Source: Alphaproteobacteria bacterium (lineage in GTDB: Bacteria > Planctomycetota > Phycisphaerae > UBA1845). From it: DNA of 64,000 bases. Shown one piece after another: positions 1-64,000 of the stretch. The first letter of the stretch is position 1; every line of letters starts with the position of its first letter. The stretch covers positions 1 through 64,000 of the forward strand of contig JANQQE010000005.1 in the NCBI GenBank assembly GCA_028285105.1. Reading direction: 5' to 3'. A program made the translations under genes and the position numbers. Under the pieces are notes generated by a model. That model was not told the DNA's origin, made no database searches, and worked only from the letters and a program-made list of their open reading frames with translations.

Positions 1-142
1 GCTGAGACGTGCTCCGCTACGCTCCGCACGCCTCAGCTGGCCATACGGAGTGCCCTTGGACTAACATGAGCACTGGTATTAACACCGGGGGAAGGTCACC
101 TACCCTGCGTCCGGTAGCACGAAGTTCTGCGATGGCGGTGAA

Positions 143-3100
143 GTGGACGGACGAAAGTGCAGCAGCAATGCCGATTGCACCTGGTCGGACGGCAGCGGCA
201 CGCACGTCGAAGATTGCGAAACGGTCGTTCCTGCCGCCGCGACGCATCGACATCGTTACCCGACATTGCGCGAACTTCAGCGCGCGGGTAAACGTGTGAT
301 GGTGTCAGCCACCGGGATGAAAGGATGCTGTGGTGGCGACTGCGGTGTCTATTCCAACGGCAGCGGTGCGTGTTCCGACCATTCGCTGAACGCGGGTGCG
401 AGTTGCTCGGACGAAGACGATTGCGAGGGGATGGCGAAAGCCGTTTCGTGGATTTGGAATGACGGCGGATCGGGTGGAAACATCAGCGGCATTTTACATG
501 ACGATGACGGAGGTGACGAATGGGTGTCCACGTGGTCGGACTTCGACACCGGAAGTTGCGAGATCGACGGTGAGGACCAGAACCTTTGGAATCCATCGAG
601 CACGACCGATGGAGGATACCCGGTCATCTCGACCGTTTCTGAAGATCGCTCGGTGTTTCCGCTTTCGCAAAACACCGGCATCATCGAAAACGAAGACATG
701 GTCGACCTAGCCGAGTGCAACGTCGGGCGTATCAATCTCGACTTTTTTGACCGGGCGATGGACATGGATTCGTTGGTGTGCTGTTGGTACGACGACGATT
801 GCATTCCCGGCCTTTCAGTCGAAGTCGAGTGTCCTGCCGATGATCAGCGCGTGGCTCGAACGATCTGGAGTTGGGCGCAGTCGTACACGCCCGATTCCGA
901 TGACAACTACGTATTCATGCGCGGCGTCGATGGGCGATGGGTCGCAGTGGGCGTTCCGCAAAACCAATTCCACTGTGCGTGTGGCGTGCCGCGCACCGGC
1001 GATCCGGTCGATTGGCTGGATAAAAAAGGCGACGTTTGGGAAGTGACCGATGCGACAGGTTCGTGGGATGAGTGCCCCGACCTTTGCGAAGCAGAATTCG
1101 GTTCGATGGCCATCCCGCTCGACTTTAGCGTGCCGGTCAATGGTTATCAGAATCCGAGGCTTTTCGACAAACTGAAGACAAAACCGGAATATGCGGACTG
1201 TTCCGAATCAACGCCTGAGAACTGCCCCAACGTATGGCTTCGATTCAGGCGCGAAACTGGAAACGGTGCAGGTTCGTTGGGTGGCTGGTCGAAAGTGGTT
1301 TTGCCCAAGTTTGAATCGGTTGAGATGCTGCCGACACCGGGCGATCCGTTGAGCGTGGATTTTACCATTCGCATTCACAACCCAGATGAACTCGATACGC
1401 AATTGTTAATGATGTTCGACGACGGCGTCAGCCCGATCTTCGATTCGCCAATCAGTTCCGACGGGACGACGATCTACGAATACTCGCGGGCGTTTCTTGC
1501 ATCCGGGACGCAGGTTCTCGACATGCAATTGTTTTCCGAGAACGATACCGGCTTGCCCAACGCGGCGATTTATTTGCAGGATGCGTATCATCTGGAATTC
1601 GAGTATGCCCCGAACTTCCTGCCGGAATTCGACCAGGTGTTCAGCACCTTGACGCGCAAAAACTTGATCGCTCAACCGCAAGGGTGCTGCGACAGCAGTT
1701 GTATCGGACACCAGTTGCATTTCACCATGCAGTTCAATGACGGCGACAACGACTTCACCGCACCGCCGGATTGCAGCACGATTCGATTGTGCAAGCGGGG
1801 CGTGCGCGTGCTTTACGGCGACGGCGACGACAACCTTTGTGTCGATGGGACGTGCAGCAGCGGGGGGACGTCGTGTTCGGTCGATACCGATTGTGGTGTG
1901 CGGCCCTTGGTGCGCTCGGTCGATTTGGGCGGTGGACCGATTCCCAATCACTACGAATTCGACATGACGAATCTGTATCAGGAACCGGGTGTCTATGAGG
2001 GCAAGATCATCATCGACGACGGTAAGGTTGAAGTGATTCATCCGTTTACCGTGTTCAACACCGAGGATTCGACCGAACCGGATATTCTGACGTTTGCCAG
2101 CGGCTGCACGAAGGTGGAGATGTTCACCGGCGAGATGATTGAGTGTCAAGTATCCTTCATCGACGAGAATCACGAAACCGATACCTATGCGATGGACATC
2201 GACTGGGGCGACGGGACCGCCGTCGAGCGATCCACCGATGTGATTCTGGGCGTGAACGGGTTCGAAAATCGCCACCTCGCACGAGCAACTCACGTTTTCA
2301 ACACGCACAGTGCTCCCGATGAATTTCCAATACGCGTGATGATGACCGACGATGTCGGTTTGCCGCCAGGACCAGACGGCGTGTGTGCAGCCGACAACGT
2401 TTCGCCATGCAGCAACGACCTTGATTGCGGTGGCGCGTGTCGCATTCCGGATTCGCCGAACGGTTCGGGCGCATTCTGCAATGATGATTCCGAATGTACG
2501 AAGGTTTGTTCCACCGATCCGCAGCAGTCGTGCATCGCAGATGGCGAATGCCCCTCGGGCGGAACGTGCGAAACGCAGGAATGTCGGCCTGCGGACACCT
2601 GCCGAATCTCGAACGTTCAGAAAGTGCGGTTCTGTGTGGAAGACGAAAACACTCGTTGCGACGAGGACAGCGATTGCCCATCGAGTCCGTGCGGCGGACA
2701 GTTTGCAGTTGAAGTTTTTCAGGGCAACACGCCAGCCGTCGTTTGTCCGACTACCGAACCGTCATGCGGTGCGGAGAGCGACACCGGCGACGACGTGACG
2801 ATCAGCGCAGGTGGCGTGTTCGCGCGTGCATTCCGACTTTCCGATCCAGATGTGGCCGACGTGCATACGCTATTTGTGCGATACGGGCAGGGCCTGCCCG
2901 TCGAGTCGCCGCCCATCGTCAACGATCAATTCGTGTTGCAGCATACCTACAACGAACCTGGCTTGTATGAGGTGGTGTTCAGCGTGATCAGTGATTTTGA
3001 AGGACCGCTGACGCAGAACTCAACAGGACCGCAGAGCATTCTCGTTTGGGTACTCGGTGCGAATCAACCGCCCGAAATCGATCCGATTCCGGTGACGTCT

Positions 3101-3988
3101 ATCTTTATCACGGAAACATTCAATCGATCGGTCACGTTCGCCGACGCGTCGCAACCGAATCCGTGGGTAGGGTACGTCGATTATGGAGACGGATCGATGG
3201 TTGAAACCTTGGTCGTCTGTTCGGATGGTCCGCCGCTTTGCGACTTCCCGCCGTTCGGTTTTGACATGCAGCACACGTACGCCGAACCGGGCATCTACAA
3301 CGGTTCGATTTTCTTCACCGACCAGATCGAAGTGACGGTGACGCCGTTTGTGGTTGAGGTACTGTCGCTCGACGACCCATACGAGCCCAACGAAAACTGC
3401 AACCAAGCCGTTCCGATTCTACCCGAAACGATCAAAGGCGTGTTGGCCATCGAACCGGACGTCGATTGGTTCAGCATTTTCGTCGAGTCGGGTCAGACCA
3501 TTGCGATGACGGCAGAGACGGTGTTCCCGAACGACTTTACCTCGTTCGATATTCTCGACGGCTGTACGGAGAACGATTACCTGACTGGCAACAACACGCT
3601 GAATAATCCGATTCAGGCGATCTATCACTACACCGGCCCAAGTCGAACGATCTACATCCGAGCCCGTGCCGACGGCCCCGACGTGCGCCCCGGTGAGTTC
3701 AACATCACAGTGTCGTTGTCAACACCCGGCGGATGCAGCGGTGGAGGGGCTGACACCGACGGCGACGGCTTGCCAAACTCACGCGACCCCTGCGCAGGTG
3801 GTGTGCGAAGCGCAGATGCCAACGGCGACAGTGACATAGACGCAGCCGACTACAGCAGCCTTGCGGGATGTTTCGCGGGACCAGCAGGAAGTTTTGCCAA
3901 TGGCTGCGAATGCCTCGATTTTGATGAAGATGGCGACAACGATTTGCTGGACTACGCCGTGTTCCAAATGATGTTCACTGGACCATAG
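143..3988 (+). CDS. Large PKD-repeat protein with dockerin-like tail, 5' end unclear
   Basis: The protein of about 1281 residues is probably exported. The N-terminal half carries many short Cys-rich units of the form C-x3-4-D/E-C (CSSNADC, CSDEDDC, CSVDTDC, CNDDSEC). Three PKD-like domains follow at about residues 650-1070, with WGDGT and YGDGS strands and HTYNEPG/HTYAEPG ends. A pre-peptidase C-terminal-like domain (DPYEPNENC) lies at about 1080-1190. The last 65 residues are a double EF-hand tail (DANGDSDIDAADY, then CECLDFDEDGDNDLLDY, ending MFTGP). The start is doubtful. The frame is open back to position 83, a TAA lies at 80-82, position 143 is a GTG without a clear ribosome site, and no signal peptide is visible. 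The gene may be 5'-truncated, frameshifted, or begin outside the window. It belongs to element 0 of the tRNA-Ser array, just left of its right end. Domain calls are by eye. Confidence 0.8.
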   Translation: MDGRKCSSNADCTWSDGSGTHVEDCETVVPAAATHRHRYPTLRELQRAGKRVMVSATGMKGCCGGDCGVYSNGSGACSDHSLNAGASCSDEDDCEGMAKAVSWIWNDGGSGGNISGILHDDDGGDEWVSTWSDFDTGSCEIDGEDQNLWNPSSTTDGGYPVISTVSEDRSVFPLSQNTGIIENEDMVDLAECNVGRINLDFFDRAMDMDSLVCCWYDDDCIPGLSVEVECPADDQRVARTIWSWAQSYTPDSDDNYVFMRGVDGRWVAVGVPQNQFHCACGVPRTGDPVDWLDKKGDVWEVTDATGSWDECPDLCEAEFGSMAIPLDFSVPVNGYQNPRLFDKLKTKPEYADCSESTPENCPNVWLRFRRETGNGAGSLGGWSKVVLPKFESVEMLPTPGDPLSVDFTIRIHNPDELDTQLLMMFDDGVSPIFDSPISSDGTTIYEYSRAFLASGTQVLDMQLFSENDTGLPNAAIYLQDAYHLEFEYAPNFLPEFDQVFSTLTRKNLIAQPQGCCDSSCIGHQLHFTMQFNDGDNDFTAPPDCSTIRLCKRGVRVLYGDGDDNLCVDGTCSSGGTSCSVDTDCGVRPLVRSVDLGGGPIPNHYEFDMTNLYQEPGVYEGKIIIDDGKVEVIHPFTVFNTEDSTEPDILTFASGCTKVEMFTGEMIECQVSFIDENHETDTYAMDIDWGDGTAVERSTDVILGVNGFENRHLARATHVFNTHSAPDEFPIRVMMTDDVGLPPGPDGVCAADNVSPCSNDLDCGGACRIPDSPNGSGAFCNDDSECTKVCSTDPQQSCIADGECPSGGTCETQECRPADTCRISNVQKVRFCVEDENTRCDEDSDCPSSPCGGQFAVEVFQGNTPAVVCPTTEPSCGAESDTGDDVTISAGGVFARAFRLSDPDVADVHTLFVRYGQGLPVESPPIVNDQFVLQHTYNEPGLYEVVFSVISDFEGPLTQNSTGPQSILVWVLGANQPPEIDPIPVTSIFITETFNRSVTFADASQPNPWVGYVDYGDGSMVETLVVCSDGPPLCDFPPFGFDMQHTYAEPGIYNGSIFFTDQIEVTVTPFVVEVLSLDDPYEPNENCNQAVPILPETIKGVLAIEPDVDWFSIFVESGQTIAMTAETVFPNDFTSFDILDGCTENDYLTGNNTLNNPIQAIYHYTGPSRTIYIRARADGPDVRPGEFNITVSLSTPGGCSGGGADTDGDGLPNSRDPCAGGVRSADANGDSDIDAADYSSLAGCFAGPAGSFANGCECLDFDEDGDNDLLDYAVFQMMFTGP

Positions 3989-4244
3989 CGCACTTACCGG
4001 GTTCTTGGATATTCAATTCAGCGCTGGCAATCGAGCTGTCCTACACGTCGGGGCAGCTCGATACTTGCGCGCGAATCCTCATTCATGGCGATTGGAACTT
4101 GAAGGACGCTTTCTTGTGGCAATAGGCTGGCTAGATCGACAACAAACTGGTACGGCTGAAAGTCGTAGGTGTGTCCAGCAACCCATGCAAGCCGTATTTC
4201 CTGTTTCCGTTTGGAGAAGAAGTGCAAGCCGTCCCGATCTCGTG

Positions 4245-4504
4245 TGCATGTTCGCACTAGTGCCACATAATGGCACTGGCCAAGTACTCATTTCCGATCA
4301 CGCCGACACCTACCTGCTATTTGTGAATCTCGATTGCAAGAGGAGGAGGTTGTTGACCCCTACTGAACATCGCTAAGCACTACAATGTCCAAGTTGAATA
4401 ATGGAAATGGGTTACAGGCAAACTGCGATCCTGTTGGCACCTAACAAAGCCGGAGAGTTCAAGGTGTGATAATGATGTAAAGCATTTAATAATAAAGACT
4501 TAAG
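4245..4504. repeat. Right-end sequence of element 0 (copy A)
   Basis: About 260 nt matching the sequence immediately downstream of the intact tRNA-Ser gene (copy C) and copy B. The last 185 nt or so differ from copy C at only about four positions by eye. The segment abuts a 19-nt piece of the tRNA-Ser 3' end. The surrounding gap 3989-4781 holds this repeat, the core site and a conserved left end; I see no convincing gene in it. Short reading frames in the three copies end at the same TAA, but the substitutions fall on all codon positions, so I do not call a gene. Confidence 0.75.
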
Positions 4505-4523
4505 GGAGGAGGAGGGATTCGAA
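4505..4523 (-). repeat. att-like core A (tRNA-Ser 3' end)
   Basis: Nineteen nt identical to the 3' end of the tRNA-Ser gene at 56772-56790 (acceptor strand, T stem and most of the T loop). Beyond the core the sequence diverges from the tRNA. An 11-nt arm at 4509-4519 is mirrored, with one mismatch, at 4532-4542 across a 12-nt spacer, as in tyrosine-recombinase core sites. It marks the boundary between element 0 and element 1. Confidence 0.75.
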
Positions 4524-4672
4524 ACGGAGTGAATCTCTCCTCAAAACGGTGATTCTGACTTCAAATCGCGGATTCGTCGAGCTTGCTGCGAAATCGGTCA
4601 GACCACTTCTGACCCGCCGAGACCATCTAAGACCAGTTCCGTCGAGTACTCATCGAGTACTCGTTCTGCACT
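4524..4672. repeat. Left-end sequence of element 1
   Basis: About 150 nt conserved with 26510-26655 (left end of element 2). Shared landmarks are a CTCCTCAAAAC block, the block TTCAAATCGCGGATTCGTCG, an inverted repeat GGTCAGA...TCTGACC, three spaced AGACCA words, and two tandem copies of the palindrome CGAGTACTCG (one substitution in the first copy here). The layout suggests recombinase or accessory-factor binding sites, which is an inference. Between it and the kinase stop codon at 4782 I see nothing else except a 14-nt inverted partial copy of the core at 4683-4696. Confidence 0.7.
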
Positions 4673-4781
4673 TAGGTTGTCCATCCCTCCTCCTCCTGTC
4701 CAAATGCGTATAGTCAATTTCAAAGTGTGCAACAGAACTTGAATACTTGCTTCTTTGCGACTACTTAATATTCGAGAACTC

Positions 4782-7745
4782 CTAATCGCTTGATCGTTCA
4801 TCCGTTGCAGAAGTGTCTGATACCCTTAATCGGCCAACATCGGCTCCAAGCTCAAGGACTTCATTCACATTCCCAAGCGCATCTTGGGTTCGCGGGTGAT
4901 CCTCACCAAGTGATTCACGACAGGTTTCATAAACTTTTCGGTATAGATCTTTCGCGTTGCTGAGTCGGTTCTGCGCCACCAACACCTCGGCCATCAAATC
5001 CATGGCATCAAGCGTTTCCGAGTGTTCCTCGCCGTGGTTCTTCCGATTTGTCGCAAGAACGGACCCGACGAACGGTTCAGCCTCCTCGGGCTTTTCCCAC
5101 CTTAAGTACATCTTCGCGAGCAAGTAATTGGATGCCAAGGTATCGACATGCTCTTCACCGAGGACACGGCGACGGCGTTCAAGAAGATCAAGCAAAAGCG
5201 CTTCGGCCTCCGTGAACATATCTTGGCGCACGAGGTTGGCGCCGATATTGGCCAACGTTCGTAACGCTTCGTAGTTATCTTCCCCAAGCGTTCGAACATC
5301 GGATTCGTAGACCCGACGGTAGTATTGATTGGCGGCGTTGTAGTCGCCCATGCGGCCGTGGTAATAACCGAGGTTGTGCAAGGCAGTAATCGTTTTGGGA
5401 TGGTCGGGTCCGTTGATTCGCAAATGCGTGTCCAGCGCTTCGCGGTATAATGGTTCGGCTTCGGCAAATCGCCCGGCCGCCATCATGAATGCGGCTACAT
5501 TCCCTACTGAGATCAGTGTGTAGGAGTGATCATTGCCGTGCGTATGGCGCCTCCCCTCCAACGCCTGAAGTCCCACTTCGACCGCTTCGTCCGCGCGCCC
5601 TATGCGGAAGAGCGCGACGGCCAAATAGCTTTGAGTGGTCAGTGTGTCCTGGTGCAGGGCACCAAGCAGACGAACCTGCGCTGCGTGAATCTGGCGAAAC
5701 TCGGCTTCGGCATCGTCGAAGCGCTGCAGACGTAGAAAATTTGCCGCCTTTTGGCTCCGGGCGGACAGCGTTGTCTGGTGGTCAGCCCCAACCGTACGTT
5801 CGCGTGCGGCAACGACTGTGTGCAGCAATGCCGCTACCTCTTGAGACTTCCCCTGCAATTCCAACAAGTTTGAATATTTCACCATGGCGCTAAGGGCAAG
5901 TTCGTCGTCCTTTCCCAGTACCTTCTCCGTCGATTCGATAACTGATTCGTAAGTGGTTTGCGCTTCGTCATAGGCGCCCATTTCATGATGAAGCATGGCG
6001 ATGCTGAGTTGAGCATCGATGGTATCGCGGTGCTCGTCACCAAATACGTCTTGGCGTATTTTCAGAGCGCGATGTAAAGGATCCCGCGCCAATTCATGGA
6101 GACCCAAGTCACGTAGTGCATTTCCGATGCTTTGCAATAACTTTGCGCGCACTTGCGGCCGATCCGCGAACTGTTCGTCGACGGTTTGCAGAGCGCCGTC
6201 AAAGATATTCTTGCTCAGGATCAGTCGAGAGAAGTCAGTGAAGTTGACCTTGCCCAGAACGGCTTCAAGGTCGGCGCGATCCATGTCTGGCGCCGCGGCC
6301 AAAAGATCCTCACTAAGCCGCTGGCCCATCAGCGGGACATCGATGGTGCCGAGCTGCTCTGCTTGAAACGCACTGACGGCTGTGAGGTCCCTGTTGGCTT
6401 GCTCAAGATTCGCATTCGATATGGTGAGCGCCTCATTGGTCTGCTCGAGTTTCTCATTGGCCCTAAGTGATGACGCCAGCCCGATTGCCGTACCCACCAC
6501 GCCAAGGACAAGCACAACAAACGTCGCAGTGATGCCCCCGACCAGCGCTCGATTGCGGCTGGCGAACTTTCGCATCTGATAAAGCGAGCTTGCGGGACGT
6601 GCGGTGATTGGCTCTCGGTCGAGGTATCGCCGAATGTCCTCACCGAGCGCCGCGGCGGATGCATAGCGCCTTGCGGGATCCTTTTCAATCGCCTTGGCGA
6701 CGATCGTTTCGACATCACCCTTAAGAGTACTATCCATCAAACCCAGTCGCCTGGGTTCTGTATCGCGCACGAGTCTTGCCGCTTCTGCGACTGGTTTGCC
6801 CGCAATGTCCACCGGCAGTTTTCCGGAAAGCGTCCGATACAGCATAACACCGAGTGCGTAGACATCGCAGCGCGTGTCAAGTGCCGCCGGGTCGCCCTCA
6901 AGCTGTTCGGGGCTCATGTATGCCAACGTGCCAACGAGTTGCCCGGCTTGCGTCTGAATGGTTGTGTGCGCGTCTTGATCAGCCAATCTCGCTACGCCAA
7001 AATCGAGAATCTTGGGTTGACCGACAGCGTCGATCACCGTTCCCGGTCCGACTGCCCCTCTTGCAGTCGCTGAAATCGTACTGGCTTCGAGCTTCACCAA
7101 CACATTGCTGGGTTTGAGATCGCGATGAATGATGCCTTTTTGATGCGCGTGCTGTACGGCGTCGCAGATACGCACGAAGAGTTGAAGAATATCGTGGCGG
7201 CTCGGTTCGTTCTCGCGAATGTGTACGTCAACCGATTCGCCCTCGATGAATTCCATCGCGAAATAGGGGATCGTACGTCCGCTGACATTTTCGGTTCCGG
7301 CCTCGTAGATGTGTGCGATTCCGGGATGTAGGAGTTGACCGAGCAACTGCGATTCGCGACGAAAGCGCTGCTGGATTTCCTCGGACGCGAATCCATCGCG
7401 CATCACCTTTAGCGCTACCCTGCGTTTGGGAGAGGCTTGTTCGGCTTCGTATACGACACCCATGCCTCCTCGACCAATCTCGCGTATCACGCTGTACGGT
7501 CCAATGTGGGAAGGAATCGCACTTTCATCATCATGCCTGATTCGTTCAGCGATCAATCCCGCGCCGGCGCCGGGCGTCAGGCCTGCGTCGTCGGTCTGAT
7601 CCTGTCGCAGCATCTTCTCCACCGCTGCTCGCAGTTTCGGATCGCCCGCGCACCGCTCATCGAGCAGTACCGCACGCGAATCCGCGTCGAGGTCGCAAAC
7701 GTCATCGAACAATTCGTAGGCGCGTCGCATGGAATCTTCATTCAC
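4782..7745 (-). CDS. Membrane Ser/Thr protein kinase with C-terminal TPR repeats (module 1)
   Basis: A 987-residue Hanks-type kinase. The glycine loop GRGGMG lies at 91-96, catalytic lysine in VALK at 113, HRDLKPSN at 207-214, DFG at 248-250 and MSPEQ at 277-281. All key residues are present, so it should be active. A single hydrophobic segment at about 400-423 follows the kinase domain. Residues about 540-950 are a long run of TPR units with repeated LGEDH/HP..TL and AEPLYREAL words. The predicted topology is cytoplasmic kinase, one membrane span and an external TPR array that could sense a ligand or partner. The GTG start overlaps the sigma-factor stop codon (GTGA), so translation is probably coupled. 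In planctomycetes such kinases are known neighbours of ECF sigma factors. Kinase control of the sigma factor is inferred. Confidence 0.93.
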   Translation of the reverse strand: MNEDSMRRAYELFDDVCDLDADSRAVLLDERCAGDPKLRAAVEKMLRQDQTDDAGLTPGAGAGLIAERIRHDDESAIPSHIGPYSVIREIGRGGMGVVYEAEQASPKRRVALKVMRDGFASEEIQQRFRRESQLLGQLLHPGIAHIYEAGTENVSGRTIPYFAMEFIEGESVDVHIRENEPSRHDILQLFVRICDAVQHAHQKGIIHRDLKPSNVLVKLEASTISATARGAVGPGTVIDAVGQPKILDFGVARLADQDAHTTIQTQAGQLVGTLAYMSPEQLEGDPAALDTRCDVYALGVMLYRTLSGKLPVDIAGKPVAEAARLVRDTEPRRLGLMDSTLKGDVETIVAKAIEKDPARRYASAAALGEDIRRYLDREPITARPASSLYQMRKFASRNRALVGGITATFVVLVLGVVGTAIGLASSLRANEKLEQTNEALTISNANLEQANRDLTAVSAFQAEQLGTIDVPLMGQRLSEDLLAAAPDMDRADLEAVLGKVNFTDFSRLILSKNIFDGALQTVDEQFADRPQVRAKLLQSIGNALRDLGLHELARDPLHRALKIRQDVFGDEHRDTIDAQLSIAMLHHEMGAYDEAQTTYESVIESTEKVLGKDDELALSAMVKYSNLLELQGKSQEVAALLHTVVAARERTVGADHQTTLSARSQKAANFLRLQRFDDAEAEFRQIHAAQVRLLGALHQDTLTTQSYLAVALFRIGRADEAVEVGLQALEGRRHTHGNDHSYTLISVGNVAAFMMAAGRFAEAEPLYREALDTHLRINGPDHPKTITALHNLGYYHGRMGDYNAANQYYRRVYESDVRTLGEDNYEALRTLANIGANLVRQDMFTEAEALLLDLLERRRRVLGEEHVDTLASNYLLAKMYLRWEKPEEAEPFVGSVLATNRKNHGEEHSETLDAMDLMAEVLVAQNRLSNAKDLYRKVYETCRESLGEDHPRTQDALGNVNEVLELGADVGRLRVSDTSATDERSSD

Positions 7746-8377
7746 CTTGAGCCCTCCGACAGTTCTTCCTCATCTGCAAGCTTGGCTTTGATCCACGCCC
7801 GGCTTCTCCGCCAACTGCGTTCCACGCTCCGGAGCGGGACCTCAAGCACCTCGGCTACTTCCTTATTGGTGAGACCACCGAAGTAGCGCAATTCAACAAC
7901 GCGCGCACCGCGCTCGTCCATTTGCCCCAGCGCGGTCATTGCTTCTTCGAGTGCGAGCAGATCAATGGGCGTGGCGCTGGTAGGCGTCGCGATTTGCGTT
8001 AGCGGCGAGCGCTGGCGTTCTCCACCGCGTTTCGCTGCCCGCTTGGCCCGAGCATGGTCGCGCAGGATGTGCCGCATTGCGGTGGACGCCACGGCGCAGA
8101 AATGCGCCCGACTTTCCCAGTTTTTTTCCGGATGACCGATCAGCTTGATGTAAGCCTCATGCACAAGCGCCGTCGGCTGAAGCGTGTGATCAACTGCCTG
8201 ATTGCGAAAGTAGCTGCCTGCCGTCGCACGCAATTGTTCATAGACGAGTTCCAATAGTCGGTCACCAGCGCCGGAGACACTTTGCTGAGCCTCTTGCAAA
8301 AGGGCAGTGACATCATTTTGACTTGGACGGGGGCCTGAATCGCCTTCTGAGTTTGACAGTGGCCCTGATGACATCAT
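7742..8377 (-). CDS. ECF-family RNA polymerase sigma factor (module 1)
   Basis: I chose ATG 8377, giving 211 residues, the usual size for this group; the frame stays open upstream but adds only non-conserved sequence. Region 2 contains HTLQPTALVHEAY at 64-76, the hallmark of the Sigma70_ECF (PF07638) type common in planctomycetes. Region 4, a helix-turn-helix, lies at about 143-200 with VVELRYFGGLTNKEVAEVL and SVERSWRRSRAWI. The gene overlaps the downstream kinase by 4 nt and is divergent from the giant secreted protein at 8649. No anti-sigma gene is nearby, so activity is probably set by the coupled kinase, as shown for other kinase-linked ECF factors. That control is an inference here. Confidence 0.93.
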   Translation of the reverse strand: MMSSGPLSNSEGDSGPRPSQNDVTALLQEAQQSVSGAGDRLLELVYEQLRATAGSYFRNQAVDHTLQPTALVHEAYIKLIGHPEKNWESRAHFCAVASTAMRHILRDHARAKRAAKRGGERQRSPLTQIATPTSATPIDLLALEEAMTALGQMDERGARVVELRYFGGLTNKEVAEVLEVPLRSVERSWRRSRAWIKAKLADEEELSEGSR

Positions 8378-8489
8378 GGGTCCAATTCTAAGGGGTCGGT
8401 GGTTCTTCCGCACTACATAGCGATCTCTAAGTCCCCAAATGCCGCCGTTTTGGGCCCCTTGTGACCTCTCAAGACGGATTCTCAAAAAA

Positions 8490-8539
8490 ATCGGCTGCGA
8501 ATGGCGGGTCTCGCCCCCCAATCGCGTGAACGGGGTGAG
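8490..8539 (+). promoter_or_regulatory. Class 1 upstream element before the secreted protein at 8649
   Basis: Carries CGTGAACGGGGTGAG at its 3' end, a weaker match to the conserved block found upstream of four other secreted-protein genes (18193, 20999, 45033, 48726). It lies 109 nt before the start codon, farther than the 61-70 nt seen in the others. It sits in the divergent gap between the sigma factor and its neighbour. It may be a promoter or conserved leader; the exact role is not visible. Confidence 0.4.
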
Positions 8540-8648
8540 CGGCGGCTCTCGCATGCGACCTTGCGGTGTCGCAATCGGGCAAGACGTTCGTGGGGAAAAC
8601 GGAAAACTCATTGATTGGCAAGTACAAGAGTACGAAAGGAAAGCGGAG

Positions 8649-11600
8649 ATGATTCACACTGAACAGCACCGGACGAACAATTCACTATTCATCAAGCTGG
8701 CCCTTGGCATCACCATTTCCGTCATGGCGACCAGTGCCGTGCTGGGCCAGACGTTCACCAACTCGTCGTACATCAACATCCCTCCGGTGGAACTGAGTCC
8801 ATACCCTCAATTGCCTAGCGGTTTCAAGTTGAACGTTGCCGATCCTTACCCGAGTGAGATCGATGTATCCGGCATCACCGGTGATTTCGAAGTCGAGGTG
8901 ACCCTACACGGCTACTCGCATTCGAATCCGGCGGCCATCGATATCATCCTGCAACCTCCAACCGGATCGGATTGCCTCTCCGTTATCCTCATAAACGGCC
9001 TGTCGAGTTCCGTTGACGCCACAAATACGACCATCAGATTCCGGGACGGCGCTCCAGTGTTGCCCCAACACCTGGTCAGCGGCACGTATAGCCCGGGCTC
9101 GTTCGGAATCCACGGCCCCGTCATTCTTCCTCCCGGCCCGTACAATTGCGCTCAGCACCGTACAAAATTCGCACCGTTCAAAAACTCCAACGTCAACGGA
9201 GTTTGGCGCCTGTGGGTTACCGCCGCGGCAATTCCACACCAATCCTTTATCCCGTTTTTCTGGGACCGGGGAAATATCTCCGGCGGCTGGAGTATTCACT
9301 TTGTGCGCGATGGCGATGACGACGGCGTCTTCGATACTACGGACAATTGTCCGACAGTGTGGAATTCCAACCAGGAAGACACTGATGTTGGAGGGCAAGA
9401 TGGGATCGGTAACGTTTGCGACAACTGTCCATTTCATTCGAACGCCGATCAGGCCGACGAAGATAACGACGGGGTCGGCGACGTGTGCGACAATTGCCCG
9501 CATACCGTCAACGCCGACCAAACGGATTCGGACGGCGACGGTGTCGGCGACGCGTGTGACAATTGCGACTTCCAGTGGAATCCCGACCAAGCCGACGGGG
9601 ATGGCGACGGCGTCGGCGACGTGTGCGACGGATGCGTCGACGCGGATAATATCTTCAACGCAACACAAGGGATTGCCCATCCAACCATCCAAGCCGCGTT
9701 GAACAGTGCCAACAGCGGTGATGTGATCGAACTGGGGGCCTGCCGCATTTACGAAGATAACATAACCTTCCCGGATAATATGGACGTCGTCATTCGCGGT
9801 GCCGGTAAGGGCGTGACCGTCATTGATGGGGGCAGTGACGACGATGATCTGGTGTTCCACATCGCCGGTAACCAGGCCGCAGCCACTGAAATCTCCGACC
9901 TGACCATTACGAACAACGGCGGGGGCGGTATGCTCACCGACGCCGCTTCACCGACGATTCGCAATGTCGAGTTCCAGAGCATCTGGGGCGGAAGCGCATT
10001 GGAACTGCGCGGCGCTTCGCTTGTCGACCGGTGCGAATTCGCAGGTGGGTTTAACAACTTCCAAAGTGTCCTCGTCCAAGCCGATTACGGTAAATCGACG
10101 CTGGTTCAGTGTCTGTTCCGAGACAACATAACGTTCTATTCTCTAGTGGTTGACGGTATTGGCACCTGTGAAGTAACGAACTGCACTCTAACGAAAGCAA
10201 ACAACGGCACGATCATTAACCGCAATGGTGCGCAGTTGGATTTGTACAATTCGGTCGCATCCGGAATCGTGTTAAACTTCAGCACCCTGAACGCCCAAAA
10301 GAGCGTGTTCCCCGGCGCTACGGGTGACAATCTCGACGGCGAGCCGACCTTTTCCGATCCCGTCGCGGGCGACTACCGCCTCGCCGGTGGATCGCTCGGC
10401 ATCGATTCCGCATCCCTAAGCAACCTATTCAACGCAGTTGGAGTCAGCGATCTCAACATGACCGACATGGGCGGCGCCCCGCGTTTTTTTGACGACCAGG
10501 GTACGGCCAACACGGGCTCCGGCCTCGCCTTCTGGCTCGACGCGGGGGCATTTGAATTCCAAGGCCTCAGCGACACCGACAATGACGGCGTCGGAGATAT
10601 TGACGATGTATGCAACGGTTTTGACGATGCGATCGATGTTGACGCTGACGGCTGGGCGAACGGGTGCGACAACTGCCCGGCCGCGCCGAATGCTGACCAA
10701 GCGGATGAGGACGGTGACCTGGTCGGCGATGCATGCGATACGTGTCCTGCGATTTTCAATCCCGCCCAAGTCACTAGCGACGGTGACGGCGATGGCATCT
10801 TCGATGACTGCGATCTCTGCGAGGGCTTCGATGATGGGCTCGATAACGACGACGACGGCATTCCAAACAACTGCGACGACTGCCCAAATACTACAAGTCC
10901 GGGTCCCGTCGATATGGATGGCGACACGGTTTTTGACGACTGTGACAACTGCGCCGACACGCCAAATGCCGACCAAGCGGATGCGGACGGCGATCTAGTC
11001 GGTGACGCGTGTGACACGTGTCCTGAGATTTTTAATCCCGGTCAAGTCTCGAGCGACAGTGACGGCGATGGCGTTTTCGATGACTGCGATCTCTGCGAGG
11101 GCTTCGATGATGCGCTTGATGTCGACACGGATGGATTGCCCGATCAGTGCGACAATTGCCCATCGATTGTGAATCTGGATCAAACGGATGCGGACGGCGA
11201 TGGCGTCGGCGACGTGTGTGACAATTGCCCTGGGGAAAACGACACGCTTGACATCGACAATGATGGAGTGCCTGATCAGTGTGACAATTGCCCGGAAGTT
11301 GTGAATAAGGATCAGACCGATAGGGACGGTGATGGCGTCGGCGACTCGTGCGACACATGCCCGGGGCAAGACGATACAATTGACGACGATGGCGATGGTG
11401 TGGCCGATGGATGCGACGCCTGTCCCGATTTTGATGACGCATTCGATTCCGATAATGATGGCTTGCCTGATCAGTGCGATAATTGCCCAGCAATCGTGAA
11501 CGTCGACCAAACCGATGCGGACGGCGATGGCGTTGGTGACTTGTGCGACGCCTGCCTCGGGACCGACGATGCGCTCGATGGCGATGGCGACGGCATCCCA

Positions 11601-13379
11601 GACGACTGTGACGAATGTCCGGACACTCCAAATCCCAATCAGTTGGACACGGACAGTGATACCTTCTTCGACGCATGCGACAATTGCCCCGCGATCGCCA
11701 ATGTCGATCAAGCCGACAGTGACGGGGACGGGGTCGGAGATGCTTGTGACGATTGCCCCGACGGCATCGTGGCCCGCAACGTGACCCAGGGTACGGAACA
11801 CGCGACGATTCAGGCGGCGATCGACGCCGCCGCAAGCGGCGACGTCATCGAACTCTGTGCGGGCGTGATCTACGAATCGGGCATGCGCGTCGAGAATCTC
11901 GACCTCACGATTCGCGGAAGAGGCCGAACAAAGACCATCATTGACGGGCAATACAGTGGAAGATTGTTTAGGATGCTCATCACCACGACGACCGTCGAGG
12001 ATCTGACGATGCGGCATGGGCGTACCGTAAATGCCGTGAGTAGCGCGTTAGATATTGGGGCCAATACGCACCTCACTTTCCTACGCACGGATTTCCGAAT
12101 GAACGACGGTAACGGTGAGGCCGTGGTGCGAAATGGCGGAAGCGGTTCGTCCGCCGTATTTGAGGCCTGCCGTTTTCTTGACAACTTCGGCTCCAGCCGC
12201 GCCAGCGTTTACCAAGGCGGTAATGCCTTCGTCAGCATGCGGAATTGCCTCTTCGCCCGTAACCGCGACGGGGATGCCACTTTCAAGAACTTCGCCGCTT
12301 CCGAACTCGTGAACTGCACCTTTGTCGATAATCTCGACGAGGTCGCAGTGGCATCGCAATTGGCTGTGGTCGAAGCCGTCAATTGCGTCTTCGACGGCTC
12401 CCACTCAAGCGGCATCGTGGCCGACGATGCCGTTGTACGAAACTCGCTTTTCCCTGGTGCCTGGGCCAGCAACATCTCCGGACTACCGACATTCGTGGAT
12501 GCCGCCAACGGTGACTACCGCCTCGCGGCGGGCTCGCTGGGAATTGACGTGGCTAATTACGGCGCCTACATCGCAGCCGGAGGTGGCAGCTTGGATCTGG
12601 ATGGTTTCGCGCGAACGTTCGATGATCCGAATACCATCAACTCGGGCAGTGGCGCGATTGCCTACCTCGACATGGGAGCGTTCGAGTTCATTAACGATGC
12701 CGACGAAGACGGTGTGTACGATGAATTTGATCAGTGCCCGGGCTTTGACGACAACCTCGATTCGGACGCCGATGGAACGCCTGACGGTTGCGATGTTTGT
12801 CCTGATTTTGATGACAACGGTCCCGATACAGATCAGGATGGATTGCCCGACGACTGCGACGGCTGCATTGGCGATGATGCAACCGGCGACGACGACAATG
12901 ATGGCATCTGTAACGATATCGATATCTGCGACGGTGGATACGACTACAATGATCTCGACGGAGATGGTGTGCCCGACTTCTGCGATCTCTGTGATGGCGA
13001 CGACAGTTCCGGCGACTCTGACGGTGACTCCGTTTGCGACGATCGCGATCGTTGCGCAGGATTCGACGACTCGGTTGACAGCGACTCTGATTTTGTGCCG
13101 GACGGATGTGATGTTTGCCCTGGATTCTTCGACGCTCAGGATCGCGATAATGACGGGACTCCGGACGGCTGCGATGCCTGTGCCGGTGGTGCCGGATCGG
13201 CAGACGCAGATGGTGACATCGATATCGATTACGCCGACCACGAACGATTCGTTGCCTGCCTGGCGGGACCGCATGCCGGACTTACGGCTGACTGCGAGTG
13301 TTTCGATTTCGACGACGACAACGACGTTGATATGCTTGACGCCGCCGAGTTCCAAGCGATGTTCACTGGATCGCTTTAA
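8649..13379 (+). CDS. Giant secreted beta-helix / TSP3-repeat protein with dockerin-like tail
   Basis: I start it at ATG 8649, after GAAAGGAAAGCGGAG, giving 1576 residues with a signal peptide (about 1-36, ending VLGQ). Residues about 36-215 resemble a proprotein-convertase P domain (beta sandwich, ending GGWSIHF). Thrombospondin type-3-like calcium repeats (DGDGVGDVCDNCP) occupy about 220-330, 640-1037 and 1350-1510. Two homologous right-handed beta-helix regions lie between them (about 337-637 and 1040-1347), each opening with a TIQAA..SGDVIEL strand and closing with a GDYRLA.GSLGID strand. The last 65 residues are the double EF-hand tail (GDIDIDYADH, CECFDFDDDNDVD). The protein is probably an exported, calcium-rigidified surface or adhesion protein; its ligand is unknown. 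It is a close architectural relative of the protein at 20999. Confidence 0.9.
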   Translation: MIHTEQHRTNNSLFIKLALGITISVMATSAVLGQTFTNSSYINIPPVELSPYPQLPSGFKLNVADPYPSEIDVSGITGDFEVEVTLHGYSHSNPAAIDIILQPPTGSDCLSVILINGLSSSVDATNTTIRFRDGAPVLPQHLVSGTYSPGSFGIHGPVILPPGPYNCAQHRTKFAPFKNSNVNGVWRLWVTAAAIPHQSFIPFFWDRGNISGGWSIHFVRDGDDDGVFDTTDNCPTVWNSNQEDTDVGGQDGIGNVCDNCPFHSNADQADEDNDGVGDVCDNCPHTVNADQTDSDGDGVGDACDNCDFQWNPDQADGDGDGVGDVCDGCVDADNIFNATQGIAHPTIQAALNSANSGDVIELGACRIYEDNITFPDNMDVVIRGAGKGVTVIDGGSDDDDLVFHIAGNQAAATEISDLTITNNGGGGMLTDAASPTIRNVEFQSIWGGSALELRGASLVDRCEFAGGFNNFQSVLVQADYGKSTLVQCLFRDNITFYSLVVDGIGTCEVTNCTLTKANNGTIINRNGAQLDLYNSVASGIVLNFSTLNAQKSVFPGATGDNLDGEPTFSDPVAGDYRLAGGSLGIDSASLSNLFNAVGVSDLNMTDMGGAPRFFDDQGTANTGSGLAFWLDAGAFEFQGLSDTDNDGVGDIDDVCNGFDDAIDVDADGWANGCDNCPAAPNADQADEDGDLVGDACDTCPAIFNPAQVTSDGDGDGIFDDCDLCEGFDDGLDNDDDGIPNNCDDCPNTTSPGPVDMDGDTVFDDCDNCADTPNADQADADGDLVGDACDTCPEIFNPGQVSSDSDGDGVFDDCDLCEGFDDALDVDTDGLPDQCDNCPSIVNLDQTDADGDGVGDVCDNCPGENDTLDIDNDGVPDQCDNCPEVVNKDQTDRDGDGVGDSCDTCPGQDDTIDDDGDGVADGCDACPDFDDAFDSDNDGLPDQCDNCPAIVNVDQTDADGDGVGDLCDACLGTDDALDGDGDGIPDDCDECPDTPNPNQLDTDSDTFFDACDNCPAIANVDQADSDGDGVGDACDDCPDGIVARNVTQGTEHATIQAAIDAAASGDVIELCAGVIYESGMRVENLDLTIRGRGRTKTIIDGQYSGRLFRMLITTTTVEDLTMRHGRTVNAVSSALDIGANTHLTFLRTDFRMNDGNGEAVVRNGGSGSSAVFEACRFLDNFGSSRASVYQGGNAFVSMRNCLFARNRDGDATFKNFAASELVNCTFVDNLDEVAVASQLAVVEAVNCVFDGSHSSGIVADDAVVRNSLFPGAWASNISGLPTFVDAANGDYRLAAGSLGIDVANYGAYIAAGGGSLDLDGFARTFDDPNTINSGSGAIAYLDMGAFEFINDADEDGVYDEFDQCPGFDDNLDSDADGTPDGCDVCPDFDDNGPDTDQDGLPDDCDGCIGDDATGDDDNDGICNDIDICDGGYDYNDLDGDGVPDFCDLCDGDDSSGDSDGDSVCDDRDRCAGFDDSVDSDSDFVPDGCDVCPGFFDAQDRDNDGTPDGCDACAGGAGSADADGDIDIDYADHERFVACLAGPHAGLTADCECFDFDDDNDVDMLDAAEFQAMFTGSL

Positions 13380-13421
13380 CCGACGGGAGTTTAATGCGCT
13401 TCGTCATCCAGTTACGAACCT

Positions 13422-13454
13422 GGCCCGCGGACCAACAGATCCGCGGGCCTTTTT
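13422..13454 (+). terminator. Rho-independent terminator after 8649-13379
   Basis: A perfect 10-bp GC-rich stem (GGCCCGCGGA / TCCGCGGGCC) with an 8-nt loop is followed by five T. It lies 42 nt after the stop codon. Confidence 0.9.
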
Positions 13455-13637
13455 CCGTGCGCTGATATAATGGTACGAGTAAGGCGAACTCAAACACCAC
13501 TTCGGGCAAACGACCAAGAGTACGCTCACAAGCGACCGCCTTCAGGGAAGCCTGTTAGCCATCGACATTTCGAGCCCACTTGCGTGCTGATCAGGTTGAG
13601 AATTCTCGCCGGTTTGAAGACAGTGATTGATCAACCT

Positions 13638-13790
13638 CTACCAGTCCTTCAGTCCCTCTGTAAATGTCTTGTATGCGGCCTTATCGGCTCGCTTGATTTC
13701 AGCCTCACTCAATCCAACATAGTTGTGGGCGATGGTTGCATCCGCGGACGATTCACCGCGCTTTGCGCATCGAATGTCAATCAGAAACAC
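13638..13790 (-). CDS. Possible short protein or gene remnant
   Basis: The gap 13455-13916 between terminator and kinase gene holds one protein-like stretch: 50 codons from a GTG at 13790, ending EAEIKRADKAAYKTFTEGLKDW-like text (shown here in pieces: EAEIKRADKAAY, KTFTEGLKDW). The composition looks coding, with charged helical sequence. Upstream, another frame on the same strand reads VPLYDKIALLQSKRK, so this may be the tail of a decayed gene that lost frame. I do not recognise the family, and there is no good ribosome-binding site. Nothing else is seen in the gap. Confidence 0.2.
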   Translation of the reverse strand: MFLIDIRCAKRGESSADATIAHNYVGLSEAEIKRADKAAYKTFTEGLKDW

Positions 13791-13916
13791 TCTTTCAGGA
13801 GGTTTGCCGAAAATCTGGTGCGATGTTGGTCGGAGTGTTGGCCGCGCATTTACGTTTGGATTGCAGCAGTGCAATTTTGTCGTACAGGGGCACCGCTACG
13901 CGACCGTCGCCCGGAG

Positions 13917-16900
13917 TTACAGCCGAGATTCGATGGCCTTGCGCGCGGCTTCGGCCTTCTCGAGTTGGCCAGTCGATTCGTAGAACTGATACAATCGCAT
14001 GCGAATCGTCTCAATTCGCTCCTTGATCACGCGGTCCGCGTTTGGCGGTGGCTTACATTGTCGGGCCGCCTCGAGCAGATGCTGTTCCGCTTGTATCCGC
14101 CGGTCGGGATCGTTTGCGATGGCTAACCCGAAAATGCTCAGGGCCTCATGGCGACGCCAGTTGTTGCCATCTGTCGATTCTTCGAAACTCGACAGGCTTT
14201 TGGCGAGTTCGCTTTCCGCCTCTTCCCATCTTCCCTGTTTCAGGAGATTTCGGCCTAGTAATGCGAACTTCCCGGCGACGCCTCCGTCATCAGTCGGCGG
14301 CGACCGCAGGGCCGACTCACACAGAAAGCGTCGCCAAGTCTCAGCGTCAGACCAGCGATCCTGGGCTTCCTGCGCGGCGGCCAAGCCAACGACCGCGTGC
14401 AACGTTTCGGGATGATCGTCGCCGTTGATGCGCCTCCGACGTGCTACAGCTTCTTGAAAAAAAAGTTCGGCGTCAGCCGGGCGGTCTTGATCCATTCGCA
14501 GATTGCCAAGTTGCGTTAGTGAGTAAAGGGTACCGATATGGTCCTCGCCGCCGACCCGGCGGTATCCTTCAAGCGCCTGCACACAGAATGGCTCGGCTTT
14601 GTCCAGCATTCCTTTTAGCCGAAACATGTCACCCATATTGTAGATCGCGATGAGTGTGGAGGGATGGTCGTTTCCGAAACGCTTGCGCCGTCCTTCGAGC
14701 GATTCGTAGTAGAGTGGCTCCGCCTCGTTGTCTTTCCCCAAGTCGGTCAACAGCGTTGCAAGATTGTTCACCAGTGACAGCGTAGTTGGATGATCGTCGC
14801 CATAGATTCTTCGAAGACCTGCCAGCGTTTCTCGATATAGTGGCTCAGCTTCCCGAGGTCTGTCCAGTTGATTCAGAATGAATCCCAAGTTGTTTGCGGC
14901 CATCAGCGTACGTTGATGGTCTTCTCCCAGCACGCGACGATGGCCCGCCAAACTCTCTCGGTATAGTCTTTCTGCGGCTTCGAATTTCCCTTGTTGGTCC
15001 AGAATTGCGGCGACGCTATTGATTGAATCAAGCGTCTGCGGGTGATGGTTTCCAAGTAAACGCCGCCGTCTTGAAAGTGCGTCTTGCTGAAGTTGTTCGG
15101 CGTCTTCCAACTTGCCCAAGTTGCTCAATACGGTGCCGAGCAGTTGCATCGACTCAATGGTGTCGGGATGGTCGTCTCCCAACGTACGACGGCGAATAGT
15201 CAGAGCATCTTTGTACAGCGATTTCGCTTCTTCGTATTCGCCGCGTTGTTCGAGGAGTACCGCGAGATCAGAAATGGCAGCGAGTATTTGTGGATGATCT
15301 GCTCCGAGTGTTAGGCGGCGCCTCGTCAATACATCGCGACAGAGTTCCTCCGCTTCTTCGGGTTCGCCTTTCCCTTCTAGTGCGGCTGCTAACGTCGATA
15401 TCGCGCCCAGTGTCTCAGGATCATCCGGACCGGCGATTCTCAGCAGCCGATCTCGAACGGCGCGGGCCATGGACTCGGCCGCATCGAATTTGCTTTGGGC
15501 GATCAGAATGCTGCTCACATTGGCCATGCTCTTCAGCGTGACACGGTGATCGTCTCCGAAGACGCGCTGACTCGTCTGCGATGCCTCGCGAAAAACTTCC
15601 TCTGCGACGGCATAGTTGCCAAGTGCGTGCTGGAGTAGTCCTTGTTCAATGAGTGTTCGAATCGTGTCGATATGTTCATTGCCTAGTTCTCTCCGCTTGA
15701 TGTCCAATGCGCGCTGCTGGGGGTCGGTCGCCATCGTCAGGCTGCCCAGTTGGCGCATGGTCGACGCCAACTCCTGCAACAGGCGCGCCCTGAGCAGAGG
15801 CTGCTCTGCAAACTGGGTATCAACGGTCTCAATAGACCTTCCAAAGATATTCCGCTCGAGCGTGGTCCGGGCCAGATCTGTGAAGTTCACCGAACCGAGT
15901 TCCGCTTCCAAGCTCGACTTGCGATCCTCCTCAATAGACTCGAGTAGATCGGATCGCAGGCGAAGTCCTAACCTGGGGACATCGATGCCTGTGAGCTGTG
16001 ATGATTGAAACTCGGCGACGGCGGCTGTCCGTAATCGTTCCTGATCGGCTTCTTCGCGCGCAGCGATGGCGTCGTCTCGCTTCCGCGTCGCCTCCGCACG
16101 TTGCTGGTTTGCTTCGATTAGGAAGTAAGCTGTTCCGATTAGTCCGATCACGAGTGCGGCGAACGTTGTCAGCAGTCCGCCGACCAGTCCTTTGTTGCGT
16201 CGGGCGAACTTGCGCAATTGATAACCGGCGCTTGCCGGGCGGGCGGCGATGGGTTCGTCTTGCAAGTATCGGCGAATGTCTGAAGCGAGCTGAGCCGCCG
16301 ATTCGTAGCGCCGACTAGGATCCTTCTCCAGCGCTTTGGCCAGAATCGTTTCGATGTCACCGCGCAACGCTTTGTTGATCGTACCGGCTAAAGCAGGTTC
16401 GTCGTCATGGATCACGCGGGCGATCTCGGCAATCGAACGGTCGCTGACGTCCAACGGAAGTCGATCCGTCAGTAACTGATAGAGCACAACGCCCAGGGCG
16501 TACACATCGCATCGCGTGTCGAGCTTGCTCGAATCGCCGGCCACCTGTTCCGGACTCATGTAGGAAAGCGTGCCCACAATCTGGCCGACTTCCGTCTGGA
16601 TGGTGGCGGCTTGTATGTCGCCATCCGTCATTCGGGCGATCCCGAAGTCCAGAATTTTGGGTTGGCCGGAAACGTCGATCTTCGTACCCGTCGCGTCACC
16701 GCCGAGAGTTGTGCCGTGTTCAACCACCAGGATGTTGGCCGGTTTCAAATCGCGATGGATGATGCCTTTTTGATGCGCATGTTGAACGGCATCGCAAACA
16801 CGGGCCATGAGCGAAAGACGCTGCCGAATTGAGAATGCCTGGGCGTCCGCATACTGCGTAATCCGGACACCGTCAATAAACTCCATGGCGAAGAACGGCT

Positions 16901-17387
16901 GCGATGCGCCGTCCACATCCACGACGCCCGATTCGTAAATGTGGGCAATACCGGGATGCTGAAGCTGCCCGAGCACGAAGGCCTCATGCTCGAATCGACG
17001 GACAAGCTGCCGGGACAAACGTCCGGAGCGGATGATCTTCAATGCCACGCGCCGTTTGGGCGATTCCTGCTCGGCTTCAAACACTTCGCCCATTCCGCCT
17101 TCGCCGATCTTGCGTATGATCTTATATGCGCCGATTTGCTGCGGTAGCTCACCCGACGATGTTTGGACCGTCGCCATCAGCGCGTCAACGCCTTCGCCTG
17201 CTTCGGCGGCATCGATGGCCTTTCCCGAATCGCGATCATAGCGCAGCAGGGATTCGACCTCGGCGCGCAATTCCAAGTCGTCACCGCAGGCATCTTCGAT
17301 CGCGGCTTTCCGGTCTGCATCCGGAAGATCGCAGACGTGGTCGAAGATCTCCATCGCCCTCTCCGTTCGGTTGGATGAAGAATTCAC
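13917..17387 (-). CDS. Membrane Ser/Thr protein kinase with C-terminal TPR repeats (module 2)
   Basis: I take GTG 17387 as start, with AGGAGG just upstream, giving 1156 residues. Key motifs are GEGGMG at 95-100, VALK lysine 117, HRDLKPAN 211-218, DFG 247-249 and MSPEQ near 278-282; the kinase looks intact. One membrane segment lies at about 400-425 (GGLLTTFAALVIGLIGTAY). The C-terminal half is the longest TPR array of the four kinases, with about a dozen regular units of 42 residues (LGDDHPDT, AEPLYRETL). The start codon overlaps the sigma stop as GTGA. The proposed role is a membrane receptor kinase acting on the coupled sigma factor, with the TPR array outside the membrane. The upstream frame extends to 17450 but overlaps the sigma gene further and lacks a ribosome site. 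Confidence 0.93.
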   Translation of the reverse strand: MNSSSNRTERAMEIFDHVCDLPDADRKAAIEDACGDDLELRAEVESLLRYDRDSGKAIDAAEAGEGVDALMATVQTSSGELPQQIGAYKIIRKIGEGGMGEVFEAEQESPKRRVALKIIRSGRLSRQLVRRFEHEAFVLGQLQHPGIAHIYESGVVDVDGASQPFFAMEFIDGVRITQYADAQAFSIRQRLSLMARVCDAVQHAHQKGIIHRDLKPANILVVEHGTTLGGDATGTKIDVSGQPKILDFGIARMTDGDIQAATIQTEVGQIVGTLSYMSPEQVAGDSSKLDTRCDVYALGVVLYQLLTDRLPLDVSDRSIAEIARVIHDDEPALAGTINKALRGDIETILAKALEKDPSRRYESAAQLASDIRRYLQDEPIAARPASAGYQLRKFARRNKGLVGGLLTTFAALVIGLIGTAYFLIEANQQRAEATRKRDDAIAAREEADQERLRTAAVAEFQSSQLTGIDVPRLGLRLRSDLLESIEEDRKSSLEAELGSVNFTDLARTTLERNIFGRSIETVDTQFAEQPLLRARLLQELASTMRQLGSLTMATDPQQRALDIKRRELGNEHIDTIRTLIEQGLLQHALGNYAVAEEVFREASQTSQRVFGDDHRVTLKSMANVSSILIAQSKFDAAESMARAVRDRLLRIAGPDDPETLGAISTLAAALEGKGEPEEAEELCRDVLTRRRLTLGADHPQILAAISDLAVLLEQRGEYEEAKSLYKDALTIRRRTLGDDHPDTIESMQLLGTVLSNLGKLEDAEQLQQDALSRRRRLLGNHHPQTLDSINSVAAILDQQGKFEAAERLYRESLAGHRRVLGEDHQRTLMAANNLGFILNQLDRPREAEPLYRETLAGLRRIYGDDHPTTLSLVNNLATLLTDLGKDNEAEPLYYESLEGRRKRFGNDHPSTLIAIYNMGDMFRLKGMLDKAEPFCVQALEGYRRVGGEDHIGTLYSLTQLGNLRMDQDRPADAELFFQEAVARRRRINGDDHPETLHAVVGLAAAQEAQDRWSDAETWRRFLCESALRSPPTDDGGVAGKFALLGRNLLKQGRWEEAESELAKSLSSFEESTDGNNWRRHEALSIFGLAIANDPDRRIQAEQHLLEAARQCKPPPNADRVIKERIETIRMRLYQFYESTGQLEKAEAARKAIESRL

Positions 17388-18010
17388 TTCGAACCTCCTG
17401 TTCCAGATTCGTCGAGCTCCCTTGCCAACCAGGCCCGCACGCGCCGCCATTCCCTCCGAATCATCTGCGCGGAGATTCCGAGGATCGGTGCCATGTCCTC
17501 TGCGGTGAGTCCCCCGAAGATTCTCAACTCAACCAGTCGCGCGTAACGCTCATTAAGATCCTTCAGCTTGGCCAGTGCATCATCCAAAGCCACCAGGTCG
17601 AGCGCGGAAGCGCCCGATGGTGTTGCTACATAGTCAAGGGTCACAGTGACGTGCTTTGCGCTGCGTTTAGCCGCGCGCTGAGCACGGGCATGATTCATGA
17701 GTATTTGTCGCATCGCCGTCGCGGCAACCGCACAGAAGTGTGCGCGGTCATTCCAACTCCCGCGACCTTGAACAATCTTCAGATAGGCTTCGTGAACAAG
17801 TGCTGTCGGCTGAAGTGTGTGCCCGGCGTGTTGGCCACGAAACTGCGCCCCCGCCATCGCCCGCAGTTGGTCGTAAACCAGCGGCAGCAACTCAGCCGCC
17901 GCGGCCGAATCACCATCGCTCACACGCGACAGTAGAAGCGTCGCCGCACCACGATCGACGTGCGGTATCGGGTGTTCCTCACGGGCCGAATCCATACGAC
18001 GATTATACAT
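17384..18010 (-). CDS. ECF-family RNA polymerase sigma factor (module 2)
   Basis: The protein has 208 residues from ATG 18010; an in-frame ATG at 17995 is an alternative start. HTLQPTALVHEAY lies at 64-76 in region 2, and region 4 at about 142-200 contains LVELRIFGGLTAEDMAPILG and a WRRVRAWLARELDE helix. It overlaps the kinase gene by 4 nt and is divergent from the glycine-rich secreted protein at 18193, with a class 1 upstream element in the shared gap. Like its three paralogues in the window it has no partner anti-sigma gene. It probably transcribes the adjacent secreted-protein genes 18193 and 20999, which share a perfect 40-nt upstream repeat. That target assignment is an inference. Confidence 0.93.
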   Translation of the reverse strand: MYNRRMDSAREEHPIPHVDRGAATLLLSRVSDGDSAAAAELLPLVYDQLRAMAGAQFRGQHAGHTLQPTALVHEAYLKIVQGRGSWNDRAHFCAVAATAMRQILMNHARAQRAAKRSAKHVTVTLDYVATPSGASALDLVALDDALAKLKDLNERYARLVELRIFGGLTAEDMAPILGISAQMIRREWRRVRAWLARELDESGTGGSK

Positions 18011-18082
18011 GCGGCGGGTAACTTCGCCCTAACTCACTTTTCAGCAGCCAATTTGAGGCTTGCTAGAAATCGCGTTTTTCTT

Positions 18083-18122
18083 GGTTTCGCGGTCAGCCGG
18101 TTTCGGTGTGTACGGGGGTGAG
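18083..18122 (+). promoter_or_regulatory. Class 1 upstream element, 40-nt perfect repeat copy 1
   Basis: Forty nt identical to 20898-20937, ending in TGTGTACGGGGGTGAG, 70 nt before the start of the glycine-rich protein gene. Similarity continues upstream (GAAATC and a T-rich stretch at 18065-18082). Related blocks occur before 20999, 45033 and 48726 at 61-63 nt. It is a candidate sigma target or conserved leader. Confidence 0.65.
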
Positions 18123-18192
18123 AGCGGTAAATGCTCGGCGATGGGCCTGAGCAACAATGCCGCAACGGCTGACACAGCAAAGGAATACAGAC

Positions 18193-20715
18193 ATGCCTCG
18201 AACTCGGAAAATAAACACGCGGATTTATATGGATTCAAAGCCGGCGCTCTGGGGACCTTGGTGCACCACCGCGGTGCTGGGTCTGATCATGCTTGGGACG
18301 GTCCAACCCCTGCTCGCTGCGGATCTTGTCTGCGGCTCGCCTCAGGCAATCGGCGTTTCCGAGTTTGGCGCACAGCAGTTCACGATTCCCACGGTTGATC
18401 CGCCTTCATTCCTCCGCCTGACGACCTATGGCGCTGACGGCGGCGGCGCCGTGCTCCGCGGCAACAATGTTTGCTCCCAGGCCGGAGGTCAGGGCGCAAC
18501 CTCGACCGCAACCTTTAGAGTCGGGTTTGGCCATCAAGAGCTCAATCCCGGCGGAACGATTAGTTTCATCATTGGCGATGCAGGCGGTGATGGGGATGCC
18601 GACATCGCCACCGGCGGACGGGCCGGAGGGGGTGGCGGTGGAACCGGCATTATGTACCGGGCGCCAGGGACGACCACGGATGTGTGCGGCACCGATTGGA
18701 TTGTCTTGGTGGCGGCGGGCGGTGGTGGCGGCGGTTACCAGGGCAAGTTTGCCGGCGCTTGTGTGGACGGTCACACGGGGCGAAGCGGAACCACGGAAAA
18801 CTGCGGTTCCGCCGGCGGGGGCGGCAACGGCGGTGCTCGCGGCTGCAACGGTCTGGGCGGTGGAACGCGCGCGGGTAGAGGTGGCGGAGGGGCATTCGCC
18901 GACGTTAATCTGCCGAACAAGCATGGTTGCCCTGAAGGTGGGGCAGCAGAGAATGGCAATCATGGAGGTGGCGGTGGATGGGGTTTCGGTGGCGGTGGCG
19001 GCGCCGGATTCATCCCCCCCAGCAGCGTGCCCGGTGGTGGAGGTGGTGGCGGATACTCCGGCGGCGGAGGTGGCGCCGCAGCGCGTGAAGGCGGTGGCGG
19101 TGGCAGCTTCGTTTCCTCCTGGGCGATACACGGATCCGGTTCCATCACAGAGGGCAATGGCGCCCACGTGCAGGGCGAGGCCGTTTACGAGTGCATCCCG
19201 AACGACACGTGCGCGTTCGCGAAGCCCGTCGAAGCCGGCACGACGACGTTCAGTGGCGGCGTCAGCGAACGCTGGTTCCGCGTCAGCTCGTCTTGCGCCG
19301 GCGATGTAACCATCGACACGTTCGGGTCGAACTTCGACACCCTGCTGTGTGCGTACGCGGAGTGTGACGGCGCTTTTCTGGGCTGCAATGATGACGCGGA
19401 CGGCACACTGCAGTCGCGGCTCACCGTCAACTTGGCGCCGCTGCAGCAGGTTTTGGTGCGGATCACTTCGTTCGAAGGTGCGAATGTCTTCCCCGGACAA
19501 TTGACTGTCACCCCGGTGGAAGATCCAGACTGGGACGGTGTGTGCGGAGTTGCCGACAATTGTCCCGACACGGCCAACGCGGATCAGGCGGATGACGACC
19601 TGGACGGCATTGGCGACGTGTGCGATCCGTGCGTGGGGTTTAACGACACCACGGATTCCGATGGGGACGGCGTACCGAATGGATGTGATCTATGCTACGG
19701 AAACGATGATTCGATCGACTGCGATAGCAACGGGATTCCTGATCTTTGCGACCTCACCCGCATCGGGCGATTCGAATCCTTCGGCGGTGGAATTTCCGAC
19801 TACATGCTGAATGGCAATGCGACAATGAGCAATGGCTCGGTTCGATTAACCGAGGCGCAGCCAGCGCAGATTGGCTCCGTCATTTTCGAACCCGTATCAG
19901 ACTTGCCAGTGGAGAATTTTTTTGTCCAGTTTGACATTCGGATGGGTGGTGGGACTGGCGCGGACGGCATGGCCTTCGCCCTGATCGACGCGGATGCCGC
20001 GGGCAACGATCTGGTATTCGGTGAAACAGGTGGCAATCAGCCTCTGGCGATCAGCTTCGACACGTATGGTAGCCACCCTGGCGACGCGAATGATGTCGCA
20101 CTTTTTGCCTACGGGGTGGAGAAGGCGCGCGTGCAATTGCCCTACCAATTGGATAACAACACCTGGTACCGCGTGATCTTCTTCTACGACGGAGATATTG
20201 CGTCGCTATCGATCCGGGATTCGGCCGGCAACTTTGACTACGTGTTTCTCCACGTGTTCATTCCCGAGGTGCCGCCTTTGCGGGCCCGCTACGGTTTCGG
20301 CGGCCGAACCGGAGGGGTCACCAACGAGCATCGCGTCGACAATGTTAGATTCCAAGTTTTGGATGTGGTCAACGATTGCGACATGAATGGAACCCCGGAC
20401 ACCTGCGAAATCGATAGCGACAGTGACGGCGCCATCGATGCCTGCGACAACTGCCCGGGCGTGGCCAACTTTGAACAGTTAGACGGTGATAGCGATGGGT
20501 TGGGCGATGCGTGCGATCCGTGCGCCGGAGGGCTGGCCTCCGGTGATGCCGATGGTGATGGTGACGTCGATGCGGACGACTACATCAGCTTCAACACGTG
20601 TCACGCGGGACCGGGTGTCGACATGGGCAACGGCTGCGAGTGTTTCGATTTCGATGCCGACAACGATAACGATCTGCTGGACTTTGCTGAGTTTGGGATG
20701 TTGCTCGTTCCATAA
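18193..20715 (+). CDS. Secreted protein with ALK-like glycine-rich, lectin and dockerin-like domains
   Basis: ATG 18193 follows AAAGGA and gives 840 residues. A hydrophobic export signal lies at about 20-45 (LGLIMLGTVQPLLAA). Residues about 79-306 are an extremely Gly-rich region with long GGGGGG strings and paired cysteines, resembling the ALK/LTK glycine-rich domain (PF12810). A pre-peptidase C-terminal-like domain follows (about 335-440), then TSP3-like repeats (about 445-515). A legume-lectin-like beta sandwich occupies about 518-717 (DGMAFALIDAD, AISFDTYG). The usual EF-hand tail closes it (DADGDGDVDADDY, CECFDFDADNDND). It is probably an exported carbohydrate-binding or matrix protein; no catalytic domain is seen. 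It is the first gene divergent from the module 2 sigma factor. Confidence 0.9.
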   Translation: MPRTRKINTRIYMDSKPALWGPWCTTAVLGLIMLGTVQPLLAADLVCGSPQAIGVSEFGAQQFTIPTVDPPSFLRLTTYGADGGGAVLRGNNVCSQAGGQGATSTATFRVGFGHQELNPGGTISFIIGDAGGDGDADIATGGRAGGGGGGTGIMYRAPGTTTDVCGTDWIVLVAAGGGGGGYQGKFAGACVDGHTGRSGTTENCGSAGGGGNGGARGCNGLGGGTRAGRGGGGAFADVNLPNKHGCPEGGAAENGNHGGGGGWGFGGGGGAGFIPPSSVPGGGGGGGYSGGGGGAAAREGGGGGSFVSSWAIHGSGSITEGNGAHVQGEAVYECIPNDTCAFAKPVEAGTTTFSGGVSERWFRVSSSCAGDVTIDTFGSNFDTLLCAYAECDGAFLGCNDDADGTLQSRLTVNLAPLQQVLVRITSFEGANVFPGQLTVTPVEDPDWDGVCGVADNCPDTANADQADDDLDGIGDVCDPCVGFNDTTDSDGDGVPNGCDLCYGNDDSIDCDSNGIPDLCDLTRIGRFESFGGGISDYMLNGNATMSNGSVRLTEAQPAQIGSVIFEPVSDLPVENFFVQFDIRMGGGTGADGMAFALIDADAAGNDLVFGETGGNQPLAISFDTYGSHPGDANDVALFAYGVEKARVQLPYQLDNNTWYRVIFFYDGDIASLSIRDSAGNFDYVFLHVFIPEVPPLRARYGFGGRTGGVTNEHRVDNVRFQVLDVVNDCDMNGTPDTCEIDSDSDGAIDACDNCPGVANFEQLDGDSDGLGDACDPCAGGLASGDADGDGDVDADDYISFNTCHAGPGVDMGNGCECFDFDADNDNDLLDFAEFGMLLVP

Positions 20716-20760
20716 GTCCGAGTAATAAGCAAGGGGGAAGTTGCCGCGGGCAACGAATGC

Positions 20761-20796
20761 GCGGCGGGAGGCAACACGCTTCCCGCCGCGTTTTTT
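20761..20796 (+). terminator. Rho-independent terminator after 18193-20715
   Basis: A perfect 9-bp stem (GCGGCGGGA / TCCCGCCGC) with an 11-nt loop is followed by G and six T. It separates 18193 from 20999, so the downstream gene needs its own promoter. Confidence 0.88.
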
Positions 20797-20897
20797 CTTC
20801 GCGATAGTGGCCTCGCCAATCCTCTCGACTGGGAAACCCGCTCTAACCCATTTCTTCACAAGTAGTTAAAGGCTCGCTGGAAATCACAGGATTTTTT

Positions 20898-20937
20898 GGT
20901 TTCGCGGTCAGCCGGTTTCGGTGTGTACGGGGGTGAG
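20898..20937 (+). promoter_or_regulatory. Class 1 upstream element, 40-nt perfect repeat copy 2
   Basis: Identical over 40 nt to 18083-18122 and placed 61 nt before the GTG start at 20999, just after a terminator. The preceding 25 nt are also similar (GGAAATC versus AGAAATC, T-rich run). The duplicated context argues that the block itself drives or regulates both genes. Confidence 0.65.
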
Positions 20938-20998
20938 GGCGCAGCGCGTCGCTCGACTGTGGCACAACATGATCAGTATTGCGAACAAGGAGAACACC

Positions 20999-23900
20999 GT
21001 GAATTACGCAACCAGCAACTCGATTGACAGCACCCGACGGATCTGTCTGGCGCTTGGCTTCGCGCTAGCTCTTGTCACCACCTCTCAAACGCTGGGGCAG
21101 ACGTTCTCCAATACGACCCCGATCACGATCAACCCAATTGAGAACAGTCCCTATCCGGCGAATCCGAACCGCTGGACGCGCAATACGTCCGCGCCTTACC
21201 CCAGCGTCATCAATGTGTCGGGTGTCTCTGGTGACTTTGCCATCGAAGTGACGCTGCATGATTATTCTCACACCTATCCGTTCATGACCAATGTCCTGCT
21301 GGTCCCGCCCGCGGGCCCGGAGAGCGTCATACTCATGTTTCAGAGTGGCGGTCACCCGGATGTCGCGAACGTGGAGTTGACCTTTGCGGATGGCGCGCCG
21401 GTTCTGCCCTTTCCGATTGCAAGTGGCCGCTATCGTCCCACAACGGAACTGCCTCAGCCGTTGTTTCTCGACCCGGCGCCGAACTCCGGATTCGGCGTCA
21501 ACTATTCAACCGATTTCTCACAATTCAATAGTGGCAACGTGAACGGTACGTGGAGCCTTTATGTCATGTCCGCAGGCATGCCGACGGTCACCAACTGGGC
21601 CTCGGGGCAGTTCGCTGGCGGTTGGAGCATACGATTCGTTCCCGATACGGATGGCGACGGTGTTTTTGATACAACCGACAACTGCTTGAACACGCCAAAT
21701 GCAGATCAGGTCAATTGGGACGGAGATGAATTCGGAGATGCTTGCGACAATTGCATCGGCGTAGTCAACGATCAGTTCGACTCCGATGAAGATGGACTGG
21801 GAGATGAATGCGATACATGTGTGTTTGTCGTAAACCCCGAGCAAATCGACAACGACTTCGATTCTGTCGGTGACGCGTGCGACAACTGCCCTTATGATTC
21901 CAACGCGAATCAAGCCGATGCGGACGGAGACTTCCACGGCGACGCTTGCGATAACTGTCCGGCAGTAAGCAATGAATATCAGTCAGACAGCGACGGCGAC
22001 CGCGTCGGCGACGATTGCGACAACTGCCCGTCGACGCCGAACCCAAATCAGGCTGACAGCGACAACGACAACGTGGGCGACGCCTGCGACACCTGTTCGG
22101 GTGCGGGTATCACAAATGTGACGCGGAACACGACGCACCCAACGATTCAAGCCGCCATCAGCGCCGCCCAGCCAAACGACGAAATTCACCTCGGTCCATG
22201 TACGTTTAATGAGTACAACATTAAGTTCGTCGAGGCTCGCAACGTCAAGATTCGTGGTGCCGGTCGCGAACGGACGTTCATTGACGGAAGCTCCAACGAC
22301 AACCATTCGGTTTTCTCGATCAATGCTGCGGGCATCGACGACACCACTGTGATTTCCGATCTGACGATCTTGAATGCTGGTGGACCGGGCATCGTGACGA
22401 ACGGGAATTCACCGACGATCGACGATGTGCGCTTCCTGAACATCACAGGCGCAAGCGCATTGATCGTAACTGGGCCCTCGTACGTCAACAGCTGCGTTTT
22501 CGCCGGTAATTCCGGTGCCGATGCGACGCTGACGATTGACACTTCAAACGGCAAACCCACGGTACTTCAGGGATTGTTCTATGACAACACATCAGACTAC
22601 GCGATTAGTGTTGACGGCACCGGTGACTGCAGTCTTGCCAACTGCACGATCACTCCCGCGTCCGTAGCACCACTGCGCCTCGGCGCGTCGGCGACTTTGG
22701 AACTCTGGAACACCATCGTGACCGGTACACCGATCTTTGATGGCACACTCGACGCGCGGCTCAGCCTTTTTGCCGGCGCCGTTGGATCGAATCTCGACGG
22801 TGCTCCGACCTTCGTGGATTCTTCGATTGGAGACTATCGCCTGGCGGCTGGTTCGCTCGGTATTGACCAAGCCGCCGGATTACTGTTAGCGGCCGCCGGT
22901 GCCGGTCTATTCGATATCGCTGATGTTCTTGGACAGCCTCGAGGCCACGACGACCTGGGCGTCCAGAATGGACCGGGCGGTCTGCTCGACATCGGCGCGA
23001 TCGAGTTTCAGGGGCTCACCGACACCGATGGCGATGGTGTCGGTGATGTGCTGGACGCCTGTCCCGGATCTGATGATGCCGTGGACACTGACGGCGATGG
23101 CATCGCCGATGGATGCGACAACTGCGCAGATATCGCCAACGCCGACCAAGCCGACACCGACTCCATCGATCCGCAGTTGCAACCAGCCGCCGCGTTTCGC
23201 TTCGAAGGTCAGGTGGGAACGACAGTGTTCGACGAGGTAAACGGCGTCGACGGAATACTTGCCCCAGCTGCGTGGACCGTGAACGGACGGCGTGGGGGCG
23301 GTATCGTGCTGAATGGCGTTGACGAAGCGGTCACCATTCCGGACAGTGAAGCCATCGACTTCGATACCGATGCGGCCTTCACTGTCATGGCGTGGATCAA
23401 GGCACCGCTGGTGCAAAACGATACGCTCAACACCGACAATGACATCATCGAAAAGTGGGACGGAATCGGCGGTTACCCTTTTGTCATCCGGATTAGCAAT
23501 CAGGACGCCACGACCCCCGGGCAAATCACCGCCGCCCGGTACGACGGTTCCTCCGGCGTAAGTGTCTTTTCACGGACTCGAATCAATGACGCCCGCTGGC
23601 ATCACGTCGCCTTCGTGCGAGAAAACACAGGCGTGCTTCGCCTCTACATTGACGGCGAGGAGGAGGCCTCCGCCCAAGACACGCTGACGGGTTCCACGCG
23701 GAACAACTCACCTCTTTTCCTGGGCAAGCGCAACGCCATCAATTTCTTCACCGGCGAGCTTGACGAGGTCGCTATCTACTCCACTGCACTCACGAACGTT
23801 CAGATCGATTACGTCATTTCCTGGGGGTTAAGCGACGGTGTCGGTGATGTTTGCGACAACTGCCCGGCCATCCCCAATACTGACCAAGCCGACATGGACG

Positions 23901-25873
23901 GCGACTCGTTCGGGGATGCGTGCGACGGCTGTCCGGGCAACATCAACGCATTCAATCAAACGAAGGGCACGTTTCACCAAACCGTTCAGGACGCAATCGA
24001 CAGCGCGACGTCCGGAGATGAAATCAATCTGGGCGCTTGCACTTTCTACGAGGACAACCTGGTCATGCCTTCCGGCGTTGATCTTAGGATCGTCGGTGCC
24101 GGCATCGGGTCCACCATCATCGATGGCGAAGATGACGATGATGATTCAGTCTTTCTCTTCCAGGACACCTTACAGACCGAAAACACATTGATACAAGGGA
24201 TGACGATCACCAACGGCGGCGGTCCTGCAGTTAGCGCCGTGGCGGCGAAGCCGACAATCTCCAATGTACACTTCAAGAATTGCACCGGCACCGCGATGAC
24301 TCTTCGCGACGATCTATTGGTCGATCGGTGTGTATTCTCGGGCAATAACACGAGCTATGAGACCGTGTCTATCGCAGAGGGTGGTCCGACTTTTCTCGAT
24401 TGCCTGTTCTACAACAACAGCAATATTGATATCGTAGTCAACAACGAAGAGGGAACGGCGAAGTTCGTCAACTGCACAATGATCGGTGACGGAGAGGTGA
24501 TGCAACTGCGGCCGCTGTCCAGCACACAGATGACGAACTCAATCGTGGAAGGGTGGATCAATCAGCTAGGGACACTCGCCGCTTGGAATAACATCTACTG
24601 GGGCGCCTCCGGCGACAATATTGACGGTAACGCAACCTTTGTCGATCGGGATAACGCTGACTTTCGGCTCGCTGCCGGATCGCTCGGCATTGACGGGGGC
24701 GATTACGATGAGTTCATCGCCGCTGGCGGAGAGGCGACTCTTGATCGACCTCTGGACGATCTGGGGATCGCAAATACCGGGTCCGGTGTCAGCCCGTATC
24801 TCGACCTGGGGCCCTTCGAGTTTCAGGGCCTGACCGACAGCGATGGGGATGGCGTCGGAGATTCCATCGACCTTTGCCCTGGATTCGATGACAGCCAGGA
24901 CGTCGACGGTGACGGCATTCCAGACGGGTGTGACAATCCGCCGGTGGTCACTGTCCCCGCGGACCTTACAATTGGCGATCAATACCGACTGTTCTTTGTA
25001 ACCTCCAATCGATACGCGGCCGAGTCGAGCGACGCGAATCATTACAATCAAATCGTCACGACTGAAGCCGGTTGGGTTCCGCGTCTCGCCAGCCTGAACG
25101 CGACCTGGACCGCGATTGTCGCGACTCCCTCAGTGACAGCGCCGGTGAACAGCGGCACGGAGTGGCAGGCGGATGGACCGACCGGCGTTCCCATTTATCT
25201 CGTAGACGGAAATCGAATGGCTGACGACTACGACCACTTCTGGACGCTGCCGACGGGTCTTCGTGTGGCGCCCAATCTCACGGGCGACCTCCGGATACCG
25301 ACCCCACGCGTTTGGACCGGAACGCAGCAGGGCGGATCGACGAGCTCGCCGCTTGGTGGCACAGACAGTGAAGGAATGGCTATGGCGGGCTGGCCGGAGA
25401 CTACCGGCAATTTCTTCCTTAAATATCGGGAGTATCCGCAAACCAGAAGGTTCACACTCTACGCGATCAGCGAGGTGCTTACCGTCGAGTGCCCGGACAC
25501 CAACGACACCGACGGCGATGGGCTGGGCGATTCCTGCGATAATTGCCCGCTGACCGACAATGCCGATCAAGCCGACGCGGATGCTGACGGTGTCGGTGAC
25601 GCTTGCGATGTGTGCAGTTCGGGCGATGATACGGTGGACACAGACGGCGATCTGATTCCCGATGCGTGCGATCCATGCGCCGGTGGATGGGCCACCGGCG
25701 ATGCCGACGGCGATGGCGATGTCGATACCGATGATTACACCAAGTTCTCCGCCTGCATATCTGGTCCCGGAGGCGGAACGGGCGCAGGTTGCGATTGCTT
25801 CGACTTCGATGATGACGGTGATAATGACCTCCTAGACTACGCCGAGTTGGCGGTGATGTTGGCGCGACCGTAG
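20999..25873 (+). CDS. Giant secreted beta-helix / LamG / TSP3 protein with dockerin-like tail
   Basis: GTG 20999 has a strong AAGGAG 7 nt upstream, giving 1624 residues with a signal peptide (to about 38, TLGQ). In order: convertase-P-like sandwich (about 38-215), TSP3 repeats (217-367), beta-helix (370-670), TSP3 repeats, LamG domain (722-945), TSP3 repeats, second beta-helix (about 982-1277), TSP3 repeats, a domain of about 184 residues opening YRLFFVTSNRYAAESSD (about 1314-1497), TSP3 repeats and the EF-hand tail (1557-1624). Both the LamG and the YRLFFVTS domain interrupt a calcium repeat exactly in frame, as if inserted. It is a paralogue of the protein at 8649. Location is probably the cell surface or extracellular; function is unknown. 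Confidence 0.9.
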   Translation: MNYATSNSIDSTRRICLALGFALALVTTSQTLGQTFSNTTPITINPIENSPYPANPNRWTRNTSAPYPSVINVSGVSGDFAIEVTLHDYSHTYPFMTNVLLVPPAGPESVILMFQSGGHPDVANVELTFADGAPVLPFPIASGRYRPTTELPQPLFLDPAPNSGFGVNYSTDFSQFNSGNVNGTWSLYVMSAGMPTVTNWASGQFAGGWSIRFVPDTDGDGVFDTTDNCLNTPNADQVNWDGDEFGDACDNCIGVVNDQFDSDEDGLGDECDTCVFVVNPEQIDNDFDSVGDACDNCPYDSNANQADADGDFHGDACDNCPAVSNEYQSDSDGDRVGDDCDNCPSTPNPNQADSDNDNVGDACDTCSGAGITNVTRNTTHPTIQAAISAAQPNDEIHLGPCTFNEYNIKFVEARNVKIRGAGRERTFIDGSSNDNHSVFSINAAGIDDTTVISDLTILNAGGPGIVTNGNSPTIDDVRFLNITGASALIVTGPSYVNSCVFAGNSGADATLTIDTSNGKPTVLQGLFYDNTSDYAISVDGTGDCSLANCTITPASVAPLRLGASATLELWNTIVTGTPIFDGTLDARLSLFAGAVGSNLDGAPTFVDSSIGDYRLAAGSLGIDQAAGLLLAAAGAGLFDIADVLGQPRGHDDLGVQNGPGGLLDIGAIEFQGLTDTDGDGVGDVLDACPGSDDAVDTDGDGIADGCDNCADIANADQADTDSIDPQLQPAAAFRFEGQVGTTVFDEVNGVDGILAPAAWTVNGRRGGGIVLNGVDEAVTIPDSEAIDFDTDAAFTVMAWIKAPLVQNDTLNTDNDIIEKWDGIGGYPFVIRISNQDATTPGQITAARYDGSSGVSVFSRTRINDARWHHVAFVRENTGVLRLYIDGEEEASAQDTLTGSTRNNSPLFLGKRNAINFFTGELDEVAIYSTALTNVQIDYVISWGLSDGVGDVCDNCPAIPNTDQADMDGDSFGDACDGCPGNINAFNQTKGTFHQTVQDAIDSATSGDEINLGACTFYEDNLVMPSGVDLRIVGAGIGSTIIDGEDDDDDSVFLFQDTLQTENTLIQGMTITNGGGPAVSAVAAKPTISNVHFKNCTGTAMTLRDDLLVDRCVFSGNNTSYETVSIAEGGPTFLDCLFYNNSNIDIVVNNEEGTAKFVNCTMIGDGEVMQLRPLSSTQMTNSIVEGWINQLGTLAAWNNIYWGASGDNIDGNATFVDRDNADFRLAAGSLGIDGGDYDEFIAAGGEATLDRPLDDLGIANTGSGVSPYLDLGPFEFQGLTDSDGDGVGDSIDLCPGFDDSQDVDGDGIPDGCDNPPVVTVPADLTIGDQYRLFFVTSNRYAAESSDANHYNQIVTTEAGWVPRLASLNATWTAIVATPSVTAPVNSGTEWQADGPTGVPIYLVDGNRMADDYDHFWTLPTGLRVAPNLTGDLRIPTPRVWTGTQQGGSTSSPLGGTDSEGMAMAGWPETTGNFFLKYREYPQTRRFTLYAISEVLTVECPDTNDTDGDGLGDSCDNCPLTDNADQADADADGVGDACDVCSSGDDTVDTDGDLIPDACDPCAGGWATGDADGDGDVDTDDYTKFSACISGPGGGTGAGCDCFDFDDDGDNDLLDYAELAVMLARP

Positions 25874-25914
25874 TTTGGGTCTCGAATTCCGGAGCGTTCA
25901 AATCAACTTGTACG

Positions 25915-25947
25915 ATCAAGCTGTCCCGCGCGCCGGGACAGTTTGAT
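25915..25947 (+). terminator. Strong hairpin after 20999-25873
   Basis: A 14-bp stem including one G-T pair (ATCAAGCTGTCCCG / CGGGACAGTTTGAT) with a 5-nt loop begins 41 nt after the stop codon. It lacks a long T tract, so termination is likely but not certain. Confidence 0.6.
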
Positions 25948-26136
25948 TACTTTGTGTGGAATCTCGTTCAGTGCAGACCCTCCTCATCAAGTGATTCGAT
26001 GTTCGAAGAAAACTGCGACGATGTCGAGTCGGCAGGGCTTGCGGTCGTTTCAACAGCGCGGAATTGATCGAGCGAGTGTAAGCTTCGCCAAGGCCCTACT
26101 CGTGAGTCGGCGATCGCGCGGGCCAGGGGATCGATA

Positions 26137-26490
26137 CCCCCCGCCCCAATGTGCATGTCAGTTGCCTCACCACGTTCAGAAGGAACCCTTCTTGTTGCGG
26201 AGGGTGGGTGCAAGCCCTCCTCCTTGCGTGTACTTGTTCGCAGTTGTGACACATAGTGACACTTCTCAAGTACTCATTTCCGAACACGCCTACACCTGCT
26301 TGGTCCTCGTGAATTTCGATGGCAAGAGGAGGAGGTTTTTGACCCCTACCGAACATCGTTAAGCGCCAAAATGTCCAAGTCGAATAATGGAAATGGGTTA
26401 CGAGCAAATTGCGATAGTGGTGGTACCTAACAAAGCTGGCGGATTCTGGGGGCGATATTGATGTAAAGCATTTGATAATAGAGACTTAAC
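26137..26490. repeat. Right-end sequence of element 1 (copy B)
   Basis: About 350 nt homologous to copies A and C, beginning near a CCCCCCGCCCCA block also seen in copy C at 56421. It is clearly more diverged than A is from C. It ends at the tRNA-Ser core. The gap 25874-26889 holds the terminator hairpin, this repeat, the core, the left end of element 2 and a stretch (26656-26889) with a 15-nt direct repeat; no gene is seen. Confidence 0.75.
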
Positions 26491-26509
26491 GGAGGAGGAG
26501 GGATTCGAA
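26491..26509 (-). repeat. att-like core B (tRNA-Ser 3' end)
   Basis: Nineteen nt identical to 56772-56790; the discriminator base to the left also matches. Perfect 11-nt inverted arms (GAGGAGGGATT at 26495-26505 and AATCCCTCCTC at 26519-26529) flank a 13-nt spacer. With the conserved ends on either side, the junction resembles a complete attP site. Confidence 0.78.
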
Positions 26510-26655
26510 ACGGGGATTAATCCCTCCTCAAAACAGTGATAGTAGCTTCAAATCGCGGATTCGTCGAGTTTGCTGCGAGACCGGTCAGACCACTCTTGAC
26601 CCGCTGAGACCACGATAGACCACTTTTACCGAGTACTCGTCGAGTACTCGGTTGG
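26510..26655. repeat. Left-end sequence of element 2
   Basis: Homologous to 4524-4672: same TCCTCAAAAC block, TTCAAATCGCGGATTCGTCG block, GGTCAGACCACT...TTGACC inverted repeat, AGACCA words and two perfect tandem palindromes CGAGTACTCG at 26630-26650. Confidence 0.7.
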
Positions 26656-26690
26656 AGAGCGACTAATTCACAGCTCAGACGCGCATCTGG

Positions 26691-26826
26691 GATTGGGGTT
26701 GATCATCCAATTGCGGCAGGACCAGCGAGGCAAGATGTTGATCACGTCTATTCGTTGTATCTATGGGCCAATGGGACGAAGTCATCAGGGCATCGTGCCC
26801 CTGAATATCGATTGGGGTTGATCACC
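26691..26826 (+). repeat. 15-nt direct repeat in gap before kinase 3
   Basis: GATTGGGGTTGATCA occurs at 26691-26705 and 26812-26826. Between them lies a small hairpin-capable stretch (CAGGGC...GCCCCTG near 26790). The 234-nt gap between the left end of element 2 and the kinase stop has no gene; the repeats may be protein-binding sites. Nothing else is seen. Confidence 0.4.
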
Positions 26827-26889
26827 ATCGAGGAGGAGTTGAGGTATGCCTGTTTGTCGCCCACCCGATTCTCCATGATATTTCGACGA

Positions 26890-29800
26890 TTAGTCAGTGG
26901 GAGCAAGTAAGGAGGTTGGCGAGTTATCGCTCATGAGATATGCATCGAGTTGAGAAACGATCATCTGTCTTTCATTGACTGATATCTGCTCTTTCAGTTT
27001 TTGAACGGCTTTGGCGTGCTCTGCCAAGAAACGCTTTTGCCCCGCATCTCCACTGCCGTATCGCGTAGCAGCAATCAGTGCTTTAGTATATTGAATTTGC
27101 CAATGGTCAGGGGGAAAGCGTTTCTCAAGTTCCGGCAATGCTTCGTCAAGCAAACTTTCAGCCGAGGCATATTTGTGCTGAGGGATCAAGCTCGTGACAT
27201 GAAGTCGCTGGGCGAGAGCAAAGGCGGCGGGATTGTTTGGCATATTCTCACGACAATAGTCTAAGAGTTCTCGACATAGCGGTTCGGCTTTGTCTGCGTG
27301 TCCGGAGGCAATTTGAGCTTGAGCCAATCTTGAAAGAACCGAGCTATACGAGCGCGTGCCTGTCATACCGGTTCTGCGAACTTGCTCCATGAGACCTGAG
27401 TACAATAAGCGGGCCTCTTCAAATCGACCGGCTGCCAACAAGATCGCTCCTTGCACATCCTTAGCCACGATCGTGCGAGGGTGATCAGGACCAAAACTGG
27501 CTTTCCGCCCTTCGATTGAAGCGATTGCAAACTGTTCGGCCTCCTTGAATGCTCCAAGATCCTTATATGATGACGCAAGATTGAGCGCGGCAACGCTTGT
27601 GGTGTTGTGTGATATTCCGAGCGTGCGCACGGCAATTCGGTAGGATTCAAGTAGCACGTCCACAGCTTCTCTTCGCCTGTGGGTCCGCACGAGCAAGTGC
27701 GATAGTGTATTTAAGGATCGCAACACAGCCGGGTGTTCTTCGCCAAGAACTGTTTTTCTTTTCGCCAACGCCTCGCGAAGCAGGGGTTCCGCCGATTCGT
27801 ATTTGCGCATGTAGATGTAGTTTTCGGCAAGGTTGTGACCGGATGACAACGTGCTCGGATGGTTTGCGCCGTAGATATTTTGAAATCGTTCATGTACCTC
27901 GGATATGAGAGGCTCGGCCTCTTCATACTTTCGGACCGACGTCAAAAGCAATGCCAAATCCTTCATCCGAGCGATCGTACTGGGGTGCCCATAGCCTTTT
28001 GCATCTCGAGAGATCTGGAGCACTTCTCGCAATAGCGATTCCGACTCTTCCGGTTGATTGGTGTGACGCAGGTGATTACCGAGCATCGCCATTGCATCGA
28101 TCAGCAATTGGTCATGAGGGTTCAGTTCGCGGCGCGCGACAACGAGGGCCTCGCGAAAGTTCTCCTCGGCTTCGGAGAACTTTGACCTGTCCTCTTGTAT
28201 CGAAGCCAACTGGAGTAAGGCCCTTAGAGTTTCAGGGTCTTGGCTGCCAAGTTCTAGTCGCATGCCTTCAACAACTTCCAGCAACTCTTGCTCCGCTTCT
28301 TCGTAGCGTCCCAGCATTGCCAGTGTCATGCTGGCCTTTCGTGCTGCTACAAGTGCGCTGGGATCATCCGTGCCAACGAGGGCCGACCGATGAGAATGCG
28401 CTGACTCGAATTGCAATCGGGCTTTTTCATATAGCCCAAGCGAATCGTAAACGCTGCCCAATGACATTCGAAGCTCGGCTTCGATGAGAGGCTGATCTTC
28501 GAATTCACGATCGACCGTATCGACGGCGTTGGAGATCACTTGCTCGTCGAGCAATCGGCTTGCAATGCCTGTGGCGTCGATGCGTGATAGGAGTTGCTCG
28601 ACGAGTACTCTTGAGATTTCGTCGTCTTCATTGGCTACCCGAACCGCGTCGGTCCGCAGGTCGGCTCGCAACTGCCCACCCATTTCTTCCAAGTCGATGT
28701 TGGTGAGCATTCTGCCTTGAAAGTCAGCCACTGCCTGAAGCTGCTTCTGTCGTTGCGTTGCTTGTTGCAACCCGTATAAACTGCCAACCAAACCAAGAAT
28801 AAGCGCTAACATCGTCGCTGTTGCGCCGCCCACCAACGCCTTGTTGCGTCGGGCAAATCTGCTCAATTGATAGAATGTGGTTGCTGGCCGGGCTTGGATT
28901 GGCTCGGAGTTTAGATAGCGCCGAATGTCCGCTGCCAACTCAGCCGCCGTTGCGTATCGGCGACCACGCTGCTTCTCCATTGCCTTGCACACTATCGTTT
29001 CGATATCACCGCGAAGGGCCTGATCAACCGATCCTAGCCGCGGCGGATCTTGCTCGCGTACGATGCTCACCGCTTTCGTGATGGCCATGCCGCTGAAGGA
29101 GAAGGGTACGTGACCCGCGAGTACTTCATAGAGAACCACACCAAGCGAATACACGTCGCACTGCGTATCGATGTCCGAAGTGTCCGCAGAGACCTGCTCA
29201 GGGCTCATATAACACAACGTGCCCAATAGCTCACCGACATTCGTTTCGAGCGTCACGACCCGCTGATCGCTATCGAGCATTCGGGCGATACCGAAATCGA
29301 CTATTTTGGGTTGGCCCATTGGCTTCGTGGTAGCCCGGTGCGCCGATCGTTCGATACATGAGGCATTTTCTTCGTCATCGATGACCAGGATATTGACCGG
29401 CTTGAGATCTCGGTGGATCACCCCTTTTTGGTGAGCGTGCTGCACTGCATCGCACACCCGCGCAACCAACTCCAGGCACTGGTCGACTCTCAATTCACGC
29501 GCCTTGCAGAAGTTGGTGAGCGATTGGCCTTCAATAAACTCCATGGCGAAGAACGGGGCGCTGTCATTCGAACGCTCGTCAATGGAGGCTTCGTAAATCT
29601 GCGCGATACCTGGGTGCTGCAACTGGCCCAGAACCTCTGCTTCAAGTTTGAATCTCCGAATCAATTGTCGAGAAATCATCGATGAACGAATTACCTTCAG
29701 GGCAACCCGACGCTGAGGTGACTGCTGTTGGGCCTCATAAACGGTGCCCATCCCACCCTGGCCAACGATCTTCACAATTTTGTACTGCCCGATTCGTTTG

Positions 29801-30051
29801 GGTAGCAGCGCACGTTTTGCGCATGTCTCGACCGAATCCACGTTATCCGAGATCAGTTCGGCAATACCCTGATCCATTGGACCATCAACGAATGCATGCG
29901 GCGCGTCGTGCTCCGAGAGAAGCGACCTAACCGCTTCGCGCAGGTTTGCGTCGGGACATCGATCATCAAGCCAGCTTCCGCGTTCCTCAACGGGGACCGA
30001 CAGTCCTTCTTCGAACAGAACCTTGGCTTCTTGGTATTGTTCAGGCGTCAC
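26890..30051 (-). CDS. Membrane Ser/Thr protein kinase with C-terminal TPR repeats (module 3)
   Basis: The protein has 1053 residues. Motifs are GQGGMG at 97-102, VALK lysine 119, HRDLKPVN 213-220, DFG 252-254 and MSPEQ at 282-286; all catalytic residues are kept. A single membrane segment lies at about 410-436 (GGATATMLALILGLVGSLYG). TPR-like repeats fill about 520-1000, less regular than in module 2. The GTG start overlaps the sigma stop (GTGA). It lies directly after the left end of element 2, the same position that kinase 1 has in element 1, so the two elements share a layout: att, kinase, sigma, then divergent secreted genes. It probably acts on the coupled sigma factor. Confidence 0.93.
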   Translation of the reverse strand: MTPEQYQEAKVLFEEGLSVPVEERGSWLDDRCPDANLREAVRSLLSEHDAPHAFVDGPMDQGIAELISDNVDSVETCAKRALLPKRIGQYKIVKIVGQGGMGTVYEAQQQSPQRRVALKVIRSSMISRQLIRRFKLEAEVLGQLQHPGIAQIYEASIDERSNDSAPFFAMEFIEGQSLTNFCKARELRVDQCLELVARVCDAVQHAHQKGVIHRDLKPVNILVIDDEENASCIERSAHRATTKPMGQPKIVDFGIARMLDSDQRVVTLETNVGELLGTLCYMSPEQVSADTSDIDTQCDVYSLGVVLYEVLAGHVPFSFSGMAITKAVSIVREQDPPRLGSVDQALRGDIETIVCKAMEKQRGRRYATAAELAADIRRYLNSEPIQARPATTFYQLSRFARRNKALVGGATATMLALILGLVGSLYGLQQATQRQKQLQAVADFQGRMLTNIDLEEMGGQLRADLRTDAVRVANEDDEISRVLVEQLLSRIDATGIASRLLDEQVISNAVDTVDREFEDQPLIEAELRMSLGSVYDSLGLYEKARLQFESAHSHRSALVGTDDPSALVAARKASMTLAMLGRYEEAEQELLEVVEGMRLELGSQDPETLRALLQLASIQEDRSKFSEAEENFREALVVARRELNPHDQLLIDAMAMLGNHLRHTNQPEESESLLREVLQISRDAKGYGHPSTIARMKDLALLLTSVRKYEEAEPLISEVHERFQNIYGANHPSTLSSGHNLAENYIYMRKYESAEPLLREALAKRKTVLGEEHPAVLRSLNTLSHLLVRTHRRREAVDVLLESYRIAVRTLGISHNTTSVAALNLASSYKDLGAFKEAEQFAIASIEGRKASFGPDHPRTIVAKDVQGAILLAAGRFEEARLLYSGLMEQVRRTGMTGTRSYSSVLSRLAQAQIASGHADKAEPLCRELLDYCRENMPNNPAAFALAQRLHVTSLIPQHKYASAESLLDEALPELEKRFPPDHWQIQYTKALIAATRYGSGDAGQKRFLAEHAKAVQKLKEQISVNERQMIVSQLDAYLMSDNSPTSLLAPTD

Positions 30052-30623
30052 CTAAGCCCCGCTTTTCTGAGTTCACCGCTCAACCACGCCTTGGCCATGC
30101 GCCATTCACTTTGCACTGTTGTGCGTGAGACCTTAAGAATGTCGGCCACCTCTGCCTCAGTGAGACCGCCCAGAAAACGAAGCTCAACGACACGGTACTG
30201 GCGCTCGTCCAGCTGGGAGAGTTTCTCCAGGGCGTCATCCAGCATCACTAGATCAATCGCCTCTTCGTGCGATGGCGTCAGCAGGCCGGTCAATGTGATT
30301 TGTTTAAAATCGCCACCGCGTTTCTGAGCGCGCCTGGCTCGAGCGTGATCGATCAGCACCCGCCGCATCGCAGTGGCACCGACCGCCTTGAAGTGTGTTT
30401 GCCCCTGCCACTGCACACGGGTTTGGTCGATCAGGTGAAGGAACGCTTCATGCACCAGTGCCGTCGGTTGCAGCGTGTGATTGGGAGACTCACCGCGTAA
30501 GAATCGTCCGGCAATCGAGCGCAGGTCGTTGTAGACCAGGGGCGTCAACTTCTCCGCCGCAGACTGGTATCCGGCGTTCAGGTCCTCCAGCAATCGCGTG
30601 GCATAGTTCGATTCATCTGACAT
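30048..30623 (-). CDS. ECF-family RNA polymerase sigma factor (module 3)
   Basis: The protein has 191 residues from ATG 30623. HTLQPTALVHEAF is at 49-61; region 4 at about 125-185 carries VVELRFLGGLTEAEVADIL followed by SEWRMAKAWL. It overlaps kinase 3 by 4 nt and is divergent from the FGE-like/LVIVD protein at 30817. Its presumed targets (30817 and 34929) share an upstream sequence different from the class 1 element of the other modules, which would fit a different promoter specificity. Target assignment is inferred from position only. Confidence 0.93.
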   Translation of the reverse strand: MSDESNYATRLLEDLNAGYQSAAEKLTPLVYNDLRSIAGRFLRGESPNHTLQPTALVHEAFLHLIDQTRVQWQGQTHFKAVGATAMRRVLIDHARARRAQKRGGDFKQITLTGLLTPSHEEAIDLVMLDDALEKLSQLDERQYRVVELRFLGGLTEAEVADILKVSRTTVQSEWRMAKAWLSGELRKAGLR

Positions 30624-30721
30624 TCTCAGAGCGTACCACGCCCAAGGTGGCCATTCCAGATACCGCCAGAAGGCACCAAATGGCGGAAAACGAAGAAAAA
30701 CCGCCTACATCGGACTTTTTT

Positions 30722-30764
30722 CTGAGCCTTCGGCGTCTCGAATTCGCGTTCCTATCGTCACCGG
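30722..30764 (+). promoter_or_regulatory. Class 2 upstream element, copy 1
   Basis: Contains CTGAGC, then CGGCGTCTCGA, TTCGCGTT and CGTCAC, in the same order and nearly the same spacing as 34836-34879. It ends 52 nt before the ATG at 30817. It is found only before the two secreted-protein genes of module 3. Confidence 0.5.
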
Positions 30765-30816
30765 TCAATGAGGTCGGCTGAATTCATGTCAGCGTTTGGA
30801 AACTGGAGTTGGAATC

Positions 30817-33800
30817 ATGCTTGAAGGAAATGGTCGCACACGGGCAGCAAGACGAAACATGGAAACCTGGTATGCTGCTCGACTGGTGCCTGCGGCACGC
30901 AGTGCATCTTGTGGAATCGCTATGCGTCATGTTGTCGGTTTGTGCTCGGTCGTATGCTTGAGCATGTCCACATCTTCGGCCCGCGCGTCGCTCATTGGTG
31001 ACTCGATAGAGTGGGACTTCGCGTTAGAGAACGTCGGTTCCATCGAGTCTGGTTTGGCCGTTGTCGTGGAACCCGGTGCTGAGGCAAGTACGACGATCGG
31101 ATTTGCCCTCGCCTCCCTGTATGAAGCCGACCTCATGACGGTTGATTCAATCTTCATGACGGATGATTCGCTGTCCTTGAGTCATTTCAACAACAGCCCG
31201 CTCGGAAACAAGACGATTTGGACGTTCCACGATCTGGACTGGCCAGGCGCACCATCCCGAATTTCCGACGTGACTCAGACCGGTGGGACGGCAGTGGATG
31301 ACATTAGCTTCACCAAAGACGCCATCACGATTACTATCCCGGATGGTTCAGGCACCCGCGGGTTCGACTTCGACATTGAACACCGGCTGCTCGCTGGTCT
31401 CGAAGATGATACGTTCAACTGGAGTTTCGCGGCAGCCGTTGCGGGCAATCTCGCAAGCGGTACTGCGACGGTGAAAGATCCAGGCGTCGATGCAAGTTGG
31501 ACTCACCCCCTGTTCTTTGATGTTTATGAGGCCGATTTCGCCTCAGATACGCTAACCCTGCGGTACCCCTCCGGTCACTTCAACAGCGAGTCAACCTGGA
31601 CGTTTACTGGACTCGACTTCGTATATCCTCTGGCTGCGGGAATCCATGAGGTGACTCAGATAGGCGGCGGCGCGGTGAATGACGTTTCCTTCACCGAAAG
31701 CTCTATCACCATCAACCTTCCCGAAGTGCATGGGCCAGCCGAGTTTACGTTCCGTGTTACACCAATTGCTGCTGTAGCGGAAGTGTCCGTTGAGACGATC
31801 ACCATCACTCACCCGGGCAACGCCGGTGATGCTCCGCATGGAGGCTACGGTTCCGTAGACCACTTGTACGATATCGGCCAGTTCGAGATCACCGCTGGGC
31901 AGTACACGGAGTTTCTCAATGCCATCGCCACTGATGACACCCACGGCTTGTATAACCCGGACATGTGGGATGAGGATACTGGCTGCAAGATCTGGCAGGC
32001 AGGCTCACCGGGCGGCCATGTGTACAGCGTTGCGCCGGACTGGGAAGATCGGCCGGTAAACTTCGTCTCGTGGGGTGACGCGGCCCGCTTCTGTAACTGG
32101 CTGCACAACGGACAGCCCACCACCGGCACCCAAGACCTGACCACCACCGAGGATGGATCCTACTTTCTCAACGGCGCGACAACCGATGAGGAACTGATTG
32201 CGATTACTCGCGAACCAGACGCCACCTGGGTGCTGCCCTCGGAAGACGAGTGGTACAAATCGGCGTATCACAACAACGACGGTGCGACGGCAAATTACTG
32301 GGATTACCCGACCGGTTCGGACACGGCACCGTCGTCCGAAGCGCCTCCGGGTTTCGACATGGACGACGGTTCGGCGAACTTCAATGGCAGCGACTATGCA
32401 ATCGGTGCGCCATACTACCGCACTGATGTTGGTGCATACGACGCCAGACCGTCGGTCAGTCCCTATGGGACTTTCGATCAGGGCGGTAACGTCTTTGAAT
32501 GGTCCGAAGGGATCGCGTTCGTCACGTCTCGCGTTTCACGGGGTGGGGCGTACTATAGCTCGTCGGACGATCTGCGTTCCTGGAACCAGAGCAGCTACGT
32601 CCCAACCTTCGAGTGGACTGGCATTGGTTTCCGCGTTGCCCGCCTGCGAAACGATTCATCACCTTGTATTATTCCGGAACGGCTCGGCGGGCTTTACACA
32701 TCGGGTTTCGCCACCAACCTGGCGATCGAGGACAATATCGCATACCTGGCAAATGGCACTCACGGACTCCTGGTTGCCGATGTGAGCGATCTGTCGGCGC
32801 CCTTTGTTCTCAGCGCGCCTGATATGTCAACCGACGCGTCCGACGTGTGGGCGGACGGAGCAAGAGTGTACGTGACCGATGTGGACCTAGGACTTCTCAT
32901 CATTGACGCAAGCACGCCGACTTCCCCAACGCTGCTCGGCTCCTACTCCGAGGCCGGGTCGATGTATGGCCTGACGGTCCGGGGCACGACGGCGTACGTC
33001 GCGGCCTTTGCCAACGGGCTTCAGATCATCGATGTGAGCAGCCCAAGTACTCCGATCTTATTGGGCAGTTCTATTGGAAGTGGTCTCGCCTTCGACGTGG
33101 CAGTCGCAGGCAACACAGCTTATGTCGCGTCTGTCGAGGCGGGCTTGCAGATCGTCGATGTAAGTGATCCTTCCAATGTCACGCTGCTCGGTTCGTACGA
33201 CACGCCGGGTTTCGCGGTGGGTGTGACCGTTGTCGATGGTGTCGCCTATGTCGCCGATGGAGAAGAAGGACTACAAATCATTGACGTTAGCGATCCAACC
33301 ATGCCCGAGCTGCTCGGCACATACGACACACAGGGTGCGGCCATTAATGTGGTCGTAGAGGGTGGCACGGCGTATGTCGCAGACGGCGACGCCGGGTTGC
33401 AGATCATCGATGTGGGCGACCCTGCGTCCCCAGCGTTGAGCAGTTGGTACAGCACGCCCGGAACGGTTGTCGGACTGCTGCTCCATGAAAACAAGGTATA
33501 TGTGGCAGACGGCGATTTCGGAGTACAGATTATCGAAATGCGAACACCGCCATTGACGGTGGACTCGCTGGGCGCGTTTGATACGCCGTCCTATGCCACG
33601 GACGTCACAGTGCTGGGCACGACCGCGTACGTTCTCGATGGCAGCGGCGGCCTTCAGGTTGTCGATGTGAGCGAGCCGGCATCGCCCTTGCCACTCGGTT
33701 CGTACGACACGATGGGCTACGCCAGCTCTGCCGCCGTCGTGGGCACGACCGTCTACGTGGCGGACCCGATTACCGGTCTGCAGATTGTGGATGTGAGCGA

Positions 33801-34641
33801 TCCGGCTTCGCCCGCGCAGCTCGGTTCGTACCCCATGCCAAGCGATGAAGCTTATCATGTGGAAATAGCAGGTGATCTCGCGTTTGTAGCCTCCAAGCTT
33901 GGTCTCCGAATCATTGATGTGAGCACACCGGCTTCACCCACGTTAGTTGGCTCGTACGACACAACTGGCGAAGCCCGCAGCGTGGCAGTGACAGACGGCA
34001 CGGCGTATTTGGCGGTACGAAGTGATGGCTTACTCGTTATTGATGTGAGCAATCCGAGCGCCCCCGTGCTGCTCGGTGAGTACCACACGGTGGGGGCCGC
34101 GGCCGCGGCCTCGGATGTGGCCGTGGTGGGCGACATCGCATACGTGGGCTATGGACCGCTTGGTCTGGAGATCCTTGACGTGGGCGATCCGGCCAACATC
34201 ACGCTGCTGGGAACTCATGAAACCCCAGGTGAGGTGTATGGCATGACGGCAGTCGGCACCTCCTTGTATCTGGCAGATAGCGGCAGCGGTTTGCTGCAGG
34301 TCGTCGACGCCAGTGATCCGATGTCGCCGCAACTGCTCGGCTCGCACCTCTCCTCATACGGTGTCGTGAACGTAAACGTGGTGGATTCAACCGCGTACAT
34401 CGCCAACGGTAGTGCCGGCCTGCTGATCTTAGATGTCAGTGACCCATGTGATACGTCATGCGCATCCGACTTTAATGGCGACGGTCAGGGCGATCCGAGC
34501 GATCACGCCATTTTCACCAACTGCATGTTCGGTCCGAACAACTCAATGTCGAACGGATGCGGAGCAGCGGACCTGGATGCTGATGGCGACGCCGATCTAG
34601 CAGACTTTGCCTTGCTCCAACGGACCTTCGACTGCCCATAA
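30817..34641 (+). CDS. Secreted FGE-like / LVIVD-repeat protein with EF-hand tail
   Basis: ATG 30817 follows GGAG; 1274 residues with a late signal sequence (about 33-58, HVVGLCSVVCLSMSTSSARA). Residues about 60-320 hold two similar beta-rich repeats (SFTKDAITITIP and SFTESSITINLP). Residues 324-611 resemble the formylglycine-generating-enzyme/sulfatase-modifying fold (FEITAGQYTEFLNA, ending GIGFRVARL). The region where true FGEs keep catalytic cysteines (RGGAYYSSSDDLRSW) has none, so a non-enzymatic binding role is likely. Residues 624-1208 carry about 14 LVIVD-type beta-propeller repeats (LQIIDVSDPASPALLGSYDT). The tail 1211-1274 is a variant EF-hand pair. First gene divergent from sigma 3. 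Confidence 0.88.
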   Translation: MLEGNGRTRAARRNMETWYAARLVPAARSASCGIAMRHVVGLCSVVCLSMSTSSARASLIGDSIEWDFALENVGSIESGLAVVVEPGAEASTTIGFALASLYEADLMTVDSIFMTDDSLSLSHFNNSPLGNKTIWTFHDLDWPGAPSRISDVTQTGGTAVDDISFTKDAITITIPDGSGTRGFDFDIEHRLLAGLEDDTFNWSFAAAVAGNLASGTATVKDPGVDASWTHPLFFDVYEADFASDTLTLRYPSGHFNSESTWTFTGLDFVYPLAAGIHEVTQIGGGAVNDVSFTESSITINLPEVHGPAEFTFRVTPIAAVAEVSVETITITHPGNAGDAPHGGYGSVDHLYDIGQFEITAGQYTEFLNAIATDDTHGLYNPDMWDEDTGCKIWQAGSPGGHVYSVAPDWEDRPVNFVSWGDAARFCNWLHNGQPTTGTQDLTTTEDGSYFLNGATTDEELIAITREPDATWVLPSEDEWYKSAYHNNDGATANYWDYPTGSDTAPSSEAPPGFDMDDGSANFNGSDYAIGAPYYRTDVGAYDARPSVSPYGTFDQGGNVFEWSEGIAFVTSRVSRGGAYYSSSDDLRSWNQSSYVPTFEWTGIGFRVARLRNDSSPCIIPERLGGLYTSGFATNLAIEDNIAYLANGTHGLLVADVSDLSAPFVLSAPDMSTDASDVWADGARVYVTDVDLGLLIIDASTPTSPTLLGSYSEAGSMYGLTVRGTTAYVAAFANGLQIIDVSSPSTPILLGSSIGSGLAFDVAVAGNTAYVASVEAGLQIVDVSDPSNVTLLGSYDTPGFAVGVTVVDGVAYVADGEEGLQIIDVSDPTMPELLGTYDTQGAAINVVVEGGTAYVADGDAGLQIIDVGDPASPALSSWYSTPGTVVGLLLHENKVYVADGDFGVQIIEMRTPPLTVDSLGAFDTPSYATDVTVLGTTAYVLDGSGGLQVVDVSEPASPLPLGSYDTMGYASSAAVVGTTVYVADPITGLQIVDVSDPASPAQLGSYPMPSDEAYHVEIAGDLAFVASKLGLRIIDVSTPASPTLVGSYDTTGEARSVAVTDGTAYLAVRSDGLLVIDVSNPSAPVLLGEYHTVGAAAAASDVAVVGDIAYVGYGPLGLEILDVGDPANITLLGTHETPGEVYGMTAVGTSLYLADSGSGLLQVVDASDPMSPQLLGSHLSSYGVVNVNVVDSTAYIANGSAGLLILDVSDPCDTSCASDFNGDGQGDPSDHAIFTNCMFGPNNSMSNGCGAADLDADGDADLADFALLQRTFDCP

Positions 34642-34835
34642 CCCGATCCGCAGTGACAAACTCATGACGACATAGAGTCGTGGTGCGAGATGGCCCACAG
34701 CCAGTTCTCACCGCGATTCTATCTTTCTCTTGGTTCACCAAGTCACGCCAAGGCGCCACCGCTGAGATTTGCCAGCTGATTGCTGCCGGAATCGGGACCA
34801 TTTGTGAAAACCAAAGAAAAAGTTTCACGAAATTA

Positions 34836-34879
34836 TCTGAGCTTCCGGCGTCTCGATTTCGCGTTACTTGCGTCACTGG
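34836..34879 (+). promoter_or_regulatory. Class 2 upstream element, copy 2
   Basis: Matches 30722-30764 in the words CTGAGC, CGGCGTCTCGA, TTTCGCGTTA and CGTCAC, and ends 49 nt before ATG 34929. The sequence between the genes is otherwise unrelated, so the conservation is local. The gap 34642-34928 holds nothing else recognisable. Confidence 0.5.
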
Positions 34880-34928
34880 ATTGGAACGCCCAACCAAATG
34901 CACATGTTTGAACAGAGGAGTCGCATCG

Positions 34929-37900
34929 ATGACGGATGGAGTTAGTTGCAAACAATCAACTACAAGAGTTTGGATAGGCCGCCAGAACCAAGCACTTTCT
35001 GTAGCCGTGATGCTCATTGGGTTCCTTAACGCGTCGCCGTCAATCGCTCAATCGACCAACACGCATTACAACGATGGCCCTATCGATATGAATGTTTGGG
35101 TCGATTCAGTCTACGTGGGTGATCCTGGTACAGACGGGAGTGTAACCGGAGGGGGTGACAACGCCGAACATCAATTCAGGGTCGATGCGGACTTTCAAGC
35201 CCCAGGATTGGTTCCCAACGGCCGCTATTGCGATACTTGGGTAACCGACGACTGGGACGGTGGCTGGCATGGAGTCGGTGCGCGCCTCGTCACTTTGACG
35301 GATGCCGTTGCTTCACCCAAGGCCGCGTCATTTACGTTTACCTATATCGAGAACGACGAATTCTACTGGCCTTGGGAGGATGAGGATGACTGTGATCCCT
35401 GGGTTGACAGGGAAAATTTCGGACGAATATTCTGGAATAATCTCCAACTTCGTCAACATGAACCATATACCAATTATACATACACCTACAATCCAGATCC
35501 GAATTGGCCGCACCTGGGTCTCCGCATCGGTTACTGGTACACGACGCCCGCACCAGCTGCAGCCGTCCCAAACGCCTTGGGGGCGGGGCCTGGGGACACA
35601 ATCACTGTACGCGTGACCCCGCCGCGCGGGTCAACCGGGAACGGTGGATACGACTGGGCAGATGATGTCGGAGTGAACCTCTACATGGAGACTCAGCCTG
35701 GAAGTGGTCAGTTCAATACCGTCTACAACACGACGGTCAATTGGGCGAATATGAACTCCGACCTATCCGTTCAGATTCCGCTCGGAACGTTAGCCGGCGA
35801 CCTGACATTCAGGGCACATGCTCAGTCTCCTCCTGACGTCAATGATGAGTGGCCACCACAGAGCAAAGGATTCGTAGAATTCACCATCGAGATTTGCGAT
35901 CAACTGACCGAATTCCCGATCGTTTCCTGCAAGAACCATACTGCATACCTAAACGCTGACGGAGTGGCAACCATTCAACCTCAGGACGTCAATAATGGCG
36001 TGCTTTCCAATTGCGGAAATTACTCCATGTCTGTTTCGCCGACGTCATTCACGTGCGCAGACATCGGAGTCAACGACGCCATACTGTCCGTCAGGAATGA
36101 CGAGCTCGGTTCCCAATGCCTCGCCCAAGTGACTGTTGTTGACATATCCCTCCCGCAAGCCGTGTGTTCAAATCAGACCGTGACGCTCGACGCCGCAGGG
36201 ACCGGTACTCTAACCGCCAGCGATTTTGATGGCGGATCCTCCGATGTATGCGGGAACATTGACGCACATCAGGTATACGCCAGTGGCTGGGCACACGTCG
36301 TGGCGACATGGGATCGAGCCGGCGACGCCGTGCTTTATGTCGATGGTGTTGAGCAAGCCCGGGTGAACATCAGTAGCTATTGGTTCAACAACAATTCTGC
36401 AACCGTTCGACAAATTGGGAATGCCTTGGAAGGAACGACGCCGAGCAGACATTGGTTAGGAGGTATCGACGATGTTCAGGTGTTTGACAGGTCGTTGACA
36501 CCGCTGGAGGTGAAGCAGTTGTTTGACCCATCAAGCGTGGACACTCCGCCGACAGCCACTCCCTCCGCCCGTTGGAGGTTCGACGAATCTTCCGGACTGG
36601 TTGCAGTCGATGATGCAGGTGCGAATCCCGGGACGCTGGTTGGCTTTGCCAACAACGACGCTCAATGGGTGCCCGGTGAGGTGGGGAATGCTCTGCAATT
36701 CGACGGTGGCAACGATTCGATGACCCACGGGTACACCCTCGGTCACGCTGGCACGATCGCCCATTGGCTCAAGCCACAAGATCCACACAGGACGAGCATC
36801 GCTTACTATGAATCGAATTCCGGACCGGGTCATGACGGTTTCGGTGACGGACAGGATCTCCTTGAAATTCACACATTTCAGTCAGGCGGTAAGTACGGGT
36901 TTTACTATCAGGATGGATCGCAGGGGGGCTCGAGCTTCAGGCTTGAAGCCGATCGCTCAGTTCCAGGCAGTTCACTCAATTTCTCCTGCGACGACGTTGG
37001 ATTCCACGAAGTGACCATGATCGCGTACGACGAATTTGGCAACGGCGGGAATTGCGAGACGTTCGTCGAAGTCCGCGAGGATGTTGCCCCCAGCGCTCAA
37101 TGTGTGGCTGAATTGAGCTTCGAAATCTGCACCAATGGTACGGTGGAGATCACTGTCGACGACATCGATAACGGCTCAAGCGATGCATGCTCCGGAGTCT
37201 TTACGCGTAGTCTAGATCGTACTCAATTCGGCGAAGCTGACGTTGGTGGCAACATGGTGACGTTGACCGTGACCGACCGCTCCGGCAATCAGAACACATG
37301 CATGTCAACTGTGACAATCAGCATACCCGATACCGATGGAGACGATACGCCAGATTGTCTCGACGGGTGTCCAGACGACGCAAACAAAACTGCGCCAGGG
37401 GCTTGCGGGTGCGGCATTCCCGATACGGATTCGGACAGCGACGGTTCAGCAGATTGCAACGATGGTTGTCCGAATGATGGCAACAAGACCAGTCCCGGTC
37501 AGTGCGGCTGTGGAATCGAGGACCTCGATTCCGACTTGGATGGAACTTGCGACAACGTCGATCTGTGTCCCGGTTTCGACGATGCGCTGGATGCGGATAC
37601 TGACGGCGTTCCTGACGGCTGCGATGTCTGTGGTGGCTTCGATGACGCGTTGGATGCTGATAGCGACGGAGTTCCGGATGGTTGCGACATTTGTAACGGA
37701 TTCGATGATACGATTGATTCCGACGGCGACGGCGTCCCGAACGGTTGCGATCTCTGTCCGGGTTACGACAACACAGCCGATGCCGACGGCGATCAAGTTC
37801 CCGATGGTTGCGACAAGTGCCCCGGGTTTGATGACACATTTGATCTTGATTTGGACGGTGTACCGGACGACTGCGATGCGTGCTTAGGATTCCCGGACGA

Positions 37901-39020
37901 GTTTGATGCAGACGCAGACGGCGTCCCGGACCTGTGTGATGCATGTCCAGGCCATGACGACAACTTCGACACCGATGCTGACGGAATTGCGGATGGCTGC
38001 GATACGTGCCCAGGATTTGACGACGGAATCGATAGCGACAGTGACGGCATACCAGACGGTTGCGACTTGTGCTCGGGCGACAATGAGGCCGATTTCGATC
38101 AGGACGGTGTCATTGACGGCTGCGACAATTGTCCGGACTTCGCTAATCCTGAACAAACCGACTGTGATTCGAATGGAGTCGGTGACGTCTGCGACATCTA
38201 CTGCTCGGTGACGACAGGGGGTAACAACCTCGGCTTTGAGTCTGGTGACTTCACGGATTGGCATGTTGAAAACCTTCAAATACCGGACCAACCATGGCAG
38301 GTTCTTCCACTTCCCATTTCGGAGGGTAATTTCGCCGCGTTCGTTGCCAATTCAGGTTCTACACCGGGTGTTATCCGAATCGAACAGGACATGGCGATCG
38401 CCAGTGACGCTGCATGGCTGGTCTTTGACTACGTCCTCAAATGGGATCTTGCACTTGCGACGCTGGACCGCACATTCGAAGTGCACATCGAACCTGCGGG
38501 CGGAGGCACGACCTTGCAGGCCGACGTGATCGCCACGATGTCTGCAGGTACAACGTTCAACCCACCGCCAACGGGTACGCTTGCGCCCGTAGGTCGAACA
38601 GGCATGGTTGACGTCAGCGACTTTGCAGAATCGACGGTTCGGGTGGCATTCGTTTGGACCGTGCCTGAGGCCGACGTTGGTGTTGCAGCATCTGTCTTAG
38701 ATCATGTTCGAAGTCGGGCCTCCGGAGCGGCTTGTAGAGTGCTCGACAGCGACAATGACATGGTGCCGGACACGTGTGACTCCTGCCCCAATACACTGTC
38801 AGATGTTGACGTAGATAGCGAAGGATGCGCGGTCATTTACGGACCCGGGGACTGCAATTTCGACCACGCGGTCGACCTGAGCGATTATGCAATGCTTGAG
38901 GCATGTCTATCGGGACCGCAAGCCGGTCTTGACATGCAATGCGATTGCTTCGACTTCGATGTCGATGGTGATAACGATCTTAGTGATTTCTCTGAATTTC
39001 AATTGCTCATGATGCGCTAG
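34929..39020 (+). CDS. Giant secreted HYR / LamG / TSP3 protein with EF-hand tail
   Basis: ATG 34929 follows AGAGGAG; 1363 residues with a signal peptide to about 40 (NASPSIAQ). The N-terminal 300 residues are unique, beta-rich and Trp/Tyr-rich. Three HYR-like domains follow (about 325-410, 415-715, 718-797). The middle one is split by about 234 residues that read as a LamG domain in permuted order: the C-terminal half (GWAHVVATWDRAGDAVLYVDG) comes before the N-terminal half (ARWRFDESSGLVAVDDAG). TSP3-like repeats run about 800-1090, then a beta-sandwich region (NNLGFESGDFTDWHV, about 1098-1270), and an EF-hand tail (CNFDHAVDLSDY, CDCFDFDVDGDND). Probably exported to the surface; function unknown. 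Second gene of module 3. Confidence 0.88.
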   Translation: MTDGVSCKQSTTRVWIGRQNQALSVAVMLIGFLNASPSIAQSTNTHYNDGPIDMNVWVDSVYVGDPGTDGSVTGGGDNAEHQFRVDADFQAPGLVPNGRYCDTWVTDDWDGGWHGVGARLVTLTDAVASPKAASFTFTYIENDEFYWPWEDEDDCDPWVDRENFGRIFWNNLQLRQHEPYTNYTYTYNPDPNWPHLGLRIGYWYTTPAPAAAVPNALGAGPGDTITVRVTPPRGSTGNGGYDWADDVGVNLYMETQPGSGQFNTVYNTTVNWANMNSDLSVQIPLGTLAGDLTFRAHAQSPPDVNDEWPPQSKGFVEFTIEICDQLTEFPIVSCKNHTAYLNADGVATIQPQDVNNGVLSNCGNYSMSVSPTSFTCADIGVNDAILSVRNDELGSQCLAQVTVVDISLPQAVCSNQTVTLDAAGTGTLTASDFDGGSSDVCGNIDAHQVYASGWAHVVATWDRAGDAVLYVDGVEQARVNISSYWFNNNSATVRQIGNALEGTTPSRHWLGGIDDVQVFDRSLTPLEVKQLFDPSSVDTPPTATPSARWRFDESSGLVAVDDAGANPGTLVGFANNDAQWVPGEVGNALQFDGGNDSMTHGYTLGHAGTIAHWLKPQDPHRTSIAYYESNSGPGHDGFGDGQDLLEIHTFQSGGKYGFYYQDGSQGGSSFRLEADRSVPGSSLNFSCDDVGFHEVTMIAYDEFGNGGNCETFVEVREDVAPSAQCVAELSFEICTNGTVEITVDDIDNGSSDACSGVFTRSLDRTQFGEADVGGNMVTLTVTDRSGNQNTCMSTVTISIPDTDGDDTPDCLDGCPDDANKTAPGACGCGIPDTDSDSDGSADCNDGCPNDGNKTSPGQCGCGIEDLDSDLDGTCDNVDLCPGFDDALDADTDGVPDGCDVCGGFDDALDADSDGVPDGCDICNGFDDTIDSDGDGVPNGCDLCPGYDNTADADGDQVPDGCDKCPGFDDTFDLDLDGVPDDCDACLGFPDEFDADADGVPDLCDACPGHDDNFDTDADGIADGCDTCPGFDDGIDSDSDGIPDGCDLCSGDNEADFDQDGVIDGCDNCPDFANPEQTDCDSNGVGDVCDIYCSVTTGGNNLGFESGDFTDWHVENLQIPDQPWQVLPLPISEGNFAAFVANSGSTPGVIRIEQDMAIASDAAWLVFDYVLKWDLALATLDRTFEVHIEPAGGGTTLQADVIATMSAGTTFNPPPTGTLAPVGRTGMVDVSDFAESTVRVAFVWTVPEADVGVAASVLDHVRSRASGAACRVLDSDNDMVPDTCDSCPNTLSDVDVDSEGCAVIYGPGDCNFDHAVDLSDYAMLEACLSGPQAGLDMQCDCFDFDVDGDNDLSDFSEFQLLMMR

Positions 39021-39058
39021 GTGGCATTCAGGCAGTTCAATGAGCTCGAACGGTGAAA

Positions 39059-39094
39059 GCTGCGGGGAGTCCCTGGGGACTCCCCGCAGCACCC
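39059..39094. terminator. Bidirectional terminator between convergent genes
   Basis: A perfect 15-nt inverted repeat (GCTGCGGGGAGTCCC / GGGACTCCCCGCAGC) with minimal loop, followed by ACCCTTTT, sits between 34929-39020 (+) and 39157-45033 (-). It probably serves both genes. Confidence 0.85.
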
Positions 39095-39156
39095 TTTTGC
39101 CAATGAGCGAATCATTACCCATCATCTTTGGCTGATTCGGGGAAGTGGAGACGCTC

Positions 39157-42100
39157 TTACTCGGCTAGATCAATCGCCCCTGTAAGGCTGTGCGCACCCA
39201 ACCCGCCCAGCGGGAATTCGCCAGGACCTTCGCCTGGGTCCCATGGCCCCGGACTATTTTCCGTGAGCTCAATATCCCATTCGGTAGTCTGCGAAATCAT
39301 CGGACCGTACGACCGTTCGATGTAGCAGCCGGATGGAGGACAAATTCCCTGGTACCAGGCTTCGAGGTCGAACCCAGCGGCTTCTGACACTGAACGAAGG
39401 GTACCGTAGAATGTACTGTCGTTGGTGAAGGTCGATGGCAAATCGAACACGATTTCATAGTCGACTCGGCCATCATTGTTCACGTCGGCACCTGCCGGAA
39501 GCGTCACATCGATCGATTGGTCAAGGGGTAAGGGCATCGTGCTTCCATCTTCAAATTCGATAGAGGCAGAGGGCTGACTCCAATCAAGGAAGAAGTTCTG
39601 CTCAACTCTTAGGTCGCCGTTGAAACTGAAGTTCCATAGCAAGTATTCCCCGGTAATTACCATGCCGAAGACTTCGACTGGTGGGATCGTTCCGGTGTTG
39701 CTCGGTAACCCTGCTGCGCTCAGGGCTTGTTCGATGTAGGAATTCCAATTGATCGTGTCTGCCCTCAACAACTGTTTAGTGATGGTCTGCGTCGTGCCCA
39801 TTTCGGTTGCGGCGCCGGCGACAGCCTGCCACGATTTCGGAATTGTAGAAGAGATGATTCCCTCCGATGAGTCCGCAAACGATCTTGGTCCGTAGTCGAA
39901 GAAGTCCGTTTCCAATTCAAAGTCTGTCACTGCGAAATCAACCCTGAAGTCCATGCCCGGCGTCGTACCGTACATCTCGGGCTCCGTGTCGGGCGTCAAG
40001 GTTGTGACTGCAATTGTGAACGTCTCGCCAATGTTGACTTCGTCCGGTAGAGCAATTCCCGCCTTGAAGGGAATGGACGCGCTGACGCTACCCGGATCCC
40101 AGTCTAGAATTGCAATCAATTCCGTCTCACCATTGATGGACACACCCAAGTCTTGTCCAAATAACTCGATGCCCTCATCCGGCGAATCAAGGGTCGTCTC
40201 GAATCCCAGTTGAAAGTCCTCCAAAGTCAGGGAACCGTCCGTCGACCAGATGCTCGCGTCGGTCGTTTCAAAACTGAAGTCTATCGGAGCAATCCAGGCA
40301 TCCACATCTTGAAGAGTGATGCTGACCACCACCGGAGGCGAACTCAGCCCGTTGCTGTCGACCGCATATACTGTGAATTCCTGCGTTGGTGAAGACTCAA
40401 AATCCAGGAGCGATCCGTCACCAACCGTCAACGCACCCCCGATCGGGTCGATCGCAAACGCACCGGGTAATGCCGGTGAGGTGAGCGTCGGATCCTCAAC
40501 GTCGATTTCGTATCGAATCGTATCGCCACCGTCTTGATCCGTAGCTTCAAACGTACCGACAGACTCGCCAGCCGGTGCGTGTTCTTCCAACACCGATACG
40601 AATTGCTGGGTGATCCAGACTGGGGCTTCGTTCACGCAAATGACATTCACGATGAGCGTTGCATCACCGATTGAACCACTGCTATCGGTCACCTCAACAT
40701 TTAGCGTGTAGGTGTTCACTTGTTCAAAGTCGATTAGACCATCGACGAAGATTTCCCCGGTTGCAATGTCGAGGCGGAAGACACTTGCACCCGTTCCCCC
40801 GACAATCGTGTAGTCCACAATGGTGTCGCCGTCCGCATCCGACGCATTGACAAAACCGACCGAAGTATCCACAGGCGTATTTTCGATGACTGTCAAAGTA
40901 TCGGGGGCGACATACGGAGAGAACTTCAGTGTGACACCGACCTCAACAAACAGCTCCGCACGTCCGGCGCTGAAGCTATTGAAATCGATACCGTTGTCGG
41001 CAACGGCGCCATTGAACTGCCAATTGTCGCCCAGTGATTCAACCTTGTCTTCGGACGTACCGACGACATACAGGCGGTTACTCGTCGGGCTGAGATTCAG
41101 AAGATCGAGGCGACGCACCGACACTGAGTCAGGACCGGGTTCGCCCAAATCGATTCGTTCAATTTCGTCAATGCGATCGCGTTGGTCTTCAAGGCTGAGC
41201 ACAATCTCGCCCGAAAAGCGGAGTGTGTCTTCACCAGCGCCACCGCGAACGCGGTAGAATTCGGAGCTACCGATCACGATGGTGTCGTCACCGGCACCAC
41301 CGTAGAAGGTATCCGCGCCACCAGCTCCAATCATTAGGTCATTTCCCTGACCGCCAACCATCGAATCGTCTCCGCCCGTACCAGTCAGCGTATCGTCTGT
41401 TTCATCTCCGCGATGGGTGATTGAACCGTTGAAGTCATCTCCATAGACGAAGTATGCAACTCCCGCATCGGTGGCAATGGAATCGTTCCAGGGTGCGCCC
41501 ATCAGAATGTCGTTGATACCGTCGCCATTGACGTCGCCGGATGAACTGACTGACCAACCGTGTTCGTCACCTGACTCGCTTCCAAGAATGACGATTCCAT
41601 TTTGGTCTTCGCTCAACGTATCGAGATTAATGGCACCCGATTCGGACTGGCCGAATACAACAAACGTGCGATTGGAGCTTCCAAAAAGCAGATCGTCCAT
41701 TCCATCGCCATTCACATCGCCTATTGCGTTGATGCTCCTCGGAAATGAATCGTCCTCAAGTGTGAACATACGTACGCCTCGGTCTGGCGTGGGGAATGGG
41801 GAGTCGTAGGTGCCGAATCGATCATCAAGAACAACGTCATCGTCGTCAGAACCGAATACTACCAATACTTCGTGCGCCTGATAAACGCCGGCATACCCCT
41901 GATAGTTGATCATCGTAACGAACCAGTCTGATCGTCCGTCACCATTGAAGTCACCAGCAAGTTGCATTGGCGCGCCGGATAACACGCGGCCAGAGTATGG
42001 CAAATCATTGAAGATATCCCAGTCAAAGAACCCCATTGCCAGATTCACAACCCCAGGAGTCGTCGGAATCAAATCGATCGAATCCGTCGCAGTACGACCA

Positions 42101-45033
42101 TGCACGAGGTACGTTGATAGGCGTGCGAGCGGGTTGACGACATGCATGGTGATGTCAGAAAGGCCATCGCCGGTGAAGTCTCCATGTGCAGAGATGCTGA
42201 AACCGGCGCCATCGCAACAGCTGATATCCACATCGTTATCGAGCATGGCGAAGCCTCGCGGCGAGTTGCCATCGAGCAAAGTCGCCAGAGACAAGGTCTC
42301 CGTATCAGCCGAACCAAATACGGCGTATCCGCGTCCCAGATCGTTGTTCCGACGCCGCGGCGCGCCAACAACCGTGTCGGCCAGACCGTCGCCATTAATG
42401 TCGCGGGCACCACTGATTGACCATCCGGCTAAATCACCATTGTCGCTGGATTCGCCACCGTGGTCATTGCGGCATCCATTCAGATTATCTTGGCAGATTC
42501 CGCGTTCGCCTTCGATGATGTAACCGCCGCCGGCACCGGGCGCGGTTAAGTCACCAAGGTTGGTTGGCATAGAATCGCCAAGAGCGGGACTTCCAAAGAC
42601 CACATAAGTGCGACCTGCCCAAAACTCGCCATCGACAGGCGCGTATGGCGCCGAGATGAGCATGTCCGAGATGCCGTCGCCATTGACGTCACCGGCTGAA
42701 TCCACGCGAAAACCTGCGCCCTCGCCGTCGGGACCGTCCTTGTCCTCGTGGGAAAAGTCCAGACCGACTTCGATCGTATTGTAAGGATGGTCGATCCCGC
42801 CATATTCGCCTTCCAATGCAAAGCCACCGATTCCTGCGGCAACTTGCGACAGATACACCGCGCTCAGATCGGTTTTGCCGAAAACCACGTACGCTCGCCC
42901 GGCCCGACTACGTTCATCGGCTCCCCAAGACGGCGCTCCAATCAGCATCTCACCCAATCCGTCGCCGTTGATGTCGCCAATGATTGCGACCGAGTAGCCC
43001 GCAAAGTCGTCCCCGTTTTCACCAAAGATCGCGAACCCGCTCGAACTCACGTTGTTGACCATGTTGCGGACATCAATCGTTCCGGCAGACTCTGATGTCA
43101 CAGTACCGCCCGTGAACATCGCTTGAACCTGAGCATAATCTGCGAGCGAAACCGACCCGTCCGAATCAAAATCGTAGCACTCGCATCCGGGCTCTATGGG
43201 TAGCCCCGGACCGGTCAGGCACAGGTCCATATCCTTTAAGTCCCAGTTGTCGATGTCCCCATCAGCGTCGAGGTCGCCACTGGCCGATCCGGGGCAGTAG
43301 TCGCATACGTCCGGTTGACCGTCGCTGTCGGCGTCGGGACCATTGTCGTCAAAGCCTGGGCAGAGATCATCCGAGTCGCAGGAGCCATCACCATCCGAAT
43401 CGTCGGCGTTGTCTTGCGGACATAAGTCACAACCGTTGGCAACACCGTCGAAGTCGTCGTCTTGGGAGTCGGGAAATCCGGGGCAGGTATCACAGCCATC
43501 CGCAACACCATCGCCATCGCTGTCCAAGTTGTCGTCACCTGGGCAGAAGTCATCCGAATCGCAGATGCCATCGCCGTCCGAATCGTTGTTGGCGTCAATT
43601 GGGCATGCGTCGCAGTCATCGGGAATGCCATCCTCATCTGCATCATCTGTATCATCGAAGCCAGGACAAGCGTCACAGACATCGGGCACGCCATCACCGT
43701 CTGCGTCCGGTCCGTTGTCATCAAATCCATCACATACGTCGAACGGGTTGCATACACCATCCGAGTCTGAGTCCGGACATAGCTGCACTTCCACCCTTCT
43801 TGCAGTGTAGGTTGTCTTCCATACGTTGTTATTGTTGTTGGGATATATAATGTCGTCGAACTCACCGACCATCTGCTGGCAGCGAAGGACGACGAACGTG
43901 TCCCCCACAGTCGCCGCAAACCCTCCGTAGTAGCTGAGATCCAGCGTACCGCCCAGCGTCGCCGTATCGCCGATAATGAGTTCGTCGTGAGAGAGGACGG
44001 GCTCGGTCCCGCCGATCTGAATCTTGAGTCTCGATCCGGATTCGAATGTAACATCACCGAGTTCCAAGCTGCCCGGCAAACTTGTCTCCAAAAGGACACC
44101 TCCTGGCGCGATAGAACCGCCGCTCAGGGCAAATGTCTCACCGGAACTTGCGCCATTACCGCCAAGGGTCGCGCCGTCTTGCAATTCAACGTAACCCGTT
44201 CCGGTGGCGGAGTCACTGGTGTTATGAAGCAATAGTGCACCTTCGTGTACTTCAGTGCCTCCGGTATATGTGCTCGCACCGGTCAAAATAAGTTCACCGG
44301 TGCCCTTCTTTTGAAAACCGCCATCGCCGCCTATGTCGCCTTGGAAAATCGAAGATTGATCACCCTCGCCAACGCCGATGTTTCCTATCAGTTCAATCGA
44401 ACCGGAACCGCTTAAAGCACCGAAGCCCTCATCGTTTGCGACCACCAGCCTTCCATTGCCGCGAACCTCCACATCGGATCCGGATCCGAGACTATCACCA
44501 ACACCGACTTCCAGTACGCCGTTGCGCACGCTGATGTCTCCTGCGTAGCTACCGCTGACGCCGCTTAGAATCAAGGTACCGGTGTCGCGCTTATTGAGTA
44601 TATCGTTTCCATTGAGCGAACCTCTTACCTCTAGCGTGGCATTGGAATTGATGTACCAGTCAGCAGAATCGTCCAGCTCGACGTTGGCAAGGATCGTGTG
44701 TGCCGGTGCGTTGCCTTGGTCTTCAACGATAACGTCCCCGACAGTCAAGGTGTCTGCTGGGCCCTGCAAAAGGTAATTCCTACTGCTGTCGAAAACGATC
44801 GAGTCGACCTCGGGGCTTCCGAGTAGAAGAATTGAGTATATCGATGCGCTGTCCTCAAAATAAACTGTGTCGCCTACGGCTGGTGCGCCAGCCGGCGTCC
44901 AGTTCAATGGAATACTCCAGAACTGATTGAATGAACCATCCCAGAACTTGTCTTCTGCTTGGAGTGTCGGCGTCAGGCTGCAGAATGCGATTAAGGCGAT
45001 GAGCAGTCTCGGCGATTGGGTTCTTGCTGACAT
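39157..45033 (-). CDS. Giant secreted FG-GAP / RTX / cadherin fusion protein
   Basis: ATG 45033 follows AAGGAA; 1958 residues with a signal peptide to about 26 (TPTLQA). Residues about 30-400 contain autotransporter-associated beta-strand motifs (GTGELILTGASTYTGG). TSP3-like repeats follow (about 420-580), then a complete EF-hand tail at about 580-643 (LDADGDIDNWDL, CECYDFDSDGSVSL, ending MFTGG). In every sister protein that tail is the C terminus; here the frame continues for about 1300 residues. These hold FG-GAP repeats (655-1200, DINGDGLGEMLIGAPSW), an RTX block (about 1205-1260, GGDDSMVGGQGNDLMIGAGG), two cadherin-like domains (about 1376-1580), and an unrecognised 380-residue end. It looks like a fusion of two secreted-protein genes. 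Downstream gene of module 4. Confidence 0.9.
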   Translation of the reverse strand: MSARTQSPRLLIALIAFCSLTPTLQAEDKFWDGSFNQFWSIPLNWTPAGAPAVGDTVYFEDSASIYSILLLGSPEVDSIVFDSSRNYLLQGPADTLTVGDVIVEDQGNAPAHTILANVELDDSADWYINSNATLEVRGSLNGNDILNKRDTGTLILSGVSGSYAGDISVRNGVLEVGVGDSLGSGSDVEVRGNGRLVVANDEGFGALSGSGSIELIGNIGVGEGDQSSIFQGDIGGDGGFQKKGTGELILTGASTYTGGTEVHEGALLLHNTSDSATGTGYVELQDGATLGGNGASSGETFALSGGSIAPGGVLLETSLPGSLELGDVTFESGSRLKIQIGGTEPVLSHDELIIGDTATLGGTLDLSYYGGFAATVGDTFVVLRCQQMVGEFDDIIYPNNNNNVWKTTYTARRVEVQLCPDSDSDGVCNPFDVCDGFDDNGPDADGDGVPDVCDACPGFDDTDDADEDGIPDDCDACPIDANNDSDGDGICDSDDFCPGDDNLDSDGDGVADGCDTCPGFPDSQDDDFDGVANGCDLCPQDNADDSDGDGSCDSDDLCPGFDDNGPDADSDGQPDVCDYCPGSASGDLDADGDIDNWDLKDMDLCLTGPGLPIEPGCECYDFDSDGSVSLADYAQVQAMFTGGTVTSESAGTIDVRNMVNNVSSSGFAIFGENGDDFAGYSVAIIGDINGDGLGEMLIGAPSWGADERSRAGRAYVVFGKTDLSAVYLSQVAAGIGGFALEGEYGGIDHPYNTIEVGLDFSHEDKDGPDGEGAGFRVDSAGDVNGDGISDMLISAPYAPVDGEFWAGRTYVVFGSPALGDSMPTNLGDLTAPGAGGGYIIEGERGICQDNLNGCRNDHGGESSDNGDLAGWSISGARDINGDGLADTVVGAPRRRNNDLGRGYAVFGSADTETLSLATLLDGNSPRGFAMLDNDVDISCCDGAGFSISAHGDFTGDGLSDITMHVVNPLARLSTYLVHGRTATDSIDLIPTTPGVVNLAMGFFDWDIFNDLPYSGRVLSGAPMQLAGDFNGDGRSDWFVTMINYQGYAGVYQAHEVLVVFGSDDDDVVLDDRFGTYDSPFPTPDRGVRMFTLEDDSFPRSINAIGDVNGDGMDDLLFGSSNRTFVVFGQSESGAINLDTLSEDQNGIVILGSESGDEHGWSVSSSGDVNGDGINDILMGAPWNDSIATDAGVAYFVYGDDFNGSITHRGDETDDTLTGTGGDDSMVGGQGNDLMIGAGGADTFYGGAGDDTIVIGSSEFYRVRGGAGEDTLRFSGEIVLSLEDQRDRIDEIERIDLGEPGPDSVSVRRLDLLNLSPTSNRLYVVGTSEDKVESLGDNWQFNGAVADNGIDFNSFSAGRAELFVEVGVTLKFSPYVAPDTLTVIENTPVDTSVGFVNASDADGDTIVDYTIVGGTGASVFRLDIATGEIFVDGLIDFEQVNTYTLNVEVTDSSGSIGDATLIVNVICVNEAPVWITQQFVSVLEEHAPAGESVGTFEATDQDGGDTIRYEIDVEDPTLTSPALPGAFAIDPIGGALTVGDGSLLDFESSPTQEFTVYAVDSNGLSSPPVVVSITLQDVDAWIAPIDFSFETTDASIWSTDGSLTLEDFQLGFETTLDSPDEGIELFGQDLGVSINGETELIAILDWDPGSVSASIPFKAGIALPDEVNIGETFTIAVTTLTPDTEPEMYGTTPGMDFRVDFAVTDFELETDFFDYGPRSFADSSEGIISSTIPKSWQAVAGAATEMGTTQTITKQLLRADTINWNSYIEQALSAAGLPSNTGTIPPVEVFGMVITGEYLLWNFSFNGDLRVEQNFFLDWSQPSASIEFEDGSTMPLPLDQSIDVTLPAGADVNNDGRVDYEIVFDLPSTFTNDSTFYGTLRSVSEAAGFDLEAWYQGICPPSGCYIERSYGPMISQTTEWDIELTENSPGPWDPGEGPGEFPLGGLGAHSLTGAIDLAE

Positions 45034-45096
45034 GCGTGGTTCCTTATTGCTTGGGTCGTCCGATTGCGACGGCGTTCCTCGTCTCCTTGCCGTCTT

Positions 45097-45139
45097 CTCA
45101 CCCCGAACACAGTTGAAACGGGCGTTTCCCTTCAAGAAT
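45097..45139 (-). promoter_or_regulatory. Class 1 upstream element before 45033
   Basis: Read on the minus strand it contains TTCTTGAAGGGA followed by TGTGTTCGGGGTGAG, ending 63 nt before the ATG. It matches the element before 48726 most closely, and the 18083 and 20898 copies in the GGGGTGAG block. The gap 45140-45363 to the upstream gene holds nothing else convincing. Confidence 0.6.
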
Positions 45140-45363
45140 ATGGCGAAAACCCAGCAATTGCCTTAAAGCTATTATTGACAATAAGTTACAGATTCGGAAA
45201 GTGGCCAGATTGATCGCTTGAGATGAACGAATCGACTCCGGGATTGGCTGCGAGGGCGCATGGATGGGCCCCAAATCAAATCAGGCGATGGAGAGCCAAG
45301 GTCGACTCCCCACCGCCATTGCATTCCCCACCCAACGCAAACCCGAGACAGAATTACTGGTCT

Positions 45364-48300
45364 TCAGTTCCCATCCATCGCGAGTTGGAATTGGGCAAAG
45401 TCAGACAGGTCGTTGTCACCGTCATCGTCAAAGTCGAAGCATTCGCAACCGATGCCCACAGTTCCGCTGGGGCCATCCAGGCAGGTTTTGAATTCAGCGT
45501 AGTCTTCGAGATCGACCACGCCGTTGCCATCCGCATCGGCAGAAGAAGCCCCACCGGCGCATGTGTCGCACCCGTTCGGGATCCCATCGGAGTCGGTGTC
45601 AACTGTGTCGTCGAAACCGGGGCAGGCATCGCAGTCGTCGGGCACGCCGTCGGTATCGCCATCCAATTCGCAATCGTCAGGGATTTCATTTGAGTTGCAG
45701 TCCGCGCTGGTGCCCAAACTGATGTCTTCCAAATCGTCCACGCCATTTGTGTTACAGTCGCTGATGATGTTTTGGATGATTGCGGTTACATCGCTTCCCG
45801 AGTACTCCTGCAGAATTGGACAACCGCTGACAACATCGACAACTGAGCTCGTGGTTGCGACATGCGTGATGTGAAACATCTTGGGTGATGAAGAGCTGAC
45901 CTGCGACCGCAAGGTCGCGGTAACGAAGTAGGCGTTCGGCACATCGAACGCCACCTGAGCGAGAGGATCGCCTGGGGTGAAACCGATGGATTGCACGCCC
46001 TCGACGAGGTTCAGTGATTCCAATGAAGTCACCAGTGCGTCAGTACCCGCATCAAAGCTACCCGAACCGTCGTCCAAGTAGATCGACACGCCGTCAATTA
46101 CGCCTTCAGCGGCCTGTGTGGTTAAAGGAACGCCGGCGCTCTCCTCGAAGAGTAGCGCAACACTTTCCAGTTCGATGCTGTTGTCACCGGAGCGGCCATT
46201 GTGGATCACAACGATCTCAAATAAATCATCACTCTGTCCGGCTGTCCAATTCTCGGGCGCGGTGGCGGTGGTAGTCAGTTTGTACTGTCCTCCGCGGTTT
46301 TCCCACCACGCAATGTCATCCGCGTCCTTGGCCGCGCCGAGGATGTCGGTGTCTCCGTCGCCATCCACATCTGCTGCAAAGACGAATTCGGCGCCATCGA
46401 AGTCTCCTTCAAGCGTATGCTCGAACCATTCGCTCCCATCCCCAATCGTGTTCTCCCACCAGGTGATGTCATCCGCGTTCGCGGCCGCGCCGAGAACGTC
46501 TATATCACCATCACCGTCCACGTCAGTTGCAAACACAGAGACTGCACCAGCAAAGGTGGCGTCAATTGTGTGTTTCGTCCAGTTAGCCCCGTTCCCCGTC
46601 GTATTCTCCCACCACGCGATGTCGTTGGCACCCCACGCCGCGCCGAGGATGTCATTATCCCCGTCTCCGTCCACGTCCGCAGCAAATACGAACTCAGCGC
46701 CGGTAAAGTTTCCAGCCACTGTGTTCTCCGTCCAAGTGCTCCCGTCTCCGGCAACGTTGTCAAACCAAGTTATGTCATTCGCGTCTCGTGCCGCGCCAAG
46801 AACGTCAACGTCCCCATCACCGTCCATGTCCGCTGTGACAACAACTTGGGCGTTACGAAAAGTGCCGTCTATCCTGTGCTCAGTCCACGCGCTCCCATCA
46901 ACACTCGTGTTTTCCCACCAGGTGATGTCGTTGTCTGAACCAGCGGTTCCAAGGATGTCAGTGTCTCCATCGCCGTCCACATCGTCGGCATAGACGGAAG
47001 TGGCGCCATTAAAATCGTTAATCACTGTGTGTCGGGTCCATGCACTCCCATCACCTGCAACATTCTCCCACCAGGCGATGTCACCGGCCAATAGCGCGGC
47101 CCCCAATATGTCGTGGTCTCCGTCATTGTCGATGTCCGCCGCGTAGACAAATTTGGCCCAATTGAAATTGTCTGCCACAATGTTCTTAGTCCATGCACTC
47201 CCATCACCAGCTACATTCTCCCACCAGGCAATGTCGTCTGCGTCCTGCGCTGCTCCAAGGATGTCTAAATCCCCGTCGCCATCCAAGTCCGCTGCATAAA
47301 CGGCCTCGGCACCGTCGAAGTCGCCATCTAGCGTATGCTTGAATGGAAATGTGGCATTGCGTCGCGGCAGGGTGTCCTCGTAGCAGCCGTCCGGGATTCC
47401 GTTGCCATTGCAGTCCATGCACAGCGGATTCTCGTTGCAGTTGGCGATGTCTTCCGTGTTGGCGATTCCATTCTGATCGCAGTCCCGCTCGACAATCACG
47501 TGGTGGTTCGTCGTATCATAACGTGCAGCCCAGGACCGCCCGTCTGTTGAAGTGACGTTGGTGAACGCACCACTGATCGAATTCGCAGTAAGAACGACAA
47601 ACGAATCAGCGGGGTCGGCCGTAAATCCCTCATCAAATTCGAGCTTGAGCGTTCCACCGAGGTTCGCTGTGTTGTTGATCGACAGCACGTCATGCTCACT
47701 TTCAGAAGTCAACCCGGCAATTTGAATCGCAAGCGTTGCTCCCGGCTCAAACATCACATCACCAAGAGTCAACGAACCGATGTCATCGCCAGGGGCGACC
47801 GTGCCCCCCGAAAGAACATTTGTTGTCCCCGAACTACTCCCGTTTCCTCCCAGTTTTGCCCCGTGTTGAACTTCGACATAGGCCGTTCCGGTGCTCGAAC
47901 CACTGGTATTGTTCAAGAGAAGTGTTCCGGACTGCACTTCAGTGCGCTGGGTGTATGTGTTGGCGCCACTGAGCGTCTGCACGCCTGTGCCTTTCTTGTC
48001 GAACCCACCGTTTCCGCTAATGGTTCCGAAGAACGCCGAGGTTTGATCCCCCGTGCCGACACCGATGTCACCAAGCAGTTCGATTGATCCGGAGCCATTT
48101 AAACCACCGAATCCTTCGTTGTCAGCAATCCGCAGGACACCTCCACTTGCAATTGCGACATCGGTGTTGTTCCCCAGACTGTTGCCAACGCCAACCTCAA
48201 GCACACCGGCGTCGACGGTGATATCTCCGTCGTAGTTGCTGTTATCACCGGTTAGGACCAACGTGCCGTCGCCCAACTTGGTCACGTCGACATCACCAGC

Positions 48301-48726
48301 AAGCGATTGCTGAATCTCGACGGCTGCAAATTGACCGATCGCCCAACCATCGTCGGCTAAGGGAGTGACTGGAACATTGAGAGTGTGCCTAACAGGCGCT
48401 CCGGTTGACGGCACGAGCAGATCGGCGAAGTTCAATGACGACAGCAATCCGGACGAGAACGTGTATGGAGCGGAGCTATCCAGAGTCAATTTGTTGACGA
48501 TGACGGAAGCGATGAGGATCACATCCTTGCGCGCCGCGGTCTGATCAAAAGTCGCGTCGTCGCCTGGCGCCGGCATCAAGCTGTCTTCCCAGTTTAGGGG
48601 TAATTGCCAATTCTCGTTGAATTCACCAGTCCAGATGGCCTCGGCCGCCCAGATTGGACTTGCTGTTTGTGCCAGCATGGCTAGGGCTATTGCGAAATGC
48701 ATTCGGTAGAAGTTCAAAATAGTCAC
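45364..48726 (-). CDS. Large secreted FG-GAP-repeat protein with dockerin-like tail
   Basis: GTG 48726 has AAAGGAG 5 nt upstream; 1120 residues with a signal peptide ending near IWAAEA (about 29). Residues about 30-400 resemble the start of the protein at 45033, with autotransporter-type strands (GTGVQTLSGANTYTQRTEV). Residues about 465-820 are seven near-identical 51-residue FG-GAP/VCBS-type repeats (FVYAADIDNDGDHDILGAA..DIAWWEN). A beta-rich region follows (about 825-990), then TSP3-like repeats and an EF-hand tail (DADGNGVVDLEDY, CECFDFDDDGDND). It is divergent from the module 4 sigma gene and in the same direction as 45033, with a class 1 element upstream of each. Probably exported to the surface; function unknown. 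Confidence 0.9.
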   Translation of the reverse strand: MTILNFYRMHFAIALAMLAQTASPIWAAEAIWTGEFNENWQLPLNWEDSLMPAPGDDATFDQTAARKDVILIASVIVNKLTLDSSAPYTFSSGLLSSLNFADLLVPSTGAPVRHTLNVPVTPLADDGWAIGQFAAVEIQQSLAGDVDVTKLGDGTLVLTGDNSNYDGDITVDAGVLEVGVGNSLGNNTDVAIASGGVLRIADNEGFGGLNGSGSIELLGDIGVGTGDQTSAFFGTISGNGGFDKKGTGVQTLSGANTYTQRTEVQSGTLLLNNTSGSSTGTAYVEVQHGAKLGGNGSSSGTTNVLSGGTVAPGDDIGSLTLGDVMFEPGATLAIQIAGLTSESEHDVLSINNTANLGGTLKLEFDEGFTADPADSFVVLTANSISGAFTNVTSTDGRSWAARYDTTNHHVIVERDCDQNGIANTEDIANCNENPLCMDCNGNGIPDGCYEDTLPRRNATFPFKHTLDGDFDGAEAVYAADLDGDGDLDILGAAQDADDIAWWENVAGDGSAWTKNIVADNFNWAKFVYAADIDNDGDHDILGAALLAGDIAWWENVAGDGSAWTRHTVINDFNGATSVYADDVDGDGDTDILGTAGSDNDITWWENTSVDGSAWTEHRIDGTFRNAQVVVTADMDGDGDVDVLGAARDANDITWFDNVAGDGSTWTENTVAGNFTGAEFVFAADVDGDGDNDILGAAWGANDIAWWENTTGNGANWTKHTIDATFAGAVSVFATDVDGDGDIDVLGAAANADDITWWENTIGDGSEWFEHTLEGDFDGAEFVFAADVDGDGDTDILGAAKDADDIAWWENRGGQYKLTTTATAPENWTAGQSDDLFEIVVIHNGRSGDNSIELESVALLFEESAGVPLTTQAAEGVIDGVSIYLDDGSGSFDAGTDALVTSLESLNLVEGVQSIGFTPGDPLAQVAFDVPNAYFVTATLRSQVSSSSPKMFHITHVATTSSVVDVVSGCPILQEYSGSDVTAIIQNIISDCNTNGVDDLEDISLGTSADCNSNEIPDDCELDGDTDGVPDDCDACPGFDDTVDTDSDGIPNGCDTCAGGASSADADGNGVVDLEDYAEFKTCLDGPSGTVGIGCECFDFDDDGDNDLSDFAQFQLAMDGN
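46276..47335 (-). repeat. Seven tandem 153-nt coding repeats (FG-GAP type)
   Basis: Seven in-frame units of about 51 codons inside 45364-48726, each containing a D-x-D-x-D-G-D calcium-loop word and the phrase WWEN followed by DGSAWT or similar. High similarity between units suggests recent expansion by slippage or unequal crossing over. Confidence 0.85.
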
Positions 48727-48789
48727 GTGTGCTCCTTTCGCATCGTGCGTCGGTCGTTGCAATCAGTGAGAGCGCCAATCCGCTTTCGC

Positions 48790-48829
48790 CTCACCCCAAA
48801 CACAATCGAGATGCGTCGAGTCCTTCAAG
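48790..48829 (-). promoter_or_regulatory. Class 1 upstream element before 48726
   Basis: On the minus strand: TTCTTGAAGGA, then TGTGTTTGGGGTGAG, ending 63 nt before the GTG start, the same distance as in the 45033 copy. It lies in the divergent gap shared with the sigma gene at 48914. Confidence 0.6.
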
Positions 48830-48913
48830 AAATCTCCAATTATTGATCTCTTCTCCTAAGTCTTTGATTCGCAAACGTTTGTGGCGACGGGCCGAAGGTC
48901 GTAGAATGAGGTC

Positions 48914-49507
48914 ATGGCCGATGGATGTTCCCCATCCAGTCCAGTAGGCGGAGATGCCACACTGCTACTCCAACGTGTGAGCTGTGGTGATCGGTCGGCG
49001 GCTGACGCGCTGCTTCCGCTGGTTTACGAAGAGTTGCGTGCGCGGGCGGGGGCTTATTTTCGGGGATTGCCACCGGATCATACACTTCAACCAACCGCAC
49101 TTGTACATGACGCCTACGTACGCATGATAAAGGCACCCGAGAATCAATGGAGGGGCCGGGATCACTTTTGCGCAGTCGCGGCGACCGCAATGCGCCAGAT
49201 CCTCACCAACCATGCGCGGCGAAGAGTGTTGGCCCAAAAAGCCAAAGACGAGCAGTGTCAAGCAACCTTGATGCATACGCCATCGAGTAATGGTTCGGTC
49301 GATTTGATTGCACTGGATGACGCCCTCAAGAAGTTGGCCGACCGCAATCAAGAACGAGCGCGATTGGTGGAACTACGATTTTTCGGGGGTTTGACCGTCG
49401 AACAGACGGCGAGCGTGCTGGAAGTCTCAGTATCGTCAGTTGAGCGCGAGTGGCGTCGCGTTCGGGCATGGCTTCGCGTGGAACTGGGCGGTGAGGAAGC
49501 ACCATGA
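48914..49507 (+). CDS. ECF-family RNA polymerase sigma factor (module 4)
   Basis: The protein has 197 residues from ATG 48914. HTLQPTALVHDAY lies at 56-68, with D in place of the usual E. Region 4 at about 135-195 carries LVELRFFGGLTVEQTASVLE and SVEREWRRVRAWL. It overlaps the downstream kinase by ATGA and is divergent from the secreted protein 48726. This module is inverted relative to the other three, so the kinase now lies to the right. Expected targets are 48726 and 45033, which share the class 1 upstream element; this is an inference. Confidence 0.93.
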   Translation: MADGCSPSSPVGGDATLLLQRVSCGDRSAADALLPLVYEELRARAGAYFRGLPPDHTLQPTALVHDAYVRMIKAPENQWRGRDHFCAVAATAMRQILTNHARRRVLAQKAKDEQCQATLMHTPSSNGSVDLIALDDALKKLADRNQERARLVELRFFGGLTVEQTASVLEVSVSSVEREWRRVRAWLRVELGGEEAP

Positions 49508-52500
49508 GTTCAAACGATCTTCATGAACGAGTCATGGATCTCTTTGATCGCCTGTGCGATACCCCAACTGGGGATCGTGAATCGCTATTGAATGAAGCAT
49601 GCGCGACCGACGCGGAACTTCGCCGTCATGTGGAGGCGCTGCTCCGGGCGGATCTCTCCAAGGATCAGTTGTTTGACGATGGCATTTCCAATGAACGCCT
49701 TCAGAGTCTAGTCGCCGATCTCGCGAACGAACCCATTGACAGTCCAGCATTACCAAACCAGATCGCTGGATACCGCATCGTTCGCCAGGTCGGTGAAGGA
49801 GGCATGGGCATCATCTACGAAGCTCAGCAGGAATCGCCTCAACGTCGCGTGGCGCTAAAGGTTCTCCGTCCCGGGTTTATCAACCGGGACATGCTCAAAC
49901 GCTTTCAGCACGAAGCCCATGTGTTAGGGCAATTGCAGCATCAAGGGATCGCCCAAATCTACGAAGCCGGGGTCGCCGACCTACCACTGGGGCGTCAACC
50001 GTTTTTTGTCATGGAGTTCATCGAAGGCGAACCGCTAAACCGCCATGCAGACCAGCACGAACTCGATACGCACCATCGATTGGAACTGATGGCTCGGATC
50101 TGTGACGCCGTTCAGCACGCACACCAGCGCGGCGTGATCCATCGCGACCTTAAGCCGAGCAACATTCTAATCGTTAACCAGGAATTGGGGACGTCGAGTG
50201 GAACCGGATTCGCTGGTTCTTCGGCAACCAAAGTTGATTCAATCGGCCAACCCAAGGTGCTCGATTTCGGAATCGCGCGAGTAACGGAAGCGGATCTTCA
50301 AACGGTAACCGTGCAAACCGAAGTAGGACAACTCGTAGGAACGCTCGCCTACATGAGTCCGGAGCAACTAGAGGGTAACTCAAGCGATCTCGACACGCGT
50401 TGCGATGTGTATGCATTAGGCGTGATTCTCTATCAACTGATAGCCGGAAAACGCCCACACGACCTGACGGGTAAATCTGTCACCGAAGCTGCTCGCATGA
50501 TCCGGGAAGATGAACCGACAGCGCTGGGCACCATTGATAAGTCCTGCCGCGGTGACATCGAAACAATGGTGTCAAAGGCGATTGAGAAGGATCGCGGTCG
50601 CCGATATGCATCAGCGGCGGAGTTTGCAGCTGATATAAGGCGACACATCGCCCACCAGCCAATCGAGGCCAGACCGCCCAGCACATTTTACCAATTGAGC
50701 AAGTTCGCGAGACGCAATAGAGGATTGGTCGCGGGGTTGGTCCTTACGTTTGTTGCGCTCGTGGTGGGATTGATCGGAACGGCTTATGGCCTGCATCAGG
50801 CGAACCAACAGCGCGATCACGCAGTCGCCGCGAAGCGCAAAACGGATCAGGCAAACCTGCAACTCGAGAGCGTGGTCGATTACCAATCCGCTATGTTGAG
50901 AAACGTCGACATTGCCGAAATGGGCCAGCGAATCATGTCTGACATCAAGACCGAAGCAAAGGCAAGTCTGTCGGAATCTGGTGATCAAGCTAATGCTCAA
51001 CTGGCTACGTTCGAGCAGGTGTTATCGCGAGTTAATGCAACGACTATCGCAAACCGAGCGATCGATGCCTCAATCTTGTCAGAGGCAGTTGACGCGCTCG
51101 ATTCAGTGTTTGCTGATCAACCTTTGTTGCGCGCAGATCTCCGATCTTCGATGGCTGAAGTCTACGAAAACATCGGACTCGCTCAAAAGTCCCTCACCCA
51201 GGTGCGCATCGAATGGGAAACCCGACGCGAAGCTCTGGGTGCTGAACATCCGGACACTCTATTGGCCAAACAGAATATTGCCGCGATGCTTCACAAGACA
51301 GGAGAATTCGAAGAAGCAGAACGGACAGCGCGAGAATTGTTGCAGGACCAACGTAGAGTGCAGGGTGAGCGCCATATTGATGCTCTCAATACTCAAGAAA
51401 TCTTGGGTATGTCACTGATCGAATTGACCCGTTTCGAAGAAGGTGCCGAATATTTGATAAAAGCGCTTAGCGATCTCGAACAGACCGTCGGCTCAGCTCA
51501 CCATGTCACGCTAAGCACGCGACGTCAATTGGGTGAGTTTTACGTTAAGCAGAGATACTTTGAAAAAGCGCGTGAGGCGTTTGAAACTGTACTGCAAGAG
51601 TACGAAACTCAGCTGGGACCGGACCATGCCCATACGCTTTCGGCGCTCGGAAGCCTATCGCGGGTTTATTTCCTACAGAACGACTATAACAATGCACTGA
51701 CCTATTCTAAACGGATTTGCGCGACGTTAGCCGAATCGAAAGGAACCGACCACCCAGACACGCTAACCGCAAGACAAAACCTGGCAAACACGCTGACTGA
51801 ACTCAGGCGGTTCGAGGAGGCGGAACCGGTTGTGACCGATACGTTGGATCAAATGCGCCGTGTGATGGGAACTGATCATCCATCAACGGTCAACGCCTTG
51901 GGGGGCGCTCTTCGCTTGGCTGTTCGAATGGAGCGATGGACTGAAGCCGAAGCTTATGGCAAGGAAGCGCATGCCATCGCGCTCCGTACCTTGGGGCCAG
52001 ACAATATTCGAACCCTCAACGCCAGCAATAACCTCGCCGCCGTCTACCTTAAGAGTGAAAGCCATGACGCGGGTCGGCGGCAGGCCGAGAATACACTACG
52101 CGACTATCAGCGCGTACTTGGCACTGACCACTATCGTACGCTGGGTATGCAACAGACGCTTGCCAAGATTTTAATGTCGGCTGGAAGGCTGGAAGAAGCC
52201 GAATCGGTTTTACAAGACGCATTGTCGAGATTCCGGACTCATCATCCCAAGTCATCGGGGCTGGCGGGTACATTGGGCCACGGAGTATCGACGTTAATAG
52301 GTCTGGATCGCGGAGCCGAAGCAGAAGTCATGGCCCGGGAACTGCTCGAGTGGTGCAAGAAGCGGTCTGTCGGAGTAGCGACTCTCGGGCGATGTCATTT
52401 GTGGATCGCACGAACGGTGATTGCCCAACAGAATTACGCTGAAGCCGAAGCATCTTTGACTGTTGCAGTTGGACAGTTATCTGAAAACACGCCAGATACA

Positions 52501-52710
52501 GACTGGACTGTGGCCCTTGCGCGGTTACTACAACAAATAGTCGCTTTCCATACAGGCAAAACGGATCATACTGACGAAGTCATCAAGGCTTACGAACGAC
52601 TCATCGCATCTAAGAACGGAATGAGGCCCGAAGAACGCAATACCATCCTTCCGGAAGTGCAACAAATCATTCAATCATTACAATCAAGTATGAGCGAATC
52701 AGCTGAATGA
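49504..52710 (+). CDS. Membrane Ser/Thr protein kinase with C-terminal TPR repeats (module 4)
   Basis: The protein has 1068 residues from ATG 49504, which overlaps the sigma stop (ATGA). Motifs are GEGGMG at 97-102, VALK lysine 119, HRDLKPSN 213-220, DFG 254-256 and MSPEQ at 284-288, all intact. A membrane segment lies at about 413-435 (AGLVLTFVALVVGLIGTAYG). TPR-like repeats cover about 560-960 (ALGAEHPDTLLAKQN, EEAERTARELL). It is the only kinase of the four with an ATG rather than a GTG start. It probably controls the coupled sigma factor from the membrane, with the TPR region outside. Confidence 0.93.
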   Translation: MSSNDLHERVMDLFDRLCDTPTGDRESLLNEACATDAELRRHVEALLRADLSKDQLFDDGISNERLQSLVADLANEPIDSPALPNQIAGYRIVRQVGEGGMGIIYEAQQESPQRRVALKVLRPGFINRDMLKRFQHEAHVLGQLQHQGIAQIYEAGVADLPLGRQPFFVMEFIEGEPLNRHADQHELDTHHRLELMARICDAVQHAHQRGVIHRDLKPSNILIVNQELGTSSGTGFAGSSATKVDSIGQPKVLDFGIARVTEADLQTVTVQTEVGQLVGTLAYMSPEQLEGNSSDLDTRCDVYALGVILYQLIAGKRPHDLTGKSVTEAARMIREDEPTALGTIDKSCRGDIETMVSKAIEKDRGRRYASAAEFAADIRRHIAHQPIEARPPSTFYQLSKFARRNRGLVAGLVLTFVALVVGLIGTAYGLHQANQQRDHAVAAKRKTDQANLQLESVVDYQSAMLRNVDIAEMGQRIMSDIKTEAKASLSESGDQANAQLATFEQVLSRVNATTIANRAIDASILSEAVDALDSVFADQPLLRADLRSSMAEVYENIGLAQKSLTQVRIEWETRREALGAEHPDTLLAKQNIAAMLHKTGEFEEAERTARELLQDQRRVQGERHIDALNTQEILGMSLIELTRFEEGAEYLIKALSDLEQTVGSAHHVTLSTRRQLGEFYVKQRYFEKAREAFETVLQEYETQLGPDHAHTLSALGSLSRVYFLQNDYNNALTYSKRICATLAESKGTDHPDTLTARQNLANTLTELRRFEEAEPVVTDTLDQMRRVMGTDHPSTVNALGGALRLAVRMERWTEAEAYGKEAHAIALRTLGPDNIRTLNASNNLAAVYLKSESHDAGRRQAENTLRDYQRVLGTDHYRTLGMQQTLAKILMSAGRLEEAESVLQDALSRFRTHHPKSSGLAGTLGHGVSTLIGLDRGAEAEVMARELLEWCKKRSVGVATLGRCHLWIARTVIAQQNYAEAEASLTVAVGQLSENTPDTDWTVALARLLQQIVAFHTGKTDHTDEVIKAYERLIASKNGMRPEERNTILPEVQQIIQSLQSSMSESAE

Positions 52711-52747
52711 ATGCGTTTAAAGAATCAGCCGGTGAACTCCTTCCGGT

Positions 52748-53526
52748 GTGATGCGCGATGAGTGCATTGCAGCCGTATCCGCTTCGAATCGTGCCGACGA
52801 ACTGCGTGCAGCCCGCCGTTTGCTACTCTTGCACGGCTCGGAACACTGGCACCCACCGGCGCAGCATGACGGGCCGGATGGAAACAATGTCGTTGTCGCA
52901 TATGACGTCGCCGCACGTTTGGCACAGGGGCAATCCATGGACCCATCAGCCAACGGCGACTGGATTGATTTACCTGGTTTGGTTGACGCCCCGGTTGAAG
53001 TTGGGCGAGCGGGACCACCTGTCGCCTGGTTCCAGCGCGGCCTGCAAGCAATGTATGCATGTACACAAAGCGATCCTCTTGCCGAGGCGCTCGATCGAAG
53101 GGATTGGCAATTAACGGTACGGATGCAGAGATTCACCCCTCGGCGAGGCGGACTAACGATTATGTACTTGTTGGACGGTGAATACTGGCAGTGTACGCTG
53201 ATCGGCGGAACCACTACGGCCAGCTTGAACTTCTCCGACCACATGGGGATGAGACCGCGATGGTGGTCAACGGTGCTACACACGAGTTAGTCATCCATCT
53301 CAAACGGGACACAGAGGCAGAAGTGGCCGCTAATGGAAGCCCAGTCACGACTTTGCAGGAAAGTTCTGTCACAAATAGCCCTGCAGCGCGGGGTAGGACT
53401 TTTCTTTTCGGAGACGCAACTCCTGCGCTTGCGTGGGGACTTGATGACGCGCCGGACGAGAGCCAGGTTACCATAGAGTTCCTGGAACTCCGCTTGCTCC
53501 CGAAAGTACCGGTGGCTTCGAGATGA
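52748..53526 (+). pseudogene. Frameshifted LamG-like gene
   Basis: Two overlapping reading frames appear to be one gene broken near 53185-53195. The first (52748-about 53190) ends in a beta-strand pattern DWQLTVRMQRF...TIMYLLDGEYWQ. The second (from about 53191 to 53526) continues naturally with VYADRRNHYGQLELL, TAMVVNGATHELVIHL and VTIEFLELRLLP, a concanavalin/LamG-like series. No signal peptide is evident and no ribosome site stands out at 52748. It lies between kinase 4 and a secreted hydrolase in the same direction. It could be decay, a sequencing error, or programmed frameshifting. I do not assign a function. Confidence 0.5.
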
Positions 53527-53554
53527 ACGTTTATGCAGATCGAAGGGAGTTGAA

Positions 53555-56068
53555 ATGCCAAATCGATTCGCATTGCCGGTAGCAATCATTGCAATTGCGC
53601 CCGTCTTCGCATCGGAATCGGATGCCGAAACCACAGAATTGAGTCATTGGCTCGTAATCGGTGGCGTTGGAAAGTACGGCCGTACCCCGGTTCACACAGA
53701 TGCCATAGAGGCGCAATTGGTCACCGGCGATTGGAAACCTCCCCAAGCGATGGAAGTTGTAAAGTCTCCGGACGGAGTGGATCGAATCTGGACGAAGGCG
53801 ACAACAGGCGAAGATGGATGGCTCACGCATCAGGCGCTCGGGCCTGGATACGCCTGTAGCATTATTCGATCCGAAAAGCCACGAACAGTTCTGCTTGAGG
53901 CCTCCGGTCACAGCATCGTATACGTCAACGGTCAACCGCGCGGGGGTGATGTCTACGGAACTGGTTGGGTTCGGCACCCGATTGAGTTGAAGACCGGAGA
54001 GAACAGCTTTCTGTTTCTTTGTCGTCGGGGACGCGTGCGCGCCAGGCTAATCTCAACTGATAGGCCATTTATATTCAACAAGGACGACACGACGCTTCCA
54101 GACCTGTTGCGCGGCGAACCATCAACGTATTGGGCTGCGATTCCGATCATCAATGCAACTGACACCACCGTTCGTGACCAAACGGTTGTAGCAATTCTTC
54201 TGAACGGGGGCATAACGCGAACCCGCGTGCCGAACATTCCCCCTATGACCACACGCAAAGTCGGATTCCGTATCGAAGGTACCTCTCTGACCCAAGAAGA
54301 GAATGTATCGCTTGACGTGCGATTGCTTAGCAAGGACGAAGATTTGATGGACACGGTTCAGCTCAAACTCCGCGTTCGCGATTCCAACCAGAAGCACAAG
54401 CGCACATTCGTAAGTGATATCGATGGTAGTATTCAGTACTTCGCAGTCACGCCAATGCACGATTCCGACAAAGTGTCGTCGGTTAAGCCAGCACTTGTGC
54501 TCACGCTCCACGGTGCGGGAGTAGAGGCTGCCGGACAGGCCAACGCTTACATGAGTAAAGATTGGGCACACATAGTAGCGCCCACCAACAGGCGCCCATT
54601 CGGATTCGATTGGGAGGATTGGGGGCGTTGGGACGCACTTGAAGTACTCGGAATTGCTGAGGCGCAGTTCGGTACTGATCCTCGTCGGACATACCTTACC
54701 GGCCACTCAATGGGCGGACATGGTACCTGGCAACTCGGATCGCTTTTTCCGGATCGTTTTGCTGCCATCGCGCCCAGCGCGGGATGGATCAGTTTTCGAT
54801 CATACAGTTCCAAATCAACATCCGCAGGAGAGGGCAGTGCAATCGAAGAGATCCTTCGTCGTGCAGCGTCAACAAGCGACACGCTATCGCGATCTAACAA
54901 TCTTTCCGCGAATGGGATTTACATTCTGCACGGCGATCAGGATGACAACGTGCCAATAACCGAAGCCCGTACCATGCGCGCTCACTTGGCGAACTTTCAC
55001 GCTGACTTTGCGTATTACGAACGGCCCGGTGCTGGCCATTGGTGGGGTAATGACTGTGTCGACTGGCCGCCACTGTTCGAATTTTTCCAGCGGCGCGATA
55101 CGCCCCGCCAACGTGATATAGGTCAATTGAAATTCGCGACTTCCAATCCTTCCGCGTCGGCAACCTGCCACTGGGCGACCATCGCAGCTCAAATTGAACC
55201 ACTTGCGTTGAGCACAATCGATCTGACATTTGATAGACAAGCCGGTCGACTAGAGGGAACGACACAAAACGTGCGTCGGTTGGTCCTTGATCAATCGAAG
55301 CTTTCGACGCACCGAGAAAACGACTCCAGCGAAGGGACAGGAAGGTCATCATCGGAATTGCTAACGGTATCCATAGATAAAACAGAGGTGACAGACATTC
55401 CGCGACCAGATGTCAGCTCGATGATTCATCTTCAAAAGGAAGGTGTTGATTGGCGCGTTTCCGAAAAACCACCTGCTGCGACGAAAGGGCCTCATCGCAG
55501 TGGACCGTTCAAGGAGGCATTCAAACAACGGTTCGTGCTTGTGTATGGTACAGCCGGAACATCCGAGGAGAACGCATGGTCGTACGGCAAGGCACGCTTT
55601 GATGCGGAAACTTTCTGGTATCGCGGTAACGGCTCGGTTGATGTCTGGTCCGATAAAGAATTTCTGGCGACCGGTGAGCCTGACCGAAGCGTTATCCTAT
55701 ATGGCCACGCCGAGTCAAATTCAGCGTGGGGTGCGCTGTTGTCAGAGAGTCCGGTGCAGGTCGCCCGTGGGAGCATTATGATCGGTACCCGAGCGATCAA
55801 AGAGGACGGATTGGGTTGCCTGTTCATCCAACCACGCCCAGGAAGCGATGTCGCATTGGTCGCGGCAGTTTCCGGTAGCGATGCGAAGGGGATGCGATTG
55901 ACCACTGCACTGCCGTATTTCACTTCAGGCGTGGCCTACCCGGACTGCGTCGTACTAAGCAACAATGTTCTAATGCAAGGTCTATCCGAAGTGAAAGTGG
56001 CTGGCTTCTTTGGTGAAGACTGGGACGTCCAGAGCGGCGATTTCTCGTGGACGAGCAACTCGAAATAG
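53555..56068 (+). CDS. Secreted alpha/beta hydrolase (esterase/peptidase-like)
   Basis: ATG 53555 follows AAGGGAG; 837 residues with an N-terminal hydrophobic signal (PNRFALPVAIIAIAPVFA). Residues about 20-290 are beta-rich and unrecognised. Residues about 310-510 form an alpha/beta hydrolase core: oxyanion-type LTLHGAG, nucleophile elbow GHSMGG with Ser 385, an acidic loop GDQDDNVP near 460, and GAGHWWG with His 495. This matches prolyl-oligopeptidase or esterase-like enzymes that act on extracellular esters or peptides; the substrate cannot be read from sequence. The last 320 residues are unassigned. Unlike the giant proteins of the array it has no TSP3 repeats or EF-hand tail. It is the last gene of element 2 before the tRNA-proximal end. 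Confidence 0.85.
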   Translation: MPNRFALPVAIIAIAPVFASESDAETTELSHWLVIGGVGKYGRTPVHTDAIEAQLVTGDWKPPQAMEVVKSPDGVDRIWTKATTGEDGWLTHQALGPGYACSIIRSEKPRTVLLEASGHSIVYVNGQPRGGDVYGTGWVRHPIELKTGENSFLFLCRRGRVRARLISTDRPFIFNKDDTTLPDLLRGEPSTYWAAIPIINATDTTVRDQTVVAILLNGGITRTRVPNIPPMTTRKVGFRIEGTSLTQEENVSLDVRLLSKDEDLMDTVQLKLRVRDSNQKHKRTFVSDIDGSIQYFAVTPMHDSDKVSSVKPALVLTLHGAGVEAAGQANAYMSKDWAHIVAPTNRRPFGFDWEDWGRWDALEVLGIAEAQFGTDPRRTYLTGHSMGGHGTWQLGSLFPDRFAAIAPSAGWISFRSYSSKSTSAGEGSAIEEILRRAASTSDTLSRSNNLSANGIYILHGDQDDNVPITEARTMRAHLANFHADFAYYERPGAGHWWGNDCVDWPPLFEFFQRRDTPRQRDIGQLKFATSNPSASATCHWATIAAQIEPLALSTIDLTFDRQAGRLEGTTQNVRRLVLDQSKLSTHRENDSSEGTGRSSSELLTVSIDKTEVTDIPRPDVSSMIHLQKEGVDWRVSEKPPAATKGPHRSGPFKEAFKQRFVLVYGTAGTSEENAWSYGKARFDAETFWYRGNGSVDVWSDKEFLATGEPDRSVILYGHAESNSAWGALLSESPVQVARGSIMIGTRAIKEDGLGCLFIQPRPGSDVALVAAVSGSDAKGMRLTTALPYFTSGVAYPDCVVLSNNVLMQGLSEVKVAGFFGEDWDVQSGDFSWTSNSK

Positions 56069-56417
56069 AAACGCGATGCCCACCAGGTTCGACCGGCAGT
56101 GGAGCCGTCAAATTGCTGGTCGCACATATCCTCGCATGCAAGAGCTTGGTTTTACTTGAAGAACATCCGATTGATCCTCTCAGAGGATACTACGACTACG
56201 ACAGTGACGCAGATTGCAGTGGGAATAGATTCCGCCACGCCTCGAAACGCAGCTCTGTTCTTGACAATGAATTGACTCATAAACAACGGCAAATGCAGCG
56301 GTTAGCGCGTTGACTGACCGTGACTATTCTTGCCTCTTCGAGTTCGTTGCTGACCAGCTTTGTTCCTTACTGGTTGTGTACAATTCCAGATGGGTGGGAC
56401 GGACAGACAGACAGGTA

Positions 56418-56770
56418 AGTCCCCCCGCCCCAGTCAGCATGCAGGCCGCATCAGCAGGTCCGAGGATCATAGGGTTCGAATACGGAAGAGGGGGGCAAGC
56501 CCCCTGGCCTGTATCTGATTGCATTTGTGACACATGGTGGCACTTCTCAATTACTCATTTCCGAACACGCCTACATCTACCTGATCATTGTGAATTGTGA
56601 TAGCAAGAGGAGGAGGTTTTTGACCCCTACTGAACATCGCTAAGCACTACAATGTCCAAGTTGAATAATGGAAATGGGCTACAGGCAAACTGCGATCCTG
56701 TTGGCACCTAACAAAGCCGGAGAGTTCAAGGTGTGATAATGATGTAAAGCATTTAATAATATAGACTTAA
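56418..56770. repeat. Right-end sequence of element 2 (copy C)
   Basis: Sequence immediately 3' of the tRNA-Ser gene, homologous to copies A and B. It includes AGGAGGAGG followed by the block TTTTGACCCCTACTGAACAT and, next to the core, GATGTAAAGCATTTAATAAT. The gap 56069-57033 holds this repeat, the tRNA and otherwise no gene that I can support. Confidence 0.75.
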
Positions 56771-56857
56771 CGGAGGAGGAGGGATTCGAACCCCCGGTAC
56801 GGTCACCCGTACACTGGTTTTCAAAACCAGCGCCTTCAGCCGCTCGGCCACTCCTCC
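56771..56857 (-). tRNA. tRNA-Ser (anticodon UGA)
   Basis: An 87-nt minus-strand cloverleaf: acceptor GGAGGAG pairs with CTCCTCC, discriminator G, D arm GCCGAGCGGC, anticodon stem-loop CTGGTTTTGAAAACCAG with anticodon TGA, a long variable arm (TGTACGGGTGACCGTAC) typical of serine tRNA, and T loop TTCGAAT. CCA is not encoded. Its 3' 19 nt are the repeated att-like core of the array to the left. Confidence 0.97.
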
Positions 56858-57033
56858 AGCTTGCCGCTATCTCGACTCACAAACCACCAAGTCTGCCACC
56901 GAACGGGCGTCGAAGCGAGACAGTCGGCTGGATTGGTGGGCACCTTACCACAGACGAATCGCAATTTCTAGATCGTGTTCCTCTTTCGATTCATGGGTTG
57001 AATCGATTGTCCGCACGTGGAACAATCTTACTG

Positions 57034-57297
57034 ATGAAGCTCGATGACAAGATCTGTTACTGTTACCACGTACCGCTCCGCAAGTTACTTAATTTTTCAC
57101 GGCGGACTCGACCGGTCAAGGCCAGTCAGATGACTGAGTGCCTGGGGGCGGGCACAGGGTGCGGGTGGTGCATACCTTTTCTTAAGAAAATCGCCGACGC
57201 TCCCGATCGGTTTGAAGCCGAGGAGATCGTCGGCGATGAGTATGCCGAGCAGCGTTCCGAATATATCAAGACCAAGCAGCCTAAGAACGAATTCTAG
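57034..57297 (+). CDS. BFD-like [2Fe-2S]-binding protein
   Basis: A small protein of 87 residues from ATG 57034. Cysteines C8-x-C10 and C43-x2-C46 (CYCYHV and GCGWC) match the [2Fe-2S] site of bacterioferritin-associated-ferredoxin-type domains (Fer2_BFD), and the length suits a stand-alone domain. Such proteins pass electrons or help release iron from storage. No bacterioferritin gene is adjacent. It is the first chromosomal gene beyond the tRNA. A TTG start at 56998 would add 12 residues but has no support. Confidence 0.82.
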   Translation: MKLDDKICYCYHVPLRKLLNFSRRTRPVKASQMTECLGAGTGCGWCIPFLKKIADAPDRFEAEEIVGDEYAEQRSEYIKTKQPKNEF

Positions 57298-57374
57298 AAT
57301 CTGAATGGGTTTGGGGCCGTTTTGAAAAGCGTTTGGTGCCTAACAGGCTGACATTCACTTCGAACAATGGCTAC

Positions 57375-58094
57375 CTAAAAATCGTTGCGCACGATCAACT
57401 TGAATTCGCCGGACCCTGTTCCTTCGATCGTTTCCTCGAATCCAAACGATTCGTCTGTGACGGTTTGCTCTGTTGACGAACCGTAATTCAGCGTTTCTGG
57501 ATCCGTGAGTTCGCCCTCCAGAATATAGTGGCCAGAGAAAGTTACGCTTGAATCGGCATCATCGTCGTTTTGCGGATCGTCGTCGATTTCATTGAAGAAG
57601 AACTGTCCGCCGACGAAGTCGAACTCGATGCGAAAACGTGTTTTTTCAAACAGCGCATTGTTGACTTCAAAGGTTGCGTCAGTGCGGACGTCGCGGAAGC
57701 TGTCGCCGATGGTTTCGCGGGTGACCCAACTGAAGTTTTTCATGCCCGACTCTTCAAAGAAGTCGATCTCCGGCATGTCGGTCAGGTCATCGGGCTGTGC
57801 TGTGCTGAGCAGACCAAGCATCAGCGGAGCGGAAACAGGCTTGAAATCTTCGCCGAACGTGACGGTGTGGCGCGAAGTAGATTCGACGACAAAGGGATCG
57901 CTATCGCCTGAACGTGAAGCGATTGTATAGTCGGCATCGCCTTCAAAGTCGCCGAGCAGGCAAGATTCTACGATGATGTCGGTTGTGCCGTCGTCATTTT
58001 CGACGATGGTCACTTCGCATGCAGCCATCGCCGTTAACAGAAACCCTGTGATTCCCAACAGTTGAAATTGCTTGAATTGCCATAAACGTCTCAC
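57375..58094 (-). CDS. Putative lipoprotein of unknown function
   Basis: GTG 58094 has AAGGAGG upstream; 239 residues. The N terminus is a hydrophobic signal ending in a lipobox-like LTAMAAC, so Cys 26 may carry a lipid. The mature part is acidic and beta-rich (FVVESTSRHTVTF, DPQNDDDADSSVTFSGHYIL). I recognise no family. It stands alone between the BFD-like gene and ridA. Confidence 0.72.
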   Translation of the reverse strand: MRRLWQFKQFQLLGITGFLLTAMAACEVTIVENDDGTTDIIVESCLLGDFEGDADYTIASRSGDSDPFVVESTSRHTVTFGEDFKPVSAPLMLGLLSTAQPDDLTDMPEIDFFEESGMKNFSWVTRETIGDSFRDVRTDATFEVNNALFEKTRFRIEFDFVGGQFFFNEIDDDPQNDDDADSSVTFSGHYILEGELTDPETLNYGSSTEQTVTDESFGFEETIEGTGSGEFKLIVRNDF

Positions 58095-58210
58095 AATAAA
58101 CGTCCTCCTTGAGTTTCAAAGTTTGGCCCGGCATCGAATGTTTTCTTAAGCGCTGGTGAGTGTAAGGGAAGAGCGATGGTTCTATCAAGTATGAGTTTGA
58201 TGCGGTCGAC

Positions 58211-58669
58211 CTATTCCAACTCAGCGACCATTTCCAATTCGACCGATGCATTGAGCGGTAGAGACGCGACTCCGACGGCGCTCCGCACGTGCTTGCCCGC
58301 ATCTCCGAATAGCTTTCCGCAAAGTTCGCTTGCACCGTTGGCGACCTTGGGCTGGTCGGTAAATTCCGGCGTGGATGCGACGAACACGCACAGCCGAACG
58401 ATGCGAATGATCTTGTCGATCCCGCCGGCGATCGATGCGATGGCGGCCAGTGCATTGAGCGCGCAAAGCTCAGCCGCTTGTTGCGCATCGGGCAGGCTCA
58501 CTTCGTTTCCAACCTTGCCTTGATACATGACTTCGCCAGCTTTGAGTGGGATTTGTCCGCTGGTGTATGCGAGATTTCCGACGATTGTTGCTGGCACGTA
58601 AATTCCCACGGGCTGGGCGACGGCAGGGAGTTTCAGATTCAATTCAATCAATCGCTGCGACGGTTTCAT
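58211..58669 (-). CDS. ridA: RidA/YjgF-family enamine-imine deaminase
   Basis: A 152-residue protein of the RidA family, which hydrolyses reactive enamine/imine intermediates made by PLP enzymes. Signatures are YTSGQIPL near 37, a central helix with AALNALA-type sequence, and the conserved tail RSAVGVASLPLNASVELE, whose arginine binds the substrate carboxylate. It is longer than the classical 125-130 residues, as in the subgroup of about 150. Its ATG overlaps the scpA stop codon by 4 nt, so the two are co-transcribed; I see no functional link. Confidence 0.92.
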   Translation of the reverse strand: MKPSQRLIELNLKLPAVAQPVGIYVPATIVGNLAYTSGQIPLKAGEVMYQGKVGNEVSLPDAQQAAELCALNALAAIASIAGGIDKIIRIVRLCVFVASTPEFTDQPKVANGASELCGKLFGDAGKHVRSAVGVASLPLNASVELEMVAELE

Positions 58670-59580
58670 TCGACCGGTTCCTTTTCCACAATCGAATTAT
58701 CTGCATCATCGGTATGCACATCTTCGTCATTATGATCGTCGTCGGTCTCGTGGAATGCGTTTAAGACATCGTTGGGATTCGAACGATAGTCAGTATCTTC
58801 ATCGACAGTGATTGGCTGATCGTCGAGCAGTTGTAGTTGTATCTCGTCGAACTCGCCTTGCTGAACAGCACGAATGCGATTCTTGCGAATCAACTCCAGC
58901 ACTGCAAGAAACAGTCCGATCAGTTGCGATTTGGTGCGACCCTCGAACAGCGACTGAAATATCTGGCCGTCCTTGTTGCGACCGAGGATGTCGAGGATGT
59001 CGGCCGCGTGCAGCGCAATCGGTGTGTCGTCGTAGAGAACTTCATGCTCCTTGTTGCGAACGCCGGTTGCGTCGAGTACTTTTTGAAATGCGGCGATCAA
59101 GTCCCAAATCTGAACGTCGTCGAGATCGACCTCGTCTTCATCGATGCGTGGAACTACCGGGACGCGCTCATGTCGCATCGACCGCTCCTCACGGACCTCG
59201 TCCAGCGTAGCAGCCGCATCCTTGAACCGTTTGTAGTCCAGCAGTTGCTTGACCAGTTCCATCCGCGGGTCGATGAATTCGTCCTCTTCTTCGACGACAG
59301 GCGGTTTGGGGAGCAACGTTCGCGATTTGATTTCCATCAGGGTGGCGGCCATCACGATGAAGTCTGCGGCGAGGTTGGGGTCAAGATCTTCCAAGACGCG
59401 AATGTAGGCGACGTATTGCTCGGTGATTTGGGTGATGGGGATATCGTAAATATCCACCTCGCTGCGTCGGATCAGAAATAGCAGCAGGTCGAGCGGGCCG
59501 TTGTATGCGTCAAGATCAACTTTGTAGTCGGGCACTGCAGAATTCCGTTGTTTGGGGTCGTGATGGCTGGATTGAACCAA
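58666..59580 (-). CDS. scpA: Segregation and condensation protein A
   Basis: ScpA is the kleisin of the SMC-ScpAB condensin that organises and segregates the chromosome. The N-terminal signature GPLDLLLFLIRRSEVDIYDIPI is present (seen as GPLDLLLF and EVDIYDIPI), followed by the conserved helix ADFIVMAATLMEIKSRTLLP (AADFIVMAATL, KSRTLLP). A winged-helix end follows at about 210-250 (FLAVLELIRKNRI), and then an acidic tail (DDDHNDEDVHTDD). The start is uncertain: TTG 59580 gives 304 residues and GTG 59535 gives 289. scpB is not in the window. It is upstream of and overlaps ridA. Confidence 0.93.
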   Translation of the reverse strand: MVQSSHHDPKQRNSAVPDYKVDLDAYNGPLDLLLFLIRRSEVDIYDIPITQITEQYVAYIRVLEDLDPNLAADFIVMAATLMEIKSRTLLPKPPVVEEEDEFIDPRMELVKQLLDYKRFKDAAATLDEVREERSMRHERVPVVPRIDEDEVDLDDVQIWDLIAAFQKVLDATGVRNKEHEVLYDDTPIALHAADILDILGRNKDGQIFQSLFEGRTKSQLIGLFLAVLELIRKNRIRAVQQGEFDEIQLQLLDDQPITVDEDTDYRSNPNDVLNAFHETDDDHNDEDVHTDDADNSIVEKEPVE

Positions 59581-59800
59581 GTTCCGCTAGATACAACCGT
59601 TATTGTCGTCTCAATCCAAACTGGATGCAATTCGACGAAACCGGTTTTCCATACCAAAATCCATTGAAATCTCAGATGGCTGTTGGGTACTGTCAAAACC
59701 AACGGGAAACCGTGCTACTCCTTTACGGATGGCAGAGCCTGCGCCACAGGCATATAGCCCAAATCTTGGTAAATAACGAAATTGCAGAGAAGGAATCAAC

Positions 59801-61327
59801 ATGGCCCCACGCATGCGTTCAATTGGAATTTTCGTTTTGACATTGTGTACACCGCTGATGGTATGGGCCGGTGCGGTTTGTGATGAAGACGGTGACGGCG
59901 TGCCCGACGAACAGGACGTTTGTTGCGGAACGCCGCTTGGCGTCATTGTCGATGAGACGGGCCGACCGATCGGCGATCTCGATGGCGACTGCGATGTCGA
60001 TCTTGCTGACTACGCATTGATGCAGGGCAACTTCACCGGTCCACTACCGCCATGTCCGCCCGAATGCATCGATAACAGCGAGTGTGAAGCTGATGAAATG
60101 TGCTTGACGGATGGCGATTGCGGCACGCCCGGCGAGTGTGTTCTCAAGCCGGACATCTGCCCAGCGATCTTCGATCCGGTGTGCGGTTGCGACGGTCAAA
60201 CCTATTCCAATGCCTGCGAAGCGCGGAAGGCCGGCGTGAACATCGACCACGAAGGACCTTGCGTTGTTGTCTGTCAGGACAACATCGAGTGTTTGGCAAC
60301 GGAATACTGCGCATCGGACATTGGAAACTGCGGTGGTGGAGGTGTTTGCACGGATAAGCCTACCGTTTGTCCTCTTTATTACAGTCCGGTTTGCGGATGC
60401 GACGGTGTGACCTACGCAAATCCTTGTTTTGCTGCGGCGGCAGGTGCAAGCATTGCACACGAAGGTCCCTGCCCACCACCTGCTTGCACTGACAACAGTC
60501 AATGCGACCCAGGATTATTCTGTTCGAAGGCGACAGGCGATTGTGGAGGCGCGGGCGAGTGCATACCTGAACCTGAAGTCTGTCCTGCAATCTTCGACCC
60601 GGTGTGCGGTTGCGATGGGCAGACATATTCGAATGCCTGCGTCGCCAATGCGGCAGGCGTGAGCATCGCTTCGGAGGGTGCATGTTCGGAATTCTGTCGA
60701 GTTGACACCGAGTGCGATGCGGACCAGTTGTGCCTCAAGGAAAACTGCCAGAGCATTGAAGGCGAATGCGTCGACAAACCGCAAATCTGCACGATCATCT
60801 TTGATCCGGTATGCGGGTGCGACGGTCAGACTTATGGCAATGCCTGCGCCGCATTGCAAGCCGGCGTCAATGTGGACCATGCCGGACCTTGCGTTCCCGA
60901 ATGTCAAACCGATGCCGAGTGCAGCGCGGCTGGCCAGGGTTATTGCAAGAAGCCGCTCGGCGATTGCAATGGCCCGGGATTCTGCCAGTCGCCTCCGCAA
61001 GCATGCCCGGACATCTTCGACCCGGTGTGCGGTTGCGACGGTCAGACGTATGGCAACGCCTGTGAGGCTTCAGCCGCGGGCGTCAATATACAGCATGACG
61101 GTCCTTGTGCGACGCCATGCATTAGCAATGCGGATTGTTTCGGTGGTGAATACTGCAAACGTCCTCCGAATGACTGCAATTCGATCGGTGAATGTGCCGC
61201 GCCGCCCGGACTTTGCCCGAGGATTTACGATCCGGTTTGCGGTTGTGATGGCGAGACGTATGGCAACGCATGCTTGGCGGCGGTCGCTGGTGTGAACGTC
61301 GAGCACGATGGCGAGTGCTGCGATTAG
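59801..61327 (+). CDS. Secreted six-Kazal-domain protein with half EF-hand module
   Basis: ATG 59801 follows AAGGAA; 508 residues with a signal peptide ([17 protein letters not shown]). Just after it comes one EF-hand-like loop ([16 protein letters not shown], ending NFTGP), half of the paired tail seen in the giant proteins. Six Kazal-type modules follow, each with [20 protein letters not shown]-like sequence ([12 protein letters not shown]), alternating with short Cys-rich linkers (CxxDxECxxDxxC). Kazal domains usually inhibit serine proteases; whether these do is untested. It lies outside the element array, on the chromosomal side of the tRNA. Confidence 0.88.
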
Positions 61328-61352
61328 AATTGCAACTTAGAAACCAGGGCGC

Positions 61353-62033
61353 TTAGCGGATGTCGCGGACGAGCTGAAACGCTTCAGCCGCCGCGCGTCC
61401 GCAAGCAGCGCCCCAGCGTTTGGCTTGGGCGCGAAGGGCTTGCGTCGAGCGTGGGTGCGGGAAGTCGCGGGCTTCAGTTTCGTAAGCAGACATGGCCTCG
61501 CACTTGGCGTCGAGGAACCTTTCGATATCGATGAATACGCTTGGCGCAAATGTCGGGCCCGTCGAGTCGAATGCCCACTCGCTGGATGACGCGACCTCGA
61601 AAGTGCAAATTGTTTTGACGGCAGACTTCGACATTGGCCGGGTGGCGGTTAAGACGGCTCGATGCGTGATGACGTGATCGAGATTCAAATCGCCGGGATG
61701 GTGCGTGTAGATTTCGTCCGGTTGATGTTTCCCGACAAGTTGCTCAATGCGCTTGCTGATGTCGAGTTGCGAAACGGTGTCGAAGCGGTTGTCGGGAAGG
61801 TCGAAAACTTCGACTGACGTTGCGCCAAGAATCTGCCCCGCACGTTTGGCGTGGGAGTGCAACGAGTCGAGTACACACGCGTCGGCATCGCTGCGGTCGT
61901 TGTGGCGGCTTGTGATGCCTTCGCCGAGGATGGCGATGTGAACCTGATCTCCGTCGGCGGCATGCCGCGCGATCGTGCCTCCACAGCCAAGTACCTCGTC
62001 GTCCGGATGAGCGGCAACCACCAGCACGTTCAC
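61353..62033 (-). CDS. PIG-L family deacetylase
   Basis: A 226-residue zinc-dependent de-N-acetylase of the PIG-L/LmbE family. The metal-binding motif AHPDDEVLGCGG is at 8-19 and the second, THHPGDLNLDH, near 114-124. These enzymes remove acetyl groups from N-acetylated sugars. It is the last gene of the minus-strand glycan run and overlaps the CMP-sugar synthetase by 4 nt, which suggests a substrate in surface-sugar synthesis. Confidence 0.9.
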   Translation of the reverse strand: MNVLVVAAHPDDEVLGCGGTIARHAADGDQVHIAILGEGITSRHNDRSDADACVLDSLHSHAKRAGQILGATSVEVFDLPDNRFDTVSQLDISKRIEQLVGKHQPDEIYTHHPGDLNLDHVITHRAVLTATRPMSKSAVKTICTFEVASSSEWAFDSTGPTFAPSVFIDIERFLDAKCEAMSAYETEARDFPHPRSTQALRAQAKRWGAACGRAAAEAFQLVRDIR

Positions 62034-62731
62034 AGTTCGGCCTCCTGATTCGATAGCAGAAATTCGGCCCAGAGTAAGTCACGGGGCTCGTCGATGTCCA
62101 CCGTTTCATTCGGCGGCGACGCAAATGCCAGCGTATCGGGACCGAGAAACGAGCGATGCGTTTCGAGGAATCCGCGGCGGGCGATCATGACAAGGCCGTC
62201 ACCGCGAACGGATTGCGGAAGTTCTTTTCGCGGTGTGTCGTATACTTTGGGTTCGCGCGGTTGAAGGTTTCCGTCGACAACGTTCATTGCCCATTCGGGC
62301 GGATGTTCGAGCGGTGCGATACTTTGCAGCGATTGGCCGTTTCGGTTGATGAATTGTTCGTATGCATTTCGGATGGTCGCCGCGCTGCGGAATGGACTGG
62401 TCGGGAGTAGGGCGACGACGGGTTGATTCGCATCGTGCCCATTGGTGAGTTCATCGCAAATCGTTGCGCACACTTCGGCGACGCCGGTGCGGTCGTCGGC
62501 CAACGTTGCGGAGCGTTTGTGCGGGGTGGCTCTATGGCGCTCGGCGATATCCAGAATCTCAGCATCGTCGGACGAAACGTAGACCTTATCGAACAATTCA
62601 GAAACCTTGGCCGCATCGATCGTCCACGCCAACAGCGGTTTACCGCCGAGCGGGGCGATGTTCTTTCGCGGGAAACGTTTCGATCCGCCGCGCGCGGGGA
62701 TGATGCAAATGGGTTGGTTTGATGCGGTCAT
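62030..62731 (-). CDS. CMP-sugar synthetase (NeuA/PseF-like cytidylyltransferase)
   Basis: A 233-residue nucleotidyltransferase. The N-terminal IIPARGGSKRFPRKNI with GGKPLLAWTI is the CTP-binding signature of acylneuraminate and pseudaminate cytidylyltransferases. VYVSSDDAEI and the helix after ATLADDRTGV also fit. It should activate a nonulosonic or related sugar acid as CMP-sugar; which sugar is not clear, since no synthase is in the window. It overlaps its neighbours by 4 nt at both ends. Confidence 0.88.
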   Translation of the reverse strand: MTASNQPICIIPARGGSKRFPRKNIAPLGGKPLLAWTIDAAKVSELFDKVYVSSDDAEILDIAERHRATPHKRSATLADDRTGVAEVCATICDELTNGHDANQPVVALLPTSPFRSAATIRNAYEQFINRNGQSLQSIAPLEHPPEWAMNVVDGNLQPREPKVYDTPRKELPQSVRGDGLVMIARRGFLETHRSFLGPDTLAFASPPNETVDIDEPRDLLWAEFLLSNQEAEL

Positions 62732-63441
62732 GTGCAGTCCTGCGAAATGCGGGATCGATTCAGAAGTACGTCGCGACTTTCGGGCCCGTGGTTGAAGAGC
62801 AGGTCAACGGCAGACAAGTTCGATTCAAATGCTCGCCCACGAATCTGCGAGTAATGCGGATGTTCGTAATCCTGAAACGAAACTGAGATTTCCGCCTCCT
62901 CGAATGGTTTCAAGTCGATGTAATTCCGCCCGAGCGGACCGGAAATGTATTCGGTCGCTTTCTGCGATTTGCATATGTTGACGAGCATTTCGTTGCGTCG
63001 CCCAGAGACATTCAGCATCGAGCTTTGAACACATGGCGTTTCGATTGCAAATGCGTTAAGCAAATACTCGCTGATGGTTTTGCACAGCAGGTAGAGATTC
63101 GTCCAATCCTTCTCATAGACATGCGCAAAGAAATCTTCGTGGGTTCCAAAGTATGGAGTTTGCCCGTAGGCTTGCTTCAACGTTTCCCAATGCTTGCGTG
63201 CCCAGCGCAGTTGGTTGTCGATCTCGACGCCGCAAATCGGCAAATCGCCGAATCGTCCCTTGGTTTTCACCGGTACGGTCAGCCAAGTTGGTCCGTTAGC
63301 GGCGAGCACACGGTTGCGATTGACAAAACTATTTTTCTCAATTTGCACATGGTCGAGAATCACGTGTACGTCGCTGCGGGCGATCCGTTCGAAGTACCCG
63401 AGCCAGGGCAGATATGCCGGTTGGTTGATCGACACGATCAT
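62728..63441 (-). CDS. WbqC-like family protein
   Basis: A 237-residue protein of the WbqC family (PF08889-like), found in O-antigen and capsule clusters; the reaction is not established. Signatures are INQPAYLPWLGYFERI at the start, VQIEKNSFVNRNRV near 35, and LTVPVK. It overlaps the flanking methyltransferase and CMP-sugar synthetase genes by 4 nt, implying one operon. Confidence 0.85.
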   Translation of the reverse strand: MIVSINQPAYLPWLGYFERIARSDVHVILDHVQIEKNSFVNRNRVLAANGPTWLTVPVKTKGRFGDLPICGVEIDNQLRWARKHWETLKQAYGQTPYFGTHEDFFAHVYEKDWTNLYLLCKTISEYLLNAFAIETPCVQSSMLNVSGRRNEMLVNICKSQKATEYISGPLGRNYIDLKPFEEAEISVSFQDYEHPHYSQIRGRAFESNLSAVDLLFNHGPESRDVLLNRSRISQDCT

Positions 63442-64000
63442 TTCGCAGCGGCTGCCTTCCTGATCGACACGCAGAAATCATGCGGCAGGTAATCGAGTCG
63501 CAGACAAACGAAAGGCGAAAGCGATCGGCAGAAATCCAGCGTACGCAGTGGGTCGGCGCGGAACTCATCGTCGTCATCCGTTTGAGCCCAGTTACTCAGT
63601 GACGTAAAGATTAACCTATCGCAGGCGAGTTCGAACATGCGCGAAATCAGTGCGAACATCTTCTGCTCACAGTCGCCTTCTAACAGATAAAAGATTCCGT
63701 TGGCAATCACGAAATTAGCCACCGGCGCATTGTTGTCGGTGAGGATATCAAACTGTCGTGCATCCAGTCCGCGCGATTGGGCGTACTGGACCATGCCGGG
63801 ACAAACATCAACACCGACGTAAGTCGCATCTGCCACTCGATCTTTAAGCAACACACCAAAATCACCCAACCCGCAACCAACATCCAGCACACTCTTGCCT
63901 CGATAATCGCACGCATCAATCAGCACGTTGAAACGCGCCATCTGACTCTCGCGAGAACCGTAATCCAGCGCCGAGATGCCCGGACCGAAGTGGGCCAAAC
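63438..64000 (-). CDS. SAM-dependent methyltransferase, 5' end beyond window
   Basis: A class I methyltransferase cut by the right edge; at least 186 residues are visible. Motif I is VLDVGCGLGDFG, followed by YVGVDVCPGMV (motif II) and FVIANGIFYLLEG. The reading frame is open to the last base, and the TTG at 63998 is a weak start, so I treat it as partial. It is the first visible gene of the overlapping glycan run. Confidence 0.87.
   Translation of the reverse strand, partial: LAHFGPGISALDYGSRESQMARFNVLIDACDYRGKSVLDVGCGLGDFGVLLKDRVADATYVGVDVCPGMVQYAQSRGLDARQFDILTDNNAPVANFVIANGIFYLLEGDCEQKMFALISRMFELACDRLIFTSLSNWAQTDDDDEFRADPLRTLDFCRSLSPFVCLRLDYLPHDFCVSIRKAAAAK

Follow-up and report, generated by a model that had tools for sequence, protein, structure and literature searches.

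We analyzed a 64,000-nucleotide stretch of DNA (the window) that sits on a 219-kb contig of a draft assembly (36 contigs, 97.8% complete). One gene in the window, which we refer to as the host gene, encodes a probable signal peptide, an N-terminal region with no family match, and three HYR-like Ig domains. Acidic repeats of a thrombospondin-3-like type come next, and behind these lie another C-terminal region and, last, a dockerin-like tail (Table 1). Most of these parts have weak Pfam scores. HYR-like domain 1 is not matched by Pfam alone and scores 104 bits against a HYR profile that includes its own copy, and repeats similar to the acidic repeats are strong matches in relatives. The second HYR-like domain (HYR2) is interrupted by a LamG domain whose N-terminal half follows a linker, downstream of its C-terminal half.

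Table 1. Features of the host gene (HYR2, HYR-like domain 2).
Feature	Position	Strand	Basis or remark
Open reading frame, 1446 codons	34680..39020	+	ORF listing of the window
Candidate true start, ATG (MTDGVSCK...)	34929	+	By-eye reading
Putative signal-peptide-like stretch, ending ...SPSIAQ	immediately before 35052	+	By-eye reading
HYR-like domain 1, uninterrupted	35913..36149	+	Alignment with HYR2 and G099 HYR repeats
HYR-like domain 2, N-terminal half (PQAVC...CGNIDAHQVYA)	36150..36281	+	Profile positions 1-36
Insert, one period of 229 codons (LamG_3, circularly permuted)	36282..36968	+	Edges +/- ~10 codons
LamG C-terminal half (SGWAHVVATWD...LEVKQLF)	36282..36524	+	Laminin_G_3 positions 80-151
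Linker DPSSVDTPPTAT between former C and N termini	36525..36560	+	
LamG N-terminal half (PSARWRFDESSG...RLEADRSVPG)	36561..36968	+	LamG profile positions 2-127
HYR-like domain 2, C-terminal half (SSLNFSCDDVGFHEVTM...)	36969..37088	+	Profile positions 41-74
HYR-like domain 3	37089..37325	+	Pfam HYR 26.6 bits on whole protein, residues 854-880
Acidic calcium-binding-type repeats, thrombospondin type 3-like	37326..38201	+	Pfam TSP_3 E 0.0003, under curated cut-off
Dockerin-like C-terminal motif	38844..39017	+	Pfam Dockerin_1 E 0.002, under cut-off

Elsewhere, the window carries four homologous genes of a Ser/Thr kinase plus TPR type (4782-8611, 13917-18010, 26890-30623 and 48914-52710; mutual identity ~35-42%), at least three of which are paired with an ECF-type sigma-like gene, and giant secreted multidomain genes are interspersed among them. 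The giant proteins encoded at 8439-13379 and 20921-25873 are paralogs, ~41% identical across 750 residues. Both have TSP3-like repeats and a beta-helix, and from one to the other, segments have been rearranged and duplicated; only the protein at 20921-25873 contains a LamG domain, of canonical order. A dockerin-like tail motif, GP...GC-C-FDFD-D-DNDL-D-A-F, ends the products of the ORFs that start at 143, 8439, 18157, 20921 and 34680 on the forward strand and of the ORF at 45364-48762 on the reverse strand. The Pfam Dockerin model mostly misses this motif, which may serve as a signal for sorting or attachment. The pairing of kinase and ECF-type sigma genes, together with giant proteins that carry dockerin tails, points to a source that is probably in or close to Planctomycetota. 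At 59801-61327, we found a gene for a secreted-looking protein with a C-terminal motif that by eye looks Kazal-type.

A prior sequence-only reading of this DNA had proposed that an insert interrupts a HYR-like domain, and we found that removing one period of the insert from HYR2 leaves a continuous HYR-like domain. Against a HYR profile built from relatives without the HYR2 copy, the N-terminal half scores 30.9 bits, the C-terminal half 11.6 bits and the joined domain 52.0 bits, so that homology to other HYR-like repeats holds across both halves. The rejoined domain aligns with HYR-like domains 1 and 3 and with repeats from genome G099, to which it is 42% identical, and is 3 residues longer than its relatives at the insertion site. 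Because its score against Pfam HYR (PF02494) is 17.8 bits, under the cut-off of 21.7, we call the domain HYR-like. It shares with PF02494 the cysteine pattern and the DxDNGSxDxCG and SFxCxxVG motifs, and differs from it in being split by a 229-codon guest.

The insert is in frame, with 0 stop codons in its own frame versus 4-13 in each of the other five. Its closest relative that we found, on contig C68 of a genome from the same bacterial family (G026), is a normal-order LamG that aligns with insert residues 100-234 and then, from the next base, with residues 7-85; identity is 48% over the first of these segments and 50% over the second. We scored the insert in each of its 229 rotational phases with a LamG profile made from 19 canonical domains (query left out). 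The best single-domain score rose from 84.4 bits in the native order to 170.2 bits, with the maximum placing the start of the domain in the linker. Pfam Laminin_G_3 (cut-off 27.6 bits) gives 65.6 bits in two separate stretches for the native insert and 79.4 bits in a single stretch for the rotated one; on the whole protein, it reports one stretch (positions 78-151), which begins in the C-terminal half at the start of the insert. The join in the rotated copy reads RSVPGSGWAHVV; in an alignment, its SVPGSGWAH join has the same length as in both LamG domains of G038 and is 1-2 residues longer than in the G026 and L036 LamGs. The swapped order of the halves, and the rejoining of the insert's ends into a normal LamG, had both been noted from the sequence, and both stand.

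The insert exceeds the curated score cut-off of Laminin_G_3 (PF13385) but lacks its canonical N-to-C order of halves. Since the C-terminal half comes before the N-terminal half, the insert is a circular permutant of Laminin_G_3 rather than an ordinary member. At 26 positions the other five aligned LamGs are invariant, and the insert retains the residue at 23 of them; canonical copies, each left out in turn, keep 79-90% of such residues, which is the same rate, and the insert therefore shows no visible decay. Judged from sequence, the permutation of the LamG is far beyond chance. The insert combines the predicted fold of its homologue with old termini that are joined and new termini that lie elsewhere, as in natural circular permutants. 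We are highly confident in this anatomy, a permuted LamG nested inside a HYR-like domain.

Structure prediction, which had been suggested as a check on the swapped order, gave a single ConA-like sandwich spanning both halves. We performed an AlphaFold2 prediction of the nested construct with 41 aligned rows, in which rows from tandem arrays are collinear with the permuted order; viral contigs yielded no HYR homologues that could have enlarged this alignment. The LamG part has pLDDT values of ~71-93 (model residues 44-210) and of ~55-63 onward to residue 270; the HYR part is modeled at low confidence (~40-55), and the discontinuity of the host domain is seen in the sequence. The top PDB match to the insert model is 1ajo (Z 11.3, 159 residues, rmsd 3.4), which covers model residues 42-257 and thus both halves; concanavalin A and its close relatives come next, at Z 6-7. 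An S-layer protein domain, 4qvs, aligns with the N-terminal half of the insert model only (Z 9.1), versus an end-to-end sequence match with a normal-order LamG. Foldseek alone gives a weaker result (1ajo, E 0.013). As a control, we folded an L036 LamG that has the canonical order and shares the subfamily of the insert, using canonical rows. The control matches ordinary LamG-like domains over the full length at Z 20-26, and neither 1ajo nor concanavalin A is among its 50 matches listed. Once rotation of the order is allowed for, strand and helix lengths in the insert model reproduce those seen in the control. From these models, the insert is predicted to fold as a single ConA-like sandwich. Among viral proteins, the sole strong fold matches to the permuted model are two LamG proteins of Pyramimonas orientalis virus (BFVD A0A7M4CEP4 and A0A7M3UNS0), which presumably arise via the C-terminal half and N-terminal half of adjacent array domains.

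These data bear on the idea that the two half-domains are remnants of unrelated LamGs, placed side by side by coincidence in a decaying stretch that does not fold. The poor modeling of the HYR part would suit such a stretch, but the halves jointly make up one complete LamG with a canonical join, both have the same G026 domain as their best match, the family-invariant residues are kept, and one sandwich is predicted. We consider a coincidence of this kind highly improbable.

The sequence-only reading had assigned the insert to 36266-36967, with a length of 234 codons. The insert is real; these coordinates are one base off frame, the in-frame equivalent being 36267-36968, and the period is shorter, at ~229-230 codons. 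When both cut points were varied, the summed LamG and HYR score was best for periods of ~229-232 codons, mostly 229-230 (687-690 nt). The residues HQVYA could be part of HYR instead of LamG, which would account for the difference from 234. The summed score is flat across phases, so the breakpoint is known only to ~10 codons, with the left edge of the insert at ~36255-36285 and the right edge at ~36947-36976. The sequence CAGT occurs at both junctions (36281-36284 and 36968-36971), and we considered it as a crossover or microhomology site; shuffles showed that chance alone yields such a match often enough (P 0.27 when in-frame shifts are kept nearby, 0.74 over a wider range), and we rejected it. 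We found no terminal repeats or target-site duplications flanking the insert. With CAGT at chance level and no such repeats or duplications, the junctions provide no evidence for an insertion mechanism.

One candidate source is a mobile circular element, an integron-type cassette or similar, that brought in the LamG by site-specific recombination. Inserting a circle would give a product of just this kind, but the ends of the insert carry none of the terminal repeats, target duplications or recombination elements of an integron cassette or transposon, and Rfam elements are absent from 34000-40000. Nor did we find a close relative in the viral contigs and plasmids searched: the viral contigs contained no donor, and the plasmids only distant LamGs with 27-30% identity. 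We consider such an element a highly improbable source.

A search for a tandem LamG donor gene in the same genome had also been suggested as a check. The assembly holds 8 LamG_3 matches, the insert included, and no other stretch of it resembles the insert at the DNA level, so a donor was not recovered there. GC content and third-position GC (GC3) of the insert equal those of the host gene, which suggests that the insert is native to similar genomes or has ameliorated. A search with the N-terminal region of the host gene for an orthologue free of the insert gave no match in four same-genus genomes. This lack of an orthologue, and the 36-contig state of the draft assembly, would be compatible with a fragment of a LamG array mis-joined into a HYR gene during assembly or binning. 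Against such a misjoin, the assembly offers no second copy of the insert to drive it, both junctions are in frame and in the same phase, they have just 4 bp in common, and the insert agrees with the gene in GC and GC3 on a contig of 219 kb. An assembly artefact is thus an unlikely source of the nested arrangement, and we give it very little weight.

The nearest relatives of the insert are, besides the G026 domain, LamGs from G038 (same family), L036 and G743. L036 is a Taylorbacteria contig (JAHFMB010000096.1) that encodes three tandem LamGs behind one membrane-helix-like segment; the middle LamG of this array and the permuted insert are members of one subfamily. Related genomes often carry LamG domains in tandem, and by an eye count in a single example, the linker of the insert equals in length one inter-LamG linker in a tandem array of G741, which fits an array period. 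We scanned 154 LamG ORFs with 213 full canonical domain matches (some counted twice across overlapping loci) and found the permuted order in the host gene alone. No second nested copy appeared in searches of the order and of samples from the class and the phylum, which together cover at most ~764 distinct genomes, often with just five candidates scored in each.

Permutation by duplication and truncation has to be weighed here. Two full, normal-order LamGs would have entered the HYR domain, with the first losing its N-terminal half and the second its C-terminal half. Duplication and deletion is a standard published model for natural circular permutants (PMC3281007), and tandem LamG arrays are abundant in related genomes. 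This route needs two independent deletions whose ends coincide within the domain, with nothing missing or doubled, and no intermediate was found in ~760 genomes; we regard it as a rather unlikely origin. A single one-period insertion is the simplest account, because the LamG and linker are complete, nothing is missing or doubled, and the host is continuous once the period is removed. We therefore favor, as the probable origin, insertion of one complete period of LamG plus linker, supplied either by an array of tandem domains or by a circle.

In the insertion model, one LamG period (domain plus linker) would enter a loop of the Ig-like HYR domain in frame, which would leave the guest permuted as LamG C-terminal half, old-terminus linker and LamG N-terminal half. 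Illegitimate recombination or template switching could have brought the period in from a tandem LamG array, or its source could have been a small circle; array unit and circle would give identical products. The new ends of the permuted sandwich would lie side by side, and because they adjoin, the HYR strands could continue on either side. HYR would then still fold around its guest, and the inserted period would have been kept since as a folded module. In the mature secreted protein, the LamG would form a two-tethered head on an Ig-like/TSP3-like stalk, and by analogy with its family this head would probably bind glycans or proteins.

Insertion and circular permutation coincide in the host gene: the guest is complete and the host can be restored by deleting one period, making this a rare natural example. 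It points to a simple genetic path by which repeat arrays could give rise to nested, permuted domains in the surface proteins of bacteria. As a tentative generalization, for which we would claim only a modest chance, a single array unit inserted at an arbitrary phase could give rise to nested domains that are born circularly permuted, with the host gene as a recognizable case. Permuted guests can escape ordinary domain annotation, as seen in the single Pfam stretch from the C-terminal half. In the literature searched, we found no paper describing a permuted LamG, or a LamG within HYR, which leaves the absence of such cases unproven, and none describing the combined case of a guest permuted by the insertion itself.

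Compared with Laminin_G_3 (PF13385) and the G026 LamG, the insert is alike in family, conserved residues and predicted ConA-like sandwich, with 48-50% identity to the latter, and differs in that its halves are swapped and that it lies inside another domain rather than between domains. Concanavalin A is permuted through post-translational ligation of its polypeptide. Relative to favin it is, like the insert, a circular permutant of the ConA-like fold, but its permutation is at the polypeptide level, whereas that of the insert is at the gene level and nested in a host domain. The 1,3-1,4-beta-D-glucanase of Fibrobacter succinogenes, a natural permuted jelly-roll, is permuted at the gene level as the insert is, and the best structural match to the insert model, 1ajo, is a jelly-roll glucanase that was circularly permuted by engineering. 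Both the Fibrobacter glucanase and 1ajo are enzymes and not guests within another domain. One published account cites concanavalin A and favin as the first observed circular permutation and the Fibrobacter enzyme as a natural jelly-roll permutant (PMC3281007). Circular permutation and domain insertion are as a rule handled as distinct processes, and another account, which describes domain insertions as common, explicitly keeps the two apart (PMC13114784). Natural jelly-roll permutants and domain insertion are already known; what sets the host gene apart is that both arrive together.
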